Below, piece by piece: positions 1 through 64,000 of a stretch of 64,000 bases of DNA (within the stretch, counting starts at the first letter, position 1; each line of letters starts with the position of its first letter). Under the pieces are notes generated by a model. It was not told the DNA's origin and made no database searches. It saw nothing but the letters and a program-made list of their open reading frames with translations. Source of the stretch: Paracoccaceae bacterium (GTDB taxonomy: Bacteria > Pseudomonadota > Alphaproteobacteria > Rhodobacterales > Rhodobacteraceae); assembly GCA_020425125.1 (NCBI GenBank), contig JAGQRV010000030.1:21345-85344 (forward strand), read 5' to 3'. A program made the position numbers and the translations under genes.

Positions 1-1019
1 ATTCCGCCGATGGCAATGAGGCGGGGTGGCGCCGGGGTGAGGAACGCGGCGGCTTCGTCCAGATAGGCCCGGGCATCGGACTTGAGCCGGTCCGCGTCGC
101 CGGCATTCATGGCCTGCACGTCGACCATCGCGCGGATGGCTGCGCGTACGGAGAGGAAGAGGGGCAGGGGGGCCAGTGCCCCCGAATCCGCGGATGCCTC
201 GAGCCAGGCCGTCAGAGTCGCAGTCGCAGCCTCCCGGAGCCCGCGGTGGAGCATGTCCATGAGGAGAAAGGCGAGATCGTAGGCGATGTCGCACGTCCCG
301 AGGCGTTCGTCGAATTCCAGCGCGTCGAACGGCACCGGCCGTCCGTCGATCAGGACGAGGTTGCGCAGATGCAGGTCGCCATGGCAGCGCCTGACTGCGC
401 CCGCCCGACTGCGGGCGGAAAGGCGCGGGGCGTGGACCTCAAACGCGGTGCGCAGGGCGGCGTCGAAGCGGCGGATCTCGTCGGCGCCGAAGACCTGGGT
501 CATTCCGGCGAACGCGCGGGACAGTTCCTCGACGATTTCGCCAATGAGGACCGCACCATCCTCCGGTTTCCGCTCTGCGTTGGCATGGTAGCGCGCCACC
601 GCCGCGCCCAGAGCCGTCGCAAGGGCGCGGTCGAGCCCGCCCGCGTCGGCAATCGCGGACAGCTCCGCACCCTCGGGAAACCGGCGCATCAGCAGGACAT
701 GGTCCACGACCTCGCCCGGACCGTCGAAGCCGAGCCGCCCCCTGGTTTGACGGGTGATGGTCGCGACGCGCCGATAGATCATCGGGGCTGCCGGGCGGTT
801 CAGCGACAATTCGCGGTCCAGCGCGGCGCGCCGCTTCCCGGGCGTGGAGAAGTCGAGATATTCGTATCGGACGGCACGCTTCAGCTTCATCGCCTGGTCC
901 CCGGCGAGGAAGACGATGGCCGAATGGGTGGCAATCTCCTTCGGGGCCGTGCCCCCGTGGGTGGCGGGATCGCGCAGAAACGCGAGGACCTCGGCCTGGC
1001 TGTCTTCGGGTTCGGGCAT
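1..1019 (-). CDS. Phosphotransferase of the aminoglycoside phosphotransferase family (COG2187-like), partial
   Basis: The reading frame opens at ATG 1017-1019 (MPEPEDSQAEVLAFLRDP) and runs off the left edge, so the C-terminus is missing. The N-terminal part, with MKLKRAVRYEYLDFSTPG, and the later CHGDLHLRNLVLIDGRP, which carries the catalytic-loop HGDLH, and FDALEFDERLGTCDIAYDLA match the kinase-like half of proteins that usually carry a second P-loop ATPase domain. That second domain would lie outside the window. The family's substrate is not established, so drug resistance should not be assumed. It is read in the same direction as the alcohol dehydrogenase about 90 bp upstream and may share its transcript. 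Confidence 0.75.
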   Translation of the reverse strand, partial: MPEPEDSQAEVLAFLRDPATHGGTAPKEIATHSAIVFLAGDQAMKLKRAVRYEYLDFSTPGKRRAALDRELSLNRPAAPMIYRRVATITRQTRGRLGFDGPGEVVDHVLLMRRFPEGAELSAIADAGGLDRALATALGAAVARYHANAERKPEDGAVLIGEIVEELSRAFAGMTQVFGADEIRRFDAALRTAFEVHAPRLSARSRAGAVRRCHGDLHLRNLVLIDGRPVPFDALEFDERLGTCDIAYDLAFLLMDMLHRGLREAATATLTAWLEASADSGALAPLPLFLSVRAAIRAMVDVQAMNAGDADRLKSDARAYLDEAAAFLTPAPPRLIAIGG

Positions 1020-1110
1020 GGATGCGACTCCGGGGCTGATCCGGATCTGGCACGGATGCGCCGCTTGCGCGGTGCGGCAGGTCAACGCGGGCGGATCGCG
1101 GACGACGGGG

Positions 1111-2094
1111 TTACGGCACCAGAACCGCCGCCCCCTGCAGCCGGCCATAGCGCAGGTCGTCGAGTGCCTGGTTCGCCTCGGCCAGCGGGTAGGCCACCGT
1201 TTCCGTAACCACCCCGGCGGCCTCGGCCAGCGGAAAGAACGCCTCACCGTCGGCGCGGGTCAGATTGGCGACCGAGACGATCTCGCGTTCGCCCCAGAGA
1301 TCGGCATAGGGAAATCCGGGGATGTCCGACATGTGAATGCCGCCGCAGACGACTCGCCCGCCTTTCCTGACCGTCTTGAGCGCGGCCGGGACCAGTGCGC
1401 CGACGGGCGCGAACAGGATCGCGGCATCCAGCGTGGCCGGGGGCGAGGCATCCGAATCTCCGGCCCAGACGGCGCCGAGCTTGCGGGCGAAGGTCTGCGC
1501 GGCCGTATCGCCGGGCCGGGTGAAGGCGAACAACTCCCGCCCCTGATGCCGGGCGATCTGCGCCATGATATGCGCCGCGGCGCCGAATCCGTAGATGCCG
1601 ATGCGTCGGGCTTCCCCGGCCATGACCAGGCTGCGGAAGCCGATCAGCCCGGCACAGAGCAGCGGCGCGAGCGCGACCGGATCGGCCGATTCGGAGAGCG
1701 GAAAGACATAGGCCGCGTCGGCGATGCAGAACTCGCCGTAGCCGCCGTCACGGGTGTAGCCGGTAAAGAGCGGCGCATCGCAGAGGTTCTCGCGGCCCAT
1801 GGCGCAGAACGGACAGGTGCCGCAGGTATGCCCGAGCCACGGCACGCCCGCGCGCTGGCCCAGCGTCAGCCCGGTGACGCCGGGGCCGATCGCATCCACG
1901 CGCCCGACCACCTCGTGTCCCGGAACCAGCGGGTGGCCCGGAAACGGCAACTCTCCGTCGACGATATGAAGGTCGGTGCGGCAGACGCCGCACGCCTCCA
2001 CCGCGATCCGCACTTCGCCTGGGCCCGGCTCGGGCCGCGGCAGATCCGCCGGCCGGAGCGGGGTGCCGGGGCGGTCGAGCACCATGGCGCGCAT
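1111..2094 (-). CDS. Zinc-dependent alcohol dehydrogenase family protein
   Basis: The 327-residue protein is a medium-chain dehydrogenase. It has the catalytic zinc site CGVCRTDLH near residue 35 with GHEVVG near residue 59, the structural zinc loop CGTCPFCAMGRENLC around residues 90-105, and a Rossmann segment with GFGAAAH near residue 175. Length and motifs fit the family, which oxidises alcohols or reduces aldehydes with NAD(P); the substrate cannot be read from sequence. It starts nine bases after the phasin stop codon, so the two are probably co-transcribed. Confidence 0.85.
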   Translation of the reverse strand: MRAMVLDRPGTPLRPADLPRPEPGPGEVRIAVEACGVCRTDLHIVDGELPFPGHPLVPGHEVVGRVDAIGPGVTGLTLGQRAGVPWLGHTCGTCPFCAMGRENLCDAPLFTGYTRDGGYGEFCIADAAYVFPLSESADPVALAPLLCAGLIGFRSLVMAGEARRIGIYGFGAAAHIMAQIARHQGRELFAFTRPGDTAAQTFARKLGAVWAGDSDASPPATLDAAILFAPVGALVPAALKTVRKGGRVVCGGIHMSDIPGFPYADLWGEREIVSVANLTRADGEAFFPLAEAAGVVTETVAYPLAEANQALDDLRYGRLQGAAVLVP

Positions 2095-2103
2095 GGGCCG
2101 AGG

Positions 2104-2439
2104 TCAGCTCTTCATCGAATCGAGAGCGCGGGCGGTGGCGTCCTGGAACATGCGGACGAATTTTTCGGACTCGTCGGAGTATTCGTCCATCGCGCGGCGC
2201 AGAAAGTCCTCCTGCAGGGCGCGGGCTTCCTCCAGGCTGCCGCAGGTCAGAATCTTCTGCTGGACCCGCACGTTTTCGCGCAGGCGGTGGCTGAGAAACT
2301 GCATCCATTCGCCGTAGAAGCGCGAGACATTCTCGGCCATTGCCGTGTTGAGCGTCGTGACCGCCTCAAGGCCCGACTTCTGGAGTTCGGCAAGGTTTTC
2401 CGGTGCGGCGGACTGGGCCAACTTGCTTACCTTGGTCAC
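2104..2439 (-). CDS. Phasin family protein
   Basis: A 111-residue, mostly helical protein without a signal peptide. It contains SRFYGEWMQFLSHRL and a repeated pattern of charged and aliphatic residues typical of small phasins that coat polyhydroxyalkanoate granules. The start is GTG at 2437-2439, chosen because a strong GGGAGGAT ribosome site lies about nine bases upstream. No PHA synthase or depolymerase operon lies next to it. Phasin sequences diverge widely, so the family call rests on size, composition and the central helix pattern. Confidence 0.7.
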   Translation of the reverse strand: MTKVSKLAQSAAPENLAELQKSGLEAVTTLNTAMAENVSRFYGEWMQFLSHRLRENVRVQQKILTCGSLEEARALQEDFLRRAMDEYSDESEKFVRMFQDATARALDSMKS

Positions 2440-2575
2440 GGATTGATCCTCCCTGGCTGGTCATCGGCGTGGGCGTACATGCCGGCACCGTGAAAGCTGG
2501 CGGGTTCGGGCCCCGCGGCGCCATGGTGACACGCGGTGCGAGTCGCGACAACGCGGCACCTCTGCCCGCCCGGTG

Positions 2576-3451
2576 TCATCGGCCGGCGGCCGCGTCGAGG
2601 AAGGTTCTGCCGAGAGCGAGCGCCCGGAGCGTTGCGGCGGGGTCATAGACGAGGGTCGAGAGAGCCGACCTGTCCTGCTGGTCGAAGCCGTGCGTCACAC
2701 CGTCGAACGTCACCAAGCTCACCGGCCGACCCTGTGCCGCCATGCGCTCGGCCACGTCGCGGCAAGGGGCGTCGCCGGTCACCAGATCGCCCTCCGCCAG
2801 GATCATCAGCACCGGAATGTCGAGGTCCCAGCCGTCCCGCGCCACCCGCGAAGCGGCCCCGCAATAGGGATAGAGCAGGATCGCGCCTTTCAGGCCAGCG
2901 GCATTCCCTTCCGCCGAGCCGTCCGGCCAGGCCGTCAGTCCCGGCGGCGGCGGCCGCCCGGCAACGAAGCTGAGATAGTCGAGGACGGCCCAGCCGCCGT
3001 GGGACGCGCCGAGCAGCACGATCCGGCTGCTGTCGATCTGCGGCAGGGCGCGCAGGTCGGCGAGCGCCACCGCGACGTCTCCGGCCCGGACCTCGCCGCT
3101 GAGTGTCTGGCCGGCGCAGACCAGCCGCCAGAGGTCGAGCGTGTCGAGGCCGCGCGGGGTGTGGCTGTCGACGATCAGCGACGCCCAGCCCTGGCGCCAC
3201 GCCATCGTCGCCCACCTTTCCATGTTGTCGCGCGGACCGTCGCAGCCCGAGAAGAGGACGAGCGCAGGGTAGGGGGGCGGCGTGTCGGGAGTGAGCAGCC
3301 GGTAGTGCGGCGCAAGCAGCGCCGAGCGCTCCGCCGGGCTTTGCCGGCGGGCCAGAAATCCGGTCACCTGTCCGAGCGTGTTGAGGCCGACGAGCAGACC
3401 CAGCCCCGTCAGGATCGTCAGCACGACGGCGATCTTGCTGCGCCGTCGCAT
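2576..3451 (-). CDS. Dienelactone hydrolase-like alpha/beta hydrolase with N-terminal membrane anchor
   Basis: The 291-residue protein begins with a positively charged stretch and one hydrophobic helix (about residues 6-27), so it is probably anchored with its catalytic part in the periplasm. The nucleophile elbow is GASHGG (about residue 150). Candidate acid and histidine are in LAEGDLVTGD and GVTHGFD near the C-terminus. This layout matches dienelactone-hydrolase-type esterases; the substrate is unknown. Its ATG overlaps the stop of the upstream hydrolase by four bases (ATGA), so translation is probably coupled. Confidence 0.75.
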   Translation of the reverse strand: MRRRSKIAVVLTILTGLGLLVGLNTLGQVTGFLARRQSPAERSALLAPHYRLLTPDTPPPYPALVLFSGCDGPRDNMERWATMAWRQGWASLIVDSHTPRGLDTLDLWRLVCAGQTLSGEVRAGDVAVALADLRALPQIDSSRIVLLGASHGGWAVLDYLSFVAGRPPPPGLTAWPDGSAEGNAAGLKGAILLYPYCGAASRVARDGWDLDIPVLMILAEGDLVTGDAPCRDVAERMAAQGRPVSLVTFDGVTHGFDQQDRSALSTLVYDPAATLRALALGRTFLDAAAGR

Positions 3452-5112
3452 CAGAAGGGCGGCGGGCGTGCGTCGAAGATCGCCTTGAGCGTCGCGGCAC
3501 GCGCAGGAGCCCAGCCCTCGGGGTCCACTGCGGCCGCCCAGGCGTCGACATAGTCGCGGGCGATGTAGTAATGGCCGTAGCCCGGCACCTTCAAGGATAT
3601 CGCCATGTCCAGGGCAAGCTGGAACATGGTCACGACCGGGAACCAGCGGAATTCCGGCGCGACGTCCGGGGCACGGGGCTCCTGCATCCAGTCGGGCCTG
3701 CGCAGCCCCGAGGACCAGGTGAAATTGACGATGGCGTCGCTGCCGTATTGCAGGAAGACCAGCCGGATCGGACCCCAGGGCGCGGCGAACTGTTCCAGCC
3801 CGCCCTGCTGGTTGGCGACCCGCACGAGCGAGCCGTTGCCGAAGCGCGGCCGCCAGGCCGGGCTGTCCCGAAGCCGCCCGTTCCGGACATCCTGCCAGAA
3901 CCGGCTGAGGAAGGGCGAGCCGGCCCAGACCGCGCCGTCGATCGGCGCAGCGAGGATGTCGAGGATCGGCAGGGTCTGCTGCGAATTGAAGGCACCCTGG
4001 CTCAGTCCGTGGACGAACAGCCGCGGTCGGCGGTCTTCGGGCAGGGTGAGCCAGTATTCGTAGATCGTGTCGAAGAGGATGCGGGCCTGGTCGATCCCGT
4101 ATTCCGGCGCGACCCACAGCGAGAGCACCGATGTCAGGTAGGAATACTGGACCGCGACGGTTGCGACATCCCCGCCCATGATGAAGTCGAGCGTGTCGTG
4201 ACCGCCCGGATCCATCCAGCCCGTACCAACGGGGACAACGACGACGAGCGCCTTTCGCGCGAACCCCTCCTGACGGATCAGTTCCTTCAGAGCGAGATCG
4301 GCCCGCGCCTGGGCCGTCTCGGCCGAGCGGCGTCCGACATAGACGCGCACGGGGTCCATCGCACCGGGGCCGGAAAACGCGGCGATCTCCGATGCCGTCG
4401 GCGCGCGCGAGACGAAAGAGCGGCCCCAGCGTCCCATCTCTCCCCATTTGATCAAGGACGAAGAACTGCCGGTCTTCTGCGGGTCTTCCGGACGCGGAAT
4501 TTCAGGCTCGATGAGGACATCGGCAGCCTCGAAGGACGCGTCCGCGGCGTTGAGCGCGCGGCGGATCAGGACACCGTCGATCAACGCCCAGAACAGAAAC
4601 AGTGTGAGCGTGAAGCCGAGGGCCAAGCCGATCCGGGGCGGGACGATCCGGTTGGTCCACCGGGTCAGGCGCCGACGCATAAGCGCGAAGCCCCGCGCCA
4701 CGATCCAGAGCAGCAGGAATGTGGCCAGGCCGGTCACGGCGATTGTCGCCGGGGGCCCTTCCGGAACCGGGGGCAATTCGACGGCCCGACGGACCGCGTT
4801 CTGCCAGGCATCGGCCCGGAAGAGGCCGTAGCCGCAGATCAGCAGCGCCAGTGCGGCGGACCCGATCAGGGTGCTACGACGCTTTGCCGGACGGGGCAGG
4901 GGGAGGCCGAGGAACTGCCAGGTCCAGACCAGGAGGCCGCCGAGTTCGTGCCCGATCGCCGCGACGAGTCCGCCCAGCACGCCCTGCATCACCGCTTCGC
5001 GCGGCATCAGGGACGGCGTCAGCGAAGCTGCGAAGAAGGCCGCGGCCAGGACCAGTCCCAGTCCGCTGACGGCATGCCCTGCCGCGGTATCCGATCTGCG
5101 CGGGCGGTCCAT
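3451..5112 (-). CDS. Membrane alpha/beta-hydrolase (Abhydrolase_9 family)
   Basis: The 553-residue protein has four or five hydrophobic segments in its first 200 residues, including SLTPSLMPREAVMQGVLGG, the hallmark of the Abhydrolase_9 N-terminal membrane domain. The catalytic domain contains RVYVGRRSA, VVVPVGTGWMDPGG and the nucleophile elbow HGLSQGAF (about residue 390). I chose ATG 5110-5112 because AGGGAG stands seven bases upstream; a TTG 57 bases earlier has no such site. Biological substrates of this family are unknown. It forms a two-gene operon with the smaller hydrolase downstream. Confidence 0.8.
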   Translation of the reverse strand: MDRPRRSDTAAGHAVSGLGLVLAAAFFAASLTPSLMPREAVMQGVLGGLVAAIGHELGGLLVWTWQFLGLPLPRPAKRRSTLIGSAALALLICGYGLFRADAWQNAVRRAVELPPVPEGPPATIAVTGLATFLLLWIVARGFALMRRRLTRWTNRIVPPRIGLALGFTLTLFLFWALIDGVLIRRALNAADASFEAADVLIEPEIPRPEDPQKTGSSSSLIKWGEMGRWGRSFVSRAPTASEIAAFSGPGAMDPVRVYVGRRSAETAQARADLALKELIRQEGFARKALVVVVPVGTGWMDPGGHDTLDFIMGGDVATVAVQYSYLTSVLSLWVAPEYGIDQARILFDTIYEYWLTLPEDRRPRLFVHGLSQGAFNSQQTLPILDILAAPIDGAVWAGSPFLSRFWQDVRNGRLRDSPAWRPRFGNGSLVRVANQQGGLEQFAAPWGPIRLVFLQYGSDAIVNFTWSSGLRRPDWMQEPRAPDVAPEFRWFPVVTMFQLALDMAISLKVPGYGHYYIARDYVDAWAAAVDPEGWAPARAATLKAIFDARPPPF

Positions 5113-5212
5113 TGCTCGGCTCCCTGCGGCCTCTGTCCGCTCGGTAGCACGCAGGATCGGACCGGCCAAGCGCGTGGCCCGGGCGGCAGTCCGACCTGCC
5201 GCGACGCCGCCG

Positions 5213-5635
5213 TCAGCCGATCCGGTTGCCGCCGGCGTCGAGGATCAGAGAGCCGTCCTCCTTGGCAAGCGGTCCCGGTGGCCAGCGGTCGAGAAGGTCC
5301 AGCACGATCTCGGACGGGCGGCACAGCCGCACCCCGCGCGGTGTCGCGACGATGGGCCGGTTGACCAGAACCGGGTGCAGCAGCATTGCGTCCAGGATTG
5401 TGCCGTCGTCCACTGCCGGATCCGTCAGGCCCAGAGTCTCCGCCGGCGATTTCGAGGTCCGTAGCGCACTGCGCGGGGTCAGATCCGCCGCGGCGAACAG
5501 GGCAAGAAGTTGCGGCCGCGTCCAGCCGGTGTCGAGATAGGGGATGACCACGGGGGTGTAGCCCGCCGCCTCGATGATGCCGAGCACGTTGCGCGACGTG
5601 CCGCAGCCGGGATTGTGATGAATCACAACTGTCAC
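5213..5635 (-). CDS. arsC: Arsenate reductase, glutaredoxin-coupled type
   Basis: The 140-residue protein starts HHNPGCGTSRN, carrying the single catalytic cysteine (about residue 11) of the glutaredoxin-dependent ArsC family, and has the later RPIVATPRGVRLCRP segment that lines the arsenate site. It reduces arsenate to arsenite using glutathione and glutaredoxin. The start is GTG at 5633-5635, three bases after the aquaporin stop. It is the last gene of an arsenic operon that also encodes an unrelated arsenate reductase of the phosphatase fold, so the operon holds two independent reduction routes. Confidence 0.9.
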   Translation of the reverse strand: MTVVIHHNPGCGTSRNVLGIIEAAGYTPVVIPYLDTGWTRPQLLALFAAADLTPRSALRTSKSPAETLGLTDPAVDDGTILDAMLLHPVLVNRPIVATPRGVRLCRPSEIVLDLLDRWPPGPLAKEDGSLILDAGGNRIG

Positions 5636-5638
5636 CGC

Positions 5639-6337
5639 TCACTCCGCAGGGGTCTGGACGGCCCGGTCGCCGCGGCCGTCCGCCGGATAGAGGAGCCAGC
5701 CCATCGCGACCACGGCGACGACCGCACCGATCAGTTCGGCAATGATGAAGGCCGGCACGTCGAGGGGCCGGATCCCGGCAAAGGTGTCGGAAAAGCCGCG
5801 CGCAATGGCGACGGCTGGATTGGCGAACGAGGTCGAGGCGGTGAACCAGTAGGCGGCGGTGATGTAGAGCCCGACGAGCCAGGGCACGGCGTCGCCGCGG
5901 AAGCGAATCCCGGCCAGGATCGTGGTGACCAGACCGAAGGTGGCGACCAGTTCGGCCAGCCACTGCGCCGGACCCGAACGCACGGTGTGCGAGATCTGCC
6001 AGACCGGCAGTTCGAACATGGCGTGGGCGAGCAGGCTGCCGGCGATGCCGCCGAGAATCTGGGCCACGACGTAAAGCGCGGTCTCGCGCGAGCCGATCTC
6101 GCGCCGGATCAGGAAGGCGAGGCTGACCGCGGGATTGAAATGCGCGCCGGAGACCGGTCCGAAGCAGGTGATGAGCACGACGAGGATCGCGCCCGTCGGA
6201 ATGGTGTTGCCAAGAAGCGCGAGCGCCACGTCGTCGGTCAGGCGGTCGGCCATGATGCCGGAGCCGACCACCGTTCCGACAAGGAGGCCGGTACCGAGCG
6301 CCTCGGCCGCGAGGCGGCGCGAAAGATCGAACTGCAT
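5639..6337 (-). CDS. aqpS: Aquaglyceroporin, probable arsenite channel (AqpS-like)
   Basis: The 232-residue protein has the six-helix MIP layout with two pore half-helices, HFNPAVSLAF near residue 67 and FANPAVAIAR near residue 180. In Sinorhizobium meliloti an aquaglyceroporin takes the place of the ArsB efflux pump and lets arsenite leave the cell down its gradient. The same role is inferred here because the gene sits between two arsenate reductase genes and no ArsB or Acr3 is present. Its ATG overlaps the stop of the upstream reductase (ATGA at 6337). Confidence 0.88.
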   Translation of the reverse strand: MQFDLSRRLAAEALGTGLLVGTVVGSGIMADRLTDDVALALLGNTIPTGAILVVLITCFGPVSGAHFNPAVSLAFLIRREIGSRETALYVVAQILGGIAGSLLAHAMFELPVWQISHTVRSGPAQWLAELVATFGLVTTILAGIRFRGDAVPWLVGLYITAAYWFTASTSFANPAVAIARGFSDTFAGIRPLDVPAFIIAELIGAVVAVVAMGWLLYPADGRGDRAVQTPAE

Positions 6338-6861
6338 CAGGCCGGGCTGCCCTCGGCCGGCGCCTCGATCTGCTGGCCGATCTCGTCGAGACGCTTCTGC
6401 AGCGCGAACCTGTCGATCGTGTTGAGCGGCAGGTTCACGAAGATCGAGATCCGGTTGTAGAGCATCCTGTAGGCATCGGCGAAGGCCAGCGACCGTTCCG
6501 CGGGCGTGCCGGTCACGGCTGCGGGATCGGGGACGCCCCAGTGGGCGGTCATCGGCTGGCCGGGCCAGATCGGGCAGATCTCGTTCGCGGCATTGTCGCA
6601 GACCGTGAAGACGAAATCCATTTCCGGTGCGCCGGGGGCGGCGAACTCGCCCCAGTCCTTCGACCGTAACTGGTCGGTGTTGTAGTTCAGATGCCTGAGC
6701 AGTTCGACGGCGTTGGGGTTCGGTGCGGCGGCGGGATGCGATCCGGCCGAATAGCCGCGGAACTTGCCGGGTCCCACGCGATTGATGATCGATTCGGCGA
6801 TCAGGGACCGGGCGGAGTTTGCCGTGCAGAGGAAGAGGACGTTGTAGGATTTCTGGGACAT
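6337..6861 (-). CDS. arsC: Arsenate reductase, low-molecular-weight phosphatase type
   Basis: The 174-residue protein opens VLFLCTANSARSLIAES, the P-loop C-x5-R-S of the low-molecular-weight phosphatase fold, followed by GYSAGSHP and FVFTVCDNAANE with a second cysteine that takes part in the thiol relay. It ends in an acidic, proline-rich tail. Members reduce arsenate through an intramolecular disulphide cascade coupled to thioredoxin or glutaredoxin. It is the first gene of the arsenic operon. No ArsR repressor gene lies on either side, so the usual arsenite-responsive control must be encoded elsewhere or be absent. Confidence 0.9.
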   Translation of the reverse strand: MSQKSYNVLFLCTANSARSLIAESIINRVGPGKFRGYSAGSHPAAAPNPNAVELLRHLNYNTDQLRSKDWGEFAAPGAPEMDFVFTVCDNAANEICPIWPGQPMTAHWGVPDPAAVTGTPAERSLAFADAYRMLYNRISIFVNLPLNTIDRFALQKRLDEIGQQIEAPAEGSPA

Positions 6862-7195
6862 GTGCGGTCTGGACCTCGGTCAAGGGACGGGTTTGTGCGC
6901 TGGCATGTATCTGCGGCCATAGTCCATACCGATCCCACGAGGTCAACGACCGGCTGTCGCAATGGCAGGCGCAAGACGCGGCAAATTGAACCTCCGCTCA
7001 TCGGCGGCCGCGTCTTTCAAGTTTGACTGGAACCTCTTCCGGCTTCGTGATCTGGTAAGAAAATGTCGCAAACAGACTATCTGAAAACGACATTCCGATT
7101 GTCACCCGTATGCTTGCCGGTGAGTCCGGACATTCGACCCGCGCGACCTATGTCCTTGGGATGGCGCCAAAAGAACAACCGACAGGGGAGATATC
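6862..7195. other. Non-coding divergent spacer
   Basis: This 334-bp stretch separates the arsenic operon (leftward) from the ABC importer operon (rightward) and must hold both promoters. I found no convincing gene, no ArsR-like palindrome and no strong hairpin in it. An AGGGGAGA ribosome site lies just before the importer start. Confidence 0.5.
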
Positions 7196-8803
7196 ATGAC
7201 CAACACGCGATATGCGGGGCCCATCGACCGGATTGCTGCGGCGGCACGTACCGGCCGGATCTCCCGCCGCGACTTCATGCACTACTCGATGGCGACCGGC
7301 CTGACCGCATCGGCCGCCACGGGGCTCTGGACCGGAGCGGCGCGGGCCCAGCCGAAAAGCGGCGGCACATTCCGCTGGGGTATCCACGACGGGAACACCT
7401 CGGATACCCATGACCCGGCGACCTACGTGACGCGCCAGATGATCTTTCTCGCGCATCAGTACCGGTCCTATCTCACCATGATCAATCCGGACAACTCGCT
7501 CGGCCCGGATCTCGCCACCGATTGGGAGGCGACGCCCGACGCGGCGCAATGGACCTTCGAGATCGATTCCGATGCCAGCTTCCACAGCGGCAGGCCGGTG
7601 ACGGCCCGGGACGTTGTCGCGTCGCTGAACCACCATCGCGGCGACAAGTCGGCCTCGGCCGCCAAGCCGCTCCTGGCGAGCGTGACGGACATCACTGCGG
7701 ATGGTGATCACACCGTCGTCGTGACCCTTGACGGCGGTCTCGCCGATCTTCCCTGGCTGATGACGGACTATCACCTCGCGATCTGCCCGGCGAACGAAGA
7801 CGGCAGCATCGACTGGCAGTCGGGTGACGGCTCCGGCCCCTACAAGATCGACAGCGGCGAATTCGGCGTCCGCTGGTCGCTCAGCCGGTTCGACGGCTGG
7901 CACGGCGAGGGCGCCTATTTCGACGCGGTCGAGATGCTGATCCTGAACGATCCGAACGCGCGCCAGACCGCGCTGGTCACGGGCGACGTCGACTGCGTGT
8001 CGCTGATCGACCTGAAGACCAAGGCCCTGCTGGAGCGGAACCCGAACATCATCGTGGACAACATCCCTTCCGGCGCGGCGATCACGATGCCGATGTTCTG
8101 CGACGCCGATCCGTTCACGGACGTGAAGGTCCGCCAGGCGATGAAGCTGGCCATGGATCGCGACGAGATCATCGAGAAGATCGCGTTCGGCGCCGCGACG
8201 AAGGGCAACGACTTCCACCTCGCGCCGGTCCAGCCCTATTGGCCCGACGACATTCCGCAATACGATTACGACCCCGACAGGGCCAAGGCCCTGCTGAAGG
8301 AGGCCGGAGCCGAAGGAATCTCGGTGAATCTCTCCACGACCGACAGCATCTTCTCGGGCGCCGTCGACATGTGCGTGCTCTATGCCGAGCAGGCGAAGAA
8401 GGCCGGGATCAAGGTCAACGTCGTGCGCGAACCGAGCGACGGTTACTATTCCGACGTCTGGCTGAAGAAGCCCTTCTGCCTGGTCTCCTGGGGGGCGCGG
8501 CCGACCCCGGACGTGATGTTCACGCTCGCCTATGCCAGGGGCGCCGCCTGGAACGAAAGCCACTGGGACAACGCGCGCTTCAACGAACTTCTGCTGCAGG
8601 CCAAATCCGAGCTGGATCAGGACAAACGGGCCGAGTTGTACCGCGAGATGTGCCTGCTGATGCACGACGACGGCGGGACGATCATCCCGTTCTTCAACAA
8701 CTTCGTCTTTGCGCGGCGCAGCAACGTGGTCCACCCGGATCAGGTCGCCGCAAGCTGGTCCTGCGACGGTGCGCGCGCGGCCAGCCGCTGGTGGTTCGAA
8801 TAA
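7196..8803 (+). CDS. ABC transporter substrate-binding protein, family 5, Tat-exported
   Basis: The 535-residue protein has a twin-arginine signal (SRRDFMHYSMATG, about residues 23-35) with cleavage likely after GAARA, then the class C binding fold of dipeptide, opine and nickel importers. Recognisable parts are GGTFRWGIHDGN, ATDWEATPDAAQWTFEI, DVKVRQAMKLAMDRDEI and YDPDRAKALLKEAG. It would capture a peptide-like or modified amino-acid ligand in the periplasm. Strong AGGGGAGA precedes the ATG. It is the first gene of a four-gene importer; the ligand is not evident. Confidence 0.9.
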   Translation: MTNTRYAGPIDRIAAAARTGRISRRDFMHYSMATGLTASAATGLWTGAARAQPKSGGTFRWGIHDGNTSDTHDPATYVTRQMIFLAHQYRSYLTMINPDNSLGPDLATDWEATPDAAQWTFEIDSDASFHSGRPVTARDVVASLNHHRGDKSASAAKPLLASVTDITADGDHTVVVTLDGGLADLPWLMTDYHLAICPANEDGSIDWQSGDGSGPYKIDSGEFGVRWSLSRFDGWHGEGAYFDAVEMLILNDPNARQTALVTGDVDCVSLIDLKTKALLERNPNIIVDNIPSGAAITMPMFCDADPFTDVKVRQAMKLAMDRDEIIEKIAFGAATKGNDFHLAPVQPYWPDDIPQYDYDPDRAKALLKEAGAEGISVNLSTTDSIFSGAVDMCVLYAEQAKKAGIKVNVVREPSDGYYSDVWLKKPFCLVSWGARPTPDVMFTLAYARGAAWNESHWDNARFNELLLQAKSELDQDKRAELYREMCLLMHDDGGTIIPFFNNFVFARRSNVVHPDQVAASWSCDGARAASRWWFE

Positions 8804-8847
8804 CCTGAGAGCCGGCCGCGCGGCAGCAGATAGAAGGAGGATCCCCG

Positions 8848-9804
8848 ATGGGAGACGTCACGAAGCTGATCGCCCGAAGGCTTGTCTACGGAGCCCTCAC
8901 CCTGCTTGTCGTGTCTATCCTGATCTTCTTCGCGGTCGAACTTCTGCCCGGGGACATCGCGCAGGCAGTGCTGGGGCAGGGCGCAACCAAGGAGACCGTG
9001 GCGGCGCTGCGCGAGCAGATGGGTCTCGACCAGCCCGCACCGGTCCGCTACCTGCACTGGCTGGCCGGCGCCGTCCACGGCGATTTCGGGGTATCGCTGA
9101 TCTCGGGCGACCGGGTGAGCGCGGTGATCGGGCCGCGCTTCCTGAACACGCTGTTCCTGGCCTCGTACGCGGCGGTCATCGCGGTGCCCTTTGCCATAAC
9201 CCTCGGCATCCTCGTGGCGCTGTTGCGCAACTCGATCTTCGACCGGGTTGCCAACGTGGTGACCCTGACGGCAATCTCTTCGCCCGAATTCTTTCTGGGT
9301 TACATCCTGATCCTGTTCTTCGCGGTCAAGACCAGTGCCTTTCCCGCGATCGCCAGCATCGGCAGCCACATGAGCTTCGGCGATCTGCTCTACCGCAGCT
9401 TCCTGCCCGCGCTGACGCTGGTCCTTGTCGTGACGGCGCACATGATGCGGATGACCCGCGCGGCGATCATCAGTCTCCTGGCCTCGCCCTATATCGAGAT
9501 GGCCCGCCTCAAGGGGGTGTCGCCATGGCGCGTGATCGTCCGCCACGCCCTGCCGAATGCCTGGGCGCCGATCATCAACGTGGTGGCGCTGAACCTTGCC
9601 TATCTCATCACCGGGGTGGTGCTGGTCGAGGTGGTCTTCGTCTATCCGGGAATCGGCCAGTTGCTGGTCGACGCCGTTTCGAAGCGCGACTTCCCGATCG
9701 TGCAGGCCTGCTGCCTGATCTTCGCGGCGACCTTCATCCTCCTCAACCTTGCCGCCGATGTGGGCGCGATCCTGACCAACCCGCGGCTGAGGCATCCGAA
9801 GTGA
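8848..9804 (+). CDS. ABC transporter permease, DppB-like
   Basis: The 318-residue membrane protein shows the DppB/OppB pattern: an N-terminal helix, a periplasmic domain with the VAALREQMGLDQPAPVRYLHW motif region, and the ATPase-contact loop EMARLKGVSPWRVIVRHALP near residue 215. Six hydrophobic helices are visible. It starts 44 bp after the binding protein behind AGGAGG. With the next permease it forms the membrane channel. Confidence 0.9.
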   Translation: MGDVTKLIARRLVYGALTLLVVSILIFFAVELLPGDIAQAVLGQGATKETVAALREQMGLDQPAPVRYLHWLAGAVHGDFGVSLISGDRVSAVIGPRFLNTLFLASYAAVIAVPFAITLGILVALLRNSIFDRVANVVTLTAISSPEFFLGYILILFFAVKTSAFPAIASIGSHMSFGDLLYRSFLPALTLVLVVTAHMMRMTRAAIISLLASPYIEMARLKGVSPWRVIVRHALPNAWAPIINVVALNLAYLITGVVLVEVVFVYPGIGQLLVDAVSKRDFPIVQACCLIFAATFILLNLAADVGAILTNPRLRHPK

Positions 9805-9814
9805 GGGCGCCGCA

Positions 9815-10876
9815 ATGAGCCATTTCGTCCTCGGCTATTTCGCCGTCCTGATCGCCGCGTCCTGCCTCGCTGCCTATTTCGGCCGGCGGCCCGTCTTCAT
9901 GCTGCTCTTCGTGCTGACGCTGGCCTCGGCGCTTGCCGGGCTCTTCGGCGGTGTGCCGGCGCTCAGGTTCCTGACCGGCGCGGCCGCCGTATTGGCGCTT
10001 GCCGCGGGCATTTCCTATGCGTTCCGGGAGTTCCTGGCGATCGTGTTCGGCGGCGAGGCGGAACGCGAGCTGAAGAACGCGCCGTTGACAGCCATCTTCG
10101 GGCTGTTCGTGATCGCCGTCTACGCCATTGCGGCGGTCTTCGCGCCCATCATCGCACCCTTCGGTCAGGCCGAGGTGGTCTCGTCGGCCTTCGCGCCCGC
10201 AGATGCGCACATGCTTCTGGGCGCCGACCAGCTGGGCCGGGACATGTTCAGCCGGATTATCTTCGGCGCCCGCAATTCGGTCGGAATCGCGCTGATGGCG
10301 ACGCTGCTCGCATTCTTCTTCGGCGCGCTCGGCGGGCTGATCGCGGCGGTCAGGGGCGGCGTCATCGACACCCTGATCGGGCGCATCGCCGACGTGATCA
10401 TGTCGGTGCCGTCGCTGATCTTTTCGCTTCTGATGCTGTCGATCTTCGGCACCTCGATCGTGGTGATCGTCATCGTCGTCGCGGTGATCTATTCGCCGCG
10501 GGTCTTCCGCCTGACCCGTGCGGTGGCCGGCAACATCGTGGTCATGGACTATATCGAGGCCGCGCGGCTGCGGGGGGAGGGCGACTGGTATCTGATCCGG
10601 CGCGAGATCCTGCCCAATGCCACGGCCCCGCTGGTCGCCGAATTCGGGCTCGAATTCTGCTTCGTGTTCCTGCTGATCTCGGGATTGTCGTTCCTGGGGC
10701 TCGGGATCCAGCCGCCGACCGCCGACTGGGGGTCCATGGTGCGGGAGAACGCGACGCTGATCTCGTTCGGGGAATTGACGCCACTGATCCCCGCCGCGGC
10801 CATTGCGCTGCTGACCGTCGCGGTCAACTTCGTGGTGGACTGGATGCTGTGGCGGTCCTCGGGACTGAAGGAGTAA
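9815..10876 (+). CDS. ABC transporter permease, DppC-like
   Basis: The 353-residue protein has the DppC layout, with the characteristic HMLLGADQLGRDMFSRIIFG near residue 130 and the coupling loop YIEAARLRGEGDWYLIRREI near residue 250. Unusually, about 90 extra residues at the N-terminus form three additional hydrophobic helices before the conserved core. It lies ten bases after the first permease and five bases before the ATPase gene, so the operon is tightly packed. Confidence 0.9.
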   Translation: MSHFVLGYFAVLIAASCLAAYFGRRPVFMLLFVLTLASALAGLFGGVPALRFLTGAAAVLALAAGISYAFREFLAIVFGGEAERELKNAPLTAIFGLFVIAVYAIAAVFAPIIAPFGQAEVVSSAFAPADAHMLLGADQLGRDMFSRIIFGARNSVGIALMATLLAFFFGALGGLIAAVRGGVIDTLIGRIADVIMSVPSLIFSLLMLSIFGTSIVVIVIVVAVIYSPRVFRLTRAVAGNIVVMDYIEAARLRGEGDWYLIRREILPNATAPLVAEFGLEFCFVFLLISGLSFLGLGIQPPTADWGSMVRENATLISFGELTPLIPAAAIALLTVAVNFVVDWMLWRSSGLKE

Positions 10877-10880
10877 TCCC

Positions 10881-12530
10881 ATGGCCAAGAACAAGGACGT
10901 GCTGCTCCGGATCCGCGATCTGAGGATCGAGGCGCAGACCGACGACGAATGGCAGGAGATCGTCCACGGCGTGAACCTGACCTTGCACCGGGGCGAGGTC
11001 CTGGGCCTGATCGGGGAATCCGGCGCGGGCAAGTCGACGATCGGTCTTGCCGCGATGGGCTTCGCGCGGGACGGCTGCCGGATTTCGGGTGGTTCGGTCG
11101 AATTCGACGGGATGGAACTGACCACCTCGTCGCCCTCGGCGCTGCGGGCGCTGCGGGGCTCGCGCATCGCCTACGTGGCGCAATCGGCTGCGGCCTCGTT
11201 CAATCCGGCGCACAAGATCATCGACCAGCATGTCGAGGCGCCGGTGATGTACCGGATACGCAAGCGTGCCGAGGCTCAGGAAGACGCGATGCAGCTTTAC
11301 GAGCGGCTGCGTCTGCCGAACCCGCAGGAGATCGGCTTCCGCTATCCGCACCAGGTGTCGGGCGGCCAGCTGCAGCGGGCAATGACGGCGATGGCGATGG
11401 CCTGCCGCCCCGACCTCATCATCTTCGACGAACCGACCACGGCGCTCGACGTCACCACGCAGATCGAGGTTCTGGCGGCGATCCGCGACATCGTCGATCA
11501 GTTCGACACGGCAGCGATCTACATCACGCACGATCTTGCGGTGGTCGCGCAGATGGCGGACCGGATCAAGGTCCTGCTGAAGGGCGAGGAGATCGAGGAA
11601 GCCTCGACGGAGAAGATGCTGGAGGATCCGCAGGAGGATTATACCCGCAGTCTCTGGGCGGTACGCAGCTTCGAACGGCAGCAGAAGCCGCGGCCCGACG
11701 ACGGAACGAAGCCGGTGGTCTCGGTCCAGGATATCGACGCCGCCTACGGAGACACCAAGGTTCTGGAGGACGTTTCCTTCGACATCTACCCAGGCATGAC
11801 CGTCGCGGTCGTGGGCGAAAGCGGATCGGGCAAGTCGACGACGGCGCGCTGCATCACCGGGCTTCTGCCGCCGGCCAAGGGAAGGATACTTTTCGACGGT
11901 ACGGAAATGCCGCCGGCCTTCCGGCAGCGCAGCAAGGATCAGCTGCGCCAGGTCCAGATGATCTATCAGATGGCCGATACCGCGCTGAACCCGCGGCTCC
12001 GGATCGGCGAGATCATCGGGCGGCCGGCACGTTTCTACGGCGGCCTCAGGGGAGTGAAGCTCAAGAACCGCGTGGACGAGCTTCTCGGTCTGATCGAACT
12101 GGAACCGTCCAAATTCTATTCCCGCTTTCCGCCCGAACTGTCCGGCGGGCAGAAGCAGCGCATCGGCATCGCCCGGGCCCTGGCCGCGGAACCGCGCTTC
12201 ATCATCTGCGACGAGGTGACGAGCGCGCTCGACCAGCTCGTCGCTGAGGGGATCCTGAAGCTTCTCGACCGCCTGCAGAAAGAACTGGGCCTCGCCTACA
12301 TGTTCATCACCCATGACCTGGCCACGGTCCGCGCCATCGCGGACGAGGTCGTGGTGATGCAGAGGGGACGGGTGGTGGAGCAGGGACCCAAGGACGAGAT
12401 GTTCCAGCCGCCGCACCACCCCTATACCGATCTGCTGCTGTCCTCCGTTCCGGAGATGGATCCGAACTGGCTGACCGCGCTGCTCGAAGAACGCGGGGTC
12501 GACAATGTCGGCGAGGCAGCCAAGGTCTGA
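10881..12530 (+). CDS. ABC transporter ATP-binding protein with two fused ATPase domains (DppD-DppF type)
   Basis: The 549-residue protein carries two complete nucleotide-binding domains. The first has Walker A GESGAGKST at residues 45-53, signature VSGGQLQRA, Walker B LIIFDEPTTALD. The second has GESGSGKST near residue 313, LSGGQKQRI and FIICDEVTSALDQ. Both end with the peptide-transporter C-terminal motif region. Peptide importers often encode the two ATPases separately; here they are one chain. The second Walker B reads DEVTSALD instead of DEPTSALD, a common variant in the DppF half. The operon ends at a hairpin shared with the convergent puuD. Confidence 0.92.
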   Translation: MAKNKDVLLRIRDLRIEAQTDDEWQEIVHGVNLTLHRGEVLGLIGESGAGKSTIGLAAMGFARDGCRISGGSVEFDGMELTTSSPSALRALRGSRIAYVAQSAAASFNPAHKIIDQHVEAPVMYRIRKRAEAQEDAMQLYERLRLPNPQEIGFRYPHQVSGGQLQRAMTAMAMACRPDLIIFDEPTTALDVTTQIEVLAAIRDIVDQFDTAAIYITHDLAVVAQMADRIKVLLKGEEIEEASTEKMLEDPQEDYTRSLWAVRSFERQQKPRPDDGTKPVVSVQDIDAAYGDTKVLEDVSFDIYPGMTVAVVGESGSGKSTTARCITGLLPPAKGRILFDGTEMPPAFRQRSKDQLRQVQMIYQMADTALNPRLRIGEIIGRPARFYGGLRGVKLKNRVDELLGLIELEPSKFYSRFPPELSGGQKQRIGIARALAAEPRFIICDEVTSALDQLVAEGILKLLDRLQKELGLAYMFITHDLATVRAIADEVVVMQRGRVVEQGPKDEMFQPPHHPYTDLLLSSVPEMDPNWLTALLEERGVDNVGEAAKV

Positions 12531-12551
12531 TCTGGCCGAAGCCGGTCAGAT
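12530..12551. terminator. Candidate bidirectional hairpin terminator between the ABC operon and the puuD unit
   Basis: ATCTGGCC (12530-12537) and GGTCAGAT (12544-12551) pair over eight positions with one G-U pair and a six-base loop GAAGCC. It begins at the last base of the ABC operon. There is no thymine run, so intrinsic termination is uncertain. Confidence 0.4.
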
Positions 12552-12557
12552 GATCGG

Positions 12558-12641
12558 CTACGCAGAGCCGAGAATGGTCGCCACGACGATCGCGTAGACC
12601 GCCAGAGGCGCCTGCCATGAGCCGCCGCGTTTGCGCAGCAT
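12558..12641 (-). CDS. Possible 27-residue membrane peptide downstream of puuD
   Basis: A short frame starts with ATG at 12639-12641, nine bases after the puuD stop, and encodes MLRKRGGSWQAPLAVYAI followed by VVATILGSA: a basic N-terminus and one hydrophobic helix. The composition is that of a single-span membrane peptide, but the ribosome site is weak and I know no family. It could be a real small subunit or a chance frame. Confidence 0.3.
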   Translation of the reverse strand: MLRKRGGSWQAPLAVYAIVVATILGSA

Positions 12642-12649
12642 GTCCAGGG

Positions 12650-13879
12650 TCAGTTCACCGCGGCACGATACCAGTCGACGATGGCGGCGCGCTCCTCGGG
12701 TTCCACATAGGTCACGTTGGCCGGCGGCATGGCATGGGTAACGCCGGCCTGAAGATAGATCGACCTGGCGTTCCGGGCGATCTCCGCGTCGGTTTCCAGC
12801 AGCACGCCCTTCGGTGCATGATGGATCCCTTCCCAGACCGGCTCGCGCGCGTGACACATGGAGCAACGCCCCATCACGATGTCGCGCGCCTGCTCGAATC
12901 CGGGGGCCTGCGCGAAGGTTTCCTCGAACCGGGTCATCGGCGCCGCCTCCGCCTCGTCGATGGGCGAGAACATTGGCGCCGTCGAGAGCCAGACGATGAT
13001 CAGGAACAGGATCACCGTGACCGGCCAGGTCCAGATCGGGTTGCCCGCGCGGGCATGGCGTGTGTTGAAGTAATGTCGGATCGTCACGCCCATCAGGAAC
13101 ACGAAGGCCGGAATCAGCCACGCATTCGGCGTTGCGAAGGCCAGCGGATAGTGGTTCGACAGCATCAGGAACAGGACCGGCAGGGTCAGGTAGTTGTTGT
13201 GCGTCGACCTGAGCTTGGCGATCTTGCCGTATTTCGGATCGGGCGTCCGTCCGGCCTTCAGATCGGCCACCACGATCTTCTGGTTCGGAATGATGATGAG
13301 GAAGACGTTCGCGGTCATGATCGTCGCGGTGAACGCCCCCAGATGCAGCAGCGCCGCGCGTCCGGTGAAGATCTGGTTGTAGCCCCAGGACATCACGATC
13401 AGCGCCACGAAGAGCAGCAACATCAGGGTCGTCGGGGTTTCGCCCAGCTTCGACTTGCAGAGCCGGTCATAGATCAGCCAGCCGACGGTCAGCGACGCCG
13501 CCGAGATGAGGATGGCCTGCCAGACGGCCAGGTCGGCCTTTTCCGGGTCGATCATGAACAGGTGCGCGCCCGCCCAGTAGACGATCATCAGAAGCGCAGC
13601 GCCGGACAGCCAGGTCGCGTAGCTCTCCCATTTGAACCAGGTCAGGTGGTCGGGCATCCGCTCGGGCGCGACGAGGTATTTCTGGATGTGGTAGAAGCCG
13701 CCGCCATGGACCTGCCATTCCTCGCCGAAGGCGCCGGGGGGAAGGTCCGGGGCCTTCCGCAACCCCAGATCCAGCGCAACGAAGTAGAAGGAGGAACCGA
13801 TCCAGGCGATGGCGGTGATCACGTGCAGCCAGCGGACCGCGAAGGCGAGCCAATCCCAGAGAATGGCATAGTCGTACAT
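12650..13879 (-). CDS. puuD: Membrane urate hydroxylase PuuD with C-terminal cytochrome c domain
   Basis: The 409-residue protein has about eight to nine transmembrane helices in the first 310 residues (start MYDYAILWDWLAFAVRWLHV) and a C-terminal cytochrome c domain with haem motif CSMCH at residues 339-343 and a downstream methionine in HAMPP as likely axial ligand. PuuD oxidises urate to 5-hydroxyisourate and passes electrons to the respiratory chain, so it makes no hydrogen peroxide, unlike the soluble uricase. The ATG at 13877-13879 follows GGGAG and was preferred over an upstream in-frame start. The next pathway gene, uraH, lies 160 bp upstream in the same direction. Confidence 0.93.
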   Translation of the reverse strand: MYDYAILWDWLAFAVRWLHVITAIAWIGSSFYFVALDLGLRKAPDLPPGAFGEEWQVHGGGFYHIQKYLVAPERMPDHLTWFKWESYATWLSGAALLMIVYWAGAHLFMIDPEKADLAVWQAILISAASLTVGWLIYDRLCKSKLGETPTTLMLLLFVALIVMSWGYNQIFTGRAALLHLGAFTATIMTANVFLIIIPNQKIVVADLKAGRTPDPKYGKIAKLRSTHNNYLTLPVLFLMLSNHYPLAFATPNAWLIPAFVFLMGVTIRHYFNTRHARAGNPIWTWPVTVILFLIIVWLSTAPMFSPIDEAEAAPMTRFEETFAQAPGFEQARDIVMGRCSMCHAREPVWEGIHHAPKGVLLETDAEIARNARSIYLQAGVTHAMPPANVTYVEPEERAAIVDWYRAAVN

Positions 13880-14039
13880 GAGGGAACTCCCGGGGCAATC
13901 TGGGGTCAGACTAGGCCGCGCCATTCGGGGCCGGTAGTCCAATTCGCTGCCGATTGTCGGGCGATGCACGAAAATCGGGCGGCGCACCGACCCGTCGCCG
14001 CTTCTGGCAGCCGCCGGCGTTCAGGGGTGCAGCCGGGTC

Positions 14040-14393
14040 TCAGCTGCCGCGATAGGTGGCGAAGCCGAACGGCGACAGCAGCAGCGGCACGTGGTAATGG
14101 CTTTCTTCGGACATGCCGAACCGGATCGGGATGACGTCGAGAAAGCGGGGTTCCTCGGGCGGCGTACGGCTGGCATCCAGATACGCGCCGGCATGGAAGA
14201 CGAGCTCGTAGGTGCCGGTGCGGAATTCGTCGGCGGGAAGGATCTGCACGTCGGTGCGCCCGTCCGCATTGGTGGTCAGGCTGCGCAGATGTGTCCGCGC
14301 CTCGCCCTCGATCCGGAACAGCTCGATCCGCATCCCCTCGGCGGGACAGCCGCGGGCGGTATCGAGAACATGAGTGGTCAGATAGCCAGGCAT
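14040..14393 (-). CDS. uraH: 5-Hydroxyisourate hydrolase
   Basis: The 117-residue protein is a transthyretin-like hydrolase: [19 protein letters not shown] at the N-terminus, central GRTDVQ, and the diagnostic C-terminal YRGS. It opens hydroxyisourate, the PuuD product, to 2-oxo-4-hydroxy-4-carboxy-5-ureidoimidazoline (OHCU). No signal peptide is seen, so it acts in the cytoplasm. It is transcribed divergently from the allantoinase fusion across a 134-bp spacer, and in the same direction as puuD. Confidence 0.94.
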
Positions 14394-14527
14394 CGGGATC
14401 TCCGTTCGTCAAATGGGTGGCACGCGGCCGGGATTTGGGCTTACCTCCCGGACGGAACGCCGCCTCGCGCGCCGCGCGGACACTTCGGCACCGTTCCCGA
14501 GTACAGGCAAGCGAACCGGAGGACCAC

Positions 14528-15940
14528 GTGACCAGATATCCCCGCGACATGGGTGGCTATGGACCGACGCCGCCGTCCGCCGACTGGCCGGGCGGCGCGC
14601 GGATCGCGGTGCAGATCGTGCTCAACTACGAAGAAGGCGGCGAGAACTGCATCCTGCATGGCGATGCTGCGTCAGAGGCGTTCCTGAGCGAGATCGTGGG
14701 CGCACAGCCCTGGATCGGACAGCGCCACTGGAACATGGAATCGATCTACGAATACGGCGCGCGCGCCGGTTTCTGGCGGCTCCATCGGCTGATGAAGGAT
14801 CTTCCGGTGACGGTCTATGGCGTCGCTTCGGCGCTGGCACGATCGCCGGAGCAGGTTGCGGCGATGAAGGGGGCGGGCTGGGAGATCGCCAGCCACGGTC
14901 TGAAATGGGTCGAATACCGCGACATCCCCGAAGACGAGGAGCGCGCCCACATGGCCGAGGCCATCCGCCTCCATACCGAAGTGGTGGGGGAACGCCCGAG
15001 GGGCTGGTATACCGGTCGGTCGTCGATCAACACGGTCCGACTGGCGGCCGAGGAAGGCGGCTTTGCGTATGTCGCGGATACCTACGACGACGATCTCCCC
15101 TACTGGCTCCGGATCTCCGGGCGCGATCAGTTGATCGTGCCCTATACGCTCGATGCCAACGACATGCGCTTTGCGACCCCGCAGGGGTTCAATTCCGGCG
15201 ATCAGTTCTTCGCCTACCTGCGCGACGCCTTCGACTGCCTTTATGCCGAGGGCACGGCCGGAGAGCCGAAGATGATGTCGGTCGGCCTGCATTGCCGCCT
15301 GATCGGGCGTCCGGGCCGGGTGATGGCCCTGCGGCGCTTCCTCGACCATGCGCGGAGCCATGATGGTGTCTGGTTCGCGACCCGGTTGCAGATCGCCGAA
15401 CATTGGGCCGCCACACATCCACCCGTCGCCTTCGACCGGCCGTCGCGGATGGACGAGGCCGCCTTCGTCGCGGCCTTCGGATCGGTCTATGAACATTCGC
15501 CCTGGATTGCGAAGCGGGCCTTCCGGCTGGAGCTCGGGCCCGCGCACGATTGCGCCGCCGGCATGGCCAATGCGCTCGCCCGTGTGTTCCGCTCGGCCAC
15601 CGAGGCAGAGCGGATGGGCGTTCTTACCGCGCATCCCGACCTGGCCGGCAAGCTCGCGGCGGCGAAGCGGCTGACGACGGAGTCGACGGCCGAGCAGGCC
15701 TCTGCCGGGCTCGACGCGCTGACCGATGCCGAGCGGGACGAATTCAGCCGGCTGAACGCCGCCTATGTGGACAAGTTCGGATTTCCGTTCATCATCGCCG
15801 TGCGCGACCACACCAAGGCTTCCATCCTCGCCGCGTTCAAGCGCCGGATCGAGAACGACCGGGAGGCGGAATTCGCCGAGGCCTGCCGACAGGTCGAACG
15901 GATTGGTGCGCACCGGCTGAAGGCGATGCTGCCGCGATGA
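14528..15940 (+). CDS. Bifunctional allantoinase (PuuE) / OHCU decarboxylase (UraD)
   Basis: The 470-residue protein joins two enzymes. Residues 1 to about 300 are the polysaccharide-deacetylase-like allantoinase PuuE (RYPRDMGGYGPTPP, NYEEGGENCILHGD, EIASHGLKW, GWYTGRSS). Residues about 310-470 are OHCU decarboxylase, with TAHPDLAGKLA and KFGFPFIIAVR. It would decarboxylate OHCU to S-allantoin and hydrolyse that to allantoate, two consecutive steps. The start is GTG 14528-14530 behind GGAGG. The stop overlaps the ATG of allA (ATGA), so the two are coupled. Confidence 0.92.
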   Translation: MTRYPRDMGGYGPTPPSADWPGGARIAVQIVLNYEEGGENCILHGDAASEAFLSEIVGAQPWIGQRHWNMESIYEYGARAGFWRLHRLMKDLPVTVYGVASALARSPEQVAAMKGAGWEIASHGLKWVEYRDIPEDEERAHMAEAIRLHTEVVGERPRGWYTGRSSINTVRLAAEEGGFAYVADTYDDDLPYWLRISGRDQLIVPYTLDANDMRFATPQGFNSGDQFFAYLRDAFDCLYAEGTAGEPKMMSVGLHCRLIGRPGRVMALRRFLDHARSHDGVWFATRLQIAEHWAATHPPVAFDRPSRMDEAAFVAAFGSVYEHSPWIAKRAFRLELGPAHDCAAGMANALARVFRSATEAERMGVLTAHPDLAGKLAAAKRLTTESTAEQASAGLDALTDAERDEFSRLNAAYVDKFGFPFIIAVRDHTKASILAAFKRRIENDREAEFAEACRQVERIGAHRLKAMLPR

Positions 15941-16425
15941 GTCGCGATCTGGAGATGCGGCCTCTGACGGTGGAGGCCTTTGCGCCCTTTGGTGAGGTTC
16001 TCGAGGCGGTTGGCGCACCGGACCGGATCATCAACCAGGGCTTCTGCGGGCGGTTCCACGACCGCGCGAAGGTGGACTTCGGAACCGGCAGGGCGGGGAT
16101 CAGCCTGTTCGAGGCGGTGCCGCGCGCGCTTCCCTACACGCTCGACATGGTCGAGCGGCATCCGGAGGGCAGCCAGGCTTTCGTGCCGATGACCGAACAC
16201 CCTTTCCTGGTCATCGTCGCGCCGGACGAGGGCGGCGTGCCTGGCCGGCCGCTGGCGTTTCGAACGGCGCCGCATCAGGCGATCAACCTTCGTCGCGGCA
16301 CCTGGCACGGCGTGCTGACACCGCTCCATGCGCCGGGGCTGTTCGCGGTGATCGACCGGATCGGAGACGCGGCGAACCTCGAGGAACACTGGTTCGATAC
16401 GCCGTGGCGGGTGGTCGGAGGCTGA
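15937..16425 (+). CDS. allA: Ureidoglycolate lyase
   Basis: The 162-residue cupin-fold protein shows PLTVEAFAPFGEVLE, ERHPEGSQAFVPM and NLRRGTWHGVLTPL, diagnostic of the AllA family. It splits ureidoglycolate into glyoxylate and urea, the last step of the pathway encoded here. It is coupled to the upstream allantoinase/decarboxylase gene by a four-base overlap and converges on the PhoD-like gene, whose stop lies six bases away. Confidence 0.93.
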   Translation: MSRDLEMRPLTVEAFAPFGEVLEAVGAPDRIINQGFCGRFHDRAKVDFGTGRAGISLFEAVPRALPYTLDMVERHPEGSQAFVPMTEHPFLVIVAPDEGGVPGRPLAFRTAPHQAINLRRGTWHGVLTPLHAPGLFAVIDRIGDAANLEEHWFDTPWRVVGG

Positions 16426-16431
16426 CGGCGC

Positions 16432-17883
16432 TCAGATCGGCATCGGGTCGGTCGGACCGCTGTCTTCCAGACGCCAGGACGCGGTCCAGGCGTCCTGCGT
16501 CCGTTCGAGGACTAGATAGTTCCGCTCGGCCGTATAGACGCTGCGCCGGCCGGGCAGGGGATGCAGCCGAAGCGGATGGTCCTTGAGCGGCGCCTCTCCG
16601 AACCGGGCCAGCAGGCCGAGGACCGCCCCGTAAGTCCAGTGCGGCGGCGGATGGGCGATTCCCGAGGCAACGAGCTGATGGATCGGCCCGGATGCTGTGG
16701 CCATGGTGCCGCGTGTCGCGAGATGGATCTCGCCCGACAGGAACGTGATCTCGCTGCCGCGCCAGTGCAGCGCAATGGACGCGGAAAGGAAGTCCTGCCA
16801 TTCGGTCCGGTGGGCGTGGCTCTGCCATTGGTCGCGGAGGTCGTCCTCGTACTTCTCGAACCACGGCGTGCGCTGCATCCAGCTTTCGACCAGCGACAGC
16901 CGGGGGCCGATGGCGGGAACGCTTGACAGGATCAGCGTGCGCGGCTCCGCGGGGGCGGCCAACGCGGCACGGAACGCCTCCCAGCCGTTGGTGCCCATTA
17001 CCCGGTCGGGGCGGCGTTCGGATCTCAGGTCCGGGGCGATGATCCTGAGCCCGGGCAGTGCCACCTGCCAGCCGAGCGACCGGCCGGACGGATCGTCGCA
17101 AATGATCGGCAGCCGGTCTGATGTGGCCGCCATCTGAAACAGCAGGAACGCGCGCCGGGCCACTGCGAAGAGGGTCCGCCCGATGGACGAGTCGAGAGCC
17201 GGCGGTTTCAGCGAGCCCCATCCGTCGCAGATATCGTGGTCGTCCCACATCGCCAGGGACGGAACGCGTGCAGCCAGATAGGCGAATTCGGGCTGGGCAT
17301 AGAGTTGCAGGTACCGCGCAGCGAACGCGTCCGCGAGTGACGCGCGCAGGTCCTCGAGTGCATCTTCGTCCACTACTTCGGGCAGATCGCGGGGCCAGCC
17401 GGCAGACAGCGGATGCGCATGGGTGGCTTCGTCGGCATAGATCTGGTCCCCGCCGTGAAGCAGGATCTGGAACGGCGCTGCGCGGTGCTCCTCGCCCAGC
17501 CGAGCCCACATCGCATTCCGCTCACGCATGTCGCGGTCGAGATCGCCATGCTCCTGCCCGTTGCAGGACGCAAAGGCGACTCGGAGGTCGTCGTCGTAGC
17601 TGGTGTCGACCGAATATTCGATGCCGTCCGCGCGATAGGTCGCGGTCCCGCCGCGGGGCAGGCGCATGTCGTAGAGATGGATGTCCCAATTCGACATGGA
17701 TGCGGCAAGGCGATGTCCGGCCTGTCCGTCCGCCGTGGAAACCTCCGGCGCCGGCTGTCCGCTGCAGACCGCCATGAGCGCCGCGAGAAGGACATCGCCG
17801 GATTCGAGGCCGCGGAAATGCAGTACCGGGCCGACCGGTCCCCGATCCGGCGCGTCGGCCCCGCCGCCTGTTGCCTTGCGCAT
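16432..17883 (-). CDS. PhoD-like metallophosphatase, apparently cytoplasmic
   Basis: The 483-residue protein carries the PhoD metal-binding motifs VAFASCNGQ, LLHGGDQIYADE, LAMWDDHDICDGWG and FLSGEIHLAT. Classical PhoD enzymes are Tat-exported phosphodiesterases, but no signal peptide is visible here: the N-terminus is MRKATGGGADAPDRG. The start was chosen at ATG 17881-17883 because AAGGGGA precedes it. It sits between allA and allE, so a link to purine catabolism is possible, but no step needs a phosphatase. The substrate is unknown. Confidence 0.8.
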   Translation of the reverse strand: MRKATGGGADAPDRGPVGPVLHFRGLESGDVLLAALMAVCSGQPAPEVSTADGQAGHRLAASMSNWDIHLYDMRLPRGGTATYRADGIEYSVDTSYDDDLRVAFASCNGQEHGDLDRDMRERNAMWARLGEEHRAAPFQILLHGGDQIYADEATHAHPLSAGWPRDLPEVVDEDALEDLRASLADAFAARYLQLYAQPEFAYLAARVPSLAMWDDHDICDGWGSLKPPALDSSIGRTLFAVARRAFLLFQMAATSDRLPIICDDPSGRSLGWQVALPGLRIIAPDLRSERRPDRVMGTNGWEAFRAALAAPAEPRTLILSSVPAIGPRLSLVESWMQRTPWFEKYEDDLRDQWQSHAHRTEWQDFLSASIALHWRGSEITFLSGEIHLATRGTMATASGPIHQLVASGIAHPPPHWTYGAVLGLLARFGEAPLKDHPLRLHPLPGRRSVYTAERNYLVLERTQDAWTASWRLEDSGPTDPMPI

Positions 17884-18000
17884 GCTGCCGTCCCCTTCGT
17901 CCGTCCTGGCATCCGTCCACCGCCCGACCGTCGGCGGGGCAGCCACGTCCCATGGATCAAGGCTGTCGCGGGGACCTGCGCCTCAATTTGCGGGGCGGTG

Positions 18001-18837
18001 CTAGCCTGTCCCGAACGGGCGCAGCGGCATGTGCCGGTTCACATCCTTGTAGAGCAGATAGCGGAACGGGCCGGGTCCGCCAGCATAGCAGGCCTGCGGG
18101 CAGAAGGCGCGCAGCCACATGAAGTCGCCGGCCTCGACCTCGACCCAATCCTGGTTGAGCCGGTAGACCGCCTTGCCCTGAAGGACGTAGAGCCCGTGTT
18201 CCATGACGTGGGTTTCCGGGAAAGGGATCACCGCTCCCGGCTGCAGCGTGACGACGGTCACGTGCATGTCGTGGCGCAGGTCGCTGGGATCGACGAAGCG
18301 CGTGGTGGCCCAGCCGCCGTTGGTATCGGGCATCGGGTCGGGGCGGATCTGGGCGTCGCTGGATATGACGGGATCGGGCGCCGCCAGGCCCTCGACCTTC
18401 TGATAGGCCTTGCGAATCCAGTGGAACCGGGCCGTCGACGTGCTCTGATTGTTCAGGCGCCAGTCGAGCCCGGGCGGCAGATACGCATAGCCGCCGGGTC
18501 CCAGCAGGTGCGTGGCGTCACCGAACGAAAGCGTCACCTCGCCATCCATCACGAACAGAACCCCTTCGGCCTGCGGGTCGTTTTCGGGCCGCTCCGACCC
18601 GCCGCCGGGCGCCACTTCCATCACATACTGGCTGAAGGTCTCGGCAAATCCGCTCAGCGGCCGGGCAAGGACCCAGAGCCGCGTCCCTTCCCAGAACGGA
18701 AGGTAGCTGGTCACGATGTCGCGCAGGCAGCCCTTCGGGATGACGGCGTAGGCGTCGGTGACCGTCGCCCGGTCCGTCAGAAGGTGCGTTTGCCCGGGCA
18801 GGCCGCCGACAGGGGAGAAATAGGACCGTTCGGTCAT
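18001..18837 (-). CDS. allE: (S)-Ureidoglycine aminohydrolase
   Basis: The 278-residue protein is a bicupin. The second cupin contains HDMHVTVVTLQPGAVIPFPE and HVMEHGLYVLQGKAVY, with the manganese-binding His and Glu residues, and GDFMWLRAFCPQACYAGG near the end. It deaminates ureidoglycine to ureidoglycolate and supplies AllA. Its presence implies that allantoate is opened by an amidohydrolase (AllC), which is not in the window. An AGGAGGATC site lies just before the ATG. Confidence 0.92.
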   Translation of the reverse strand: MTERSYFSPVGGLPGQTHLLTDRATVTDAYAVIPKGCLRDIVTSYLPFWEGTRLWVLARPLSGFAETFSQYVMEVAPGGGSERPENDPQAEGVLFVMDGEVTLSFGDATHLLGPGGYAYLPPGLDWRLNNQSTSTARFHWIRKAYQKVEGLAAPDPVISSDAQIRPDPMPDTNGGWATTRFVDPSDLRHDMHVTVVTLQPGAVIPFPETHVMEHGLYVLQGKAVYRLNQDWVEVEAGDFMWLRAFCPQACYAGGPGPFRYLLYKDVNRHMPLRPFGTG

Positions 18838-19329
18838 GGGATGGATCCTCCTCGAGGCGCATTTGTTCGTTCACGCGCCATGGGCGCGTTGTCTGCCATC
18901 CCGGTGCGATTGCCAAGGCCGGGGCGGCCGGCGGCGCGGTGCGACGGCTGCACGGCCACGAGGATGTGATTCGACAGACAGGGCCGATTCCACGCCTGCG
19001 GCGGGTGAAGTGCGCGAGTCCGGTCAGCTTCCGGTGGCCAAAATACAACCTTTGAGAGCATCTTGGTTGTCTCGCGGGATGCCGCCGCCGCTTGGCCCAA
19101 CGAACGATCGCCTCGCATCCCTCCGAACCTGCCGGAAAGCTCCTGATCGGCGGGGTTGTGCGCGGAAGCCGGGTTGGTCCGCGATGGACGCACGACTATG
19201 GTTAAACCGTTACGGGAGACTCGCTGGATTTGGGATTACCGGGTTGAATTCTGCACCTTCCACGCAACGGACGTCATTGCCCGGATCTGCCGGCCGGCCG
19301 CACCATACCGCATCCCCGGGTCATCGGGC
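18838..19329. promoter_or_regulatory. Divergent non-coding region between allE and an SMP-30 gene
   Basis: No gene is supported in these 492 bp. The clearest structure is an inverted repeat ACAACC-N14-GGTTGT at 19045-19070, a possible regulator site or RNA hairpin. The distance to allE is about 210 bp and to the SMP-30 start about 260 bp. Confidence 0.35.
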
Positions 19330-20217
19330 ATGTCGCTCATGATGATCACGCTTGAGGCCCAGCTTCTGGTCGATTGCCACGCAACCCTTGGAGAGGGGAT
19401 CCAGTGGAATCCGGCGCGGCGGCGAGTCTACTGGACCGACGTCAAGGGCCGCACGCTCTGGTCGTGCCAGGAGGATGGCTCGGGCGTGGCCCGACTCGAT
19501 CTCGAAACCGGTCTGTGCTCGTTTGCGTTCTCCGACGACGGTCGGATCCTCGGCGCCTTCGAGGACGGTCTTGCCTGGCTCGATCCGGTCAGCGGACGGC
19601 GTACCCTGTTCGAGCCGTACCAGCCGGACAAGCCGACGACCCGGATGAACGACGGGGCGCTCGACCGCCAGGGCCGCTTCGTCGTCGGCGGCATCGATGA
19701 GGCCGAGCTTGCGCCGATCACGCCGGTCTGGACGGTGACGCGGGGCGAGGTCCGCACCATCATCGACGGCGTCGGATGTGCCAACTCGACCGCGTTTTCG
19801 CCCGATGGCTCACGGATGTATTTCGCGGACAGCCCGACCGGCGAGATCCAGGTCTTCGACTACGACATCGGCCGGGGCATCCCGTCGAACCGGCGGGTCT
19901 TCGCACGGCTGAGGCCTTCGGAGGGCGTACCGGACGGCTCCACGGTCGATTCGCAGGGCGGGGTCTGGAACGCCCAGTACGGTGGCGGCGCGGTGCAGCG
20001 ATTCCTCCCGGACGGGTCGCGCGACATCCGGATCGTCGTTCCGGCGCCCAACGTGACCGACTGCGCGATCGGCGGCATCAAGTTCCAGCGCATGTTCATC
20101 ACCACCGCACGACAGGAACTGGACGACCGGACGCTGGAAGAAAATCCGCTGTCCGGTGCGGTCTTCCATGTCGACCTCCCGGTCAGCGGCCTGCCGGCGG
20201 GCACCTATCGCCGCTGA
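19330..20217 (+). CDS. SMP-30/gluconolactonase family protein
   Basis: The 295-residue beta-propeller has the family features LGEGIQWNPARRRVYWTD (metal-binding Glu early), RMNDGALDRQGRF (Asn and Asp) and GCANSTAFSPDGSRMYFADS. Members hydrolyse sugar lactones with a divalent metal. The frame is open well upstream; I chose the ATG at 19330 because the conserved domain begins right after it, though the ribosome site is weak. A second, unrelated-looking SMP-30 gene lies 1 kb downstream on the other strand. Confidence 0.85.
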   Translation: MSLMMITLEAQLLVDCHATLGEGIQWNPARRRVYWTDVKGRTLWSCQEDGSGVARLDLETGLCSFAFSDDGRILGAFEDGLAWLDPVSGRRTLFEPYQPDKPTTRMNDGALDRQGRFVVGGIDEAELAPITPVWTVTRGEVRTIIDGVGCANSTAFSPDGSRMYFADSPTGEIQVFDYDIGRGIPSNRRVFARLRPSEGVPDGSTVDSQGGVWNAQYGGGAVQRFLPDGSRDIRIVVPAPNVTDCAIGGIKFQRMFITTARQELDDRTLEENPLSGAVFHVDLPVSGLPAGTYRR

Positions 20218-20314
20218 CGCGAGTCAAGGGATGGTACCGTCTGGGCGGATCCGAGTGGCCCCTGCGGGATCGTGCGTCTCGCCATGGGCCGCGGAGGCAC
20301 CCGTCCAGCAGGAA

Positions 20315-20335
20315 TTAAGGCGAAATCAACCTTAA
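20315..20335. repeat. Short inverted repeat upstream of the VPLPA-CTERM gene
   Basis: TTAAGG (20315-20320) and CCTTAA (20330-20335) form a perfect six-base inverted repeat around an A-rich nine-base loop. It lies 50 to 70 bp before the start codon and could be a regulator site or the remains of a terminator for the SMP-30 gene. Confidence 0.35.
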
Positions 20336-20341
20336 CGCCGC

Positions 20342-20378
20342 TACTCCTCGGGCCGATGACATGCCCCGGATAGGAGTA
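20342..20378 (+). promoter_or_regulatory. Hairpin that would hide the ribosome site of the VPLPA-CTERM gene
   Basis: TACTCCT (20342-20348) pairs perfectly with AGGAGTA (20372-20378), and inside that CGGGC (20349-20353) can pair with GCCCCG (20363-20368) with one bulged base. The right arm contains the Shine-Dalgarno AGGAG located nine bases before the ATG at 20385. In the mRNA the ribosome site would be fully base-paired. Confidence 0.5.
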
Positions 20379-20384
20379 CCCGAC

Positions 20385-21179
20385 ATGCGCGCACAAACTC
20401 TCGGTTCCGCGTTCCGGCGTGGTGTGTTCGGGGTGCTGGCAGCCTGTGCGCTTGCCGGTGCTGCGGCGTTCTCGTCCGCGACGCCCGCCCGTGCCGCGAC
20501 GCTGATGGTCGTCGGTGACGTCAACGCCGCGCCGGCAGCGAACCTGCCGCTCTACCTCAATCTCCTCGGTTCGTCGCGGGATGTCCTGTTTTCGCGTGCG
20601 AAGACCTCGGTGGGCAGCATCTGGCTCGAATATCAGAAACAGTCTGGCGTGACGGTGACCCAGTCCGCGGCGCCGCTGACGGCCGCGCTGCTGGCCACCA
20701 CGGACATGCTGGTGATCGCGCCGACCTTCGATACGGCGATGGATTATACGGCGGCCGAGCTGGCTGCGGTTAAGAACTTCGTCTTCGGCGGCGGCAAGAT
20801 ACTGATGGTGGCCGAGGCGCAGGCATCAGCGGTCCTGGCCAACTACAACGCGGTCCTGCAGAGCCTTGGCACCACGATCCGGTATACCGGCAGTCGCTAC
20901 CCGGACATCGAAAAGGTTCCTGCACCGAAACCGTCAGCCTATTCGACCGGTCTCGGTCCGTTCTCGCTGGCGAAATACGATACCCTTTCCGGCGGCCGGA
21001 CGATCATCCAGGCGTCGCGCGGACCGGCCGTGGTCTACGAGAAGCTGGGTGGCATCGCACCGATCCCGCTGCCGGCCGGACTGCCGCTGGCGGGGACGGG
21101 GTTGTTGGCATTGGGCTGGTTTGCCCGGCGGCGCCGGCGCTCTGGCGATTTCGATGGCGGTCCCGGTCAGGGACGCTGA
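20385..21179 (+). CDS. Exported protein with VPLPA-CTERM sorting signal
   Basis: The 264-residue protein has a signal peptide (hydrophobic about residues 13-35, cleavage near TPARA-A) and ends with IPLPAGLPLAGTGLLALG followed by a basic cluster ARRRRR. That tripartite tail (Pro-Leu-Pro-Ala motif, hydrophobic helix, arginines) is the VPLPA-CTERM signal recognised by an exosortase, which is not in this window. The body (MVVGDVNAAPAANLPLYLN, VIAPTFDTAMDYTAAELAAV, GGGKILMVAEA) resembles a nucleotide-free Rossmann-like or glutamine-amidotransferase-like fold, but I cannot name a function. The last 13 bases overlap the end of the convergent SMP-30 gene. Confidence 0.8.
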   Translation: MRAQTLGSAFRRGVFGVLAACALAGAAAFSSATPARAATLMVVGDVNAAPAANLPLYLNLLGSSRDVLFSRAKTSVGSIWLEYQKQSGVTVTQSAAPLTAALLATTDMLVIAPTFDTAMDYTAAELAAVKNFVFGGGKILMVAEAQASAVLANYNAVLQSLGTTIRYTGSRYPDIEKVPAPKPSAYSTGLGPFSLAKYDTLSGGRTIIQASRGPAVVYEKLGGIAPIPLPAGLPLAGTGLLALGWFARRRRRSGDFDGGPGQGR

Positions 21180-22066
21180 ACGCCCCGGCGGTTCAGCACC
21201 ACGCTGTAGACGCCGGTCGTCGCGGTGATGAAGAGCCATTGTTTCGCATTTCCGCCGAAACAGAGGTTCGAGACCCGCTCGGGAACCAGGACCTTGCCCA
21301 GAAGCCGGCCGTCCGGCGCGATGCAATGGACCCCGTCCGCCGCCGAGGACCAGAGATTTCCGTCGGTATCGACGCGGATGCCGTCGGCCTTCCCGGGGTC
21401 GATCACGTGGAAGATCTCGCCGCCCGTCAGGCGGCCGTCCTCCGCGCAGTCGAAGACACGGATATGCGCCGGATCGTCTTGATACATCCGGCCCGTATCG
21501 GCCATGTAGAGCCGGCGTTCGTCCGGCGAGAAAACCAGTCCGTTGGGGCAGTTCGCGTCGGTGACCATGGCGTCCATCTGCCCGGTTGCCGGATCGACGC
21601 GGTAAAGGTTGCACGGCAGTTCCTGCTCGGCCCGGTGGCCCTCGTAATCCGACATGATCCCGTAATGCGGATCGCTGAACCAGATCGTTCCGTCGGACCG
21701 GACCACGACATCGTTCGGCGAGTTCAGCGGCTTGCCCAGAAAGCTGTCGGCGATCACCGTGATGCTGCCGTCGTGCTCGGTCCGGGTGACGCGGCGTGTG
21801 CCATGCTCGCACGAGATCAGCCGGCCTTCCCGGTCGCGGGTGTGGCCGTTGGCGAAACGGGACGGGGCGCGGAAGGTTGACAGTCCGACACCCGGAATCC
21901 AGCGCAGGATCCGGTCGTTGGGGATATCCGAGAACAGAAGGCATCCGGCATCGCCGAACCAGACCGGACCCTCGACCCAGTCGAAGCCGCTCGCAATCTG
22001 CTTTACCGGCGCGTTGTGCAGGACATAGGTCGCGAAAACCGGTTCGATGACAACGAAATCCGACAT
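21167..22066 (-). CDS. SMP-30/gluconolactonase family protein
   Basis: The 299-residue propeller contains WVEGPVWFGDAGCLLFSDIP, FANGHTRDREGRLISCEHG, LNSPNDVVVRSDGTIWFSDP and NGLVFSPDERRLYMADTG, with the metal-binding Glu, Asn and Asp in the usual places. It is of the gluconolactonase type that hydrolyses sugar lactones. The ATG at 22064-22066 begins the conserved domain; an upstream in-frame start adds a poorly conserved extension. It converges with and overlaps the VPLPA-CTERM gene by 13 bases. Confidence 0.87.
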   Translation of the reverse strand: MSDFVVIEPVFATYVLHNAPVKQIASGFDWVEGPVWFGDAGCLLFSDIPNDRILRWIPGVGLSTFRAPSRFANGHTRDREGRLISCEHGTRRVTRTEHDGSITVIADSFLGKPLNSPNDVVVRSDGTIWFSDPHYGIMSDYEGHRAEQELPCNLYRVDPATGQMDAMVTDANCPNGLVFSPDERRLYMADTGRMYQDDPAHIRVFDCAEDGRLTGGEIFHVIDPGKADGIRVDTDGNLWSSAADGVHCIAPDGRLLGKVLVPERVSNLCFGGNAKQWLFITATTGVYSVVLNRRGVQRP

Positions 22067-22235
22067 GGTGTCCCGTACTCCCCCGGCCAGTGCGCCTTTT
22101 CCTTGGGCGACGTTATCCGCTGCAGCCGCCGAGGAGGCAAGCGGCACGGCCGGTCGCTCGGGACCGGGATCACCGGTTGACGTTTAGGACCGGTTTTCGT
22201 TTTGTCGCCGGAGGGAAGCGCGCCTAAACTTGGGC

Positions 22236-23372
22236 ATGGCCCGACGCAGCGAACCGCCGTCCGACGATGCCGCCGAAGATCTGCTGCCCCCCGGACCGTA
22301 TGACCCGGTGCCGGGTGAAGAGGATACACTCTGGTTCCTGCCCGACGAGGCGGCCCCGACTGCGGGCGATCCACCTTGGCGGATCCTGCGTTCCGATGCG
22401 GCGGCCAGCCGGCCTGCCGATTGGGCGGCGGCCGAGGCCGCCAATGCCGGGCTTCTGGCCCGCGCTGCGCTGACACTCGGGGCGCTTGACGAGCGGGTGC
22501 GCCATTGCGCGGAGGGCCTCCGGCGCCGGCTCGTCTGCCTCGAAGCGGCGGAACTGAGCTGGCATCTGGGAGAGCGCGTGACCGTCGACCGCCTGGCGCT
22601 TTACATGGTGCAGCGCCTGTCCGCCACCGGGGTGGACGCCCAGCCGCTGGCGCGGGCGGCCTGGGCGGTTCGGCGGCTTGAGCGCAGTCAGCCGCCGGAT
22701 CCCGATGCGCTTGCCGAATTTCTTGGCCGGGAAGCCGTGCTGCGGTCCGGCGCCGACGTTCTGACCCGTCCCGTGGGTGCGGAATTCGCCGCCCTGGCCG
22801 CGGACTGGCGCCGCGAACTGGAGGCAGGTGCCGTGCTGCATCCCGTCACGCGGGCGGCGCTTGCCTGGCACGCCTGGCGCCGCCACGGCCTGTCGGGCGA
22901 CGAGGCGATGATCGAAGGCGCCGTGGTCGCCGCGCGGCTGGGCGGGGCGGCTTTGCGCCCCGGCGGGCTCGGCTTCGTGCCGGTTGCGCTTGGCGGCAGC
23001 GCTCCGCTGCGCGGCGCCGCCGGGGCGCACGAGGCGCTATCGGCCTGGCTGCAGGGTGTCGAGGCCGCGGCGCTGCGCGGCCTGATGGAGGCGGACAGGG
23101 TCGACCGCTGGCTGCGCCGGGCCGAAGACGCGATTGCGCCGATGTCGGGCCGCACCCCGTCGCGGCTTCTGGCCGCTCTGCAGAAGTGGCCGCTCGTCTC
23201 GGCGCCGATGCTGGAGACCGAAACCGGCGTCTCGCGCGCCGCCGTGCAGCGCAACATGACCCGCCTGGAGGAACTGGGCCTGGTCGACGAAGTGACCGGG
23301 CAAAGTCGCTTCCGGTTCTGGCGCCTGGCCTTGGGCGCGGCTGGTGCGCCGGACGCCGCGTCGGGCGGTTGA
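22236..23372 (+). CDS. DUF1612-like protein with C-terminal helix-turn-helix (RHE_PE00001-type)
   Basis: The 378-residue protein has an N-terminal helical region (ALTLGALDERVRHCAEGL, about residues 75-92), a middle segment HPVTRAALAWHAWRRHGL near residue 205, and a C-terminal winged helix (LVSAPMLETETGVSRAAVQ, then MTRLEELGLVDEVTGQSRFR). The architecture matches the DUF1612/HTH family common on rhizobial and rhodobacterial plasmids and accessory regions. Function is unknown; DNA binding is inferred from the HTH. The start is the ATG at 22236, with a GGAGGG site at a rather long distance. Confidence 0.6.
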   Translation: MARRSEPPSDDAAEDLLPPGPYDPVPGEEDTLWFLPDEAAPTAGDPPWRILRSDAAASRPADWAAAEAANAGLLARAALTLGALDERVRHCAEGLRRRLVCLEAAELSWHLGERVTVDRLALYMVQRLSATGVDAQPLARAAWAVRRLERSQPPDPDALAEFLGREAVLRSGADVLTRPVGAEFAALAADWRRELEAGAVLHPVTRAALAWHAWRRHGLSGDEAMIEGAVVAARLGGAALRPGGLGFVPVALGGSAPLRGAAGAHEALSAWLQGVEAAALRGLMEADRVDRWLRRAEDAIAPMSGRTPSRLLAALQKWPLVSAPMLETETGVSRAAVQRNMTRLEELGLVDEVTGQSRFRFWRLALGAAGAPDAASGG

Positions 23373-23457
23373 CAATGTAGACTGAAACACTCAACAATTG
23401 ATCATCGCCCAGCCACCCGTGACGGGAAGCCCGGTGCAACCCTGACGGAGGCTCTGC

Positions 23458-23595
23458 ATGCTGTCCCTACTGTTCCTTGTCCGATCTCCTCTGCGCGTCG
23501 CGACGGTGCGGCGTCGCAACGCGGTATTCCTTGCTGTTGCCATCCCCATCGGAGCCGGCCCACGGGGCGCAGTCCGACCGGGGCTGCGGCCATGA
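23458..23595 (+). CDS. 45-residue reading frame coupled to hemP (possible leader peptide)
   Basis: An ATG at 23458 stands six bases after a strong GGAGG and opens a 45-codon frame beginning MLSLLFLVRSPLRVATVRRR. Its TGA (23593-23595) overlaps the first ATG of hemP (23592) as ATGA. The product is hydrophobic at first and then strongly basic. I know no family. The ribosome site and the overlap argue that it is translated and that hemP translation depends on it. Confidence 0.45.
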   Translation: MLSLLFLVRSPLRVATVRRRNAVFLAVAIPIGAGPRGAVRPGLRP

Positions 23596-23795
23596 ATGCG
23601 CGGCCGAGCCTTGGTCTTCCATTCGGCCGGTACTCCACGTCTGCGCCGGCGGTGGAGACCCGCGGGACCGTGCTACCGCCAATGCATGACGCCCGCGCCC
23701 TGACGGGTGGCGGCCCGACCGCCGCCATCGTGCTCGACGGGCAAAGCTACCTGCTGCGGATTACCCGGTCCGGCAAACTGATCCTGACCAAATGA
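23592..23795 (+). CDS. hemP: Hemin uptake protein HemP
   Basis: The 67-residue protein ends in the HemP signature VLDGQSYLLRITRSGKLILTK; in the family GKLILTK is nearly invariant. HemP proteins are small factors linked to haem import and, in some bacteria, to control of haem transporter genes. Two starts are possible: ATG 23592, supported by the ATGA overlap with the upstream short frame, and ATG 23682, which would give a 37-residue core. The next gene overlaps its stop by four bases. No haem receptor gene is adjacent. Confidence 0.85.
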   Translation: MNARPSLGLPFGRYSTSAPAVETRGTVLPPMHDARALTGGGPTAAIVLDGQSYLLRITRSGKLILTK

Positions 23796-24259
23796 CCATG
23801 CCGCTCGATCACCGCGGGGGCATGCCGGTCGGGGGCCTCGCGGACCTGCCGGCGCTCGAATTCCGGGCGGTGCGCTGTCTCAGGCTTTGGTGCGACGGGC
23901 CCGATGGCTGGACCCGGATGCAGGCCGAGATGGCCGATCTCGTCGGCCCCTGCCGGGCCTGCCGCCTGGGCGAGGCCTTCGACCTGACCTGCCGTCTGAT
24001 GCTGGAATTCTGCCATCGCCCGCTGGTGCGCCATGAAGTGGACTGTCCGTGTCTCGGGGCAGACGAGGCCACGTTCGCCCATCTCGTTCGCCTTGCCGGT
24101 CTGGGCGACCGCGAAGAGGCGATGCTTCTCGCCACACATCTGGTGCGCGCAGACATGGCACCGATCGTCGTAAGTCATGCGGCCCGCGTGGGGCTGGAAC
24201 TGCACCGCGCCGGTCTCTGCGACAGCGCACGCGCCCGGCCAGCCGACCGTTTGCACTGA
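23792..24259 (+). CDS. Conserved hypothetical protein translationally coupled to hemP
   Basis: The 155-residue protein has no signal peptide. It contains RAVRCLRLWCDGPDGWTRM, CRACRLGEAFDLTCRLML, RHEVDCPCLGADEATFAHLV and REEAMLLATHLVRADMAP, with seven cysteines, three of them in CRAC and CPC groups that might bind metal or haem. I recall similar proteins next to hemP in other Rhodobacteraceae but no known function. Its ATG overlaps the hemP stop (ATGA). Confidence 0.65.
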   Translation: MTMPLDHRGGMPVGGLADLPALEFRAVRCLRLWCDGPDGWTRMQAEMADLVGPCRACRLGEAFDLTCRLMLEFCHRPLVRHEVDCPCLGADEATFAHLVRLAGLGDREEAMLLATHLVRADMAPIVVSHAARVGLELHRAGLCDSARARPADRLH

Positions 24260-24371
24260 TTGCGGGCAGATCGGCGGTTGCAGGGCAGGGTGCCGGGCAT
24301 GCGGCAAAGGTTCGGCTTCCGGAATCGCACGAACCTCGCCTACGTCATGAGTGACGTGACGAGGGAAATGC

Positions 24372-25025
24372 ATGAAGCAGGCGATCAAAGCGGCCGAAGC
24401 GGCGGCCATGATCCCGGACGGCGCGACTGTCCTGATCGGCGGATTCATGGGCGTCGGCTCGCCACATCGGCTGATCGACGCGATGGTGGAGGCCGGGATC
24501 CGGGGACTGACGGTCATCGCCAACGATTGCGGCCGGCCCGGCTTCGGCATCGGTCGGCTCCTGTCGGGGGGCTGCATCTCGCGCGCGGTGATGTCCCATA
24601 TCGGGCTGAACCCGGAATGCCAGGCCAAGATGATCGCCGGAGAGATCGAGGTCGAGCTTGTTCCGCAAGGTACGCTCGTCGAACGGATCCGGGCCGGTGG
24701 CGTGGGCCTGGGCGGTGTCCTGACGGCAACCGGCCTGGGCACAAGCGTGGAGGACGGCAAGCCTGTGGTCGAAGTGGACGGCAAGCGCTATCTGCTTGAA
24801 AAGCCGATCCGCGGGGACTTCGCCCTGATCGGTGCGCGGCAGGCCGACTACATCGGAAATCTCGAGTATTTCCTGACCGCCCACAACTTCAACCCGGTCA
24901 TGGCCCTGGCGGCCGCCACGGTGATCGCCGAGCCGCACCACATCGTGCCGGTTGGGGTCATCTCGCCGGATGCGGTGAAGACTCCGGGGGCGCTGGTGGA
25001 CCACATGCTGGAAAGGGCGCCGTGA
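24372..25025 (+). CDS. atoD: 3-Oxoacid/acetate CoA-transferase, alpha subunit
   Basis: The 217-residue protein has DGATVLIGGFMGVGSPHRLI near the N-terminus and later VELVPQGTLVERIRAGGVG and GDFALIGARQADYIGNLEYF, diagnostic of the alpha subunit of family I CoA transferases. With the beta subunit it moves CoA between acyl-CoA and acetoacetate, acetate or related acids. The beta-subunit gene overlaps its stop by four bases. Confidence 0.9.
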   Translation: MKQAIKAAEAAAMIPDGATVLIGGFMGVGSPHRLIDAMVEAGIRGLTVIANDCGRPGFGIGRLLSGGCISRAVMSHIGLNPECQAKMIAGEIEVELVPQGTLVERIRAGGVGLGGVLTATGLGTSVEDGKPVVEVDGKRYLLEKPIRGDFALIGARQADYIGNLEYFLTAHNFNPVMALAAATVIAEPHHIVPVGVISPDAVKTPGALVDHMLERAP

Positions 25026-25678
25026 TGGATGCGAAGGAAATCATCGCCCGCCGGGTGGCGCTCGAGATCAAGCCCGACACCTTGGTCAATCTGGGTATCG
25101 GCCTGCCGTCGATGGTGGCGAATTACCTTCCCCCACATGTCAATGTCTTCTTCCAGGCCGAAAACGGCGTGATCGGTCTTGGTGCACGGCCGCCCGAAGG
25201 GATGGAGGACGAGGATCTGACGGATGCCGGCGGCGGTTTCGTGACCGCGGTGCCCGGCGCGGCGTCGATCGACAGTGCGATGAGTTTCGGGCTGATCCGC
25301 GGGGGGCATCTCGACATGACCGTTCTTGGCGGACTTCAGGTCGACGAGCGCGGCTATCTCGCCAACTGGACGGTTCCGGGCAAGATGGTGCCGGGCATGG
25401 GCGGCGCGATGGACCTTGTGGCCGGGGCGCGCCGCGTGATCGTCGCCATGGTCCATTCCGGCAAGGGCGGTGCGAAGATCGTTCCCAAATGCACCTTGCC
25501 TCTCACCGCCGTCCGCCGGGTAAGTCTCGTCGTGACCGAACTCGCCGTCATCGAGCCGACCGAGGCGGGGCTGGTCCTTCGGGAACTGGCGGACGGGGTC
25601 AGCGTGGACGACGTGCGCGCGCAGACCGAGGCTCATCTGATCGTCGAGGCGACGCCGGCAGTCATGCCGCTCGCCTGA
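25022..25678 (+). CDS. atoA: 3-Oxoacid/acetate CoA-transferase, beta subunit
   Basis: The 218-residue protein contains LVNLGIGLPSMVANYLP and the active-site segment FFQAENGVIGLG, in which the glutamate forms the enzyme-CoA thioester. MSFGLIRGGHLDMTVLGGLQ and MGGAMDLVAGARRVIVAM are further family motifs. It is translationally coupled to the alpha subunit. The exact acid pair cannot be told; acetate kinase and a hydratase/phosphotransacetylase downstream suggest short-chain acyl-CoA metabolism. Confidence 0.91.
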   Translation: MMDAKEIIARRVALEIKPDTLVNLGIGLPSMVANYLPPHVNVFFQAENGVIGLGARPPEGMEDEDLTDAGGGFVTAVPGAASIDSAMSFGLIRGGHLDMTVLGGLQVDERGYLANWTVPGKMVPGMGGAMDLVAGARRVIVAMVHSGKGGAKIVPKCTLPLTAVRRVSLVVTELAVIEPTEAGLVLRELADGVSVDDVRAQTEAHLIVEATPAVMPLA

Positions 25679-26272
25679 CCACTTTCCGATGCAGGAATCG
25701 CCGCCGGTGTCCGGTCCGGCGGCAGCTGATCCCATGCAGCCCGGGTGTGGTGGCATTCCGCGGTGAGCCACCCGGCATCGACGTTCTCGGTGCGCGCTGC
25801 GCTTCCGTCCCGACCGGATTGCCACCGCGCTTGGCCAGGGGGACAGGGCCTTCGGAGACTGCAGCTAATACCGCCGCCGGATTGCGCGCCGGACCTGGGG
25901 GCACACCGTCGCATCCGCTTTTGCAACAGTGTCACGAGGCCCATCTATGCTGCGGCGCAGAGGTGCGGAAGGGCTGCGGATGGTCTCGGTCGACGGAAGG
26001 AGCGCCCCGGTCGTCCGCGTCGCCCGGGCACCGATCTACCAGTCGGCTGGCATAGAGGACGTGGGCGCCCGTGCTGCATTTCTGGGAAGCGCTGCAGCGG
26101 CCATTGTGTTCGGTGGCGCGCAGCACAGCGTCGGCTAGAGCCGCATTGCAATGGGAGCCGATCATGCAGACGATGCAGGTCACTTTGGCAGTTCCAGACC
26201 AGGTCAAGACCCGCCCGATGTCGTCCGGCATCTCGCGCGGACGCGGGCACGCTGCTCCGTCTCCGAATTTCC
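25679..26272. other. Non-coding spacer after the CoA transferase genes
   Basis: About 590 bp with no gene I can support. Several overlapping short frames exist but none has a convincing ribosome site or family motif. The spacer leads into the decayed frame that follows. Confidence 0.4.
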
Positions 26273-26580
26273 ATGGTGCGCCGCATCCTGCTGTCCCCGC
26301 GTGTCGCGACCGGCGCGACCAATCGCCGTTTCATGATTTTCGATCTGCGCGCCATGATGCTGCAACTCGAAGGCCCGCATATCCGCCCCGAAAACTGTCT
26401 GGACGACTGGGGGAGCGCCCTCCGCGCCGCCAATCCCGACCATTTCAGCCTGATCTTCCTGAAAGACATGCCGCCGCATTTAGCGGCAAGGCGCCGGAAC
26501 CGCGGAGCATGATCGACCGCATGGCGGAAATGTCCGATCTGTCCCAGAAGATGAATGCCAGCAGCCCAGCAGCGGAGTGA
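26273..26580 (+). pseudogene. Frameshifted remnant just upstream of the hydratase/phosphotransacetylase gene
   Basis: From 26273 one frame reads protein-like sequence (FMIFDLRAMMLQLEGPHI, then WGSALRAANPDHFSLIFLKD). Near 26468-26475 the protein-like reading moves to another frame that continues AAFSGKAPEPRSMIDRMAEM and ends MNASSPAAE with TGA at 26580, five bases before the next gene. A one-step shift joins the two into a continuous C-terminal half. The protein resembles a small acidic helical protein ending just upstream of pta, perhaps phasin-like, but I cannot name it. Confidence 0.4.
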
Positions 26581-26585
26581 CCGCC

Positions 26586-27965
26586 ATGAAAGTGATCCGC
26601 AACATCCCATTCGACCGGCTCGAGGTCGGCATGGAGGCCGAGGCACACAGGCTCTGCGTCGCGGACGATCTCTATGTCTTCGCCCATGCCTCGGGCAACC
26701 TGAACCCCTTGCACATCCCCGATGCGGACGGCGATGGCGACGGCCGCCCCGAGGCTGTGGCGCCGTCGGCCTGGATCGGGTCGCTGATCTCGTCGGTCCT
26801 CGGCAACGACCTGCCGGGGCCGGGTACGATCTATCAAAGCCAGACCTTCCGCTTCCTGGGGCAGGCCCATGCCGGCGACAATCTGGCCATCAAGGTGCGG
26901 CTCAAGGAAAAGGGCGCCGACCGCCGCGCGATCTTCGATACCTGGGTCGAGCTCGAGGACGGCACGCGGATCCTTGAAGGCGAGGCCGTGGTCACCGCCC
27001 CGGAGAAGGAAGTGAGCTTCGATGCCTCGGACGTCCCCGGCCTAAGCGTGCGCAGCCACGTGCATTTCGACGCGCTTCTGGCGGAGGCGGAGCCGCTACC
27101 GCCGATCGAGACCGCGGTGGTCGCGCCCGAGGATGCCAATTCGCTGGGCGGGGCGCTCCTTGCGATGAAGCACACGCTGATCCATCCGATCTTGATCGGC
27201 GACCGGCACAGAATCGCCGCCGCAGCGCACGAGCTGGAGGCCGATATCGCCGGCTGCAGCGTGATCCATGTCGAAACCCACCGCGACGCGGCGGCGATGG
27301 GCGTGAAGCTCGTTCTCGAAGGCCGTGCCAAGGCGCTGATGAAAGGCTTCCTGCATACAGACGAACTGCTGGGCCAGGTGGTGAAAAGCGACGGCGGGCT
27401 AAGGGTGGGGCGGCGTCTGAGTCATGTCTTCGTCTTCGACGTGCCGGGGATGCCGCATCTGATCTTCGTGACCGACGCGGCGATTAACATTTCGCCCGAT
27501 CTGGAAACCAAGGTCGACATCGTTCAGAACGCCATCGACCTTGCCCGCACGCTGGGGATCGAAACGCCGAAGGTCGGCATTCTCTCGGCGGTCGAGACGG
27601 TGAACCCCAAGATCCCGTCGACCATCGACGCCGCCGTGCTGTCGAAGATGGCCGAGCGCGGTCAGATCCGGTCCGGCATCGTCGACGGTCCCCTGGCGAT
27701 GGATAACGCCATCGACATGGGCGCCGCCCGTACCAAGGGCATCAAGTCGATGGTCGCCGGCCAGGCCGAGATCCTCGTCGCGCCGAATCTGGAAAGCGGC
27801 AACATGCTGGCGAAGGAGCTGACCTTCGTGGCCCATGCCGAAGCCGGCGGCATCGTGATCGGGGCCAGATGCCCGATCATCCTGACGTCGCGGTCCGACA
27901 ACGACAAGGCACGGCTGGCCTCCTGCGCCATCGCCGCGCTCTACGCCGAAAGGAAAGACCGTTGA
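26586..27965 (+). CDS. Bifunctional enoyl-CoA hydratase / phosphate acetyltransferase
   Basis: The 459-residue protein joins a MaoC-like hotdog domain (residues 1 to about 150; FAHASGNLNPLHIPD is the hydratase motif region) to a phosphate acetyl/butyryltransferase domain (about 160-459; MKHTLIHPILIGDRHRI, MKGFLHTDELL, DAAINISPDLETK, VAPNLESGNMLAKELTF). The second half exchanges acyl-CoA and acyl phosphate. The ATG at 26586 is favoured by GGAG nine bases upstream; a GTG three codons earlier is possible. It overlaps the acetate kinase gene. Confidence 0.92.
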   Translation: MKVIRNIPFDRLEVGMEAEAHRLCVADDLYVFAHASGNLNPLHIPDADGDGDGRPEAVAPSAWIGSLISSVLGNDLPGPGTIYQSQTFRFLGQAHAGDNLAIKVRLKEKGADRRAIFDTWVELEDGTRILEGEAVVTAPEKEVSFDASDVPGLSVRSHVHFDALLAEAEPLPPIETAVVAPEDANSLGGALLAMKHTLIHPILIGDRHRIAAAAHELEADIAGCSVIHVETHRDAAAMGVKLVLEGRAKALMKGFLHTDELLGQVVKSDGGLRVGRRLSHVFVFDVPGMPHLIFVTDAAINISPDLETKVDIVQNAIDLARTLGIETPKVGILSAVETVNPKIPSTIDAAVLSKMAERGQIRSGIVDGPLAMDNAIDMGAARTKGIKSMVAGQAEILVAPNLESGNMLAKELTFVAHAEAGGIVIGARCPIILTSRSDNDKARLASCAIAALYAERKDR

Positions 27966-29113
27966 GCGCCATCCTGACGCTGAATGCAGGCTCGTCCTCG
28001 ATCAAGTTCTCGGTCTATGCGTCGGGTGCTGCGCCCGAGGAACTCGCCATCGGCCAGGTCGAAAGTCTCGGCTCCGATGATGCGCAGCTGTCGCTGAGAT
28101 GGCAGGGCGAGAAGACCGCGGCCGGCATCGGCAAGACCGATCACGCCGGGGGCGTCGCCGCGATCCTGGCGGCTCTGGAACCGGTGCTCGACGGCCGGAC
28201 AGTGGCCGGGGTCGGCCACCGCATCGTTCACGGCGGCACGCTCTTCGACGCGCCTGTCGCGCTCGATTCCGAGATCCTGTCGGCGCTGCACCGGCTGATC
28301 CCGCTGGCGCCGCTGCACCAGCCGCACAACCTGGCGGCTGTGCGCGCCGCGATTGCGGCCTTTCCCGATGCGGTGCAGGTGGGCTGCTTCGACACCGCCT
28401 TCCATCGCAGCCATCCCTGGGTGGACGATACCTTCGCGCTGCCGCGGGAATATTTCGACAAGGGGATCCGCCGCTACGGCTTTCACGGGCTCAGCTACGA
28501 ATACATCTCGGGCGAACTCGACCGGGTGGACCCGACGGATCACCACCGCAAGACGGTCGTGGCCCATCTGGGCAACGGCGCGTCGATGTGCGCGATCCAG
28601 GGCGGCAAATCGGTCGCCTCGACCATGGGCTTCACCGCGCTCGACGGATTGCCGATGGGCACGCGCTGCGGTCAGCTCGACCCCGGCGTGCTGCTCTACA
28701 TGATGGCGCAGGAGGGGATGGACCATACCCGGATCCGCGAACTCCTTTACACAAGAAGCGGTCTTCTGGGCCTGTCGGGCATCTCCAATGACATGCGGGT
28801 GCTGGAAGCCTCGGACCGGCGTGAAGCGAAGCAGGCGATCGACTATTTCGTGTTCCGCATTCGCCGCGAACTCGGCGGGCTGGCGGCGGCGATCGGCGGG
28901 CTCGACACGCTGGTGTTCTGCGGCGGCATCGGCGAGAACTCGGCGCGCGTCCGTGCGCAGGTCTGCGCGGATATGGACTGGATCGGGATCGCGCTGGACC
29001 CGGAGGCGAACCGGACGTCGGCGGACGTGATCTCGACCGGTCGGGTCAAGGTCCGGGTCATTCGCACCGACGAGGAACTGGTGATTGCCCGTGCCGTCAA
29101 CATGCGACTCTGA
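27962..29113 (+). CDS. ackA: Acetate/propionate family kinase
   Basis: The 383-residue protein has the ASKHA kinase motifs LTLNAGSSSIKFSVY, GHRIVHGG, RRYGFHGLSYEYIS, VVAHLGNGASMCAI and VFCGGIGENSARVR. It interconverts acyl phosphate and ADP with the carboxylate and ATP, taking the product of the preceding phosphotransacetylase. The start is TTG 27962-27964, overlapping the previous stop and preceded by AAAGGAAAG; this puts the conserved LTLNAGSSS at residue 5. Confidence 0.93.
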   Translation: MSAILTLNAGSSSIKFSVYASGAAPEELAIGQVESLGSDDAQLSLRWQGEKTAAGIGKTDHAGGVAAILAALEPVLDGRTVAGVGHRIVHGGTLFDAPVALDSEILSALHRLIPLAPLHQPHNLAAVRAAIAAFPDAVQVGCFDTAFHRSHPWVDDTFALPREYFDKGIRRYGFHGLSYEYISGELDRVDPTDHHRKTVVAHLGNGASMCAIQGGKSVASTMGFTALDGLPMGTRCGQLDPGVLLYMMAQEGMDHTRIRELLYTRSGLLGLSGISNDMRVLEASDRREAKQAIDYFVFRIRRELGGLAAAIGGLDTLVFCGGIGENSARVRAQVCADMDWIGIALDPEANRTSADVISTGRVKVRVIRTDEELVIARAVNMRL

Positions 29114-29186
29114 GCCACGCGCGCGGGCCAGTCTTCCAGCCCTCCGACAGGCAAGCTATGAGTCAGGCGATGAAGGAGTTCCCCCG

Positions 29187-30617
29187 ATGCGCCTTTCGTT
29201 TTGCCGGAGAGCCGGCACGCTTTTGCTCACCGCGTCGTTGCTCGCAGGTCCGGCCGTGTCCGAGACCCTGAAAGGTAGCGCGAGCTATCGTGAACGCATT
29301 GCCATGGCACCCGGCACGACCTTCGAGGCCGTACTCGAAGATGTCTCGGCCGCGGACGCGCCCGCCGTCGAGCTGGGAAGTGCCACCATCGAGGATGCGG
29401 GCAACCCGCCCTACGACTTCACCATCGCCTACGATGGCGCCCGGATCCTGCCCTCGCACCTCTATTCGGTCCGCGCGCGGCTCATCGGGCCCGACGGCCG
29501 GCTGATCTTCACCACCGACACCTTCGCGCCGGTACTGACGGGCGGCGCGCCGGAAGGCGTCACCCTGCTGATGCGTTCGGTTTCGGGAACTGGGGCGGAG
29601 GCCGGAGCCCGGGACCCCTCGACGCCGATGCCGGAGCCTGAGGCGGTTGCGCTCGACCTGCCGGCGAGCTTCGAGGGTACGCTGCCCTGCGCCGATTGCG
29701 AAGGTATCCGCTACCATCTCGATCTCTGGCCGGACAATGTGTTTCATCTGCGTCGGGAATGGCTGGGCGTCGCGCAACCGCGGATACAGGACGATCTCGG
29801 GCGCTGGGACATGGAGCCGTCGCGCAGCGTCCTGACACTGTTCGGCACTGGTGAGCCGCCGCTCAAATGGATGGTGATCGGCAGCCATTCGCTGCGGCTT
29901 CTCGACAGCGAGGGCCAGGTGATCGTCTCGGACCTGCCCTACGAGCTTGCCGGCGATGGCACCCTTGCGCCGACGTCCCTGTCGCTTCAGCTTGACGGCG
30001 AATTCCGCTACATGGCGGATGCGGCGGACTTCACCATCTGTACCACCGGAGAGACGGTGCCGGTGTTGATGGAGGGCGACTTCGTGACCGCCGAAAACGC
30101 CTACTCCAAGACCCGCGCCGAGCCGGGTGGCCCGGTTGCGATGCTGGTGGACGGAACGCTGGCGATGCGGACCGGAATGGAAGGGCCCGAGCGGATGAGC
30201 CTCGTGATCGATCACTTCGTGAGCGCCGGACCCAGCAAGACCTGCGCGCATCGGGAGGCCGAGGCACCGCTGGTCAATACCTACTGGAAACTCGTGCGCC
30301 TGAACGGCGCGGCCGTGGGCGTGCCGGAGGGCGGGCACGAGCCGCATCTCATCTTCCAGACCGGGGAAACGCCGCGGCTCAGCGCGACCGCCGGCTGCAA
30401 TCAGTTCGGGGGAACCTACGCGGTGGATGGCGACACGGTGTCGTTCGGCCCGCTCGCGGGTACGCTGATGGCCTGCCCGGAGCCGCTCGACGCGCTGGAG
30501 CGGGATCTGGTGAAGGTACTGGCGGCCCCCCGGCAATGGCAGATCGCCGGCCAGACACTGACCCTGCGCGACGGTGACACGGTGCTTGCCGAGTTCGAAG
30601 CGCAATACCTGCCGTAA
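29187..30617 (+). CDS. Periplasmic three-domain protein: YbaY-like, NlpE-like and META domains
   Basis: The 476-residue protein has a signal peptide (cleavage near PAVS-E) without a lipobox cysteine, so it is probably soluble in the periplasm. Residues about 27-130 match YbaY (GSASYRERIAMAPGTTFEAV, YSVRARLIGPDGRLIF). Residues about 155-260 match NlpE (FEGTLPCADCEGIRYHLDLW, with the CxxC), and the last 115 match META/HslJ (NTYWKLVRLNG, SATAGCNQFGGTY, MACPEPLDALE). NlpE senses envelope and copper stress in enterics; META proteins are linked to stress resistance. The function of the fusion is inferred only. GAAGGAG precedes the ATG. Confidence 0.82.
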   Translation: MRLSFCRRAGTLLLTASLLAGPAVSETLKGSASYRERIAMAPGTTFEAVLEDVSAADAPAVELGSATIEDAGNPPYDFTIAYDGARILPSHLYSVRARLIGPDGRLIFTTDTFAPVLTGGAPEGVTLLMRSVSGTGAEAGARDPSTPMPEPEAVALDLPASFEGTLPCADCEGIRYHLDLWPDNVFHLRREWLGVAQPRIQDDLGRWDMEPSRSVLTLFGTGEPPLKWMVIGSHSLRLLDSEGQVIVSDLPYELAGDGTLAPTSLSLQLDGEFRYMADAADFTICTTGETVPVLMEGDFVTAENAYSKTRAEPGGPVAMLVDGTLAMRTGMEGPERMSLVIDHFVSAGPSKTCAHREAEAPLVNTYWKLVRLNGAAVGVPEGGHEPHLIFQTGETPRLSATAGCNQFGGTYAVDGDTVSFGPLAGTLMACPEPLDALERDLVKVLAAPRQWQIAGQTLTLRDGDTVLAEFEAQYLP

Positions 30618-30660
30618 CCATCGCGTTCCGCAGGATCCCGGTCTTGCGTGCGGCGAAATC

Positions 30661-30670
30661 TGGTATACCA
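30661..30670. promoter_or_regulatory. Candidate GntR operator TGGTATACCA
   Basis: A perfect ten-base palindrome 62 bp before the reductase start. The same core GGTATACC stands in front of the GntR gene at the other end of the cluster (36493-36500). TGGT-N2-ACCA is a usual form for FCD-type GntR regulators. Confidence 0.55.
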
Positions 30671-30688
30671 AATTCGCAGGTACCACGC

Positions 30689-30701
30689 GCCTGAGAGGCG
30701 A
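30689..30701 (+). repeat. Leader hairpin element CGCCTGAGAGGCG, copy 1
   Basis: CGCCT and AGGCG pair around the loop GAG, 30 bp before the reductase ATG. Its 12-base core GCCTGAGAGGCG recurs exactly in front of the next gene at 31719-31730. Confidence 0.4.
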
Positions 30702-30731
30702 CCACTGTGAGCTTGCCGAAGGGGGGTAGAG

Positions 30732-31667
30732 ATGTCGGACGGAACGGCGAAGCCGGTGGTCGGCTTCATCGGGGTCGGCCTGATGGGACACGGGATCGCC
30801 GCGAACATGCTTAAGGCGGGATATCCCCTCTGGATCAAGGGCAACCGGAACCGCGACCCGGTCGAGGATCTGCTGCAGAAGGGCGCCCGGGAGGCGGCGA
30901 GTCCGCGCGAGATCGCCGAAAGGTCCGAGATCGTCCAGCTTTGCCTGCCCAATTCCGCCGCGGTCGAAGCGGCGGTTCTGGGCGATAACGGGATCGCCGC
31001 TTCCGGCAAGGCCGGATTGATTGTCATCGATTCCACGACCGCCGACCCCATGTCGACCGAGCGTCTTGCCGCCTTGCTGGCCGGCGCCGGAATGACCATG
31101 GTCGACGCGCCGCTCGGCCGGACCCCGAAGGAGGCCGAGGAAGGTACGCTTGATGCCATGGTGGGGGCCGACGACGCGACCTACGCGCGGATCCGGCCGC
31201 TCATAGAATGCTGGGCGGGGGCGATCTCGCGGACCGGTCCGGTCGGCAGCGCGCACAAGATGAAGCTGATCATGAACTTCATCGGCATGGGCTACGCTGC
31301 GATCTATGCCGAGGCTCTCAGCCTCGGGGTGAAATCGGGGATTGCGCCCCAGACCATCCGCGACGTGATCGGCGCCAGCCGGCTGTCGAACGGCTTCTTC
31401 GACACCTTCATGCGCTACGGCGTCGGCCGCGATCCGGAGGCGCACAAGTTCACGCTGGAGAACGCGGGCAAGGATGTCCGCTACGTCGCGTCGATGGCGC
31501 TGGCCACGGGCACGCTCAATCCGATGGGCGCGGCGATCCGGAACTATTTTGCCCACACGGTGTCGAGCGGGAATGGGCAGGATTATGTCGGTGCGCTGTC
31601 GGATCACGTCGCACGCCTGAACGGGATCGACCTGGCCAAGGCCGTCGCTGACGCGGAGAAGCCATGA
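30732..31667 (+). CDS. 3-Hydroxyisobutyrate dehydrogenase-family oxidoreductase
   Basis: The 311-residue protein starts with a Rossmann motif VGFIGVGLMGHGIAANML, has the substrate-binding VDAPLGRTPKEAEEGTLDAM and the catalytic-lysine segment GSAHKMKLIMNFIGMG near residue 176. The family includes tartronate semialdehyde reductase and 3-hydroxyisobutyrate dehydrogenase. In a cluster with sugar-acid dehydratases, a role in reducing a breakdown product such as tartronate semialdehyde is plausible but not proven. A GGGGG ribosome site is close to the ATG. Confidence 0.87.
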   Translation: MSDGTAKPVVGFIGVGLMGHGIAANMLKAGYPLWIKGNRNRDPVEDLLQKGAREAASPREIAERSEIVQLCLPNSAAVEAAVLGDNGIAASGKAGLIVIDSTTADPMSTERLAALLAGAGMTMVDAPLGRTPKEAEEGTLDAMVGADDATYARIRPLIECWAGAISRTGPVGSAHKMKLIMNFIGMGYAAIYAEALSLGVKSGIAPQTIRDVIGASRLSNGFFDTFMRYGVGRDPEAHKFTLENAGKDVRYVASMALATGTLNPMGAAIRNYFAHTVSSGNGQDYVGALSDHVARLNGIDLAKAVADAEKP

Positions 31668-31718
31668 GCGCAATCCGCGTTGCCTGCGAAGCGTGCAGAA
31701 GAGCCGGTGCGCATCCTT

Positions 31719-31730
31719 GCCTGAGAGGCG
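31719..31730 (+). repeat. Leader element GCCTGAGAGGCG, copy 2
   Basis: Exact 12-base copy of the element in front of the reductase gene, here 42 bp before the dehydratase ATG, with GCCT and AGGC able to pair around GAG. Confidence 0.4.
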
Positions 31731-31772
31731 GCATTTTGCGACGCTCGTGATCGGTCGGGGAGGGGGAGGAAC

Positions 31773-33554
31773 ATGGGGGACACCCGCGCAAATCGCAGGT
31801 TCCGGTCACAGGAATGGTTCGACAACCCGAACAATCCCGGGATGACCGCGCTTTATATCGAGCGCTACCTGAACCAAGAATATACCCGCGAGGAGTTGCA
31901 GGGCGGCAAGCCGATCATCGGCATCGCCCAGACCGGCAGCGACCTCGCCCCCTGCAACAAGATCCACGTCTTCCTGGCGGACCGCGTGAAGGCGGGTATC
32001 CGCGATGCGGGCGGCATTCCGATCGAGTTCCCGGTCCATCCGATCCAGGAAACCGGCAAGCGCCCCACCGCCGCGCTCGACCGCAATCTCGCCTATCTCA
32101 GCCTGGTCGAGGTCCTGCACGGCTATCCGATCGACGGCGTAGTATTGACCACTGGCTGCGACAAGACCACGCCGGCGATGCTGATGGGGGCGGCGACGGT
32201 GGACATTCCCGCCATCGTGCTGTCCGGCGGTCCGATGCTCGACGGCTGGTGGAAGGGCGAACTTGCCGGATCGGGCACCATCGTCTGGGAAAGCCGCCGC
32301 CTGCTTGCGGACGGCAAGATCGACTACGAGGAATTCATGAGCCGGGTCTGCGCGTCGGCGCCGTCGCTTGGCCATTGCAACACGATGGGCACGGCGTCGA
32401 CGATGAATGCATTGGCCGAAGCGCTGGGGATGTCTCTGCCGGGCTGCGCCGCAATCCCCGCGCCCTTCCGCGAGCGCATGGCGATGGCCTATCGTACCGG
32501 CCGGCGGGCGGTGGAACTGACGATCGAGGATCTGCGGCCGTCTGCGATCCTGACCCGCGCGGCATTCGAGAATGCCATCGCGGTCAACTCGGCCATCGGC
32601 GGATCGACGAACGCCCCGCCGCACCTGCAGGCGATCGCGCGCCATGTGGGCGTTCCGCTGCACGTGTCGGACTGGCAGACGATCGGCTTCGATGTGCCGC
32701 TTCTGGTCAACATGCAGCCCGCCGGGAAGTATCTGGGCGAGGCGTTCTTCCGTGCCGGAGGCGTGCCGGCCGTGATGGGAGAGCTGGCCCAGGCCGACCG
32801 CCTGCACGGCTCCGCGATGACCGTATCGGGGCGGACCGTCGCCGAGAATATCGACGGCGTGCGGTCTGCAGATACGGAGGTGATCGCGTCCTACCTGCAG
32901 CCGCTGCGAACGAATGCCGGGTTTCTCGTGCTGTCGGGAAACCTCTTCGACAGCGCGCTGATGAAGACTTCGGTGATCTCCGAGGATTTCCGCCGCCGGT
33001 TCCTGTCGCGACCCGGCAGCGAGAACGTGTTCGAAGCCAAGGCGGTGGTCTTCGAAGGCCCCGAGGACTATCACGACCGGATCAACGACATGGCGGACGC
33101 GATCGACGAGGGGACCATCCTCTTCATCCGCAACGTGGGCTGCGTGGGGTATCCCGGATCCGCCGAGGTGGTGAACATGCTGCCGCCCGATGCGCTGATC
33201 CATGCCGGCATCAACCACCTGCCCACGGTGGGCGACGGACGGCAATCCGGCACGTCCGAAAGTCCGTCGGTCCTCAACGCTTCTCCCGAAGCGGTCGTCG
33301 GCGGGGGGCTCGCCTATCTCAGGACCGGCGACCGGGTGCGGCTCGACCTGAACGAACGCCGGCTCGACGCGCTGGTCCCGGACGGGGAATGGGCCGCGCG
33401 CCGCAACGCGTGGACGGCGCCCGAACTTGCAAGCCAGACACCTTGGGAGGAAATCTACCGCACCCATGTGGGCCAGCTCGCCGAAGGCGGTTGCCTGGAA
33501 CTGGCCACGGCCTATCACAAGGTGGCGCGGGATCTGCCGCGCGACAATCACTGA
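31773..33554 (+). CDS. IlvD/Edd family dehydratase (sugar-acid dehydratase type)
   Basis: The 593-residue protein has the iron-sulfur cysteines of the family in DLAPCNKIH, TTGCDKTTPAMLMGA and SLGHCNTMGTASTMN, and the C-terminal GYPGSAEVVNMLPPDALI. The sequence at the N-terminus, RSQEWFDNPNNPGMTALYIE, is of the arabinonate/xylonate dehydratase branch and not of IlvD proper. It would remove water from a sugar acid to give a 2-keto-3-deoxy acid. Length is normal. It is the second gene of the operon that starts at the GGTATACC operator. Confidence 0.88.
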   Translation: MGDTRANRRFRSQEWFDNPNNPGMTALYIERYLNQEYTREELQGGKPIIGIAQTGSDLAPCNKIHVFLADRVKAGIRDAGGIPIEFPVHPIQETGKRPTAALDRNLAYLSLVEVLHGYPIDGVVLTTGCDKTTPAMLMGAATVDIPAIVLSGGPMLDGWWKGELAGSGTIVWESRRLLADGKIDYEEFMSRVCASAPSLGHCNTMGTASTMNALAEALGMSLPGCAAIPAPFRERMAMAYRTGRRAVELTIEDLRPSAILTRAAFENAIAVNSAIGGSTNAPPHLQAIARHVGVPLHVSDWQTIGFDVPLLVNMQPAGKYLGEAFFRAGGVPAVMGELAQADRLHGSAMTVSGRTVAENIDGVRSADTEVIASYLQPLRTNAGFLVLSGNLFDSALMKTSVISEDFRRRFLSRPGSENVFEAKAVVFEGPEDYHDRINDMADAIDEGTILFIRNVGCVGYPGSAEVVNMLPPDALIHAGINHLPTVGDGRQSGTSESPSVLNASPEAVVGGGLAYLRTGDRVRLDLNERRLDALVPDGEWAARRNAWTAPELASQTPWEEIYRTHVGQLAEGGCLELATAYHKVARDLPRDNH

Positions 33555-33563
33555 GGGCGGACC

Positions 33564-33914
33564 ATGGCCTATGTCGACGGATTTCTGCTTGCGGTTCCGG
33601 ACGAAAACCGCGCTGCATATCTCCGCCTCGCCGAAACCGCAGCCGAGGTGTTCCGCGACCATGGCGCGCTGCGCCTGGTCGAGTGCTGGGGCAACGACGT
33701 GCCCGAGGGCCACGTGACGTCCTTTCCGATGGCAGTGAAGCGCGCGCCGGGCGAGACCGTCGTCTTCGCCTGGATCGAATGGCCGTCCAAGGAGGTCCGC
33801 GATGCCGCGCATCCCAAGGTGATGGCCGACCCGCGTCTTGATGGGCAGGGCGAGATACCGTTCGATGGCAAGCGGATGATCTTCGGCGGGTTCGAGGTGC
33901 TGCTGGACCGCTGA
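33564..33914 (+). CDS. DUF1428 family protein
   Basis: The 116-residue protein begins MAYVDGFLLAVPDENRAAYL and contains FRDHGALRLVECWGNDVPEG and FDGKRMIFGGFEVLLD, which define the DUF1428 family of dimeric ferredoxin-like proteins. Function is unknown. It lies nine bases after the dehydratase and is presumably co-transcribed; DUF1428 genes are usually single, so its place in a catabolic operon may be informative or accidental. Confidence 0.85.
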   Translation: MAYVDGFLLAVPDENRAAYLRLAETAAEVFRDHGALRLVECWGNDVPEGHVTSFPMAVKRAPGETVVFAWIEWPSKEVRDAAHPKVMADPRLDGQGEIPFDGKRMIFGGFEVLLDR

Positions 33915-33953
33915 GCGAGGAACGGAGCAGGGGGACGGGGGGAGCCGAACGGA

Positions 33954-34691
33954 ATGACGAAAAAGATCCTGATTACCGGTGCAGGCAGCGGCATTGGCAG
34001 GGCAACGGCGCTGCGCTTTCTCGAAGAGGGCTGGGCGGTGGCGCTGCTCGGCCGACGGGAAGCGCCCTTGCGGGAGGTCGCCGAGGGTTGGAAGCACGCG
34101 CTGGTGCTTCCCTGCGACGTGACCGATCCCGGCGCGGTGACGGAGGCCTTCGTCCAGCTGGCGGTCGACTGGAACCGGCTGGACGTGCTGTTCAACAATG
34201 CCGGCGGCAACGTCCCGGCCGCGCTGATCGACGAGATTCCGGTGGAAGACTGGCTGAAGGTCTCCGCCGTCAACATCACCGGCATGTTCCTGGTCGCGCG
34301 CGCGGCCTTCGCGCTGATGCGCCGGCAGGAGCCGCAGGGCGGGCGGATCATCAACAACGGCTCGATCTCGGCCCATGCGCCGCGGCCGGGTTCCGCACCC
34401 TACACCATGTCGAAGCACGCCGTGACCGGCCTGACGCGGACCTTGTCGCTCGATGGCCGGCCGTTCAACATCGCCTGCGGTCAGATCGACATCGGCAATG
34501 CCCTGACCGACCTGTCGGAACGGATGACCCGCGGCGTGGCGCAGGCCGATGGCAGCAAGCGGGCGGAGCCGATGATGGATGTCGCCCATGTTGCGAGTTC
34601 GGTCCTGCACATGGCCGCGTTGCCGCCGGGGACCAACATCCAGTTCATGACCGTGATGGCGACGGCGATGCCCTTCATCGGACGCGGCTGA
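33954..34691 (+). CDS. Short-chain dehydrogenase/reductase
   Basis: The 245-residue protein has the NAD(P) motif TGAGSGIGRATALRFLEE, NNAGG, and the catalytic Ser-Tyr-Lys in NNGSISAHAPRPGSAPYTMSK (split over about residues 136-156). CDVTDP after the second strand suggests a cofactor-binding aspartate. It probably oxidises or reduces a sugar acid or keto acid in the same route as the two dehydratases. It is the last rightward gene of the operon and converges on the UxaA-type gene. Confidence 0.85.
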   Translation: MTKKILITGAGSGIGRATALRFLEEGWAVALLGRREAPLREVAEGWKHALVLPCDVTDPGAVTEAFVQLAVDWNRLDVLFNNAGGNVPAALIDEIPVEDWLKVSAVNITGMFLVARAAFALMRRQEPQGGRIINNGSISAHAPRPGSAPYTMSKHAVTGLTRTLSLDGRPFNIACGQIDIGNALTDLSERMTRGVAQADGSKRAEPMMDVAHVASSVLHMAALPPGTNIQFMTVMATAMPFIGRG

Positions 34692-34732
34692 TGCCGACCG
34701 GCGTCAGCCGCCGCCGCTGCCCCGGGGGACTG

Positions 34733-36235
34733 TTACATCACCGCCCCGATCTGCCACGGCACGAATTCATAGGCGCCGAGGCCCTGGATTTCGGATTTCG
34801 TCTGTTCGCCTGACGCTACGCGCAGCAATGCCTGATAGATCTCGCGGCCGATCTCTTCGACGCTGGCACCGTGCGACAGGATTCGCCCGGCATTGATGTC
34901 CATGTCCTCGGTCATCCGCGTGTACATCTCGGTATTCGTCGCGATCTTCAGCGACGGCGACGGACGGGCGCCAAAGGCCGAGCCGCGGCCGGTAGTGAAG
35001 GCGACGAGCGTGCAGCCCGATGCGATCTGCCCGGTGACGCTGGCCGGATCGTAGCCGGGGCTGTCCATGAAGACGAAGCCCTTCCGGTCGATCGGCTCGC
35101 CATATTTGTAGACGCCGACGAGCGGGGTCGTGCCGCCCTTCGCGGCCGCGCCCAGCGACTTTTCGAGGATCGTGGTCAGCCCGCCCTTCTTGTTGCCGGG
35201 CGACGGATTGTTGTCCATCGAGCCGCGGTTGCGGGCAGTGTAGTCCTCCCACCACAGGATCAGGTCGATCAGCTTGCCGCCCACCGTTGCGTCGACCGCA
35301 CGCGCGGTCAGCAGATGCTCGGCGCCGTAGATCTCGGGGGTCTCCGACAACACCCCGGTCCCGCCCTGAGCCACCAGAAGGTCGCAAGCATGGCCCAGGG
35401 CGGGGTTTGCAGTGATGCCGGACCAGGCATCCGACCCACCACATTGAAGCGCCAGCATCAGATCCGAGGCCGGACAGGGCTCGCGCACGAACTCGTTGAC
35501 GATGGGCAGCATCGCCTCGATCTTCCGAATGCCCAGTTCGACGGTCTTCCGGATCCCGCCGACATCCTGGATGTTCATCGTCTGGAACAACGGTCCCGGC
35601 GTCAGGCCATAGGCCTCGATCAGCCAGTCGATCTGGTTCACCTCGCATCCGAGCCCCGCCATCAGCACGCCAGCGACGTTCGGGTTTCGTGCGTAGCCCC
35701 ACATCACGCGCTGGAGGGCAGCCAGCCCTTCGCCGTCGCTGCCCATGCCGCAGCCGGTTCCGTGCACGAAGGCGTTGACCCCATCGACATTGGGAAACGC
35801 TGCGAGCCGCTCGGGGGTGAAGTGTTCCGCGATCTTCCGCGCGGCAGTCGCCGAGCAGTTGACAGACGTCAGGATGGCGATGGTATTGCGCGTGCCGGCC
35901 GGCCGGCCGTCCCTGCGAAATCCCTGGAAGGTGTCGCGGCGTGCGGGCGCGGGCGGCTGAACAAGATTGGACGCGAAGACATGATCCAGCGCCACCGCAC
36001 GGAATTCGAGGTTGTGGGTGTGGACATGGGCGCCGGGCGCAATATCCTCGGCGGCGTAGCCGATGACTTGCGCATATTTGTAGACAGGCGCGCCTTTCGG
36101 GATCGCCGCGGCGGCCATCTTGTGTCCCCGCGGGATCAGGCTTGTGGCAGTGACGCCCTCGGCGGTGCTGCCGATCTCGATGGGCGCCGCGGCCGTCACG
36201 ACATTGTCTCTCGGGGACAGGCGGATAGCGGTCAT
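34733..36235 (-). CDS. UxaA family dehydratase (altronate/galactarate dehydratase type)
   Basis: The 500-residue protein contains both parts of the family: an N-terminal SAF domain (residues 1 to about 95, IPRGHKMAAAAIPKGAPVYK) and the catalytic C-terminal part, with VHGTGCGMGSDGEGLAALQR, LGCEVNQIDWLIEAYG, LALQCGGSDAWSGITANPAL and FTTGRGSAFGARPSPSLKI. Such enzymes dehydrate altronate, galactarate or related acids with iron. Its promoter faces that of the GntR gene, and the palindrome at 36493 lies between them. Confidence 0.9.
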   Translation of the reverse strand: MTAIRLSPRDNVVTAAAPIEIGSTAEGVTATSLIPRGHKMAAAAIPKGAPVYKYAQVIGYAAEDIAPGAHVHTHNLEFRAVALDHVFASNLVQPPAPARRDTFQGFRRDGRPAGTRNTIAILTSVNCSATAARKIAEHFTPERLAAFPNVDGVNAFVHGTGCGMGSDGEGLAALQRVMWGYARNPNVAGVLMAGLGCEVNQIDWLIEAYGLTPGPLFQTMNIQDVGGIRKTVELGIRKIEAMLPIVNEFVREPCPASDLMLALQCGGSDAWSGITANPALGHACDLLVAQGGTGVLSETPEIYGAEHLLTARAVDATVGGKLIDLILWWEDYTARNRGSMDNNPSPGNKKGGLTTILEKSLGAAAKGGTTPLVGVYKYGEPIDRKGFVFMDSPGYDPASVTGQIASGCTLVAFTTGRGSAFGARPSPSLKIATNTEMYTRMTEDMDINAGRILSHGASVEEIGREIYQALLRVASGEQTKSEIQGLGAYEFVPWQIGAVM

Positions 36236-36491
36236 CTCAGCGCTCGAGGAGCAGCGGGACGGATCGGGTCAGAGCAGATCGCGACAAGGCGCGCCTCGGC
36301 GACGCGTTCCCGACCATGGCGGCGTTTCTGTCCATCCTCGCGATCCGGTCCGGCATTTTCACGTGCGATCCCTGGCCAGAGGACCGTGGTCGAGCGCGAC
36401 GCGGGAAGCATTGCACGCCCGGGCGGCCTGTGATCTGGCGGACTCCCTCGCAGGAACGCTATCCAAACCGGCCTCGACAATCAACGGTTTC

Positions 36492-36501
36492 CGGTATACC
36501 A
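36492..36501. promoter_or_regulatory. Candidate GntR operator CGGTATACCA in the uxaA-gntR divergent promoter
   Basis: The GGTATACC core (36493-36500) lies 34 bp before the regulator TTG start in the 299-bp spacer to the UxaA gene. It matches the palindrome in front of the reductase operon at 30661 in nine of ten bases. I see nothing else in this spacer. Confidence 0.55.
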
Positions 36502-36534
36502 AAAATGAGACGTGAAATCATAGGGTAGTCTGCC

Positions 36535-37275
36535 TTGACGGACGGGTATTCGGCGATTGGAGCAACAAGTCTTCCGGGCGTGTCACCGCTCGCCCAGCGG
36601 CTGGCCGACCGTCTTCGCCGCGACATCCTGATCGGACGGCTGAAGCCCGGCGCCCCGGTGAAGGAGCGTGATACGGCCGAGGAACTGGGGGTCTCCCGCA
36701 CGCCCATGCGGGAGGCGATCCGCATTCTCGCGCAGGAGGGGCTGGTGGTGCTGCGCCCGGCGCGAAGCCCGATCGTAGCCGATCCGACCCTCAAGGACGT
36801 CACGGATGACCTGACCGTCCTGATGGTTCTCGAGGCGCTGTCGGCCGAGCTTGCCTGCCGCAATGCGACGGCCCGCGACCTCGCTGATCTCGAGGAGATC
36901 CACGCAGATCTCGCGGCGGCCCACGCGACGGCGCATCCCGCGGATCTGTTCGAGACCGACATGTCCTTCCACCGCCGGATTGCACGCGCCTCGCACAATC
37001 CGTCGCTGGCAGAGACTCATGGCGCCTATCTGGCGCGCCTCTGGCGGGCGCGGTACCTGTCGGCGAGCCAGCGGCGCAACCGCGAACGGGTCCTGACCCA
37101 GCACCGGGCAATCCTCGACGGGCTGGTGGCGCGCGACGAGGCGGCGACGCGGGCGGCGGTCGAGCGGCATCTGGGGCCGCTCGTGGCGCATATCTCCGCA
37201 TACTTCGATGATCCCGACGCCCGTGCGATCCATGTACTCGGTGCGGCAGGAGCGTCGGGAACAGCGAAGGACTGA
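36535..37275 (+). CDS. GntR family transcriptional regulator (FCD subfamily)
   Basis: The 246-residue protein has an N-terminal winged helix (GRLKPGAPVKERDTAEELGV, SRTPMREAIRILAQEGLV) and a C-terminal FCD ligand domain with ETDMSFHRRIARASHNP and later histidines in VLTQHRAIL and VERHLGPL that usually bind a metal for ligand sensing. The start is TTG 36535. Its position and the matching palindromes suggest that it represses the reductase-dehydratase operon, the UxaA gene and itself, with a sugar acid as inducer. Confidence 0.88.
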   Translation: MTDGYSAIGATSLPGVSPLAQRLADRLRRDILIGRLKPGAPVKERDTAEELGVSRTPMREAIRILAQEGLVVLRPARSPIVADPTLKDVTDDLTVLMVLEALSAELACRNATARDLADLEEIHADLAAAHATAHPADLFETDMSFHRRIARASHNPSLAETHGAYLARLWRARYLSASQRRNRERVLTQHRAILDGLVARDEAATRAAVERHLGPLVAHISAYFDDPDARAIHVLGAAGASGTAKD

Positions 37276-37457
37276 CCGGCCGCGCCGTGGGTTTGCGCAG
37301 CGGGTCCGACGACAGCTGGATATCGATGCGATCGCATGAGCGCGCCCGTCTCCGGTCTTGACACTGCCCGGCTGAGCGAAAATTCAGGAACGGGGTCGCG
37401 GGCCATTACCGTATGGCGTGTATCGGACCCCGACCCACAAGACCGGGGTACGAGCCG

Positions 37458-38594
37458 TTGAAGATCATCGTTCACTGCGGGACCAACAAGACCGGAAGCA
37501 CCGCCATCCAGGACACGTTTGCGGCCAAGGCGGCGGATCTGCGCGCGCGCGGAGTGCTTTATCCGGCACTGGATTCCTACACGCACCATACGCGACTGCT
37601 GTTTGCCTGCCTTGCCGATGACGAGATGTGGGGATCGTTCGGGCGCAACGACGATGACAAGCGCGCCGCCGGAGTTCGCCAGTCGCTCGACCAATGGGAC
37701 ATTCTCCGCCAGTTCGTCGACGACAGCATGCCGGACACGCTCGTGCTGTCGTCCGAATTTGTCTTCGGCCTCCGGGACGGCTCGCTCAAGCGTCTGCGCG
37801 ACCGGCTGGCCGAGTTTTCCGAGGACATCGACTGGATCGTCTATCTGCGAGACCCGCGCGGCCATTACCTGTCTTCCGCCCAGCAGGTGCTGAAGTTCGG
37901 CGCCTTCGTGAAGGACCCGCGGGTCAGCCAGCTTTACGCTTCCAAGTATGACAAGTTCGAAACCCTTTTCCCGGGCCGGATCGCCGCACGGGTGTTCGAT
38001 CGCACGACCCTTACCGGCGGCGACGTGGTGACCGATCTGGCAAGCTACCTGTTGCCGTCGGACGAGGGCGAGCCGGCGCCGTTCCGCGCGCTCAGCGCGA
38101 ACGAGACCCTGTCCGCAGAGGCGATGGCGCTGCTTTCAGAGTTCAACCGCGAAGTCTGGGATACCCGCCGGATGCCGGGCAACGCGATCTCTAAATGCGT
38201 GATTCAGGCGATCGAGGACGAGGAACGCCACCGCCGGTACACCAAGCCCGTGCTTCGGCCAGAGATTGCCGAGGTTGTTGCCAGAGTCCATGCCGCGGAT
38301 GTGCTGGCGCTTCGCGACCGTGCGGGGATTATCTTTCCGACGTTCGATTACGATGTCGCGGCCCAGGTCGGGGATGCCGATCTGGCGGACCTTGCGGCTG
38401 CCGACCGGTACGCGACCCTCTCTGTCGGCGAGATCGTCGACTACGATCCCGATCTTCTTGCGCGGCTGCGCCTGCGGTCCATGCAGGCCATGGCGAAGCG
38501 GCTGTCGGGGCCGAAGCCCACGACAGAATCCGCGCCGCCACTACCCGCCGCGGCGGCGTCGGCCTCCGCTCAGCCGTCCGCACCTGGGGCGTGA
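37458..38594 (+). CDS. Sulfotransferase-like protein
   Basis: The 378-residue protein starts IIVHCGTNKTGSTAIQDTFA after the initiator, which is the PAPS-binding P-loop form KTGST found in a large group of sulfotransferase-like proteins of Rhodobacteraceae. A later YLRDPRGHYLSSAQQ fits the 3'-phosphate-binding strand and loop. I chose TTG 37458 because it places the P-loop strand at the very start; an ATG 45 bases upstream would add 15 residues. The C-terminus is alanine- and proline-rich. The acceptor is unknown. Confidence 0.65.
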   Translation: MKIIVHCGTNKTGSTAIQDTFAAKAADLRARGVLYPALDSYTHHTRLLFACLADDEMWGSFGRNDDDKRAAGVRQSLDQWDILRQFVDDSMPDTLVLSSEFVFGLRDGSLKRLRDRLAEFSEDIDWIVYLRDPRGHYLSSAQQVLKFGAFVKDPRVSQLYASKYDKFETLFPGRIAARVFDRTTLTGGDVVTDLASYLLPSDEGEPAPFRALSANETLSAEAMALLSEFNREVWDTRRMPGNAISKCVIQAIEDEERHRRYTKPVLRPEIAEVVARVHAADVLALRDRAGIIFPTFDYDVAAQVGDADLADLAAADRYATLSVGEIVDYDPDLLARLRLRSMQAMAKRLSGPKPTTESAPPLPAAAASASAQPSAPGA

Positions 38595-38628
38595 TCCGGC
38601 CGCCTTCTCGCGCCCCCGATCATCCCGG

Positions 38629-39792
38629 TCAGAGGAGCGCACGGATGCGGTCGAGTGCGGCCTCGATGTTCTCGAGACTGTTCGCGTAGGAAAACCGTAC
38701 GAACCCCTCGCCGAAGGCACCGAAGCTGGTGCCCGCGACCGTCGCCACGCCTGCGTCGTTCAGGAACATGTCCTGCGCATCCCGGGCGGACAATCCGGTG
38801 CCTGAGATATTCGGAAAGGCATAGAAGGCGCCGCCCGCATCGGTGCAGCGGACGCCGGGCAGGTCATTCAAGCCTGCGACGATCGCTTCGCGCCGCCGGT
38901 CGAATTCGGTCACCATCGCACGCACGGCGTCCTGCGGGCCCGTCAGCGCCGCGATGCCGGCATGCTGGGCGGCGGCATTCACGCAGGAATGGTCGTTGAT
39001 GCAGAGCCGCGTGACGGTGTCCACCATCGCTTCCGGCCAGACCGCGAAGCCCAGCCGCCAGCCGGTCATGGCATAGGTCTTCGACCAGCCGTCGAGCAGG
39101 ATCAGCCGGTCGCGGATCTCGGGATAGGTCAGCAGGCTGACATGCGTCCGTCCACCATAGAGCATCTGGGAATAGATCTCGTCCGACATCAGGACCACGT
39201 CCGGCCATTCGGACAGCCCGGCGACGAGCTTGTCGATCTCGGCCTTCGGGGTAACACCGCCGGTGGGGTTTGCGGGCGAGTTGATGATGATGAGTCGCGT
39301 TGCGGCCGTGATCTGCGCCAGCACGCTTTCGGCATCGAAGGCGAATCCCTTCGACTCGTCCAGCCTGATCGGGACCGGCGTCGCGCCGGAATAGCGGATC
39401 ACCGACTCGTAGATAGGAAAGCCGGGATTGGGGTACATCACTTCCGCCCCGGGTTCCCCCAGCAGCAGGATCGCGAAGAACATCGTCGGCTTGCCGCCCG
39501 GCACGACGACGACCCGGTCGGGATCGACGTCGGCCGCGTGGCGGCGGTGGAGGTCCGCGGCCACCGCCTCGCGCAGGGCCGGGATGCCGTTTGCCGGGGT
39601 GTAGCCGTGATGCCCGTCGCGAAGCGCCTTCACCGCGGCTTCGACGATGTGCTCGGGAGTTCTGAAATCCGGCTGGCCGATCCCGAGGTTGATGATGTCC
39701 CGGCCCTCGCGTTTCAGCCGTTCGGCACGCGCCAGAACTTCGAAGGCCGATTCCGTTCCCAGCCGTGCGGCCGACTGCGCCATCCGGATCAT
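38629..39792 (-). CDS. Aspartate-family pyridoxal phosphate aminotransferase
   Basis: The 387-residue fold-type I aminotransferase has GIGQPDFRTPEHIVEAA, GYTPANGIPALREAVA, INSPANPTGGVTPKAEID, VVLMSDEIYSQMLY and the PLP-lysine segment LDGWSKTYAMTGWRLGF near residue 245. The family moves amino groups between aspartate or aromatic amino acids and keto acids; substrate is not set by sequence alone. The ATG at 39790-39792 follows GGAGG. It is divergent from the ProC-like gene, sharing a 128-bp spacer. Confidence 0.9.
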   Translation of the reverse strand: MIRMAQSAARLGTESAFEVLARAERLKREGRDIINLGIGQPDFRTPEHIVEAAVKALRDGHHGYTPANGIPALREAVAADLHRRHAADVDPDRVVVVPGGKPTMFFAILLLGEPGAEVMYPNPGFPIYESVIRYSGATPVPIRLDESKGFAFDAESVLAQITAATRLIIINSPANPTGGVTPKAEIDKLVAGLSEWPDVVLMSDEIYSQMLYGGRTHVSLLTYPEIRDRLILLDGWSKTYAMTGWRLGFAVWPEAMVDTVTRLCINDHSCVNAAAQHAGIAALTGPQDAVRAMVTEFDRRREAIVAGLNDLPGVRCTDAGGAFYAFPNISGTGLSARDAQDMFLNDAGVATVAGTSFGAFGEGFVRFSYANSLENIEAALDRIRALL

Positions 39793-39920
39793 GCGTTCAT
39801 CCTCCCTCGGGTCCCGTTGCGTGGTGTGCCGGGAATTCAACCGGGACCCAAGCCCCAATTTGCCGTGGCCGCGGTGCGTGCAGGCTGGCAGGGTGGCCAG
39901 GTCTGGACGGAGGACGCGGC

Positions 39921-40691
39921 ATGGCAAGGATCGGTTTCATCGGCACGGGCGAGATTGCGGGCCATATGGTGCGTGGACTAGCCGGACGGGGACACGAGAT
40001 CCGCGTGAGCGAGCGGAGCCGGGCAGTGTCGACGGCGCTTGCGGCCGAGTTTCCCGAGGTGTCGGTGGCGGAGAACGCCGCCGTCGTCGCCCAGAGCGAC
40101 GTGGTCTTCCTGTGTCTTATGGCCCGGATCGTTCCCGATATCCTGCCCGGCCTGCCCTGGCGGGCGGATCATGCAGTGATCTCGGTCATGACCGACGTCA
40201 CCCTTGACGAGCTTTGCCGCCTCTGCGCTCCCGCGCGCGACATCGCACTGACGATCCCGCTCGCGCCGATCTCCGGCGGTGGCTGTCCGCTGCCGGTCTA
40301 TCCGGAAAGTCCGGCACTGGAGGCGGTGTTCGGGGACCGCAATCCGATCTTGCCAGTGCGCAGCGAGGCGTCGCTGAGCGCGCATTTCGCTGTGGCGGGG
40401 ACGCTGGCGCCGATCCTGCTGTTGATGGCCGAGGTGTCCGCGTGGTTGGCACGCGAAACCGGCGACGCGACTGCGGCCGACGCCTATGTTGCGTCGCTCT
40501 TCGGTGGATTCCTGAGGCCTGACGGGGCGCCCGAACAGTTCCAGCGCCTTCTGACCTCCCTGTCGACGGAGGGCGGGCTCAATGCCACCCTTAGGGCACG
40601 GTTCGAGGATGCCGGCGTACCCGACCTGCTCCGGACGGGTATGGATTCCCTGCGGCCGCGTCTCGGCCTGCCGCCGGCCGCGCCCGGGTAG
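39921..40691 (+). CDS. NAD(P)-binding protein related to pyrroline-5-carboxylate reductase
   Basis: The 256-residue protein opens MARIGFIGTGEIAGHMVRGL, a Rossmann motif of the F420/ProC type, followed by VVFLCLMARIVPDILPGLPW and a conserved PLAPISGGGCPLPVYPESP. The C-terminal half is helical as in ProC dimers, but the ProC signature near the C-terminus is not clear, so proline synthesis should not be assumed. CGGAGG precedes the ATG. Its partner across the divergent promoter is an aminotransferase. Confidence 0.7.
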   Translation: MARIGFIGTGEIAGHMVRGLAGRGHEIRVSERSRAVSTALAAEFPEVSVAENAAVVAQSDVVFLCLMARIVPDILPGLPWRADHAVISVMTDVTLDELCRLCAPARDIALTIPLAPISGGGCPLPVYPESPALEAVFGDRNPILPVRSEASLSAHFAVAGTLAPILLLMAEVSAWLARETGDATAADAYVASLFGGFLRPDGAPEQFQRLLTSLSTEGGLNATLRARFEDAGVPDLLRTGMDSLRPRLGLPPAAPG

Positions 40692-40708
40692 ACAAATGCA
40701 TACCGGGC
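40682..40708. terminator. Candidate bidirectional hairpin between the ProC-like gene and choV
   Basis: GCCCGGGTA (40682-40690) and TACCGGGC (40701-40708) pair over eight bases with one bulged G and a ten-base loop. The left arm includes the end of the ProC-like gene; the stop TAG begins in it. No thymine run follows on either strand. Confidence 0.4.
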
Positions 40709-40730
40709 AGGGGCCGGGCGGACAGTCCCG

Positions 40731-41747
40731 CTAGCCGCGGAGGCGCCCGATCACTGATTCCGGTGTGATCGTGCCGATCGTGCGGCCGTCTTCGGTAACG
40801 CTCAGGATCTGCGCGCCGCCCTTCAGCCGGTCCATGATTTCGGTCACCGTGGCCTCGGTATCGATCGTCGGTCCGGCGGTGTCCGAAACCGGCTGCATCA
40901 CGTCGCGCGCGGTCAGCACGCCAAGCGGGTTCATGTGCGCGACGAAATCCGCCACATAGTCCGAGGCCGGCGCCGAGTAGATGTCGCGCGGTGTCCCGCA
41001 TTGCACGATCCGCCCGCCTTCCATGATGGCGATCCGGCTTCCGAGCTTGAACGCTTCGTCAAGGTCGTGGCTCACGAAAACGATGGTGCGCTGCAGGGAA
41101 CTTTGCAGTTCGAGGAGTTCGTCCTGCAGCCGGGTCCGGATCAGCGGATCGAGCGCCGAGAACGGCTCGTCCATCAGCAGGATCGGCGCGTCCGTCGCGA
41201 AGGCGCGCGCAAGGCCCACGCGCTGCTGCATGCCGCCGGAAAGCTCGCCCACCCGCCGCTCCGCCCATTCCGAGAGGTGCACGAGTTCGAGCTGGCGGTT
41301 GACCCTCTCGTCCCGCTCGGCCTTGGGCAGGCCGGCAAGCTCCAGCCCCAGTCCGACATTCTCGCGCACGGTGCGCCAGGGCAGCAGGCCGAACTGCTGG
41401 AACACCATCGAGACCGAGCGCTGCCGGATCCTCCGCAGCGTCGCCGAGTCGGCTGCGGTGACATTGACCATGCTGTCGCCGTCCAGCACCTCGACGCTGC
41501 CGCGCACCACCGGGTTCAGGGCGTTGACGGCGCGCAGCAGGGTGGACTTCCCCGAGCCCGAAAGGCCCATCAGCACGAGGATCTCGCCTTCGCCTACGGT
41601 CAGCGAGCAATTGTGGACGCCGAGGACCTGGTCGGTCGCGGCCTGGATTTCGCTTCGCGTCTTCCCTTCGTCCATCAGCGGCAAGGCGGCCTGGGGGTCG
41701 CTTCCGAAGACGATCGAGACGTTCTTGAAATCAACCGCAGCTCTCAT
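40731..41747 (-). CDS. choV: Choline ABC transporter ATP-binding protein
   Basis: The 338-residue protein has Walker A GLSGSGKST at residues 61-69, signature LSGGMQQRVGLARAFATD, Walker B ILLMDEPFSALDP and a CBS-like C-terminal region (VLTARDVMQPVSD, MDRLKGGAQILSVTEDGR). This layout is that of the quaternary-amine transporter ATPases ChoV/ProV. The insert before Walker A with GKTRSEIQAATDQVLGVHN is usual for ChoV. Its ATG overlaps the choW stop (ATGA). Choline is the likely substrate because of the bet genes nearby. Confidence 0.9.
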   Translation of the reverse strand: MRAAVDFKNVSIVFGSDPQAALPLMDEGKTRSEIQAATDQVLGVHNCSLTVGEGEILVLMGLSGSGKSTLLRAVNALNPVVRGSVEVLDGDSMVNVTAADSATLRRIRQRSVSMVFQQFGLLPWRTVRENVGLGLELAGLPKAERDERVNRQLELVHLSEWAERRVGELSGGMQQRVGLARAFATDAPILLMDEPFSALDPLIRTRLQDELLELQSSLQRTIVFVSHDLDEAFKLGSRIAIMEGGRIVQCGTPRDIYSAPASDYVADFVAHMNPLGVLTARDVMQPVSDTAGPTIDTEATVTEIMDRLKGGAQILSVTEDGRTIGTITPESVIGRLRG

Positions 41748-42577
41748 GACCGTCCCACCCGCAGAATACGGTCGAGCATGATCGCCACGACCACGATGAT
41801 GAATCCGCTCTCGAAGCCGAGCGCGGTGTTGACCTGGTTCAGTGCCCGCACCACCGGCACGCCGAGTCCGTCGGCGCCGACCAGCGCGGCGATCACCACC
41901 ATCGACAGCGACAGCATGATGGTCTGGTTGAGGCCGGCCATGATCTGCGGCAGCGCGTAGGGAAGCTCGACCTTGAAGAGCGTCTGCGACGGCGTCGCAC
42001 CGAAGGCCTGCGCCGCTTCCAGAAGCGATTGCGGCGTCGAGGCCACGCCCAGATGGGTCAGCCGGATCGGGGCAGGGACCACGAAGATCACGGTGGCTAT
42101 CAGGCCCGGCACCATGCCGATGCCGAAAAAGACGATGGCCGGGATCAGATAGACGAAGGTCGGCAGCGTCTGCATCAGATCGAGAATGGGGCGCAGGGCC
42201 TGATAGAATTTCGGCCGGTGCGCCGCGAAGATGCCGACCGGGACGCCGACCGCCATGCACACCACGCAGGCCGACAGGACCAGGGTGAGGCTTTCCGTCG
42301 TCTCCTGCCAGTAGCCCTGGTTCAGGATGAAGAGAAAGCCCAGGGTCACGAAGACGCAGACCGCGATGCTGCGCTGCAGGAGCCAGGCAATGGCCACGAA
42401 GACCGCCACGACCACAAGTGGAGGCGGCGATTGCAGCACCCACAGGATCGCGGCGATCAGGTGATCCATCGCGTTGGCCAGCCCGTCGAAGAACCAGCGT
42501 CCGTGAAGTTGCAGCCAATCGAAAACGGCCGCGGCGGCGTTGCCTACGGGAATCTTGTGGTCGGTGAGCCAGTTCAT
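41744..42577 (-). CDS. choW: Choline ABC transporter permease
   Basis: The 277-residue protein has an N-terminal soluble stretch (MNWLTDHKIPVGNAAAA, WLQLHGRWFFDGLANAMD), then six hydrophobic helices and the permease core ILDLMQTLPTFVYLIPAI and LLEAAQAFGATPSQTLFKVE, typical of ChoW/ProW. It starts 64 bp from the divergent GST gene, so choW-choV need a promoter in that short spacer instead of being read through from choX. Confidence 0.91.
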   Translation of the reverse strand: MNWLTDHKIPVGNAAAAVFDWLQLHGRWFFDGLANAMDHLIAAILWVLQSPPPLVVVAVFVAIAWLLQRSIAVCVFVTLGFLFILNQGYWQETTESLTLVLSACVVCMAVGVPVGIFAAHRPKFYQALRPILDLMQTLPTFVYLIPAIVFFGIGMVPGLIATVIFVVPAPIRLTHLGVASTPQSLLEAAQAFGATPSQTLFKVELPYALPQIMAGLNQTIMLSLSMVVIAALVGADGLGVPVVRALNQVNTALGFESGFIIVVVAIMLDRILRVGRS

Positions 42578-42641
42578 GCTAGGTCTCCGGTCGGGCGACG
42601 GCCGCTTGACCGGTCGCTCTTGAGGAACGGGAGGGGACGCC

Positions 42642-43277
42642 GTGAGCGAGCTCGTGCTCTACACGAATCCGATGTCGCGCGGACGGATCGCCCGCTGGAT
42701 GCTGGAGGAGACGGGTCAGAGTTATCGTGCCGAGATCCTTGCCTTCGGTCCGCCGATGAAGACCCCGGACTACCTGGCGCTCAATCCGATGGGCAAGGTG
42801 CCGACGCTCGTCCATGGTCCGGCGGTCGTGACCGAGGCCGCGGCGATCTGCGCCTATCTGGCGGACGCCTTCCCCGATGCGGGTCTGGCGCCGCCGCCGC
42901 AGAGTTCCGCGCGCGGAAGCTATTACCGCTGGCTTTTCTTCGCCGCGGGCCCCGTCGAGGCCGCGGTGACCGATGTTTCGCTGAATGTCACGACCGAGGA
43001 CCCGATGCTTCAGGGACGGCTTGGCTATGGCAGTCTCGGCCGGGTCCTCGATACGCTCGAACGGCATTTTTCCGATGGCCGGCCCTACGTCCTCGGCGAC
43101 ACCTTTTCGGCCGCGGACGTCTATCTGGGCGCGGCGGTGATCTGGGGCATGATGACGGGCGGCATCCCCGAACGCGCCGTCTTCCGGGCTTACGCCGATC
43201 GCCTGGGCGCTCGCCCGGCCGCAGTCCGGGCACGCGAACTGGACGATGCGCTGGCGGGGCACATGACTGCCGGCTGA
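42642..43277 (+). CDS. Glutathione S-transferase
   Basis: The 211-residue protein has a thioredoxin-like N-terminal domain (VLYTNPMSRGRIARWMLEET, with MGKVPTLVHG holding the cis-proline, and TEAAAICAYLADAFPD) and a helical C-terminal domain with VLGDTFSAADVYLGAAV. These are standard for cytosolic GSTs; the substrate is unknown. It is inserted on the opposite strand between the binding-protein and permease genes of the choline transporter. A GGGAGGGGA site precedes the GTG/ATG region of the start. Confidence 0.88.
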   Translation: MSELVLYTNPMSRGRIARWMLEETGQSYRAEILAFGPPMKTPDYLALNPMGKVPTLVHGPAVVTEAAAICAYLADAFPDAGLAPPPQSSARGSYYRWLFFAAGPVEAAVTDVSLNVTTEDPMLQGRLGYGSLGRVLDTLERHFSDGRPYVLGDTFSAADVYLGAAVIWGMMTGGIPERAVFRAYADRLGARPAAVRARELDDALAGHMTAG

Positions 43278-43296
43278 AGCGGGCTGACCGGACCGA

Positions 43297-44214
43297 TCAG
43301 ATGCCGAACGCATTGCGGACCGCTGCTTCTCCGTCGCCTCCGTCGAGCGTCGTGACACCGTCGAGCCAGCCGGTCACCACGTCGGGATGCGCCTTGATCC
43401 AGGCCAGCGTCGCCTTGTCCGGATCCTCGCCGTCGTCGAGGATCTTGCCCATGATCTCGTTTTCCATCGGCAGCGTGAACTTGAGGTTCTCGAGAAGCTT
43501 GCCGACGTTCGGGCATTCCTGGACATAGCCCTTGCGCGTCACCGTGTTGACCACGCCCTCGCCGCCGAAGAATTCTTCGCCGCCCGGCAGGTATTTCAGC
43601 GAGAAGCGGGCGTTCATCGGATGCGGCTCCCAACCCAGGAACACCACGTCCTGATTGCGCTTCACGGCCCGTCCGACCTGGGCCAGCATCCCCTGCTCGG
43701 AGCTTTCGACCACCTTGAAGCCGCCCAGCCCGTAGGTATCCTTCTCGGTCAGGCTGACGAGATAGGCGTTGCCTTCGTTGCCCGGTTCGATGCCGTAGAT
43801 CTTGCCGTCCAGTTCGTCGCGGAACTTGGCGATGTCGGCGTAGGATTGCAGGCCCTTGTCCCACGTGTAGTCGGGCACGGCGAGCGTGTATTTCGTTCCG
43901 GTGAGATTGGTCGCGACGACTTCGATCTCGCCGCTCTTAAGGTAGTCGCCGATCGCCGCGTCCTGTGCCGGAATCCAGTTGCCCAGGAAGACGTCGACAT
44001 CGTCGCTTTCGAGCGACGCGAAGGTCACCGGGACGGACAGGATGCGGACATTCACGTCGTAGCCGAGTGCCTGCAGGATCTGCTTGGCGATCGATGTCGT
44101 GGTGGTGATGTCGGTCCAGCCGACATCCGAGAAGTTGACCTTGTCGCAATCGGCATGCGCCGCGGTCGTCATCAGCAACAGGGCAGCTGCCGAAATGGCG
44201 GTTCTGATCTTCAT
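43297..44214 (-). CDS. choX: Choline ABC transporter substrate-binding protein, copy 1
   Basis: The 305-residue protein has a signal peptide ending near AAHA-D and the ChoX fold. Segments that hold the aromatic box of ChoX are kept: FSDVGWTDIT, VFLGNWIPAQD, GTKYTLAVP, EPGNEGNAYL and FLGWEPHPMN. It should bind choline in the periplasm. A small hairpin (CCGTG-CAG-CACGG, 44269-44281) lies in the 70-bp gap to the upstream paralogue. It converges with the GST gene, 19 bp away. Confidence 0.9.
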   Translation of the reverse strand: MKIRTAISAAALLLMTTAAHADCDKVNFSDVGWTDITTTTSIAKQILQALGYDVNVRILSVPVTFASLESDDVDVFLGNWIPAQDAAIGDYLKSGEIEVVATNLTGTKYTLAVPDYTWDKGLQSYADIAKFRDELDGKIYGIEPGNEGNAYLVSLTEKDTYGLGGFKVVESSEQGMLAQVGRAVKRNQDVVFLGWEPHPMNARFSLKYLPGGEEFFGGEGVVNTVTRKGYVQECPNVGKLLENLKFTLPMENEIMGKILDDGEDPDKATLAWIKAHPDVVTGWLDGVTTLDGGDGEAAVRNAFGI

Positions 44215-44284
44215 GATGTCCCTCGCGTACAGACTTCTCGTTGGTCCAGTGGGTCTCGAACGGCGGTGCCGTGCAGCACGGGGC

Positions 44285-45211
44285 TCAGACGCCCAGGGCG
44301 CTGCGGACCGCGGACTTTGCGTCCCCTCCGTCCAGCGTTGTAACACCCTCAAGCCAGCCGTCCAGAACCTCGGGATTCGCCTTCAGCCACTCGCGCGCAG
44401 CAACTTCGGGCTTTTCGTTGTCATCGAGGATCTTGCCCATGATCTCGTTTTCCATCTTGAGCGAGAATTCGAGATTGGTCAGCAGCTTGCCCACGTTCGG
44501 GCATTCCTCGACATAGCCCTTGCGCGTGTTGGTATAGACCGTCGCACCGCCGAAATCGGGGCCGAACCAGTCGTCGCCGCCGCTCAGATAGGTGATCTGG
44601 AAATTGCTGTTCATCGGGTGCGGCTCCCAGGCCAGGAACACGACGGGCTTGTCCGACCGGTCGGCACGGGCCACCTGGGCCAGCATCCCCTGTTCCGAAC
44701 TTTCGCGGACCTTGAAGCCTTTCAGGCCGAAGGCATCGTCGTCGATCATCTTCATGATCAGGCGGTTACCGTCGTTGCCGGGTTCGATCCCGTAGATCGT
44801 GTCGCCCAGTTCCTTGCCGTGGGGGGCGATCTCGGCGAACGAGGTGATGCCGTCCTTGGCGCCGACGGAATTGGTCGCCAGCGTGTACTTGGCCCCGTGC
44901 AGGTTGGCGCGCACCGTGTCGACCGTGCCGGCATCGCGGTAGGGGGCGATGTCGGCCTCCATGGTCGGCATCCAGTTGCCGAGGAACACGTCCACGTCGC
45001 CATCGGCCATCGCGGTATAGGTCACGGGCACCGACAGCACCTTGATGTCGGTCTTGTATCCCAGCGCGTCGAGCACCACGGTGGTTGCGGCAGTAGTCGC
45101 GGTGATGTCGGTCCAGCCGACATCCGAAAACACCACCTTGTCGCAGTCGGCGAACGCGGCGGTCGTCATGCACAGCAGTGCGGCGGCGGAAACGGCGGCC
45201 CCGGCTCTCAT
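44285..45211 (-). CDS. choX: Choline-type ABC transporter substrate-binding protein, copy 2
   Basis: The 308-residue protein is a tandem paralogue of the downstream choX, similar along its whole length (shared SEQGMLAQVAR/VGRA, EECPNVGKLL, MENEIMGKILDD, WLEGVTTLDGGD). The signal peptide ends near AAFA-D. The ligand-box segments GWTDIT, GNWMP, KYTLA and WEPHPMN are kept, but the loop after EPGND reads GNRLIM where copy 1 has GNAYLV, so the ligand range may differ. It starts at ATG 45211 behind GGGGAAA, opposite betI; the BetI-type palindrome lies between them. Confidence 0.9.
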   Translation of the reverse strand: MRAGAAVSAAALLCMTTAAFADCDKVVFSDVGWTDITATTAATTVVLDALGYKTDIKVLSVPVTYTAMADGDVDVFLGNWMPTMEADIAPYRDAGTVDTVRANLHGAKYTLATNSVGAKDGITSFAEIAPHGKELGDTIYGIEPGNDGNRLIMKMIDDDAFGLKGFKVRESSEQGMLAQVARADRSDKPVVFLAWEPHPMNSNFQITYLSGGDDWFGPDFGGATVYTNTRKGYVEECPNVGKLLTNLEFSLKMENEIMGKILDDNEKPEVAAREWLKANPEVLDGWLEGVTTLDGGDAKSAVRSALGV

Positions 45212-45260
45212 GGCTTTTCCCCAGTCATCCCAGCATTGAGGCAAGCCTGTGGGATTTTGA

Positions 45261-45272
45261 TTGACCAGTCAA
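45261..45272. promoter_or_regulatory. Probable BetI operator (TTGAC-N2-GTCAA)
   Basis: TTGACCAGTCAA forms a twelve-base inverted repeat with a two-base centre, midway between the divergent choX copy 2 and betI starts. It resembles the TTGA-type palindromes bound by BetI in other proteobacteria and would control both uptake and oxidation genes. Confidence 0.6.
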
Positions 45273-45318
45273 GCAAAAATATGCTTGGATGCGCTGCAGC
45301 CAATCGGAGAGGGGAGAG

Positions 45319-45902
45319 ATGCCGAAAATCGGGATGGAACCGATCCGCAGACGGGCACTGGTAGACGCGGCGATCGCAGAGATCGGCCGGACCGGCACGC
45401 TTGACGTGACGGTCAGCCAGATAGCCAGGAAGGCCGGGATGTCGAGTGCACTGGCCCATCACTATTTCGGCAGCAAGGACCAGATGTTCCTTTCGGCCAT
45501 GCGGGCGGTTCTGAACTCGTTCGGAACCGAAGTCTGTAGCAGCCTCCGTGGCTTGGCCGGTCACAAGGAGCGGATCCTCGCGGTCATCGGCGCGTGTTTC
45601 TCCGAGCAGAATTTCCGTCCGGAAGTGGTGGCCGCGTGGCTCAATTTCTATGTGCTGGCGCAGACCTCGCCCGAAGCGCGCCGGCTGCTCACGGTCTATT
45701 ACCGCCGGCTGAACTCGAACCTGGTGCACGACCTCCGTCCGCTGATCGGCACCCGCGCGCCGGGAACGGCGCGTGCCATCGCCGCACTGATCGATGGTCT
45801 CTACATCCGTCAGGCGCTGCGTGAAGAGAACCTGACCGGGGCCGCGAGCGTGGCTCTGGTGTCGTCCTATGTCGAATCTGCCTTGTCGCAGGAGGCCCGC
45901 CC

Positions 45903-45906
<4 letters not shown>
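45319..45906 (+). CDS. betI: TetR family repressor of choline genes, BetI
   Basis: The 195-residue protein begins [18 protein letters not shown] and has the TetR helix-turn-helix [20 protein letters not shown], with FGSKDQM following, both as in BetI. The rest is the helical ligand domain with [15 protein letters not shown]. BetI represses choline uptake and oxidation genes until choline is present. ATG 45319 has the strong site GAGAGGGGAGAG. Its stop overlaps the betB start by four bases. Confidence 0.92.
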
Positions 45907-47405
<1,499 letters not shown>

Positions 47406-47484
47406 TCGGCGCCGGCGGCGTTGCAGCAGGAAACGCGCCCGCAACGGCGGCGCGCGATCATGCTCGGCTCAAGGAGTGAGGGTG

Positions 47485-49143
47485 ATGGAAGCGGATTTCG
47501 TGATTGTCGGGGCGGGGTCGGCAGGCTGCGCCCTGGCCTACCGGATTGCCGAGGCCGGAGCCTCGGTCCTGGTGGTGGAACACGGTGGCAGCGATATCGG
47601 GCCGTTCATCCAGATGCCGGCGGCGCTGTCCTATCCGATGAGCATGAAGCGCTACAACTGGGGCTACGAGTCCGAACCCGAGCCGCATCTCGGCGGTCGT
47701 CGCCTGGCCACGCCGCGGGGAAAGGTGATCGGCGGCTCATCCTCGATCAACGGCATGGTCTATGTCCGGGGGCACGCCCGCGACTTCGATACCTGGGCCG
47801 ATATGGGGGCGGATGGATGGGCCTATGCCGACGTCCTGCCGTATTTCAAGCGCATGGAATCCTGGGACAGCGGCGGCCATGGCGGCGACGCGACCTGGCG
47901 CGGCCAGGACGGACCGCTTCATGTGACCCGTGGACCGCGGAAGAATCCCCTGTTCCACGCGTTCGTCGAGGCCGGGCGCCAGGCCGGCTATGAACTGACC
48001 GACGACTATAACGGCGAGAAGCAGGAAGGCTTCGGCCCGATGGAGCAGACGGTCTGGAAGGGGCGGCGCTGGTCGGCGGCCAATGCCTATCTGAAACCGG
48101 CGCTGAAACGCCCCAACTGCGACCTGATCCGCGGTCTGGCCGAAAAGGTCGAGATCACCGACGGACGCGCCGTTGGAATTCGCATCCGCCGCGGCGGCAA
48201 GAGCGAACTGGTCCGTGCGCGGCGCGAGGTGATCCTCGCCGCGGGGTCGATCAATTCGCCGAAGCTGCTGATGCTCTCGGGCATCGGCCCGGCGGCGCAT
48301 CTTGCCGAACACGGGATCGCCGTCGTCGCGGACCGTCCCGGCGTCGGGGCCAACCTGCAGGATCATCTGGAACTCTACATCCAGATGGCAGCCAGCCAGC
48401 CGATCTCGCTGTTCAAATACTGGAACCTCTGGGGCAAGGCGCTGATCGGGGCCCAATGGCTCTTCACCAAGACCGGACTCGGCGCGTCGAACCAGTTCGA
48501 GAGCGCGGCGTTCATCCGTTCGCGCGCGGGCGTCGAATATCCCGACATTCAGTATCACTTCCTGCCGATCGCGGTGCGCTATGACGGTCGCGCCGCGGCC
48601 GAGGGACATGGCTTCCAGGCCCATGTCGGCCCGATGCGGTCGCCGTCACGCGGGTCGGTAACGCTGAAGAGCGCCGATCCGGCCGAGGCGCCGCGGATCG
48701 TCTTCAACTACATGTCCACCGCCCAGGATTGGGAAGAATTCCGGACCTGTATCCGGCTGACACGGGAGATTTTCGCGCAGGAGGCGTTCAAGCCGTTTGT
48801 CCGGCACGAGATTCAGCCGGGCGCCGCCGTGCAGACGGATGCCGAACTGGACGCGTTCATCCGCGAGCACGCCGAAAGTGCTTATCACCCCTGCGGCACC
48901 TGCCGGATCGGCCGCGCAACCGACCCGCAGGCGGTGGTCGATCCCAAGAACCGGGTTATCGGAGTCTCTGGCCTCCGTGTCGCCGACAGTTCGATCTTTC
49001 CGCTGATCACCAACGGCAACCTCAACGCGCCATCGATCATGGCGGGCGAAAAGGCGGCGGATCATGTGCTGGGGCGGGACCCGCTGCCACCCTCCAACGC
49101 GCGGCCCTGGATTCATCCCGACTGGCAGCAAGCGCAGCGCTGA
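47485..49143 (+). CDS. betA: Choline dehydrogenase
   Basis: The 552-residue GMC oxidoreductase has the FAD motif [20 protein letters not shown], the GMC signatures [20 protein letters not shown] and [18 protein letters not shown], and active-site [10 protein letters not shown] with later [10 protein letters not shown]. Membrane-bound BetA oxidises choline to betaine aldehyde, passing electrons to the respiratory chain. The ATG at 47485 lies eight bases after AAGGAG; a GTG three codons earlier is less well placed. Confidence 0.93.
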
Positions 49144-49174
49144 GCGGTCGATTGACAGGCTGAGGGGCGGAGCT

Positions 49175-49190
49175 AACATGCTAAAATGTC
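49175..49190. promoter_or_regulatory. Palindromic site 1 (AACATGCTAAAATGTC) over the GntR start codon
   Basis: Matches the 16-base consensus GACATGCTAACATGTC at 14 positions. The regulator's ATG (49186-49188) lies inside it, suggesting self-control. Confidence 0.6.
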
Positions 49191-49929
49191 GATGCCGCCG
49201 TCCAACGCCGTGCCGCATGACGGGAAGGAGCCGTCGCTCGAGCCGCTGTCGCTTTTCGAAGGCCCGCTGTCGAACCGCGTCTACCTCTCGATCAAGCGTG
49301 CAATCCTGTCGCTGGCCTTCCGCCCGGGAGAGGCACTGCGCAAGCAGGAGATTTGCGCCGCGCTCGGCGTCTCCCGTTCGCCGGTCTCAGATGCGCTGAC
49401 CCGGCTCGCGGGTGAAGGGCTGGTGCGCATCGTCCCGCAGGCCGGGAGTTATGTCGCGCGCTTTTCGATGGCCGAGATCCGCGAAGGCGCCTTCCTGCGC
49501 GAGGCGCTGGAACTGGCGGCGGTCGAATATCTGGCGCCGCGGATCACCGACGCCGAAATCGCCCGGCTCAACCGAATCGTCGTGGTGCAGCAGGCGCTGC
49601 TCGACAGCGGTGACCGCGAAGGATTCTACGAGCAGGACGCCGCCATGCACGCGATGATGATGGGATTTACTGGCTTCCGGCGTCTGGCCAGCCTTGCCGA
49701 GACCGCCTGGGTCCAGGTGGACCGGGCGCGGCGCCTGGTGCTGCCGGCGCCGGGTCGGGTCGAGGCGACGCTGGACGAACACCGCGCGATCGTCGCGGCG
49801 ATTGCCGCGCGCGACCCCGAGGCTGCGCGCGCTGCGCTCCGCACGCATCTGCGTCAGCTCCTGACCTATCTCGAGCCGCTCGAGCGCGAGGTGCCGGAAC
49901 TGTTCGATTCCGAATCTCCGACGGGCTAG
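49186..49929 (+). CDS. GntR family transcriptional regulator (FCD subfamily)
   Basis: The 247-residue protein has a winged helix with FRPGEALRKQEICAALGV and SRSPVSDALTRLAGEGLV (about residues 43-80) and an FCD domain with EQDAAMHAMMMGFTGFRRL, LDEHRAIVAAI and LRTHLRQLL, whose histidines would bind the metal. It stands at the head of the 49-64 kb catabolic region and a palindrome overlaps its own start; the same palindrome precedes three other units. Regulation of all four is therefore inferred. The start could be the second ATG two codons later. Confidence 0.88.
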   Translation: MSMPPSNAVPHDGKEPSLEPLSLFEGPLSNRVYLSIKRAILSLAFRPGEALRKQEICAALGVSRSPVSDALTRLAGEGLVRIVPQAGSYVARFSMAEIREGAFLREALELAAVEYLAPRITDAEIARLNRIVVVQQALLDSGDREGFYEQDAAMHAMMMGFTGFRRLASLAETAWVQVDRARRLVLPAPGRVEATLDEHRAIVAAIAARDPEAARAALRTHLRQLLTYLEPLEREVPELFDSESPTG

Positions 49930-49933
49930 GAGG

Positions 49934-50785
49934 TCAGAGCGTCAGGCGATAGAAGGTGTTCGCCGTCCCGCCGAAGACCGCGTCGCGACCAGTCTCGTCC
50001 AGCCCGTCCGTCAGCACCAATGCGGCATCGTGCCATTCGCCGTATTCGGCACGCAGCCGGCAGACCGGCCAGTCCGACCCCCACATCACCCGCTTGGCGC
50101 CGAACGCCTCGATCACATGGGCCGCCGCCGGGCGCAGCCCGTCGACCGTCCAGTCCGACGACGCTTCGGTCACCAGCCCCGAAAGCTTGCAGCATGCGCC
50201 GGTCTCGTCTGCCAGCCGTGTCATCCCGGCCGCCCAGCGGGCGAAGCCTTCGGCGTCGGAATGGTAGTCGCGGATGCGCGGCTTCATGCAATGATCGATC
50301 ACCACCCGCAGGTCTGGATACCGTGTCAGCAGCCGGTGAAAATTGTCCAGATGCTCCGGGAAGCCGAGCGCGTCGAGCGTCAGGTCGCGCTCGATCAGCG
50401 CCTCGAACGCCCACTGGATATCGTCCCGCAGCATCCAGTCGATATCGGGGATGTCCTGGATCATCGGCCGGACGCCCAGGAACTTGGGATCCTCGGCCAT
50501 CGCGTCAAGTTCGCGGAGATCGAGCGGATCCTCGAAGTCGATCCAGCCCACCACCCCGGCGACGCTCGGTTCGGTCGCGGCGATGCCGAGCAGGTAATGG
50601 CTCTCGGCGACGGTCGGTGCAGCCTGGACCAGCACCGTGTGGGTGATCCCGGCCGACTCGCGCGCGGCCGCGAGATCCTCGGGGCCGTAATGGCGCGCGA
50701 GAACCGGATCATCCATCGGCATCCAGCCGTAGTCGCCGCGTGCCGGATCCCAGTAGTGCAGGTGGGCGTCCACTTTCGGGCTCAT
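49934..50785 (-). CDS. Amidohydrolase family 2 protein, possible sugar-lactone hydrolase
   Basis: The 283-residue TIM-barrel hydrolase shows VDAHLHYWDPARGDYGWMP at the N-terminus (metal-binding HLH), VVIDHCMKPRIRD and RVMWGSDWPVCRL near the C-terminus. This is the COG3618 group, which contains L-fuconolactone and L-rhamnonolactone hydrolases. Its start overlaps the stop of the aldo/keto reductase by four bases, and together they would oxidise an aldose and open the lactone. Substrate is inferred from context only. Confidence 0.82.
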   Translation of the reverse strand: MSPKVDAHLHYWDPARGDYGWMPMDDPVLARHYGPEDLAAARESAGITHTVLVQAAPTVAESHYLLGIAATEPSVAGVVGWIDFEDPLDLRELDAMAEDPKFLGVRPMIQDIPDIDWMLRDDIQWAFEALIERDLTLDALGFPEHLDNFHRLLTRYPDLRVVIDHCMKPRIRDYHSDAEGFARWAAGMTRLADETGACCKLSGLVTEASSDWTVDGLRPAAAHVIEAFGAKRVMWGSDWPVCRLRAEYGEWHDAALVLTDGLDETGRDAVFGGTANTFYRLTL

Positions 50786-51807
50786 GTCGGCGCATCCTTT
50801 CGCAGAAGTCCCGCCGCTTTCAGATCGTCCCAGAGGCCCGCCGGGATCACCGCCTCGGCGGCGGCGAGATTCGCGGTCATCTCGGCCACGCTCTGGCCTC
50901 CGGGAATCACCGAAACGACCGAGGGATGGCGGAGCGGGAATTGCAGCGCCGCATCCGCCATCGCCACACCGTGATCGGCGCAAATCCGTGCGATTTCGGT
51001 GACGCGCCGCAGAACCGGCTCGGGCGCCGGATCGTAGTCGTAGGTCGCCTCCGGCGACGCGCCGCGGGCGAGGATCCCGGAGTTGTAGGGGCCGCCGATC
51101 ACGATGCCGATCCCGCGCGCCTGGCACAGCGGCATCAGGCTTTCCAGGGCCTCCTGCTCCAGAAGTGTGTAGCGTCCGGCAAGCAGGAACAGATCGAAAT
51201 CGCCCCGCTCCGCCAGCTGCCTGCAGACCTGCCATTCGTTCACGCCTGCGCCGAAGGCCGCTATGACGCCGTCACCGCGCAGCCGTTCCAGCGCGTGATA
51301 GCCGCCGGCCATCAGCTGGTCGACCTTTGCGTCGACATTCTGCCGGCTGCCATGGTTCGGCACGTCGATGTCGTGAACGTAGAGAATGTCGATCCGGTCG
51401 AGTCCAAGCCGCTCCAGCGAGAACTCAACCGACCGCATCACTCCGTCGAAGCTGTAATCGTAGATCTCCTTCCGCGCCGGCACATCGAACCATTTTCCGT
51501 GGCCGGTCCGGCCAGCTTCGGTCACCGGTTGCAGAAGCCGGCCGACCTTGGTCGAGAGCACATACTCGCCCCGCGGCTTGCCGCGCAGAAACCGGTTGAG
51601 CCGGGTCTCGGCGAGCCCGAGCCCGTAGAGCGGCGCGGTATCGAAATGGCGCACCCCGCCCGCCCAGGCACAGTCGAGCACCGCCTCCGCCTCGGCGTCG
51701 CTGATGGCACGGAAGAGGTTGCCGATCGGCGCCGAGCCGAAGCCGAGTTCGGTGAATTCAAGCCCGCCCGTGCCCCGCCGGTCCCAGTGCCGCGTTCGCA
51801 GTGCCAT
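50782..51807 (-). CDS. Aldo/keto reductase, L-fucose or D-arabinose dehydrogenase type
   Basis: The 341-residue protein has the aldo/keto reductase tetrad: Asp in HFDTAPLYGLGLAE with Tyr, Lys in YVLSTKVGR, and His in IDILYVHDID. The sequence GFGSAPIGNLFRAISDAEA and the C-terminal FPLRHPSVVSVIPGGQS fit the bacterial L-fucose/D-threo-aldose dehydrogenase branch. Predicted to oxidise an aldose to a lactone. Site 2 of the palindrome lies 17 bp upstream of its ATG. Confidence 0.82.
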   Translation of the reverse strand: MALRTRHWDRRGTGGLEFTELGFGSAPIGNLFRAISDAEAEAVLDCAWAGGVRHFDTAPLYGLGLAETRLNRFLRGKPRGEYVLSTKVGRLLQPVTEAGRTGHGKWFDVPARKEIYDYSFDGVMRSVEFSLERLGLDRIDILYVHDIDVPNHGSRQNVDAKVDQLMAGGYHALERLRGDGVIAAFGAGVNEWQVCRQLAERGDFDLFLLAGRYTLLEQEALESLMPLCQARGIGIVIGGPYNSGILARGASPEATYDYDPAPEPVLRRVTEIARICADHGVAMADAALQFPLRHPSVVSVIPGGQSVAEMTANLAAAEAVIPAGLWDDLKAAGLLRKDAPT

Positions 51808-51823
51808 GCTGCCTCCCTAGACT

Positions 51824-51839
51824 GACATGCTAGTATGAT
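51824..51839. promoter_or_regulatory. Palindromic site 2 (GACATGCTAGTATGAT)
   Basis: Matches the 16-base consensus at 13 positions. It lies between the divergent aldo/keto reductase (17 bp away) and the BtpA-family gene (62 bp away), so it could control both directions. Confidence 0.6.
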
Positions 51840-51900
51840 TTGCCTTGCGTGACAGCCGAAACCGCCTAGCCTGAGCGAAAAAGACAGGGAGGAGAGCCGG

Positions 51901-52716
51901 GTGACCGACCGCTTCGCGCGCCTGTTCGGCGGCACCAAGCCCGTGATCGCCATGGTCCACCTGGGCGCGCTGCCGGGCGCGCCGCTCCACGATGCCGCAG
52001 CGGGGCTCGACGGGCTGGTGGCCGGTGCGCGGGCCGACCTTCTGGCGCTTCAGGCGGCGGGCGTCGATGCGGTGATGTTCGGCAACGAGAACGACCGGCC
52101 CTATGAGTTCACCGTCGACACGGCGTCCACCGCGGCGATGGCCTATGTGATCGGCAGACTGCGTGCCGAAATCACCGTGCCCTTCGGCGTCAACGTGCTG
52201 TGGGATCCGATGGCGAGCGTGGCGCTGGCCGCCGCCACCGGGGCGGCCTTCGTGCGCGAGATCTTCACCGGCGCCTATGCCTCGGACATGGGGATGTGGA
52301 CGCCCGATGCCGGAAAGGCGATGCGCTACCGCGACCGGCTGGGGCGCGGCGATCTGCTGATGCTCTACAACGTCTCGGCCGAGTTCGCCGACAGTCTGGA
52401 TCGTCGGCCGATTGCCGACAGGGCGCGAAGCGCGGTGTTCTCCTCGATCCCCGACGCCGTGCTGGTTTCCGGTCCCATCACCGGCGAGCCTGCGGCGCTG
52501 AGCGACCTGCGTGCCGTGAAGGACGCGCTGCCGGCCGTGCCGGTCCTGGCCAATACCGGGGTGCGGCACGCCACCGTGGCCGAGGTCCTTGGCATCGCGG
52601 ATGGCTGCATTGTCGGCTCGGCCCTCAAGGTGGACGGCGACACCTGGAACCCGGTCGATCCCGAACGCGCCGCCGATTTCATGAACCGCGCCCGGGCGGC
52701 CCGGGGAGGATCGTGA
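51901..52716 (+). CDS. BtpA/SgcQ family protein
   Basis: The 271-residue protein is a TIM barrel with KPVIAMVHLGALPGAPLHD near residue 13, FGNENDRPYEF, VPFGVNVLWDPMASVALAAA, FVREIFTGAYASDMGMW and VLANTGVRHATVAEVL. These define the BtpA family, which includes E. coli SgcQ. Function is unsettled; the fold and phosphate-site glycines suggest action on a sugar phosphate or nucleoside. The GTG start follows AGGGAGGAGA. The next gene starts at its last base and resembles SgcX, the neighbour of SgcQ in E. coli. Confidence 0.88.
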   Translation: MTDRFARLFGGTKPVIAMVHLGALPGAPLHDAAAGLDGLVAGARADLLALQAAGVDAVMFGNENDRPYEFTVDTASTAAMAYVIGRLRAEITVPFGVNVLWDPMASVALAAATGAAFVREIFTGAYASDMGMWTPDAGKAMRYRDRLGRGDLLMLYNVSAEFADSLDRRPIADRARSAVFSSIPDAVLVSGPITGEPAALSDLRAVKDALPAVPVLANTGVRHATVAEVLGIADGCIVGSALKVDGDTWNPVDPERAADFMNRARAARGGS

Positions 52717-53816
52717 TGCGCGAGCGTCTGAAACGGGATCTGGTGGCGTTGATGCGCGTGCCGGGCCTGTCGGGGCACGAAGACCGGGTGCGCCGCGCCA
52801 TTCGCGACCGGCTGCCGCCGGGGCTGGGGCCGCGCGCCGACCGGATGGGCAATCTCTGGGTCAGCTTCGCCGGCGATCCGGCGGCGCCATCGGTCATGGT
52901 CTTCGCGCACATGGACCAGCTCGGCTTCGTGGTCCGCCGGATCGACGAGGACGGTGGCCTGCGGGTCGAACGGCTGGGCGGCGTGCCGGAGCGGGCGCTG
53001 GCCGCGCAACCGGTCCTTGCGATGGTGGGCGAAGGGCGGGACGTTCCGGGCATCATTGCCAACAAGGCCCACCATGCGACGCCGCCTGAGGAGAAATTCA
53101 CCGTCGTCCGGGTCGCCGATCTGCGCATCGATACCGGCCATGTCTCGCGGACCGACGCCGAGGCGGCCGGGCTCGGGATCGGAACGCCGATCGTCTACGC
53201 GCCGAACGTCATCGAACTGGCGGGGGACAGGATCGCGGGAACCGCGGTGGATGACCGCGCAGGATGTGCGGTGCTGATCGAGCTGGCGCGTGCGCTGACC
53301 GCCCGCGACGGCGGCCCGACCGTGCACCTCGTCTTCTCGGTGCAGGAGGAATTCAACCTGCGCGGCGCGGTGGTGGCAGCCCAGGCCCTGAAGCCTGACA
53401 TCGCGATCCAGCTGGACCTGATGCTCGCGACCGACACGCCGGACATGGCCGGGCGGGGCGACATGCGGCTCGGGGCGGGTCCGGGTATCAGTCACTATTC
53501 GTTCCACGGACGCGGCACGTTGAACGGGGTGATCCCGCACCCCGCCCTCGTGCAGCTCCTGAAGAACACCGCCCTCGACGAGGACATCCCGCTCCAGCAC
53601 AGCGCGCAGGTCGGGGTGCTGACCGACCTGTCCTACGTCCAGCTTGTCGGCGGCGGTGTGGCGAGTGTCGATCTGGGCTTTCCGATGCGGTATTCGCATT
53701 CGAGCCTGGAGATGTGCGACCTGGCCGACCTTGAGGCATTGAGCCGGTTGCTTCTCTGCGCACTATCCCGGATCGGTCCCGGCTTCCCGCTCGACCGTGA
53801 CGGAGACGGCGGATGA
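52716..53816 (+). CDS. M42 family metallopeptidase-like protein (SgcX-like)
   Basis: The 366-residue protein has the co-catalytic metal-site pattern of M42: FAHMDQLGFVVRRID (His), GTAVDDRAGCAVLIEL (bridging Asp), VFSVQEEFNLRGAVVA (Glu pair), and FPMRYSHSSLEM (His) near the end. The first site reads HMDQLGF where most members have HMDEIGF. M42 includes glutamyl and leucyl aminopeptidases, but SgcX-type members sit in sugar clusters and peptide cleavage there is unproven. It overlaps the BtpA gene by one base and the kinase by four. Confidence 0.88.
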   Translation: MRERLKRDLVALMRVPGLSGHEDRVRRAIRDRLPPGLGPRADRMGNLWVSFAGDPAAPSVMVFAHMDQLGFVVRRIDEDGGLRVERLGGVPERALAAQPVLAMVGEGRDVPGIIANKAHHATPPEEKFTVVRVADLRIDTGHVSRTDAEAAGLGIGTPIVYAPNVIELAGDRIAGTAVDDRAGCAVLIELARALTARDGGPTVHLVFSVQEEFNLRGAVVAAQALKPDIAIQLDLMLATDTPDMAGRGDMRLGAGPGISHYSFHGRGTLNGVIPHPALVQLLKNTALDEDIPLQHSAQVGVLTDLSYVQLVGGGVASVDLGFPMRYSHSSLEMCDLADLEALSRLLLCALSRIGPGFPLDRDGDGG

Positions 53817-55306
53817 CGGTTACCCTCGGGGTCGATATCGGTACCTACGGCTCCAAGGCGGTACTGGCGGACGCGGCCGGACGGATCTTCGCGCAGGCCG
53901 AGCGCCCACACGAGATGATCGTGCCGCGTCCCGGATGGGCCGAACACCGCGCCGAGGAGGACTGGTGGGGCGATTTCTGTGCCCTGACCCGGGAGATTCT
54001 GGAACAAAGCGGCGTCGATCCGGGCGCAATCGCCTGCGTCGCCACCAGTGCCATCGGCCCCTGCATGCTGCCGGTCGATGCGGCCGGCCGGCCGCTGATG
54101 AACGGCGTCCTCTACGGGGTCGACACGCGCGCTTCGGCCGAAGTCGCCGACCTGACCCGCGACATCGGTGCCGGGGTCTTGCAGGCGCGGTGTGGCAACG
54201 CGCTCAGCTCGCAATCGGTCGGTCCGAAGATCCTCTGGCTGAAGCGCAACCATCCGGACGTCTACGACCGCGCTGCGCATGTGCTGACCTCCAGTTCCTA
54301 TCTGGTGATGAAGCTGACCGGCGAGATCGTGATCGACCACTACACCGCAGCCAGCTTCGCGCCACTCTACGACATCGACCGTCAGGACTGGGCTGCGGAC
54401 CTTTGCCAGGGCATCGTCGATCCCGCGCGTCTGCCGCGGCTGCGCTGGTCCGCCGAGATTGCCGGGCAGGTCACCGGGGAGGCCGCCCGCGCCACCGGAC
54501 TGGCACCCAGAACGCCCGTGACCACGGGCACGATCGACGCCGCGGCCGAGGCGGTCAGCGTTGGCGTCGCCGCGCCGGGCGACATGATGCTGATGTACGG
54601 TTCGACCATCTTCATCATCCTGCTGACCGGGCAGCGACTCTCCAACCCGCGGCTCTGGTCGGCGCCCTGGCTTGCGCCGGGAGGCCATGCCGCCATGGCC
54701 GGGCTGGCAACTTCAGGCACGCTGACGCACTGGTTTCGCGATCAATTTGCGCGGGACCTTCCCCGCGGAGAGGCCTTCGGTCGCTTGGCCGCCGAGGCGG
54801 AGGCCTCGCCTCCCGGCGCCAACGGCCTGCTGCTGCTGCCGTATTTCTCCGGCGAACGGACACCGATCCACGATCCCGACGCCAAGGGCGTGCTGTTCGG
54901 GCTCAACCTCACCCATGGACGGGGCGACCTCTATCGTGCGCTGATCGAGGGGATCGCCTTCGGCACCCGCCACGTCACCGACACGTTCACCGAGGCCGGG
55001 GCGCGGCCGAGGCGTTTGCTCGCCGTCGGGGGCGGCGTGCAGAACCCGCCCTGGCTTCAGGCGACATCGGACGTGACCGGGCTTGATCAGATCGTCTGCA
55101 CGAACACGCTGGGCGCGGCCTATGGGGACGCCTATCTCGCCGCCGAGGCGGCGGGGCTGGAGCCGGACATCGCCGCCTGGAACCCGATTGCACGGTCGGT
55201 GACGGCGCGCAACCTCCCGGTCTACCAGAAGACCTATCCGCTGTTCCGCCGGCTCTACGAACAGACCCGGGACATTGCCGCGGATTTGTCGGACATTTCG
55301 GCCTGA
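53813..55306 (+). CDS. FGGY family carbohydrate kinase
   Basis: The 497-residue kinase shows the N-terminal phosphate motif VTLGVDIGTYGSKAVLAD, the middle VTTGTIDAAAEAVSVGVA and the C-terminal YFSGERTPIHDPDAKGVLFG and RLLAVGGGVQNPPWLQ. It is nearest to xylulokinases in pattern but has GTYGSK and VTTGTID in place of the usual GTSSTK and GGGDN-like segments, so the sugar may be another ketose or polyol. It is coupled to the M42 gene (ATGA) and ends at a perfect hairpin. Confidence 0.87.
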   Translation: MTVTLGVDIGTYGSKAVLADAAGRIFAQAERPHEMIVPRPGWAEHRAEEDWWGDFCALTREILEQSGVDPGAIACVATSAIGPCMLPVDAAGRPLMNGVLYGVDTRASAEVADLTRDIGAGVLQARCGNALSSQSVGPKILWLKRNHPDVYDRAAHVLTSSSYLVMKLTGEIVIDHYTAASFAPLYDIDRQDWAADLCQGIVDPARLPRLRWSAEIAGQVTGEAARATGLAPRTPVTTGTIDAAAEAVSVGVAAPGDMMLMYGSTIFIILLTGQRLSNPRLWSAPWLAPGGHAAMAGLATSGTLTHWFRDQFARDLPRGEAFGRLAAEAEASPPGANGLLLLPYFSGERTPIHDPDAKGVLFGLNLTHGRGDLYRALIEGIAFGTRHVTDTFTEAGARPRRLLAVGGGVQNPPWLQATSDVTGLDQIVCTNTLGAAYGDAYLAAEAAGLEPDIAAWNPIARSVTARNLPVYQKTYPLFRRLYEQTRDIAADLSDISA

Positions 55307-55316
55307 TCGCGGCGCC

Positions 55317-55332
55317 ATCCGGCTTTCCGGAT
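55317..55332. terminator. Perfect hairpin ATCCGG-CTTT-CCGGAT between convergent genes
   Basis: A six-base perfect stem with a four-base loop lies midway between the kinase stop (55306) and the esterase stop (55336) and would form in transcripts from both sides. No thymine run follows. Confidence 0.5.
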
Positions 55333-55335
55333 CAG

Positions 55336-56181
55336 CTATTGCGGCGCGTCAGCGGCCAGCGCGTCGGCCCAGTCGAGCATCCGGTCCACCCAGCCCGGCG
55401 GGATCATGTGCCCGCCCGGATGCAGCCAGAGGACGATCGAGCCCGACTCGCAGGAGGTCCAGTGTTTCTCCCAATCGCCGTCCGCCGCCAGATCCACGTC
55501 TGCCGCGCCCATGCAGCCATCCGTCTCGCGCCACACGTCGAGTCCTTCAAGGATATTGCCCTGATGGAACGGAAAGCCGTTGAACACCGCCTTGCGGCCT
55601 TCAAGCGGGACGGTGCGGTCGGTAAAGCCGTGGGTGTGGAACAGGTGCACCGGCCCGGCACAGCTGCGCGTCATCGGCTCCCAGAACCCGCCCGAAATCG
55701 GCGCCGCGCCGATGAACGCCTCGGGACGGGCACAAACGAGGTCCCAGACCATGGAACCGCCGCGCGAAAAGCCCGATGCAACCAGCCGATCGGTCCGGAT
55801 GTCGAACCGGGCCGCCGCATCGGCGATCACCGCTTCGAGAAAGAGGATGTCGTCGCGGCGCCAGTCGAAACCGTCGACCACGCCCCAATCCGTTCTGACG
55901 CCCTTCTCGGGCCAGTCGAGCCCGTCGGCGGCAATGACCGCATAACCCCGCGCCAGCATCGGCTCGACCAGCCCGGCACTGGCGATATCCGACCGTCCGC
56001 TGCCGCCATAGCCGTGCAGCCACAGCACCGTGCCCTGCGCGGCCACCCCCGGATCGGGCAACCGGATGAAGTAGCGGCCGCTCTCGATCTCACAGGGGGT
56101 CTCGACGCCGCCGCACTCCTGGGCTGCGGCTGCGGCGGTCAGGCATCCGGTCACGGCAAGGGCAAGGGCGAGCCGCTTCAT
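55336..56181 (-). CDS. Exported PHB-depolymerase-like esterase
   Basis: The 281-residue protein has a signal peptide (MKRLALALAVTGCLTAAAAA, cleavage before QECGG) and an alpha/beta-hydrolase core: LWLHGYGGSGRSDIAS (oxyanion region), LVASGFSRGGSMVWDLVC (nucleophile Ser near residue 147) and LWLHPGGHMIPPGWVDRMLD (His near the C-terminus). The family covers feruloyl and acetylxylan esterases and short-chain PHB depolymerases (LpqC-like). It starts right after the permease stop, so it belongs to the transport operon and may release sugars or acyl groups outside. Confidence 0.83.
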   Translation of the reverse strand: MKRLALALAVTGCLTAAAAAQECGGVETPCEIESGRYFIRLPDPGVAAQGTVLWLHGYGGSGRSDIASAGLVEPMLARGYAVIAADGLDWPEKGVRTDWGVVDGFDWRRDDILFLEAVIADAAARFDIRTDRLVASGFSRGGSMVWDLVCARPEAFIGAAPISGGFWEPMTRSCAGPVHLFHTHGFTDRTVPLEGRKAVFNGFPFHQGNILEGLDVWRETDGCMGAADVDLAADGDWEKHWTSCESGSIVLWLHPGGHMIPPGWVDRMLDWADALAADAPQ

Positions 56182-57111
56182 CTATTTCACCGCCCCGGCG
56201 GACATGCCCTTGATGATGTATTTCTCCAGCATCACCCCGATGACGATGAGGGGCAGGATCGCCGCGGTCGACAGCGCCGCCATGGACCACCAGTTGATCC
56301 CCTGGCTTCCGGTCTGGCTGGCCACCATCACCGGCAGGGTCTTGGCATTGGTCGAGGTCAGCAGGGCGGCGAAGAAGTATTCGTTCCAGGTCAGCACCAG
56401 GCACAGGATGAAGGCGGCGACGATCCCCGGCAGCGCGATCGGCAGCACGATGGTCAGGAACGCGCCCCAGATCGACAGCCCGTCGACCATCGCAGCCTCC
56501 TCCAGCTCCACCGGGATCGAGGCGAACTGATCGCGCATGATCCAGATCACGATCGGCAGCACCGTGAGCGTGTAGAGCAGGATCAGCCCGATCCGCGTGT
56601 CGAGCAGGCCAAGCTCGCGGTAGAGGACGAGGAAGGGCAGGGCCAGCACCACCGGCGGCAGGATGAGCTGCGACAGGAAGAAGAACGAGATGTCGGGATT
56701 ACGCATGAAGCCGAAGCGGTAGCGGAAGCGCGAGAGCCCGTAGGCCGCGCAGGAGCCGAGCGCGACGGCAAGCGCGGACGAGGCCAGCGCCGTGACCGCG
56801 GAATTGACGAACCGCGCCAGGAATTCCGCCCGGACGGTCGATTCCCGGCCGATCGTGTCGGGTGACAGGCCGAGCGACGACCAGCCGCGCCATTTCGGTG
56901 CGAAATCGACGAAGGGCACCATATTCCCCTGCATCACGTCGGGGGCGAGCTTGAAGCTCGTGGAGATGGTCCAGTAGATCGGAAACAGGCTGATGAAGGT
57001 CCAGAGGGCGAGGATGCCATAGATCGCGACGCGCCCCGCATACCATTTCACCCGGAACGTCCGGTCGGATGCGCTGTCGTGAAAGATCTGGGTCGGGGCG
57101 GTGTCGGGCAT
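56182..57111 (-). CDS. Carbohydrate ABC transporter permease, MalG/UgpE-like
   Basis: The 309-residue protein has six hydrophobic helices and the coupling loop ELEEAAMVDGLSIWGAFLTI with downstream VLPIALPGIVAAF, typical of the second permease of CUT1 sugar importers. It follows the first permease at one base distance and shares its operator-controlled promoter. Confidence 0.9.
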   Translation of the reverse strand: MPDTAPTQIFHDSASDRTFRVKWYAGRVAIYGILALWTFISLFPIYWTISTSFKLAPDVMQGNMVPFVDFAPKWRGWSSLGLSPDTIGRESTVRAEFLARFVNSAVTALASSALAVALGSCAAYGLSRFRYRFGFMRNPDISFFFLSQLILPPVVLALPFLVLYRELGLLDTRIGLILLYTLTVLPIVIWIMRDQFASIPVELEEAAMVDGLSIWGAFLTIVLPIALPGIVAAFILCLVLTWNEYFFAALLTSTNAKTLPVMVASQTGSQGINWWSMAALSTAAILPLIVIGVMLEKYIIKGMSAGAVK

Positions 57112-57112
57112 C

Positions 57113-58231
57113 TCAGTACCGGGGGTTCATCCAGCGGTCGACGAGCTTCATGAACAGCGTGATCGCGGCCACGATGCAGACGAGGTAGAACAGCGCCAGC
57201 ATGGTGCCATAGCCGACGTTGGAGCGGTCGCGGTATTCGCGGAAGATGAAGCTTGTCACGCTGTCGGTGGCCCCGCCGGGCCCGCCCGAGGTGACGTTGA
57301 TGATGATGTCGGCGAGCTTCAGCTTGAAGATGATCCGGATCAGGATCGCGGTGATCGAGACAGGCAGCATCAGCGGGAAGGTCACCTCCCAGAATGCGCG
57401 CCAGCCGGTGGCGCCGTCCACCCGCGCGGCCTCCTGCACCTCCTTGGGGATCGCCTGCAGGCCGGCAAGCAGCATGATCATCAGGAACGGGATGAAGGTC
57501 CAGGCATCCATGGCCATGATCGTCGCCCGCGCGATCTCGGCCGAGCCGAAGAAGGACGGATCGTCCCAGCCGAGCGTGCGCGCCAGCCGCGCCACCGGAC
57601 CGAAGCGGGTTTCCAGCATCGACTTGCCGATCATCCAGCTGACTGCCACCGGCGACAGCATCAGCGGCATCAGAAAGGCGACACGGAAGAACTTCCGTGC
57701 CCGGATCTCGCCGGCAAGGATCAGCGCAAGGCCGAAGGCGATGGCGTATTCCACCAGGATCGCGAGCGTGTACCAGACCATGTTGCGCAGCGCGTTCCAG
57801 TAGAACGGATCGTGCCACATCAACCGCAGGTTCTCGACGCCGTTGAATTTCTGGCCGTCGGGGGATGACAGGTTCCAGTCCGACATCGCGATCGACACCG
57901 CGAAGATGAGCGGGAACACCACCATGGCAACGACGAAGAGCGCGGCGGGAAGCACGAAAAGGCTCCGCTTGCCCTTCTCGCCGTAAAGGATCACCTGTGC
58001 GGCGCACAGGCAGACCGCAAAGACCAGAAAGGCGTAGAGTGCTGGCCGCCAGGTCGTGAACGGCAGTGCGATCCGCCCGGAATCCTGCATGGCCACGGCC
58101 AGGAAGGTGGCTGCAAAGACGGCGAAGGATGCCCAGACCAGAGTCCGCCCCAGCCGACGTCGGCCGGATGAGATCTCGTCGCTGGTCACGACATGAAGAA
58201 GGTCGCCCTCGTGGTGGCTGTCAGCGGACAT
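57113..58231 (-). CDS. Carbohydrate ABC transporter permease, MalF/UgpA-like, with extra N-terminal helices
   Basis: The 372-residue protein has the coupling loop EVQEAARVDGATGWRAFWEV near residue 255 and the C-terminal YGTMLALFYLVCIVAAITL of CUT1 permeases. About 70 residues at the N-terminus add two hydrophobic helices (LGRTLVWASFAVFAATFLA; ALYAFLVFAVCLCAAQVIL) before the usual first helix. The annotated ATG lies inside operator site 3, so either the message is leaderless or translation starts a little further in. Confidence 0.87.
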   Translation of the reverse strand: MSADSHHEGDLLHVVTSDEISSGRRRLGRTLVWASFAVFAATFLAVAMQDSGRIALPFTTWRPALYAFLVFAVCLCAAQVILYGEKGKRSLFVLPAALFVVAMVVFPLIFAVSIAMSDWNLSSPDGQKFNGVENLRLMWHDPFYWNALRNMVWYTLAILVEYAIAFGLALILAGEIRARKFFRVAFLMPLMLSPVAVSWMIGKSMLETRFGPVARLARTLGWDDPSFFGSAEIARATIMAMDAWTFIPFLMIMLLAGLQAIPKEVQEAARVDGATGWRAFWEVTFPLMLPVSITAILIRIIFKLKLADIIINVTSGGPGGATDSVTSFIFREYRDRSNVGYGTMLALFYLVCIVAAITLFMKLVDRWMNPRY

Positions 58232-58242
58232 GCTAACATGCT
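58227..58242. promoter_or_regulatory. Palindromic site 3 (GACATGCTAACATGCT) over the permease start
   Basis: Matches the 16-base consensus at 15 positions and covers the ATG (58229-58231) of the first sugar permease. Confidence 0.62.
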
Positions 58243-58354
58243 AGCCGCGCGAATCTCGGGCGGGAAGGCGAATTTTCGGGACCGGCCCGAAACCGGGGCA
58301 GGTTCCCGGGCCGGAGGCGCCGCGGCGCCTCCCGGCACGATGCGTCGGTCCGGA

Positions 58355-58570
58355 TCAGACCGCGGCGGCGGCTTCGCGGGCGACCCGCGGGATGTCAAGG
58401 CGCGAGAAGCCGAGATCGGCAAGGTCGCGGTCGCTGAGCACCGACAACTCGTCCGTCACCTGACGGAAGACGGCACGGCGGGCGTTCCATTCGACGAACG
58501 CCGCACGAAGCAGGTGCAGGCGGTCGGCAAGGCTATGTTCCAGATACTGGACGTCGTGGGCGAAGGCCAT
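58355..58570 (-). CDS. DUF1127 domain protein
   Basis: The 71-residue protein ends VTDELSVLSDRDLADLGFSR followed by LDIPRVAREAA, the DUF1127 signature (LSDRDLADLGFSR). Small DUF1127 proteins are arginine-rich factors that bind RNA or affect small-RNA control and phosphate or carbon use in some alphaproteobacteria. ATG 58570 has AGGAGA upstream. It lies alone between the permease operon and ccdAB. Confidence 0.9.
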   Translation of the reverse strand: MAFAHDVQYLEHSLADRLHLLRAAFVEWNARRAVFRQVTDELSVLSDRDLADLGFSRLDIPRVAREAAAAV

Positions 58571-58817
58571 GACTGTGTCTCCTGTGGTTTTGCGGCGGGT
58601 CCATCGCGCCGCTGACAGGAGGCAATGTATGGATATGCTGCAACTGCACAATGGACGGAACGGCAAGCCCGCCATGCCGATCCTGCAAGGCTGGAGTTCT
58701 GCCGTAGACCGCCGATTCTGGGAAGGACACAAGGCTCTGTCCCGATTTGCCCTCGAAATTACCCCGGAATTCCGGTAGGATTTGAGGCATGTCCAACGAG
58801 GCCCCTGGAGGTGTGAC

Positions 58818-59048
58818 ATGGCTCACCCGGCGAAGCGATCCACCAGCATGAGTCTGGACGCGGCGGTTCTCGACGAAGCGCGGCGGCTCGGGATCAACCT
58901 CTCGCAGGCCGCGGAACGCGGAGTTCTGGCGGCCATCCGGGCAGAGCGCGCGCGGCTCTGGAAGCAGGAAAATGCCGGCGCCGTTGCCGATTACAATTCC
59001 TTCATCGAGGCCGACGGCGTGCCGCTGGCCGAGTTCCGCAAGTTCTGA
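58818..59048 (+). CDS. ccdA: CcdA family antitoxin
   Basis: The 76-residue protein has a ribbon-helix-helix start (KRSTSMSLDAAVLDEARRLG, INLSQAAERGVL) and the C-terminal toxin-binding tail WKQENAGAVADYNSFIEADG then VPLAEFRKF, as in plasmid CcdA. It should bind and neutralise CcdB and repress the pair. The ATG follows CTGGAGGTGTG. Confidence 0.9.
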   Translation: MAHPAKRSTSMSLDAAVLDEARRLGINLSQAAERGVLAAIRAERARLWKQENAGAVADYNSFIEADGVPLAEFRKF

Positions 59049-59066
59049 CCCCGGACCGGACCTGCC

Positions 59067-59366
59067 GTGGCGGCGCAGTTCGACCTCTATCGGCTGAAGG
59101 GCGGCGGACTGGTCGTGGTGCTGCAAAGCGACCTGCTGGACGAGTTGCAGACGCGTGTCGTCGCGCCGCTCGTGCCGGCAACGGCGGTCCGGCGGGTGAT
59201 GCGCCCGCTCAACCCGTCCGTCACGCTGGGCGAGGCGACCTACCTGATCATGCCGCAGCTTGCCGCGACGCTCACGCTGGCGGAACTGGGCGCGCGGGCG
59301 GGTACCCTTGAAATGATGCGGGACGAGATCGTCCGCGCCATTGACGCGCTCCTCTCGGGCATCTGA
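59067..59366 (+). CDS. ccdB: CcdB family toxin
   Basis: The 99-residue protein matches CcdB in length and in AAQFDLYRL, VVVLQSDLLDELQTRVVAPL and YLIMPQLAATL. CcdB poisons DNA gyrase. The last three residues are SGI; in F-plasmid CcdB they are WGI and the Trp is needed for killing, so this toxin may be weak or act differently. The start is GTG, 18 bases after the ccdA stop. No integrase or transposase is nearby. Confidence 0.87.
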   Translation: MAAQFDLYRLKGGGLVVVLQSDLLDELQTRVVAPLVPATAVRRVMRPLNPSVTLGEATYLIMPQLAATLTLAELGARAGTLEMMRDEIVRAIDALLSGI

Positions 59367-59458
59367 AGGACCGGGCGGGGCCGCGGATCAGGCGGCCGCA
59401 TCCGAGTACCGGCCAGGGGCGCACCGGTCCGCGCGCCCCTGACGAAACCGGCGCGAGG

Positions 59459-61129
59459 TCAGGCGCCGATGCCGAGCGACTCCTTGTAGAGCTTGATCTG
59501 GCTGTCGCGGCCGATCTGGTCGGTGATCTTCTCCCAGGCGGCGGCGATCGCGTCCGCGGTTTCCTGCGCCGAGCCGTACTTGCCGGCGAAGCCCTTGGCG
59601 AGTTCGTCCTCGGCCACAGAATAGTACTGGAAGATGCCGGGGATCCGCGGCTCGATCGCGGCGTTCGGGTGATTGTAGCTGTCTTCGTTCGAGCCGAGAT
59701 AATCCTCGACGAAGGCAAGGTCGTAACCGGCCTCGACCCACTCGTCGAAGTTGAAGTGCGATTTCCGGTATGGCTGGAAGCCCGACGGATAGGCCGAGGT
59801 CCAGAGCGACAGGTCCTTTCCGCCCAGATGCGCGGCCGCCGACCATGCCGCCTTGCGCTTGGTCTCGTCGCCCGACACACGATTGGTGACGTAGATGCCC
59901 CAGCCGATATAGGCCATGTTCGGCGCGAAGTTCGGGTCGGGCGGGGTCTCCCACTCCTTCTTGCGCCAGTTGTAGACGCGGGTGGCACCGGGATTGATCG
60001 AGAAGCCGACCACGTCGCCCACGACCGAGGTGTCCGAGGTCCGCGCACTCGATCCGACATCGCCCCACCAGGTCAGCATCGACCCGGTCCCGGCAAGGAA
60101 CTGCTGGAAGGCGGTGGTGCCCGGATCGGCGTTGATCTGGTCCGACGGATAGGCCCCCGCCGCGATCAGATCCATCACGTCCTGGATCGCCTGTACCCAG
60201 GCCGGGTTGTTCACCAGCGGGGTCATCGTGTCCGGTTCGAACAGCCAGGCGGGCTCGCCGGGATATTTCGCATAGGACGCCGCGCGGTCCTCGAGGAAAT
60301 AGAAGCCGAAGCCGCCCCAGCCCTTCAGCGGGTCGAGGAATCCGTAGGCGGGAAGCCCGGTGAGCGGATCCTTCTGTCCCTTCACCTTCTTCGAGAACTC
60401 GTTGACCTGCTCCCAGGTCGACGGCGGTTCGGTCATCCCGGTTGCGGCGCTGATCGCCGCGTCGGTGAAATAGTCGCTGCGGTAGGCGAAGGTGTGGCAG
60501 TCGCCGTCGATCGTGACGCGGTAGAGCTTGCCGCCCCAGGTGCCGACCGGCGGCTGCAGGTAGCCGACATAGTCGCTCATATCGATCATCTTGGCGACCC
60601 AGTCGGGCATCTCGTCAAGAAGCCCGCGACCGGCCGTGTCGCCCTCGAACGGCGCGCCCATCTCGATCACGTCGAAATCGACCGTCCCGGTCGCGATCGA
60701 CTGCTGCAGCCGCGCGTTGTAATCCGCCTGCGCGAGGTCGATCCAGTTGATCTTGGCGCCGGTGTAGGTCTCCCATGGCTTCAGGAACCCGCGGAACAGC
60801 AGGTTGTGAAGATTCTGGTTGTTGAGCCCCATGAAGGTGAGCTCGACCCCGGCAAACTCGCCCTCCTTGACTACCTCCTTGGTGGGGCCAAGCGTCAGCT
60901 CGCCGACCTTCTGCCAGTCCGCGTCCGTGGGCGAGCCCATGCCGACGCCGGGGATCTTCAGGATCTCCGCGCGCAGCGCCGCCTCGTCCTGAGCCCAGGC
61001 GGGCCGCACCGAGATGCCGGTGAACACGCCGCCGACCGCCGACGCGGCGGTCGTCGTCGCGAGCCCCTGCAGCACCGAGCGCCGGCTCAACCGGGATCTC
61101 AGCATGTAGTCATAGAGTTCGGCCTTCAT
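59459..61129 (-). CDS. Carbohydrate ABC transporter substrate-binding protein, family 1, Tat-exported
   Basis: The 556-residue protein has a twin-arginine signal LSRRSVLQGLATTTA (about residues 14-28, cleavage near RPAWA-Q), then a family 1 fold with VELTFMGLNNQNLHNLLFRG, YNARLQQSIATGTVDFDVIE, GKLYRVTIDGDCHTFAYRSD and FLAGTGSMLTWWGDVGSSAR. It should bind the sugar ligand of the transporter whose permeases are at 56-58 kb and ATPase at 61.4 kb. At 556 residues it is longer than most. GAGGA precedes the ATG. Confidence 0.9.
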   Translation of the reverse strand: MKAELYDYMLRSRLSRRSVLQGLATTTAASAVGGVFTGISVRPAWAQDEAALRAEILKIPGVGMGSPTDADWQKVGELTLGPTKEVVKEGEFAGVELTFMGLNNQNLHNLLFRGFLKPWETYTGAKINWIDLAQADYNARLQQSIATGTVDFDVIEMGAPFEGDTAGRGLLDEMPDWVAKMIDMSDYVGYLQPPVGTWGGKLYRVTIDGDCHTFAYRSDYFTDAAISAATGMTEPPSTWEQVNEFSKKVKGQKDPLTGLPAYGFLDPLKGWGGFGFYFLEDRAASYAKYPGEPAWLFEPDTMTPLVNNPAWVQAIQDVMDLIAAGAYPSDQINADPGTTAFQQFLAGTGSMLTWWGDVGSSARTSDTSVVGDVVGFSINPGATRVYNWRKKEWETPPDPNFAPNMAYIGWGIYVTNRVSGDETKRKAAWSAAAHLGGKDLSLWTSAYPSGFQPYRKSHFNFDEWVEAGYDLAFVEDYLGSNEDSYNHPNAAIEPRIPGIFQYYSVAEDELAKGFAGKYGSAQETADAIAAAWEKITDQIGRDSQIKLYKESLGIGA

Positions 61130-61331
61130 CCGCAGTCCTCCCTGATGCCGCTCGCTTGGTCCCGCGGGCATGGTATGCATCCGGCGGGGCAGCGGTCTTG
61201 GTTGTTCCGAAGGCGATCGTCTTCCGAGGTGTCGCGAAGCGGTCCGCGCCCTCTCCGGCGCCGCACCGACGGCATGGACCCGCCGTCCGCGGGGACAGCT
61301 TTCCAGTGAAGCATCCCCCTGTCAAGCCGCT

Positions 61332-61347
61332 GACATGTTAGCATGTC
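61332..61347. promoter_or_regulatory. Palindromic site 4 (GACATGTTAGCATGTC)
   Basis: A perfect palindrome apart from the central TTAG, matching the consensus at 14 positions. It lies 63 bp before the ATPase start and about 200 bp from the divergent binding-protein start, in a 281-bp spacer that shows nothing else. Confidence 0.65.
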
Positions 61348-61410
61348 TGATCGTGGACAGGCTGCTCCGGCTCGGTTAAGCCTGATGCAGAGGAGCCCGA
61401 GGGAGACGGC

Positions 61411-62475
61411 ATGGCCGAAGTCGCGATTCGCGAGGTGCGCAAGGCCTATGGTGCACTCGACGTGATTCACGGCGTCGATATCGACATCGCCGACGGTGAG
61501 TTCGTGGTCCTTGTCGGCCCGTCCGGCTGCGGCAAGTCCACGCTCCTGCGCATGATTGCGGGGCTCGAGGGGATCAGCGGCGGGACCATCGCGATCGGCG
61601 GGCGGGTGGTGAACACGCTTGCCCCGTCGGACCGCGACATCGCCATGGTGTTCCAGAACTACGCGCTCTATCCGCACAAGACCGTCGCGGCGAACATGGC
61701 GTTCGCGCTCCGGATGCGGGGCATGGCGCGGGCCGAGATCGAGACGCGGGTGCGCCATGCCGCCGAGATTCTCGGCCTCGTTCCCTATCTCGACCGCTAT
61801 CCGCGGGCGCTGTCGGGCGGCCAGCGCCAGCGCGTCGCGATGGGCCGCGCGATCGTGCGCGACCCGCAGGTCTTCCTGTTCGACGAGCCGCTGTCGAACC
61901 TCGATGCCAAGCTGCGGGTGCAGATGCGCAGCGAGATCCGCGAATTGCAGCAGCGGCTCTCGACGACGACGGTCTATGTCACCCACGACCAGATCGAGGC
62001 GATGACCATGGCCGACAAGATCGTCGTGCTGCAGGGCGGGCGGGTGGAGCAGATCGGCTCTCCGCTGGAGCTTTACGACCGTCCCGCGAATGCCTTCGTC
62101 GCCGGCTTCATCGGCTCGCCCGCGATGAACCTGTTGCCGGGGAAGGTCCGCAGCGGCGGCACCGGACCCGCGGTCGAAGTCGAGGGCGCTGTCGTGCCGG
62201 CCACCGCGGCGGGGGCAATCGCCGACGGCCGCGAGGTTCTTCTCGGCATCCGGCCCGAGCACCTGAGGCTGGCCGAGCAGGGACTGCCGGCGGAAGTCGC
62301 CGTGATCGAACCGACCGGAGCCGAGATCCATGTCGTCGCCCGTGTCGGAGGTCAGGAGATCGTGGCGGTCTTCCGCGAACGCCATGTCCTGAAGGCGGGG
62401 CAGGCGATCCATCTCGCGCCCGACCCCGCGCAACTTCACATCTTCGACCAGAGGAGCGGATTGCGTCTTGGCTGA
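61411..62475 (+). CDS. Carbohydrate ABC transporter ATP-binding protein, UgpC/MalK-like
   Basis: The 354-residue protein has Walker [10 protein letters not shown] at residues 36-44, signature [18 protein letters not shown], Walker [15 protein letters not shown] and a C-terminal TOBE region ([15 protein letters not shown]). This is the CUT1 ATPase layout. It powers the permease pair at 56-58 kb. GAGGGAGA precedes the ATG. The GDSL hydrolase gene overlaps its stop. Confidence 0.92.
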
Positions 62476-63136
62476 CATCAACGGCGGACGCCGCCGCTTC
62501 ACCTTCCTGTGCTACGGCGACAGCAATACCCACGGCACCCGGCCGATGCGGCATCCCTCGGATCTGGCCCGCTATCGCGCGCACCGACGCTGGCCCGGCC
62601 GCCTCGCCACCGCGCTCAGCAGTTCGGCCAAGGTGATCGAGGCCGGCCATCCCGGCCGCACCACCGTGTTCGACGATCCCGTCGAGGGCGCGCACAAGAA
62701 CGGGCTGGCGATCCTGCCCGCGGTGCTCGAATCCCACCGTCCCGTCGACGTGGTGATCCTGATGCTCGGCACGAATGACGTGAAGCGGCGGTTCTCGGTC
62801 ACCCCCTGGGACATCTCGCGCGGCGTGGAGCGGCTGGTCCTGGCCATCGGGGCGTCGAATTGCGGCCGGGACGGAATGCCGCCCGGTGTCTTTCTCGTGT
62901 CGCCCGCCCCGATCATGGAGACCGGCTGCCTGGCGGAACAGTTCGAGGGCGGGGCCGAGAAGTCGCGCCGTTTGGCGGCGCATCTGGCCGAGGTCGCGCG
63001 TCTCCACGGCTGCGGGTTCCTCGATGCGGGCGCCCATGCCAGCGTCGACCCCGTCGACGGGGTGCACCTGTCGTCGGACAGCCATGCCGCCTTGGCCGAG
63101 GCGCTGGCCGCTGCGCTGCGGCCGCTGATCGACTGA
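62468..63136 (+). CDS. SGNH/GDSL hydrolase
   Basis: The 222-residue protein has block [16 protein letters not shown] (catalytic Ser in GDSN), block [15 protein letters not shown] and block [14 protein letters not shown] (Asp-x-x-His). No signal peptide, so it is cytoplasmic. Such enzymes remove acetyl or other acyl groups from sugars; in this operon it may deacylate an imported sugar. The start is TTG 62468, overlapping the ATPase gene by eight bases, chosen because it fits the conserved N-terminus. Confidence 0.85.
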
Positions 63137-63205
63137 CCACGCGCCGCGGCGCAGTCCCGCACGAATTGCGGGCGCAGGATGGAACGAGGGAAGGGAGGCC
63201 CCGAC

Positions 63206-63670
63206 ATGCTCAAAGGCATCGATCCGCGACTGAACGCCGATGTGCTCGGGGCGCTGCGCGCCATGGGGCACGGCGATGTCCTGGTGCTGGCGGACACCAA
63301 TTTCCCTGCCGACTCGATTGCCCGGCAGACCGTGCTGGGGCGGCTCCTGCGAATGGACAACCTGACTTCGGCCGCAGCCGCGCAGGCGGTTCTGTCTGTG
63401 CTGCCGCTCGACACCTTCGTCGACGATTTCGCCGCCCGCATGGAGGTTGTCGGCGAGCCGCAGACGGTGCCGCCGGTCCAGGCCGAGGTCCAGGCCGAGA
63501 TCGACGCCGCCGAAGGGCGCGCGCGGCCCATGGTCGGGGTCGAACGGTTCGCCTTCTATGACCGTGCGCGCGACGCCTATGCGGTGATCCAGACCGGGGA
63601 ACTGCGCTTCTACGGCTGCTTCCTGTTCCGCAAGGGCGTGGTCCCGCCCCCTGATTCCGTCTCTGCCTGA
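63206..63670 (+). CDS. fucU: RbsD/FucU family sugar mutarotase
   Basis: The 154-residue protein shows LNADVLGALRAMGHGDVLVL and ADTNFPADSIA, the RbsD/FucU signature with the catalytic histidine in MGHGD. The length and the C-terminal GELRFYGCFLFRKG favour the FucU (L-fucose mutarotase) side, which would fit the fucose-type dehydrogenase and lactonase pair upstream. ATG 63206 follows GAAGGGAGG. Confidence 0.82.
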   Translation: MLKGIDPRLNADVLGALRAMGHGDVLVLADTNFPADSIARQTVLGRLLRMDNLTSAAAAQAVLSVLPLDTFVDDFAARMEVVGEPQTVPPVQAEVQAEIDAAEGRARPMVGVERFAFYDRARDAYAVIQTGELRFYGCFLFRKGVVPPPDSVSA

Positions 63671-63680
63671 GGAGATTGCC

Positions 63681-64000
63681 CATGTCCGGTCCCGTCGTCA
63701 TCCTGGGTGTCTTCGTCGCCGATACCGCCTACCGCGCCGAGCGCCAGCCGCGCATGGGCGAAACGCTGCTGGGCCAGAGCTTCGTGCTCGGGCCAGGGGG
63801 AAAGGGCTCGAACCAGGCTGTGGCCGCGGCCCGCGCGGGGGCCGAAACGCACATGCTGACCAAGCTCGGCCGCGACACCTTCGCCGAGATCGCCCTGAAA
63901 ATCTGGGCCGAGGCCGGGGTGACCCCGGTCGTTACCCAGCACGCCGACAGCTATACCGGGGCGGCCTATATCTTCGTCGAGGCCGCGACCGGCAACAATG
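63681..64000 (+). CDS. PfkB/ribokinase family carbohydrate kinase, partial
   Basis: The visible 106 residues (the gene runs off the right edge) begin PVVILGVFVADTAYRAE and contain the PfkB signature LGPGGKGSNQAVAAARAGA. These enzymes phosphorylate ribose, deoxyribose, ketoses or nucleosides. GAGGAG precedes the ATG. It is the fourth gene of the ATPase operon. Confidence 0.85.

Follow-up and report, generated by a model that had tools for sequence, protein, structure and literature searches.

Regulator genes with leaderless mRNAs under autoregulation include lambda cI, read from PRM, and tetR of Tn1721, whose protein families and operators are unrelated to those of the GntR protein considered here. 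Both are named in the available part of PMC3017554, which describes the acuR-acuI-dddL operon of Rhodobacter sphaeroides, a catabolic operon with a leaderless regulator gene: the acuR mRNA starts exactly at its AUG, lacks a Shine-Dalgarno sequence, and has its -35 and -10 boxes immediately ahead of the ATG. AcuR is a TetR-family regulator with the operator TAATAGAC-n6-GTCTATTA and one operon. For the FadR subfamily of GntR proteins, the accessible text of PMC4494728 gives a consensus of TKGT/ACMA boxes, also names members with other motifs, and reports extra half-sites 7-12 nt from the palindromes. An L-fucose oxidative pathway with predicted FucR sites was described from a Rhodobacteraceae bin (PMC5507952, available part); its loci, with a fucose dehydrogenase, a dehydratase, a COG0179 hydrolase, a COG1028 dehydrogenase, an ABC system and predicted regulator sites, resemble the regulon below, FucR and the present GntR protein being compared here through their pathway genes.

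Within a 64,000-nucleotide stretch of Paracoccaceae DNA (the window), the FCD-type GntR protein encoded at 49186 probably controls a regulon for sugar uptake and oxidation, acting on four promoters, with the layouts described below, through a 16-bp operator close to AACATGYTARCATGTT. Like acuR, the locus has -35 and -10 boxes at positions suited to transcription from the AUG and an operator overlapping the promoter (an inverted repeat in acuR), although here by prediction; unlike acuR, it involves an FCD-GntR protein, four promoters and a start codon inside the operator, and a structural gene, a permease, is also leaderless by prediction. As in the FadR/FCD regulons of PMC4494728, palindromic operators lie near the regulator gene and in divergent regions, but the motif is CATG-YTAR-CATG instead of TKGT/ACMA boxes, and a third half-site, 8 bp away, is part of the predicted promoter and start codon. 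The literature covered, which included the available parts of PMC6946681 and PMC12340547 and few subscription papers, yielded no earlier description of this regulon or of start-codon operators.

Operators and their genome-wide distribution

An earlier sequence-only reading had described four near-identical 16-bp palindromes at the starts of transcription units. The four sequences are present at 49175, 51824, 58227 and 61332, and their placement stands, while "near-identical palindromes" was slightly generous wording: they agree pairwise at 12-14 of 16 positions (best of both orientations), with 5, 5, 5 and 7 of 8 base pairs symmetric. Operator 1 (49175..49190, +) contains the gntR start codon (49186), operator 2 (51824..51839, +) lies between the genes for an aldo/keto reductase (AKR) and a BtpA protein, operator 3 (58227..58242, -) contains the start codon of ABC permease 1 (58231), and operator 4 (61332..61347, +) lies between the genes for a sugar-binding protein (SBP) and a transporter ATPase.

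Such sites might have occurred at random across the genome, as the same reading had cautioned, but the strict pattern RNCATDYTARHATGNY is confined to these four in the whole 4,018,432-base (4.02-Mb) genome, and the reversed pattern gave 0 matches. A looser core, NCATRYTARYATGN, with at most one mismatch, was found genome-wide at 9 places, four of them being these sites, including all three places without mismatch; since its reversed control was equally frequent (9 places), discriminating power is limited to the stricter patterns. The pattern NACATGYTARCATGNY, with at most two mismatches, gave 16 forward matches against 9 for its reversed control and hit other contigs too; its 0-mismatch matches all lie inside the window, and the sole 1-mismatch match outside is C33:128385 (11.0 bits). 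A 3-mismatch scan of the window alone produced 8 strand matches against a shuffle mean of 2.92, a number reached by 4 of 100 shuffles and thus weak evidence.

A matrix was trained on 28 of 30 regions upstream of GntR orthologues in other genera, the window being excluded, and reads AACATGYTARCATGTT. In the window it ranks operators 1 to 4 in the first four places, at 24.3, 21.8, 23.9 and 23.9 bits, respectively, with the next match at 10.3, a gap of 11 bits. Its seed was the consensus from the earlier finding, and in a few of the training sites the register is off; the upstream regions L066 and L068 (6 mismatches) were left out, and the rows L055 and L071 (without upstream sequence) and L070 (a 37% paralogue) were dropped. 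The complete genome and the orthologue genomes were covered by patterns and selected stretches. The idea that the operators are chance palindromes in AT-richer promoter DNA would agree with the only mild enrichment in the 3-mismatch scan and with the loose core's equal number of reversed-control places, yet the independent matrix, the genome-wide exclusivity and the conservation across genera rule it out, leaving it a negligible probability.

Three further matches were considered and not counted as regulon members: C33:128385, which lies upstream of a gene identified by eye as nitrilase-like; C109:2 (13.1 bits), which sits at the edge of its contig, downstream of an operon that looks unrelated, and might still belong; and C90:2292 (9.8 bits). 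Contigs C26 and C109 have no common end of 15-100 bases, so they were not joined.

The predicted cognate regulator and its conservation

The predicted cognate regulator gene, gntR (49186..49929, +; domain search and orthologue comparison), encodes a protein with Pfam matches to FCD (1.3e-28, 100.3 bits, cut-off 24.3) and GntR (7.3e-17, 61.2 bits, cut-off 27), that is, an N-terminal GntR winged helix and a C-terminal FCD domain, the architecture of the FCD (FadR) subfamily of the GntR family. The matrix AACATGYTARCATGTT does not show the canonical GT/AC boxes (TKGT/ACMA) of this subfamily; a non-canonical operator does not exclude membership by fold, because members with other motifs are named in the available text of PMC4494728.

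Strict-pattern sites occurred in 27 of 32 genomes with the orthologue (56 sites) and in 2 of 32 without it (3 sites), and a site with at most four mismatches was found in 22/30 orthologue upstream regions and in 607/20,000 random 150-nt pieces. The site stands at gntR itself in most loci, while the neighbouring genes vary, and the permeases have an operator of their own only in loci with a split transporter operon. The sequence-only reading had proposed autoregulation and control of separated units by one FCD-type GntR protein, and had suggested comparing the same loci in related genomes; that comparison agrees with it, as the orthologous regulator genes of other genera have this motif at their start and the sites recur at AKR|BtpA, SBP|ATPase and the first permease. 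The start codons within two of the four sites, the differing operator placement and the restriction of the permease site to split operons go beyond that reading. Among six same-genus genomes, the gene is absent from four (E 1e-50), and the two with a 46% homologue have no good site in the loci examined; 3/11 distant orthologues (45-58% identity) are without a site of 13 bits.

A cognate FCD-GntR regulon is therefore well supported by sequence comparison, because the pattern is genome-exclusive, the operators hold matrix ranks 1-4 and the sites track the orthologue; the case is built on the motif, its restriction to the cluster and its conservation with regulator and targets. It is very improbable that another regulator binds the sites and gntR is merely a neighbouring target. 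The pairing of the 49186 protein with the operator is a prediction from sequence, the motif is unlike the canonical boxes, and a few genomes have a distant homologue without a site, but across genera the presence of the site goes with that of the GntR orthologue, and the site stays at gntR in most loci despite its changing neighbours. The cognate assignment would give a well-defined regulon and motif to an FCD-GntR group found in many genera of a single bacterial family.

Operators containing start codons

At gntR and permease 1, the ATG is supplied by the operator's right half-site, with TARCAT six bases before it. The predicted gntR promoter comprises a -35 box, TTGACA (49152..49157, +), and, 16 nt further on, a -10 box, TAACAT (49174..49179, +), formed from the third half-site and overlapping the operator; it has 10/12 consensus matches and is the best of 2 found in 49100-61500. 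The window gntR thus shows the leaderless acuR-type layout, TTGACA-N16-TAACAT-N6-ATG without a Shine-Dalgarno sequence, and permease 1 has TAGCAT 6 nt before its ATG. With TARCAT at this distance from the operator ATG and, in the case of gntR, TTGACA 16 bases further up, leaderless mRNAs are predicted for both genes.

This arrangement recurs in the close orthologue loci whose site reaches 13 bits: TARCAT occupies the gntR -10 register in 16/19, TTGAC[A/T] lies exactly 16 nt from it in 12/19, and the mean -35 match is 4.84 versus 2.39 in shuffles (0/500 shuffled sets as high). The operator ATG is in frame in all 19, at -24 to +33 nt from the homologous first residue and invariably a multiple of 3 from it; each of the 19 has an in-frame stop at operator positions 0-2, 12 nt upstream of the ATG, and none of four Shine-Dalgarno tetramers tried was found at any of them. 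At a 20th close locus, L058, the operator is degenerate and falls short of the threshold, yet an in-frame ATG is kept in the operator register. The composite TTGAC-N17/18-TARCAT-NNTARNATG was found in 10/22 genomes with the orthologue, each time at the gntR orthologue, and in 0/22 without it (reversed control 0). The permease site has an in-frame operator ATG in 4/5 distinct loci, G077 being out of frame, and distant orthologues (45-58% identity) have an in-frame operator start in 1/8 with a site.

Alternatively, the regulon could be real while gntR and permease 1 are leadered, with transcription starting upstream, translation beginning at the operator ATG or at a start codon shortly after it, and the operator acting as a roadblock that overlaps the start codon. 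The motif always has CATG, making an ATG at positions 12-14 inherent, and a later in-frame ATG, GTG or TTG precedes residue 28 in 16/19 close orthologues (3/19 lack any later in-frame start and 14/19 a later ATG; the window gntR has a further ATG 6 nt downstream of the operator ATG). We consider the leadered alternative unlikely, given that the frame is kept in 19/19 despite variable spacing, with a stop just upstream and no Shine-Dalgarno tetramer, that the -35/-10 spacing fits a start at the ATG, and that operators at other genes have their ATG in frame in only 12/65 by the same rule. Leaderless gntR and permease 1 would be a compact example from nature of a single short element that combines the roles of operator, -10 box and start codon, and since proteobacterial leaderless translation is thinly sampled, about twenty conserved predicted cases with built-in regulation could be a good test bed.

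Divergent promoters and proposed mechanism

Operator 2, found at the same place in relatives, shares bases with TAGCAT, which may be the -10 box of the AKR promoter. Operator 4 sits between two outward-facing predicted -35 boxes: TTGACA of the SBP promoter (61320..61325, -), 6 nt from the operator, and TGGACA of the ATPase promoter (61354..61359, +). On the SBP side, TTGAC[A/T] lies 6 nt from the operator in 7/8 loci, and on the ATPase side TGGACA lies 5-7 nt from it, also in 7/8.

With the operator fused to the -10 box and start codon (TARCAT-N6-ATG), the mRNAs of gntR and permease 1 would start at their own AUG and the bound regulator would block RNA polymerase, resulting in autorepression of gntR and repression of the permeases. 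At the AKR gene, the overlap with the likely -10 box would also lead to repression. The centre of operator 4 lies about 50 bp upstream of each predicted start, and since the operator sits between two outward -35 boxes, activation of SBP and ATPase is possible, an activating or mixed effect being as plausible as repression. We tentatively raise the possibility, somewhat short of an even chance, that one FCD-GntR protein and one 16-bp element have opposite effects according to promoter layout, repressing gntR and permease 1 through the leaderless fusion and activating SBP and ATPase from the upstream position; if so, a tandem of 8-bp half-sites would be operator, promoter and translation start at once. 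The inducer could be either the sugar taken up or a compound formed early in its breakdown, the best candidates being an L-fucose-like (L-galacto or D-arabino) sugar and its lactone or acid.

Pathway and substrate

Behind gntR lie an amidohydrolase of the sugar-lactonase type (49934..50785, -), closest in NCBIfam to L-fucono-1,5-lactonase (191 bits versus a cut-off of 400), and the AKR, a presumed sugar 1-dehydrogenase (50782..51807, -; domain search), which stands beside GntR in relatives. Family searches identified the BtpA/SgcQ protein (51901..52716, +), an SgcX-like M42 peptidase-family protein (52716..53816, +), an FGGY sugar kinase (53813..55306, +), a PHB-depolymerase-like esterase (55336..56181, -) downstream of the permeases, MalG-like permease 2 (56182..57111, -), MalF-like permease 1 (57113..58231, -; also relatives), the SBP (SBP_bac_1; longest ORF 59459..61180, -) and the UgpC/MalK-type ATPase (61411..62475, +). 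The SBP likely starts near 61129, where an SD-like stretch precedes an ATG. A search of solved structures gave no sequence relative of BtpA at E 0.01, and the accessible SgcQ/BtpA and sgc literature gave no stated substrate; through the regulon, the BtpA/SgcQ and M42/SgcX proteins, both poorly understood, would be linked to a pathway of sugar oxidation.

Relatives' regulons contain MR/MLE dehydratase, FAH hydrolase, SDR, lactonase, FucU and GD_AH dehydratase genes, and appear from their sequences to span an L-fucose-like oxidative pathway: all family types required for the non-phosphorylating L-fucose pathway occur, below curated equivalog cut-offs. In NCBIfam, the nearest family to the FAH protein is a 2,4-didehydro-3-deoxy-L-rhamnonate hydrolase, and that to the GD_AH protein is galactarate dehydratase, both below cut-off; because the pathway proteins reached none of the NCBIfam equivalog cut-offs for substrate, the sugar assignment is uncertain. 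The window's own genome has dehydratase and hydrolase homologues on contig C43, outside the regulon, with no operator sites within the 24.5 kb examined there. A GD_AH dehydratase at 34733-36235, 58% identical to the relatives' regulon copy, was rejected as a member because it lies beside its own FCD-GntR gene and is without a site. The relatives' xylose-isomerase-like protein had no match in the window's genome, although an empty search is weak evidence.

Beyond the ATPase follow an SGNH-hydrolase-like ORF (62468..63136, +), named by eye from the sequence and not by family search, a FucU/RbsD-type mutarotase (63179..63670, +; 84 bits versus a cut-off of 141), and the start of a PfkB-type sugar kinase (63681..64000, +; by eye, start approximate), cut by the contig end. 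Relatives likewise have a PfkB match after FucU, and the SGNH-hydrolase-like ORF has homologues at the same place in L114, L119 and L120.

Predicted operator sites in the genome and among relatives

The 16-mers that the sequence-only reading had placed at 49175, 51824, 58227 and 61332 were all present there, being 12–14/16 identical pairwise and symmetric at 5–7 of 8 base pairs, and the strict pattern RNCATDYTARHATGNY matched these four places and nowhere else in the 4,018,432-base genome (reversed control 0). Looser motif patterns separate signal from control less well: one found 9 places versus 9 in the reversed control, another 16 forward matches versus 9, and a further loose scan of the four-site motif gave only mild enrichment.

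The gene at 49186 (gntR) encodes a GntR/FCD protein. A search for its relatives across 149 genomes from this family gave 45 matches at E 1e-30 and 32 at ≥45% identity, its own included. A site with ≤4 mismatches lay near the gntR start in 22 of the 30 orthologue loci with upstream sequence, and in 607 of 20,000 random 150-nt pieces from the same loci. A symmetrised matrix trained on 28 of these 30 loci, window excluded, ranked the four sites first in the window (24.3, 23.9, 23.9 and 21.8 bits); the fifth-ranked place scored 10.3 bits, and the best in 20 window shuffles 15.1.

Comparison with related genomes, proposed along with the sites, bore them out, as they are kept and accompany the GntR orthologue: the strict pattern occurred in 27/32 genomes with an orthologue (56 sites; reversed control 3) versus 2/32 without (3 sites; reversed control 8). 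Since it was derived from the gntR sites of these same genomes, the gntR share of this co-occurrence is partly by design; by hand tally, about 21 of the 56 sites lie at gntR and 35 elsewhere, about 23 of the latter at cluster genes (aldo/keto reductase (AKR)/BtpA, sugar-binding protein (SBP)/ATPase, MalF-like permease 1, MR/MLE dehydratase, GH95) and the remaining 12 or so at unassigned genes. At E 1e-50 gntR is absent from four of six same-genus genomes, and the other two hold a 46% GntR homologue without a good site, so that the window's cluster was either lost in sister species or acquired. In another family of the same class, a GntR homologue (locus L122) has a 21.4-bit site.

The predicted start-codon operator at gntR

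The window's gntR reads TTGACA-N16-TAACAT-N6-ATG, with the ATG at operator positions 12–14. A promoter scan of 49100–61500 returned this predicted promoter as the better of two matches, a count not above shuffles (2 vs 1.4), and TTGAC-N17..19-TANNNT-N6-ATG occurs at two genome places, gntR and one on contig C74.

The close orthologue group (≥58% identity) comprised 21 relatives and the window, of which 2 lacked upstream sequence, 19 had a site of at least 13 bits, and one (L058) had a degenerate operator, yet an in-frame ATG and TTGACA. All 19 have their operator ATG in frame, −24 to +33 nt from the homologous first residue, with an in-frame stop at operator positions 0–2; 16 carry TARCAT and 12 carry TTGAC[A/T] at a spacing of exactly 16 nt. 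Their mean −35 match of 4.84 was reached by 0/500 shuffled sets, whose mean was 2.39. None of four Shine-Dalgarno tetramers searched 4–16 nt upstream of the operator ATG was found in the 19; a later ATG before residue 28 is absent in 14, and a later start of any kind in only 3. By the same frame rule, 12/65 operators at other genes were in frame, and orthologues of 45–58% identity had a site in 8/11, in frame in 1/8. The composite TTGAC-N17/18-TARCAT-NNTARNATG occurred in 10/22 genomes with an orthologue, always at gntR, and in 0/22 without.

Of described cases, the leaderless acuR operon of Rhodobacter sphaeroides (PMC3017554) comes closest, but its regulator is TetR whereas the window's is GntR/FCD. 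The window's gntR lies downstream of a betI-betB-betA-like choline oxidation set (45289–49143; names by eye), unlike relatives' gntR, which usually adjoins a GD_AH or MR/MLE dehydratase.

Predicted divergent promoters and the split transporter operon

In seven of eight SBP/ATPase loci, the operator has TTGAC[A/T] 6 nt away towards SBP and TGGACA 5–7 nt away towards the ATPase gene, the exception being L112, whose site is degenerate. Because these predicted −35 boxes flank the operator at such distances, arithmetic puts its centre near −50 for both predicted promoters, a position compatible with either activation or repression. The AKR/BtpA operator overlaps a possible AKR −10 box, and the BtpA −35 is poorly conserved. 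Several relatives' promoters carry overlapping operators 8 bp apart, forming three tandem half-sites (L115:11618–11641, L042:6773–6796, L048:9339–9362). Additional half-sites next to FadR-type palindromes are already described in PMC4494728, from whose canonical box the window's operator differs.

Among 12 loci holding both SBP and permease 1, the permease 1 site was present in 5, window included (SBP-permease gap 186–3288 bp; window 1227), and absent in 7 (gap 53–147 bp), so that a separate predicted promoter accompanies the split transporter operon; the operator ATG is the in-frame permease 1 start in 4 of the 5. The window's insert (58355–59366, by eye) holds a DUF1127-like small gene and a forward-strand CcdA/CcdB-like toxin-antitoxin pair (58818–59048, 59067–59366), and other loci's inserts hold different genes. 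In relative locus L059, a Peripla_BP_4 sugar-binding protein gene carries a 19.3-bit site (17656) at its start, and a CcdAB-like pair lies close by (18661–19187).

Regulon content and predicted pathway

The window's predicted regulon comprises a lactonase-type amidohydrolase, AKR, BtpA, M42, an FGGY kinase, two permeases, SBP, ATPase and a FucU-type mutarotase, with a PfkB kinase start at the contig end. Relatives' regulons additionally hold MR/MLE dehydratase, FAH hydrolase, SDR, GD_AH dehydratase, a xylose-isomerase-like protein and another PfkB, and genome G086 has a site between an SBP and a GH95 gene. This gene set looks like an L-fucose-type oxidative pathway; the sugar itself is uncertain, since the pathway proteins reached none of the curated equivalog cut-offs and the best-scoring models were of the rhamnonate pathway for the FAH protein and galactarate for the GD_AH protein. 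For a Rhodobacteraceae fuc locus, FucR sites had been predicted by a 2017 reconstruction (PMC5507952).

In the window's genome, SDR, FAH and dehydratase homologues sit on contig C43, of which 24.5 kb examined held no site above 8.2 bits. The FAH-type hydrolase gene crosses the ends of this 40,536-base contig (L077, L078), 12 nt at the other end encoding exactly its 4 missing residues, which suggests that C43 is a circular 40.5-kb replicon carrying these homologues. A second sugar-acid cluster in the window (30732–37275; gene names mostly by eye) contains IlvD-like and GD_AH dehydratases, an SDR and a 3-hydroxyisobutyrate-dehydrogenase-like gene, together with an FCD-GntR gene of its own at 36535.
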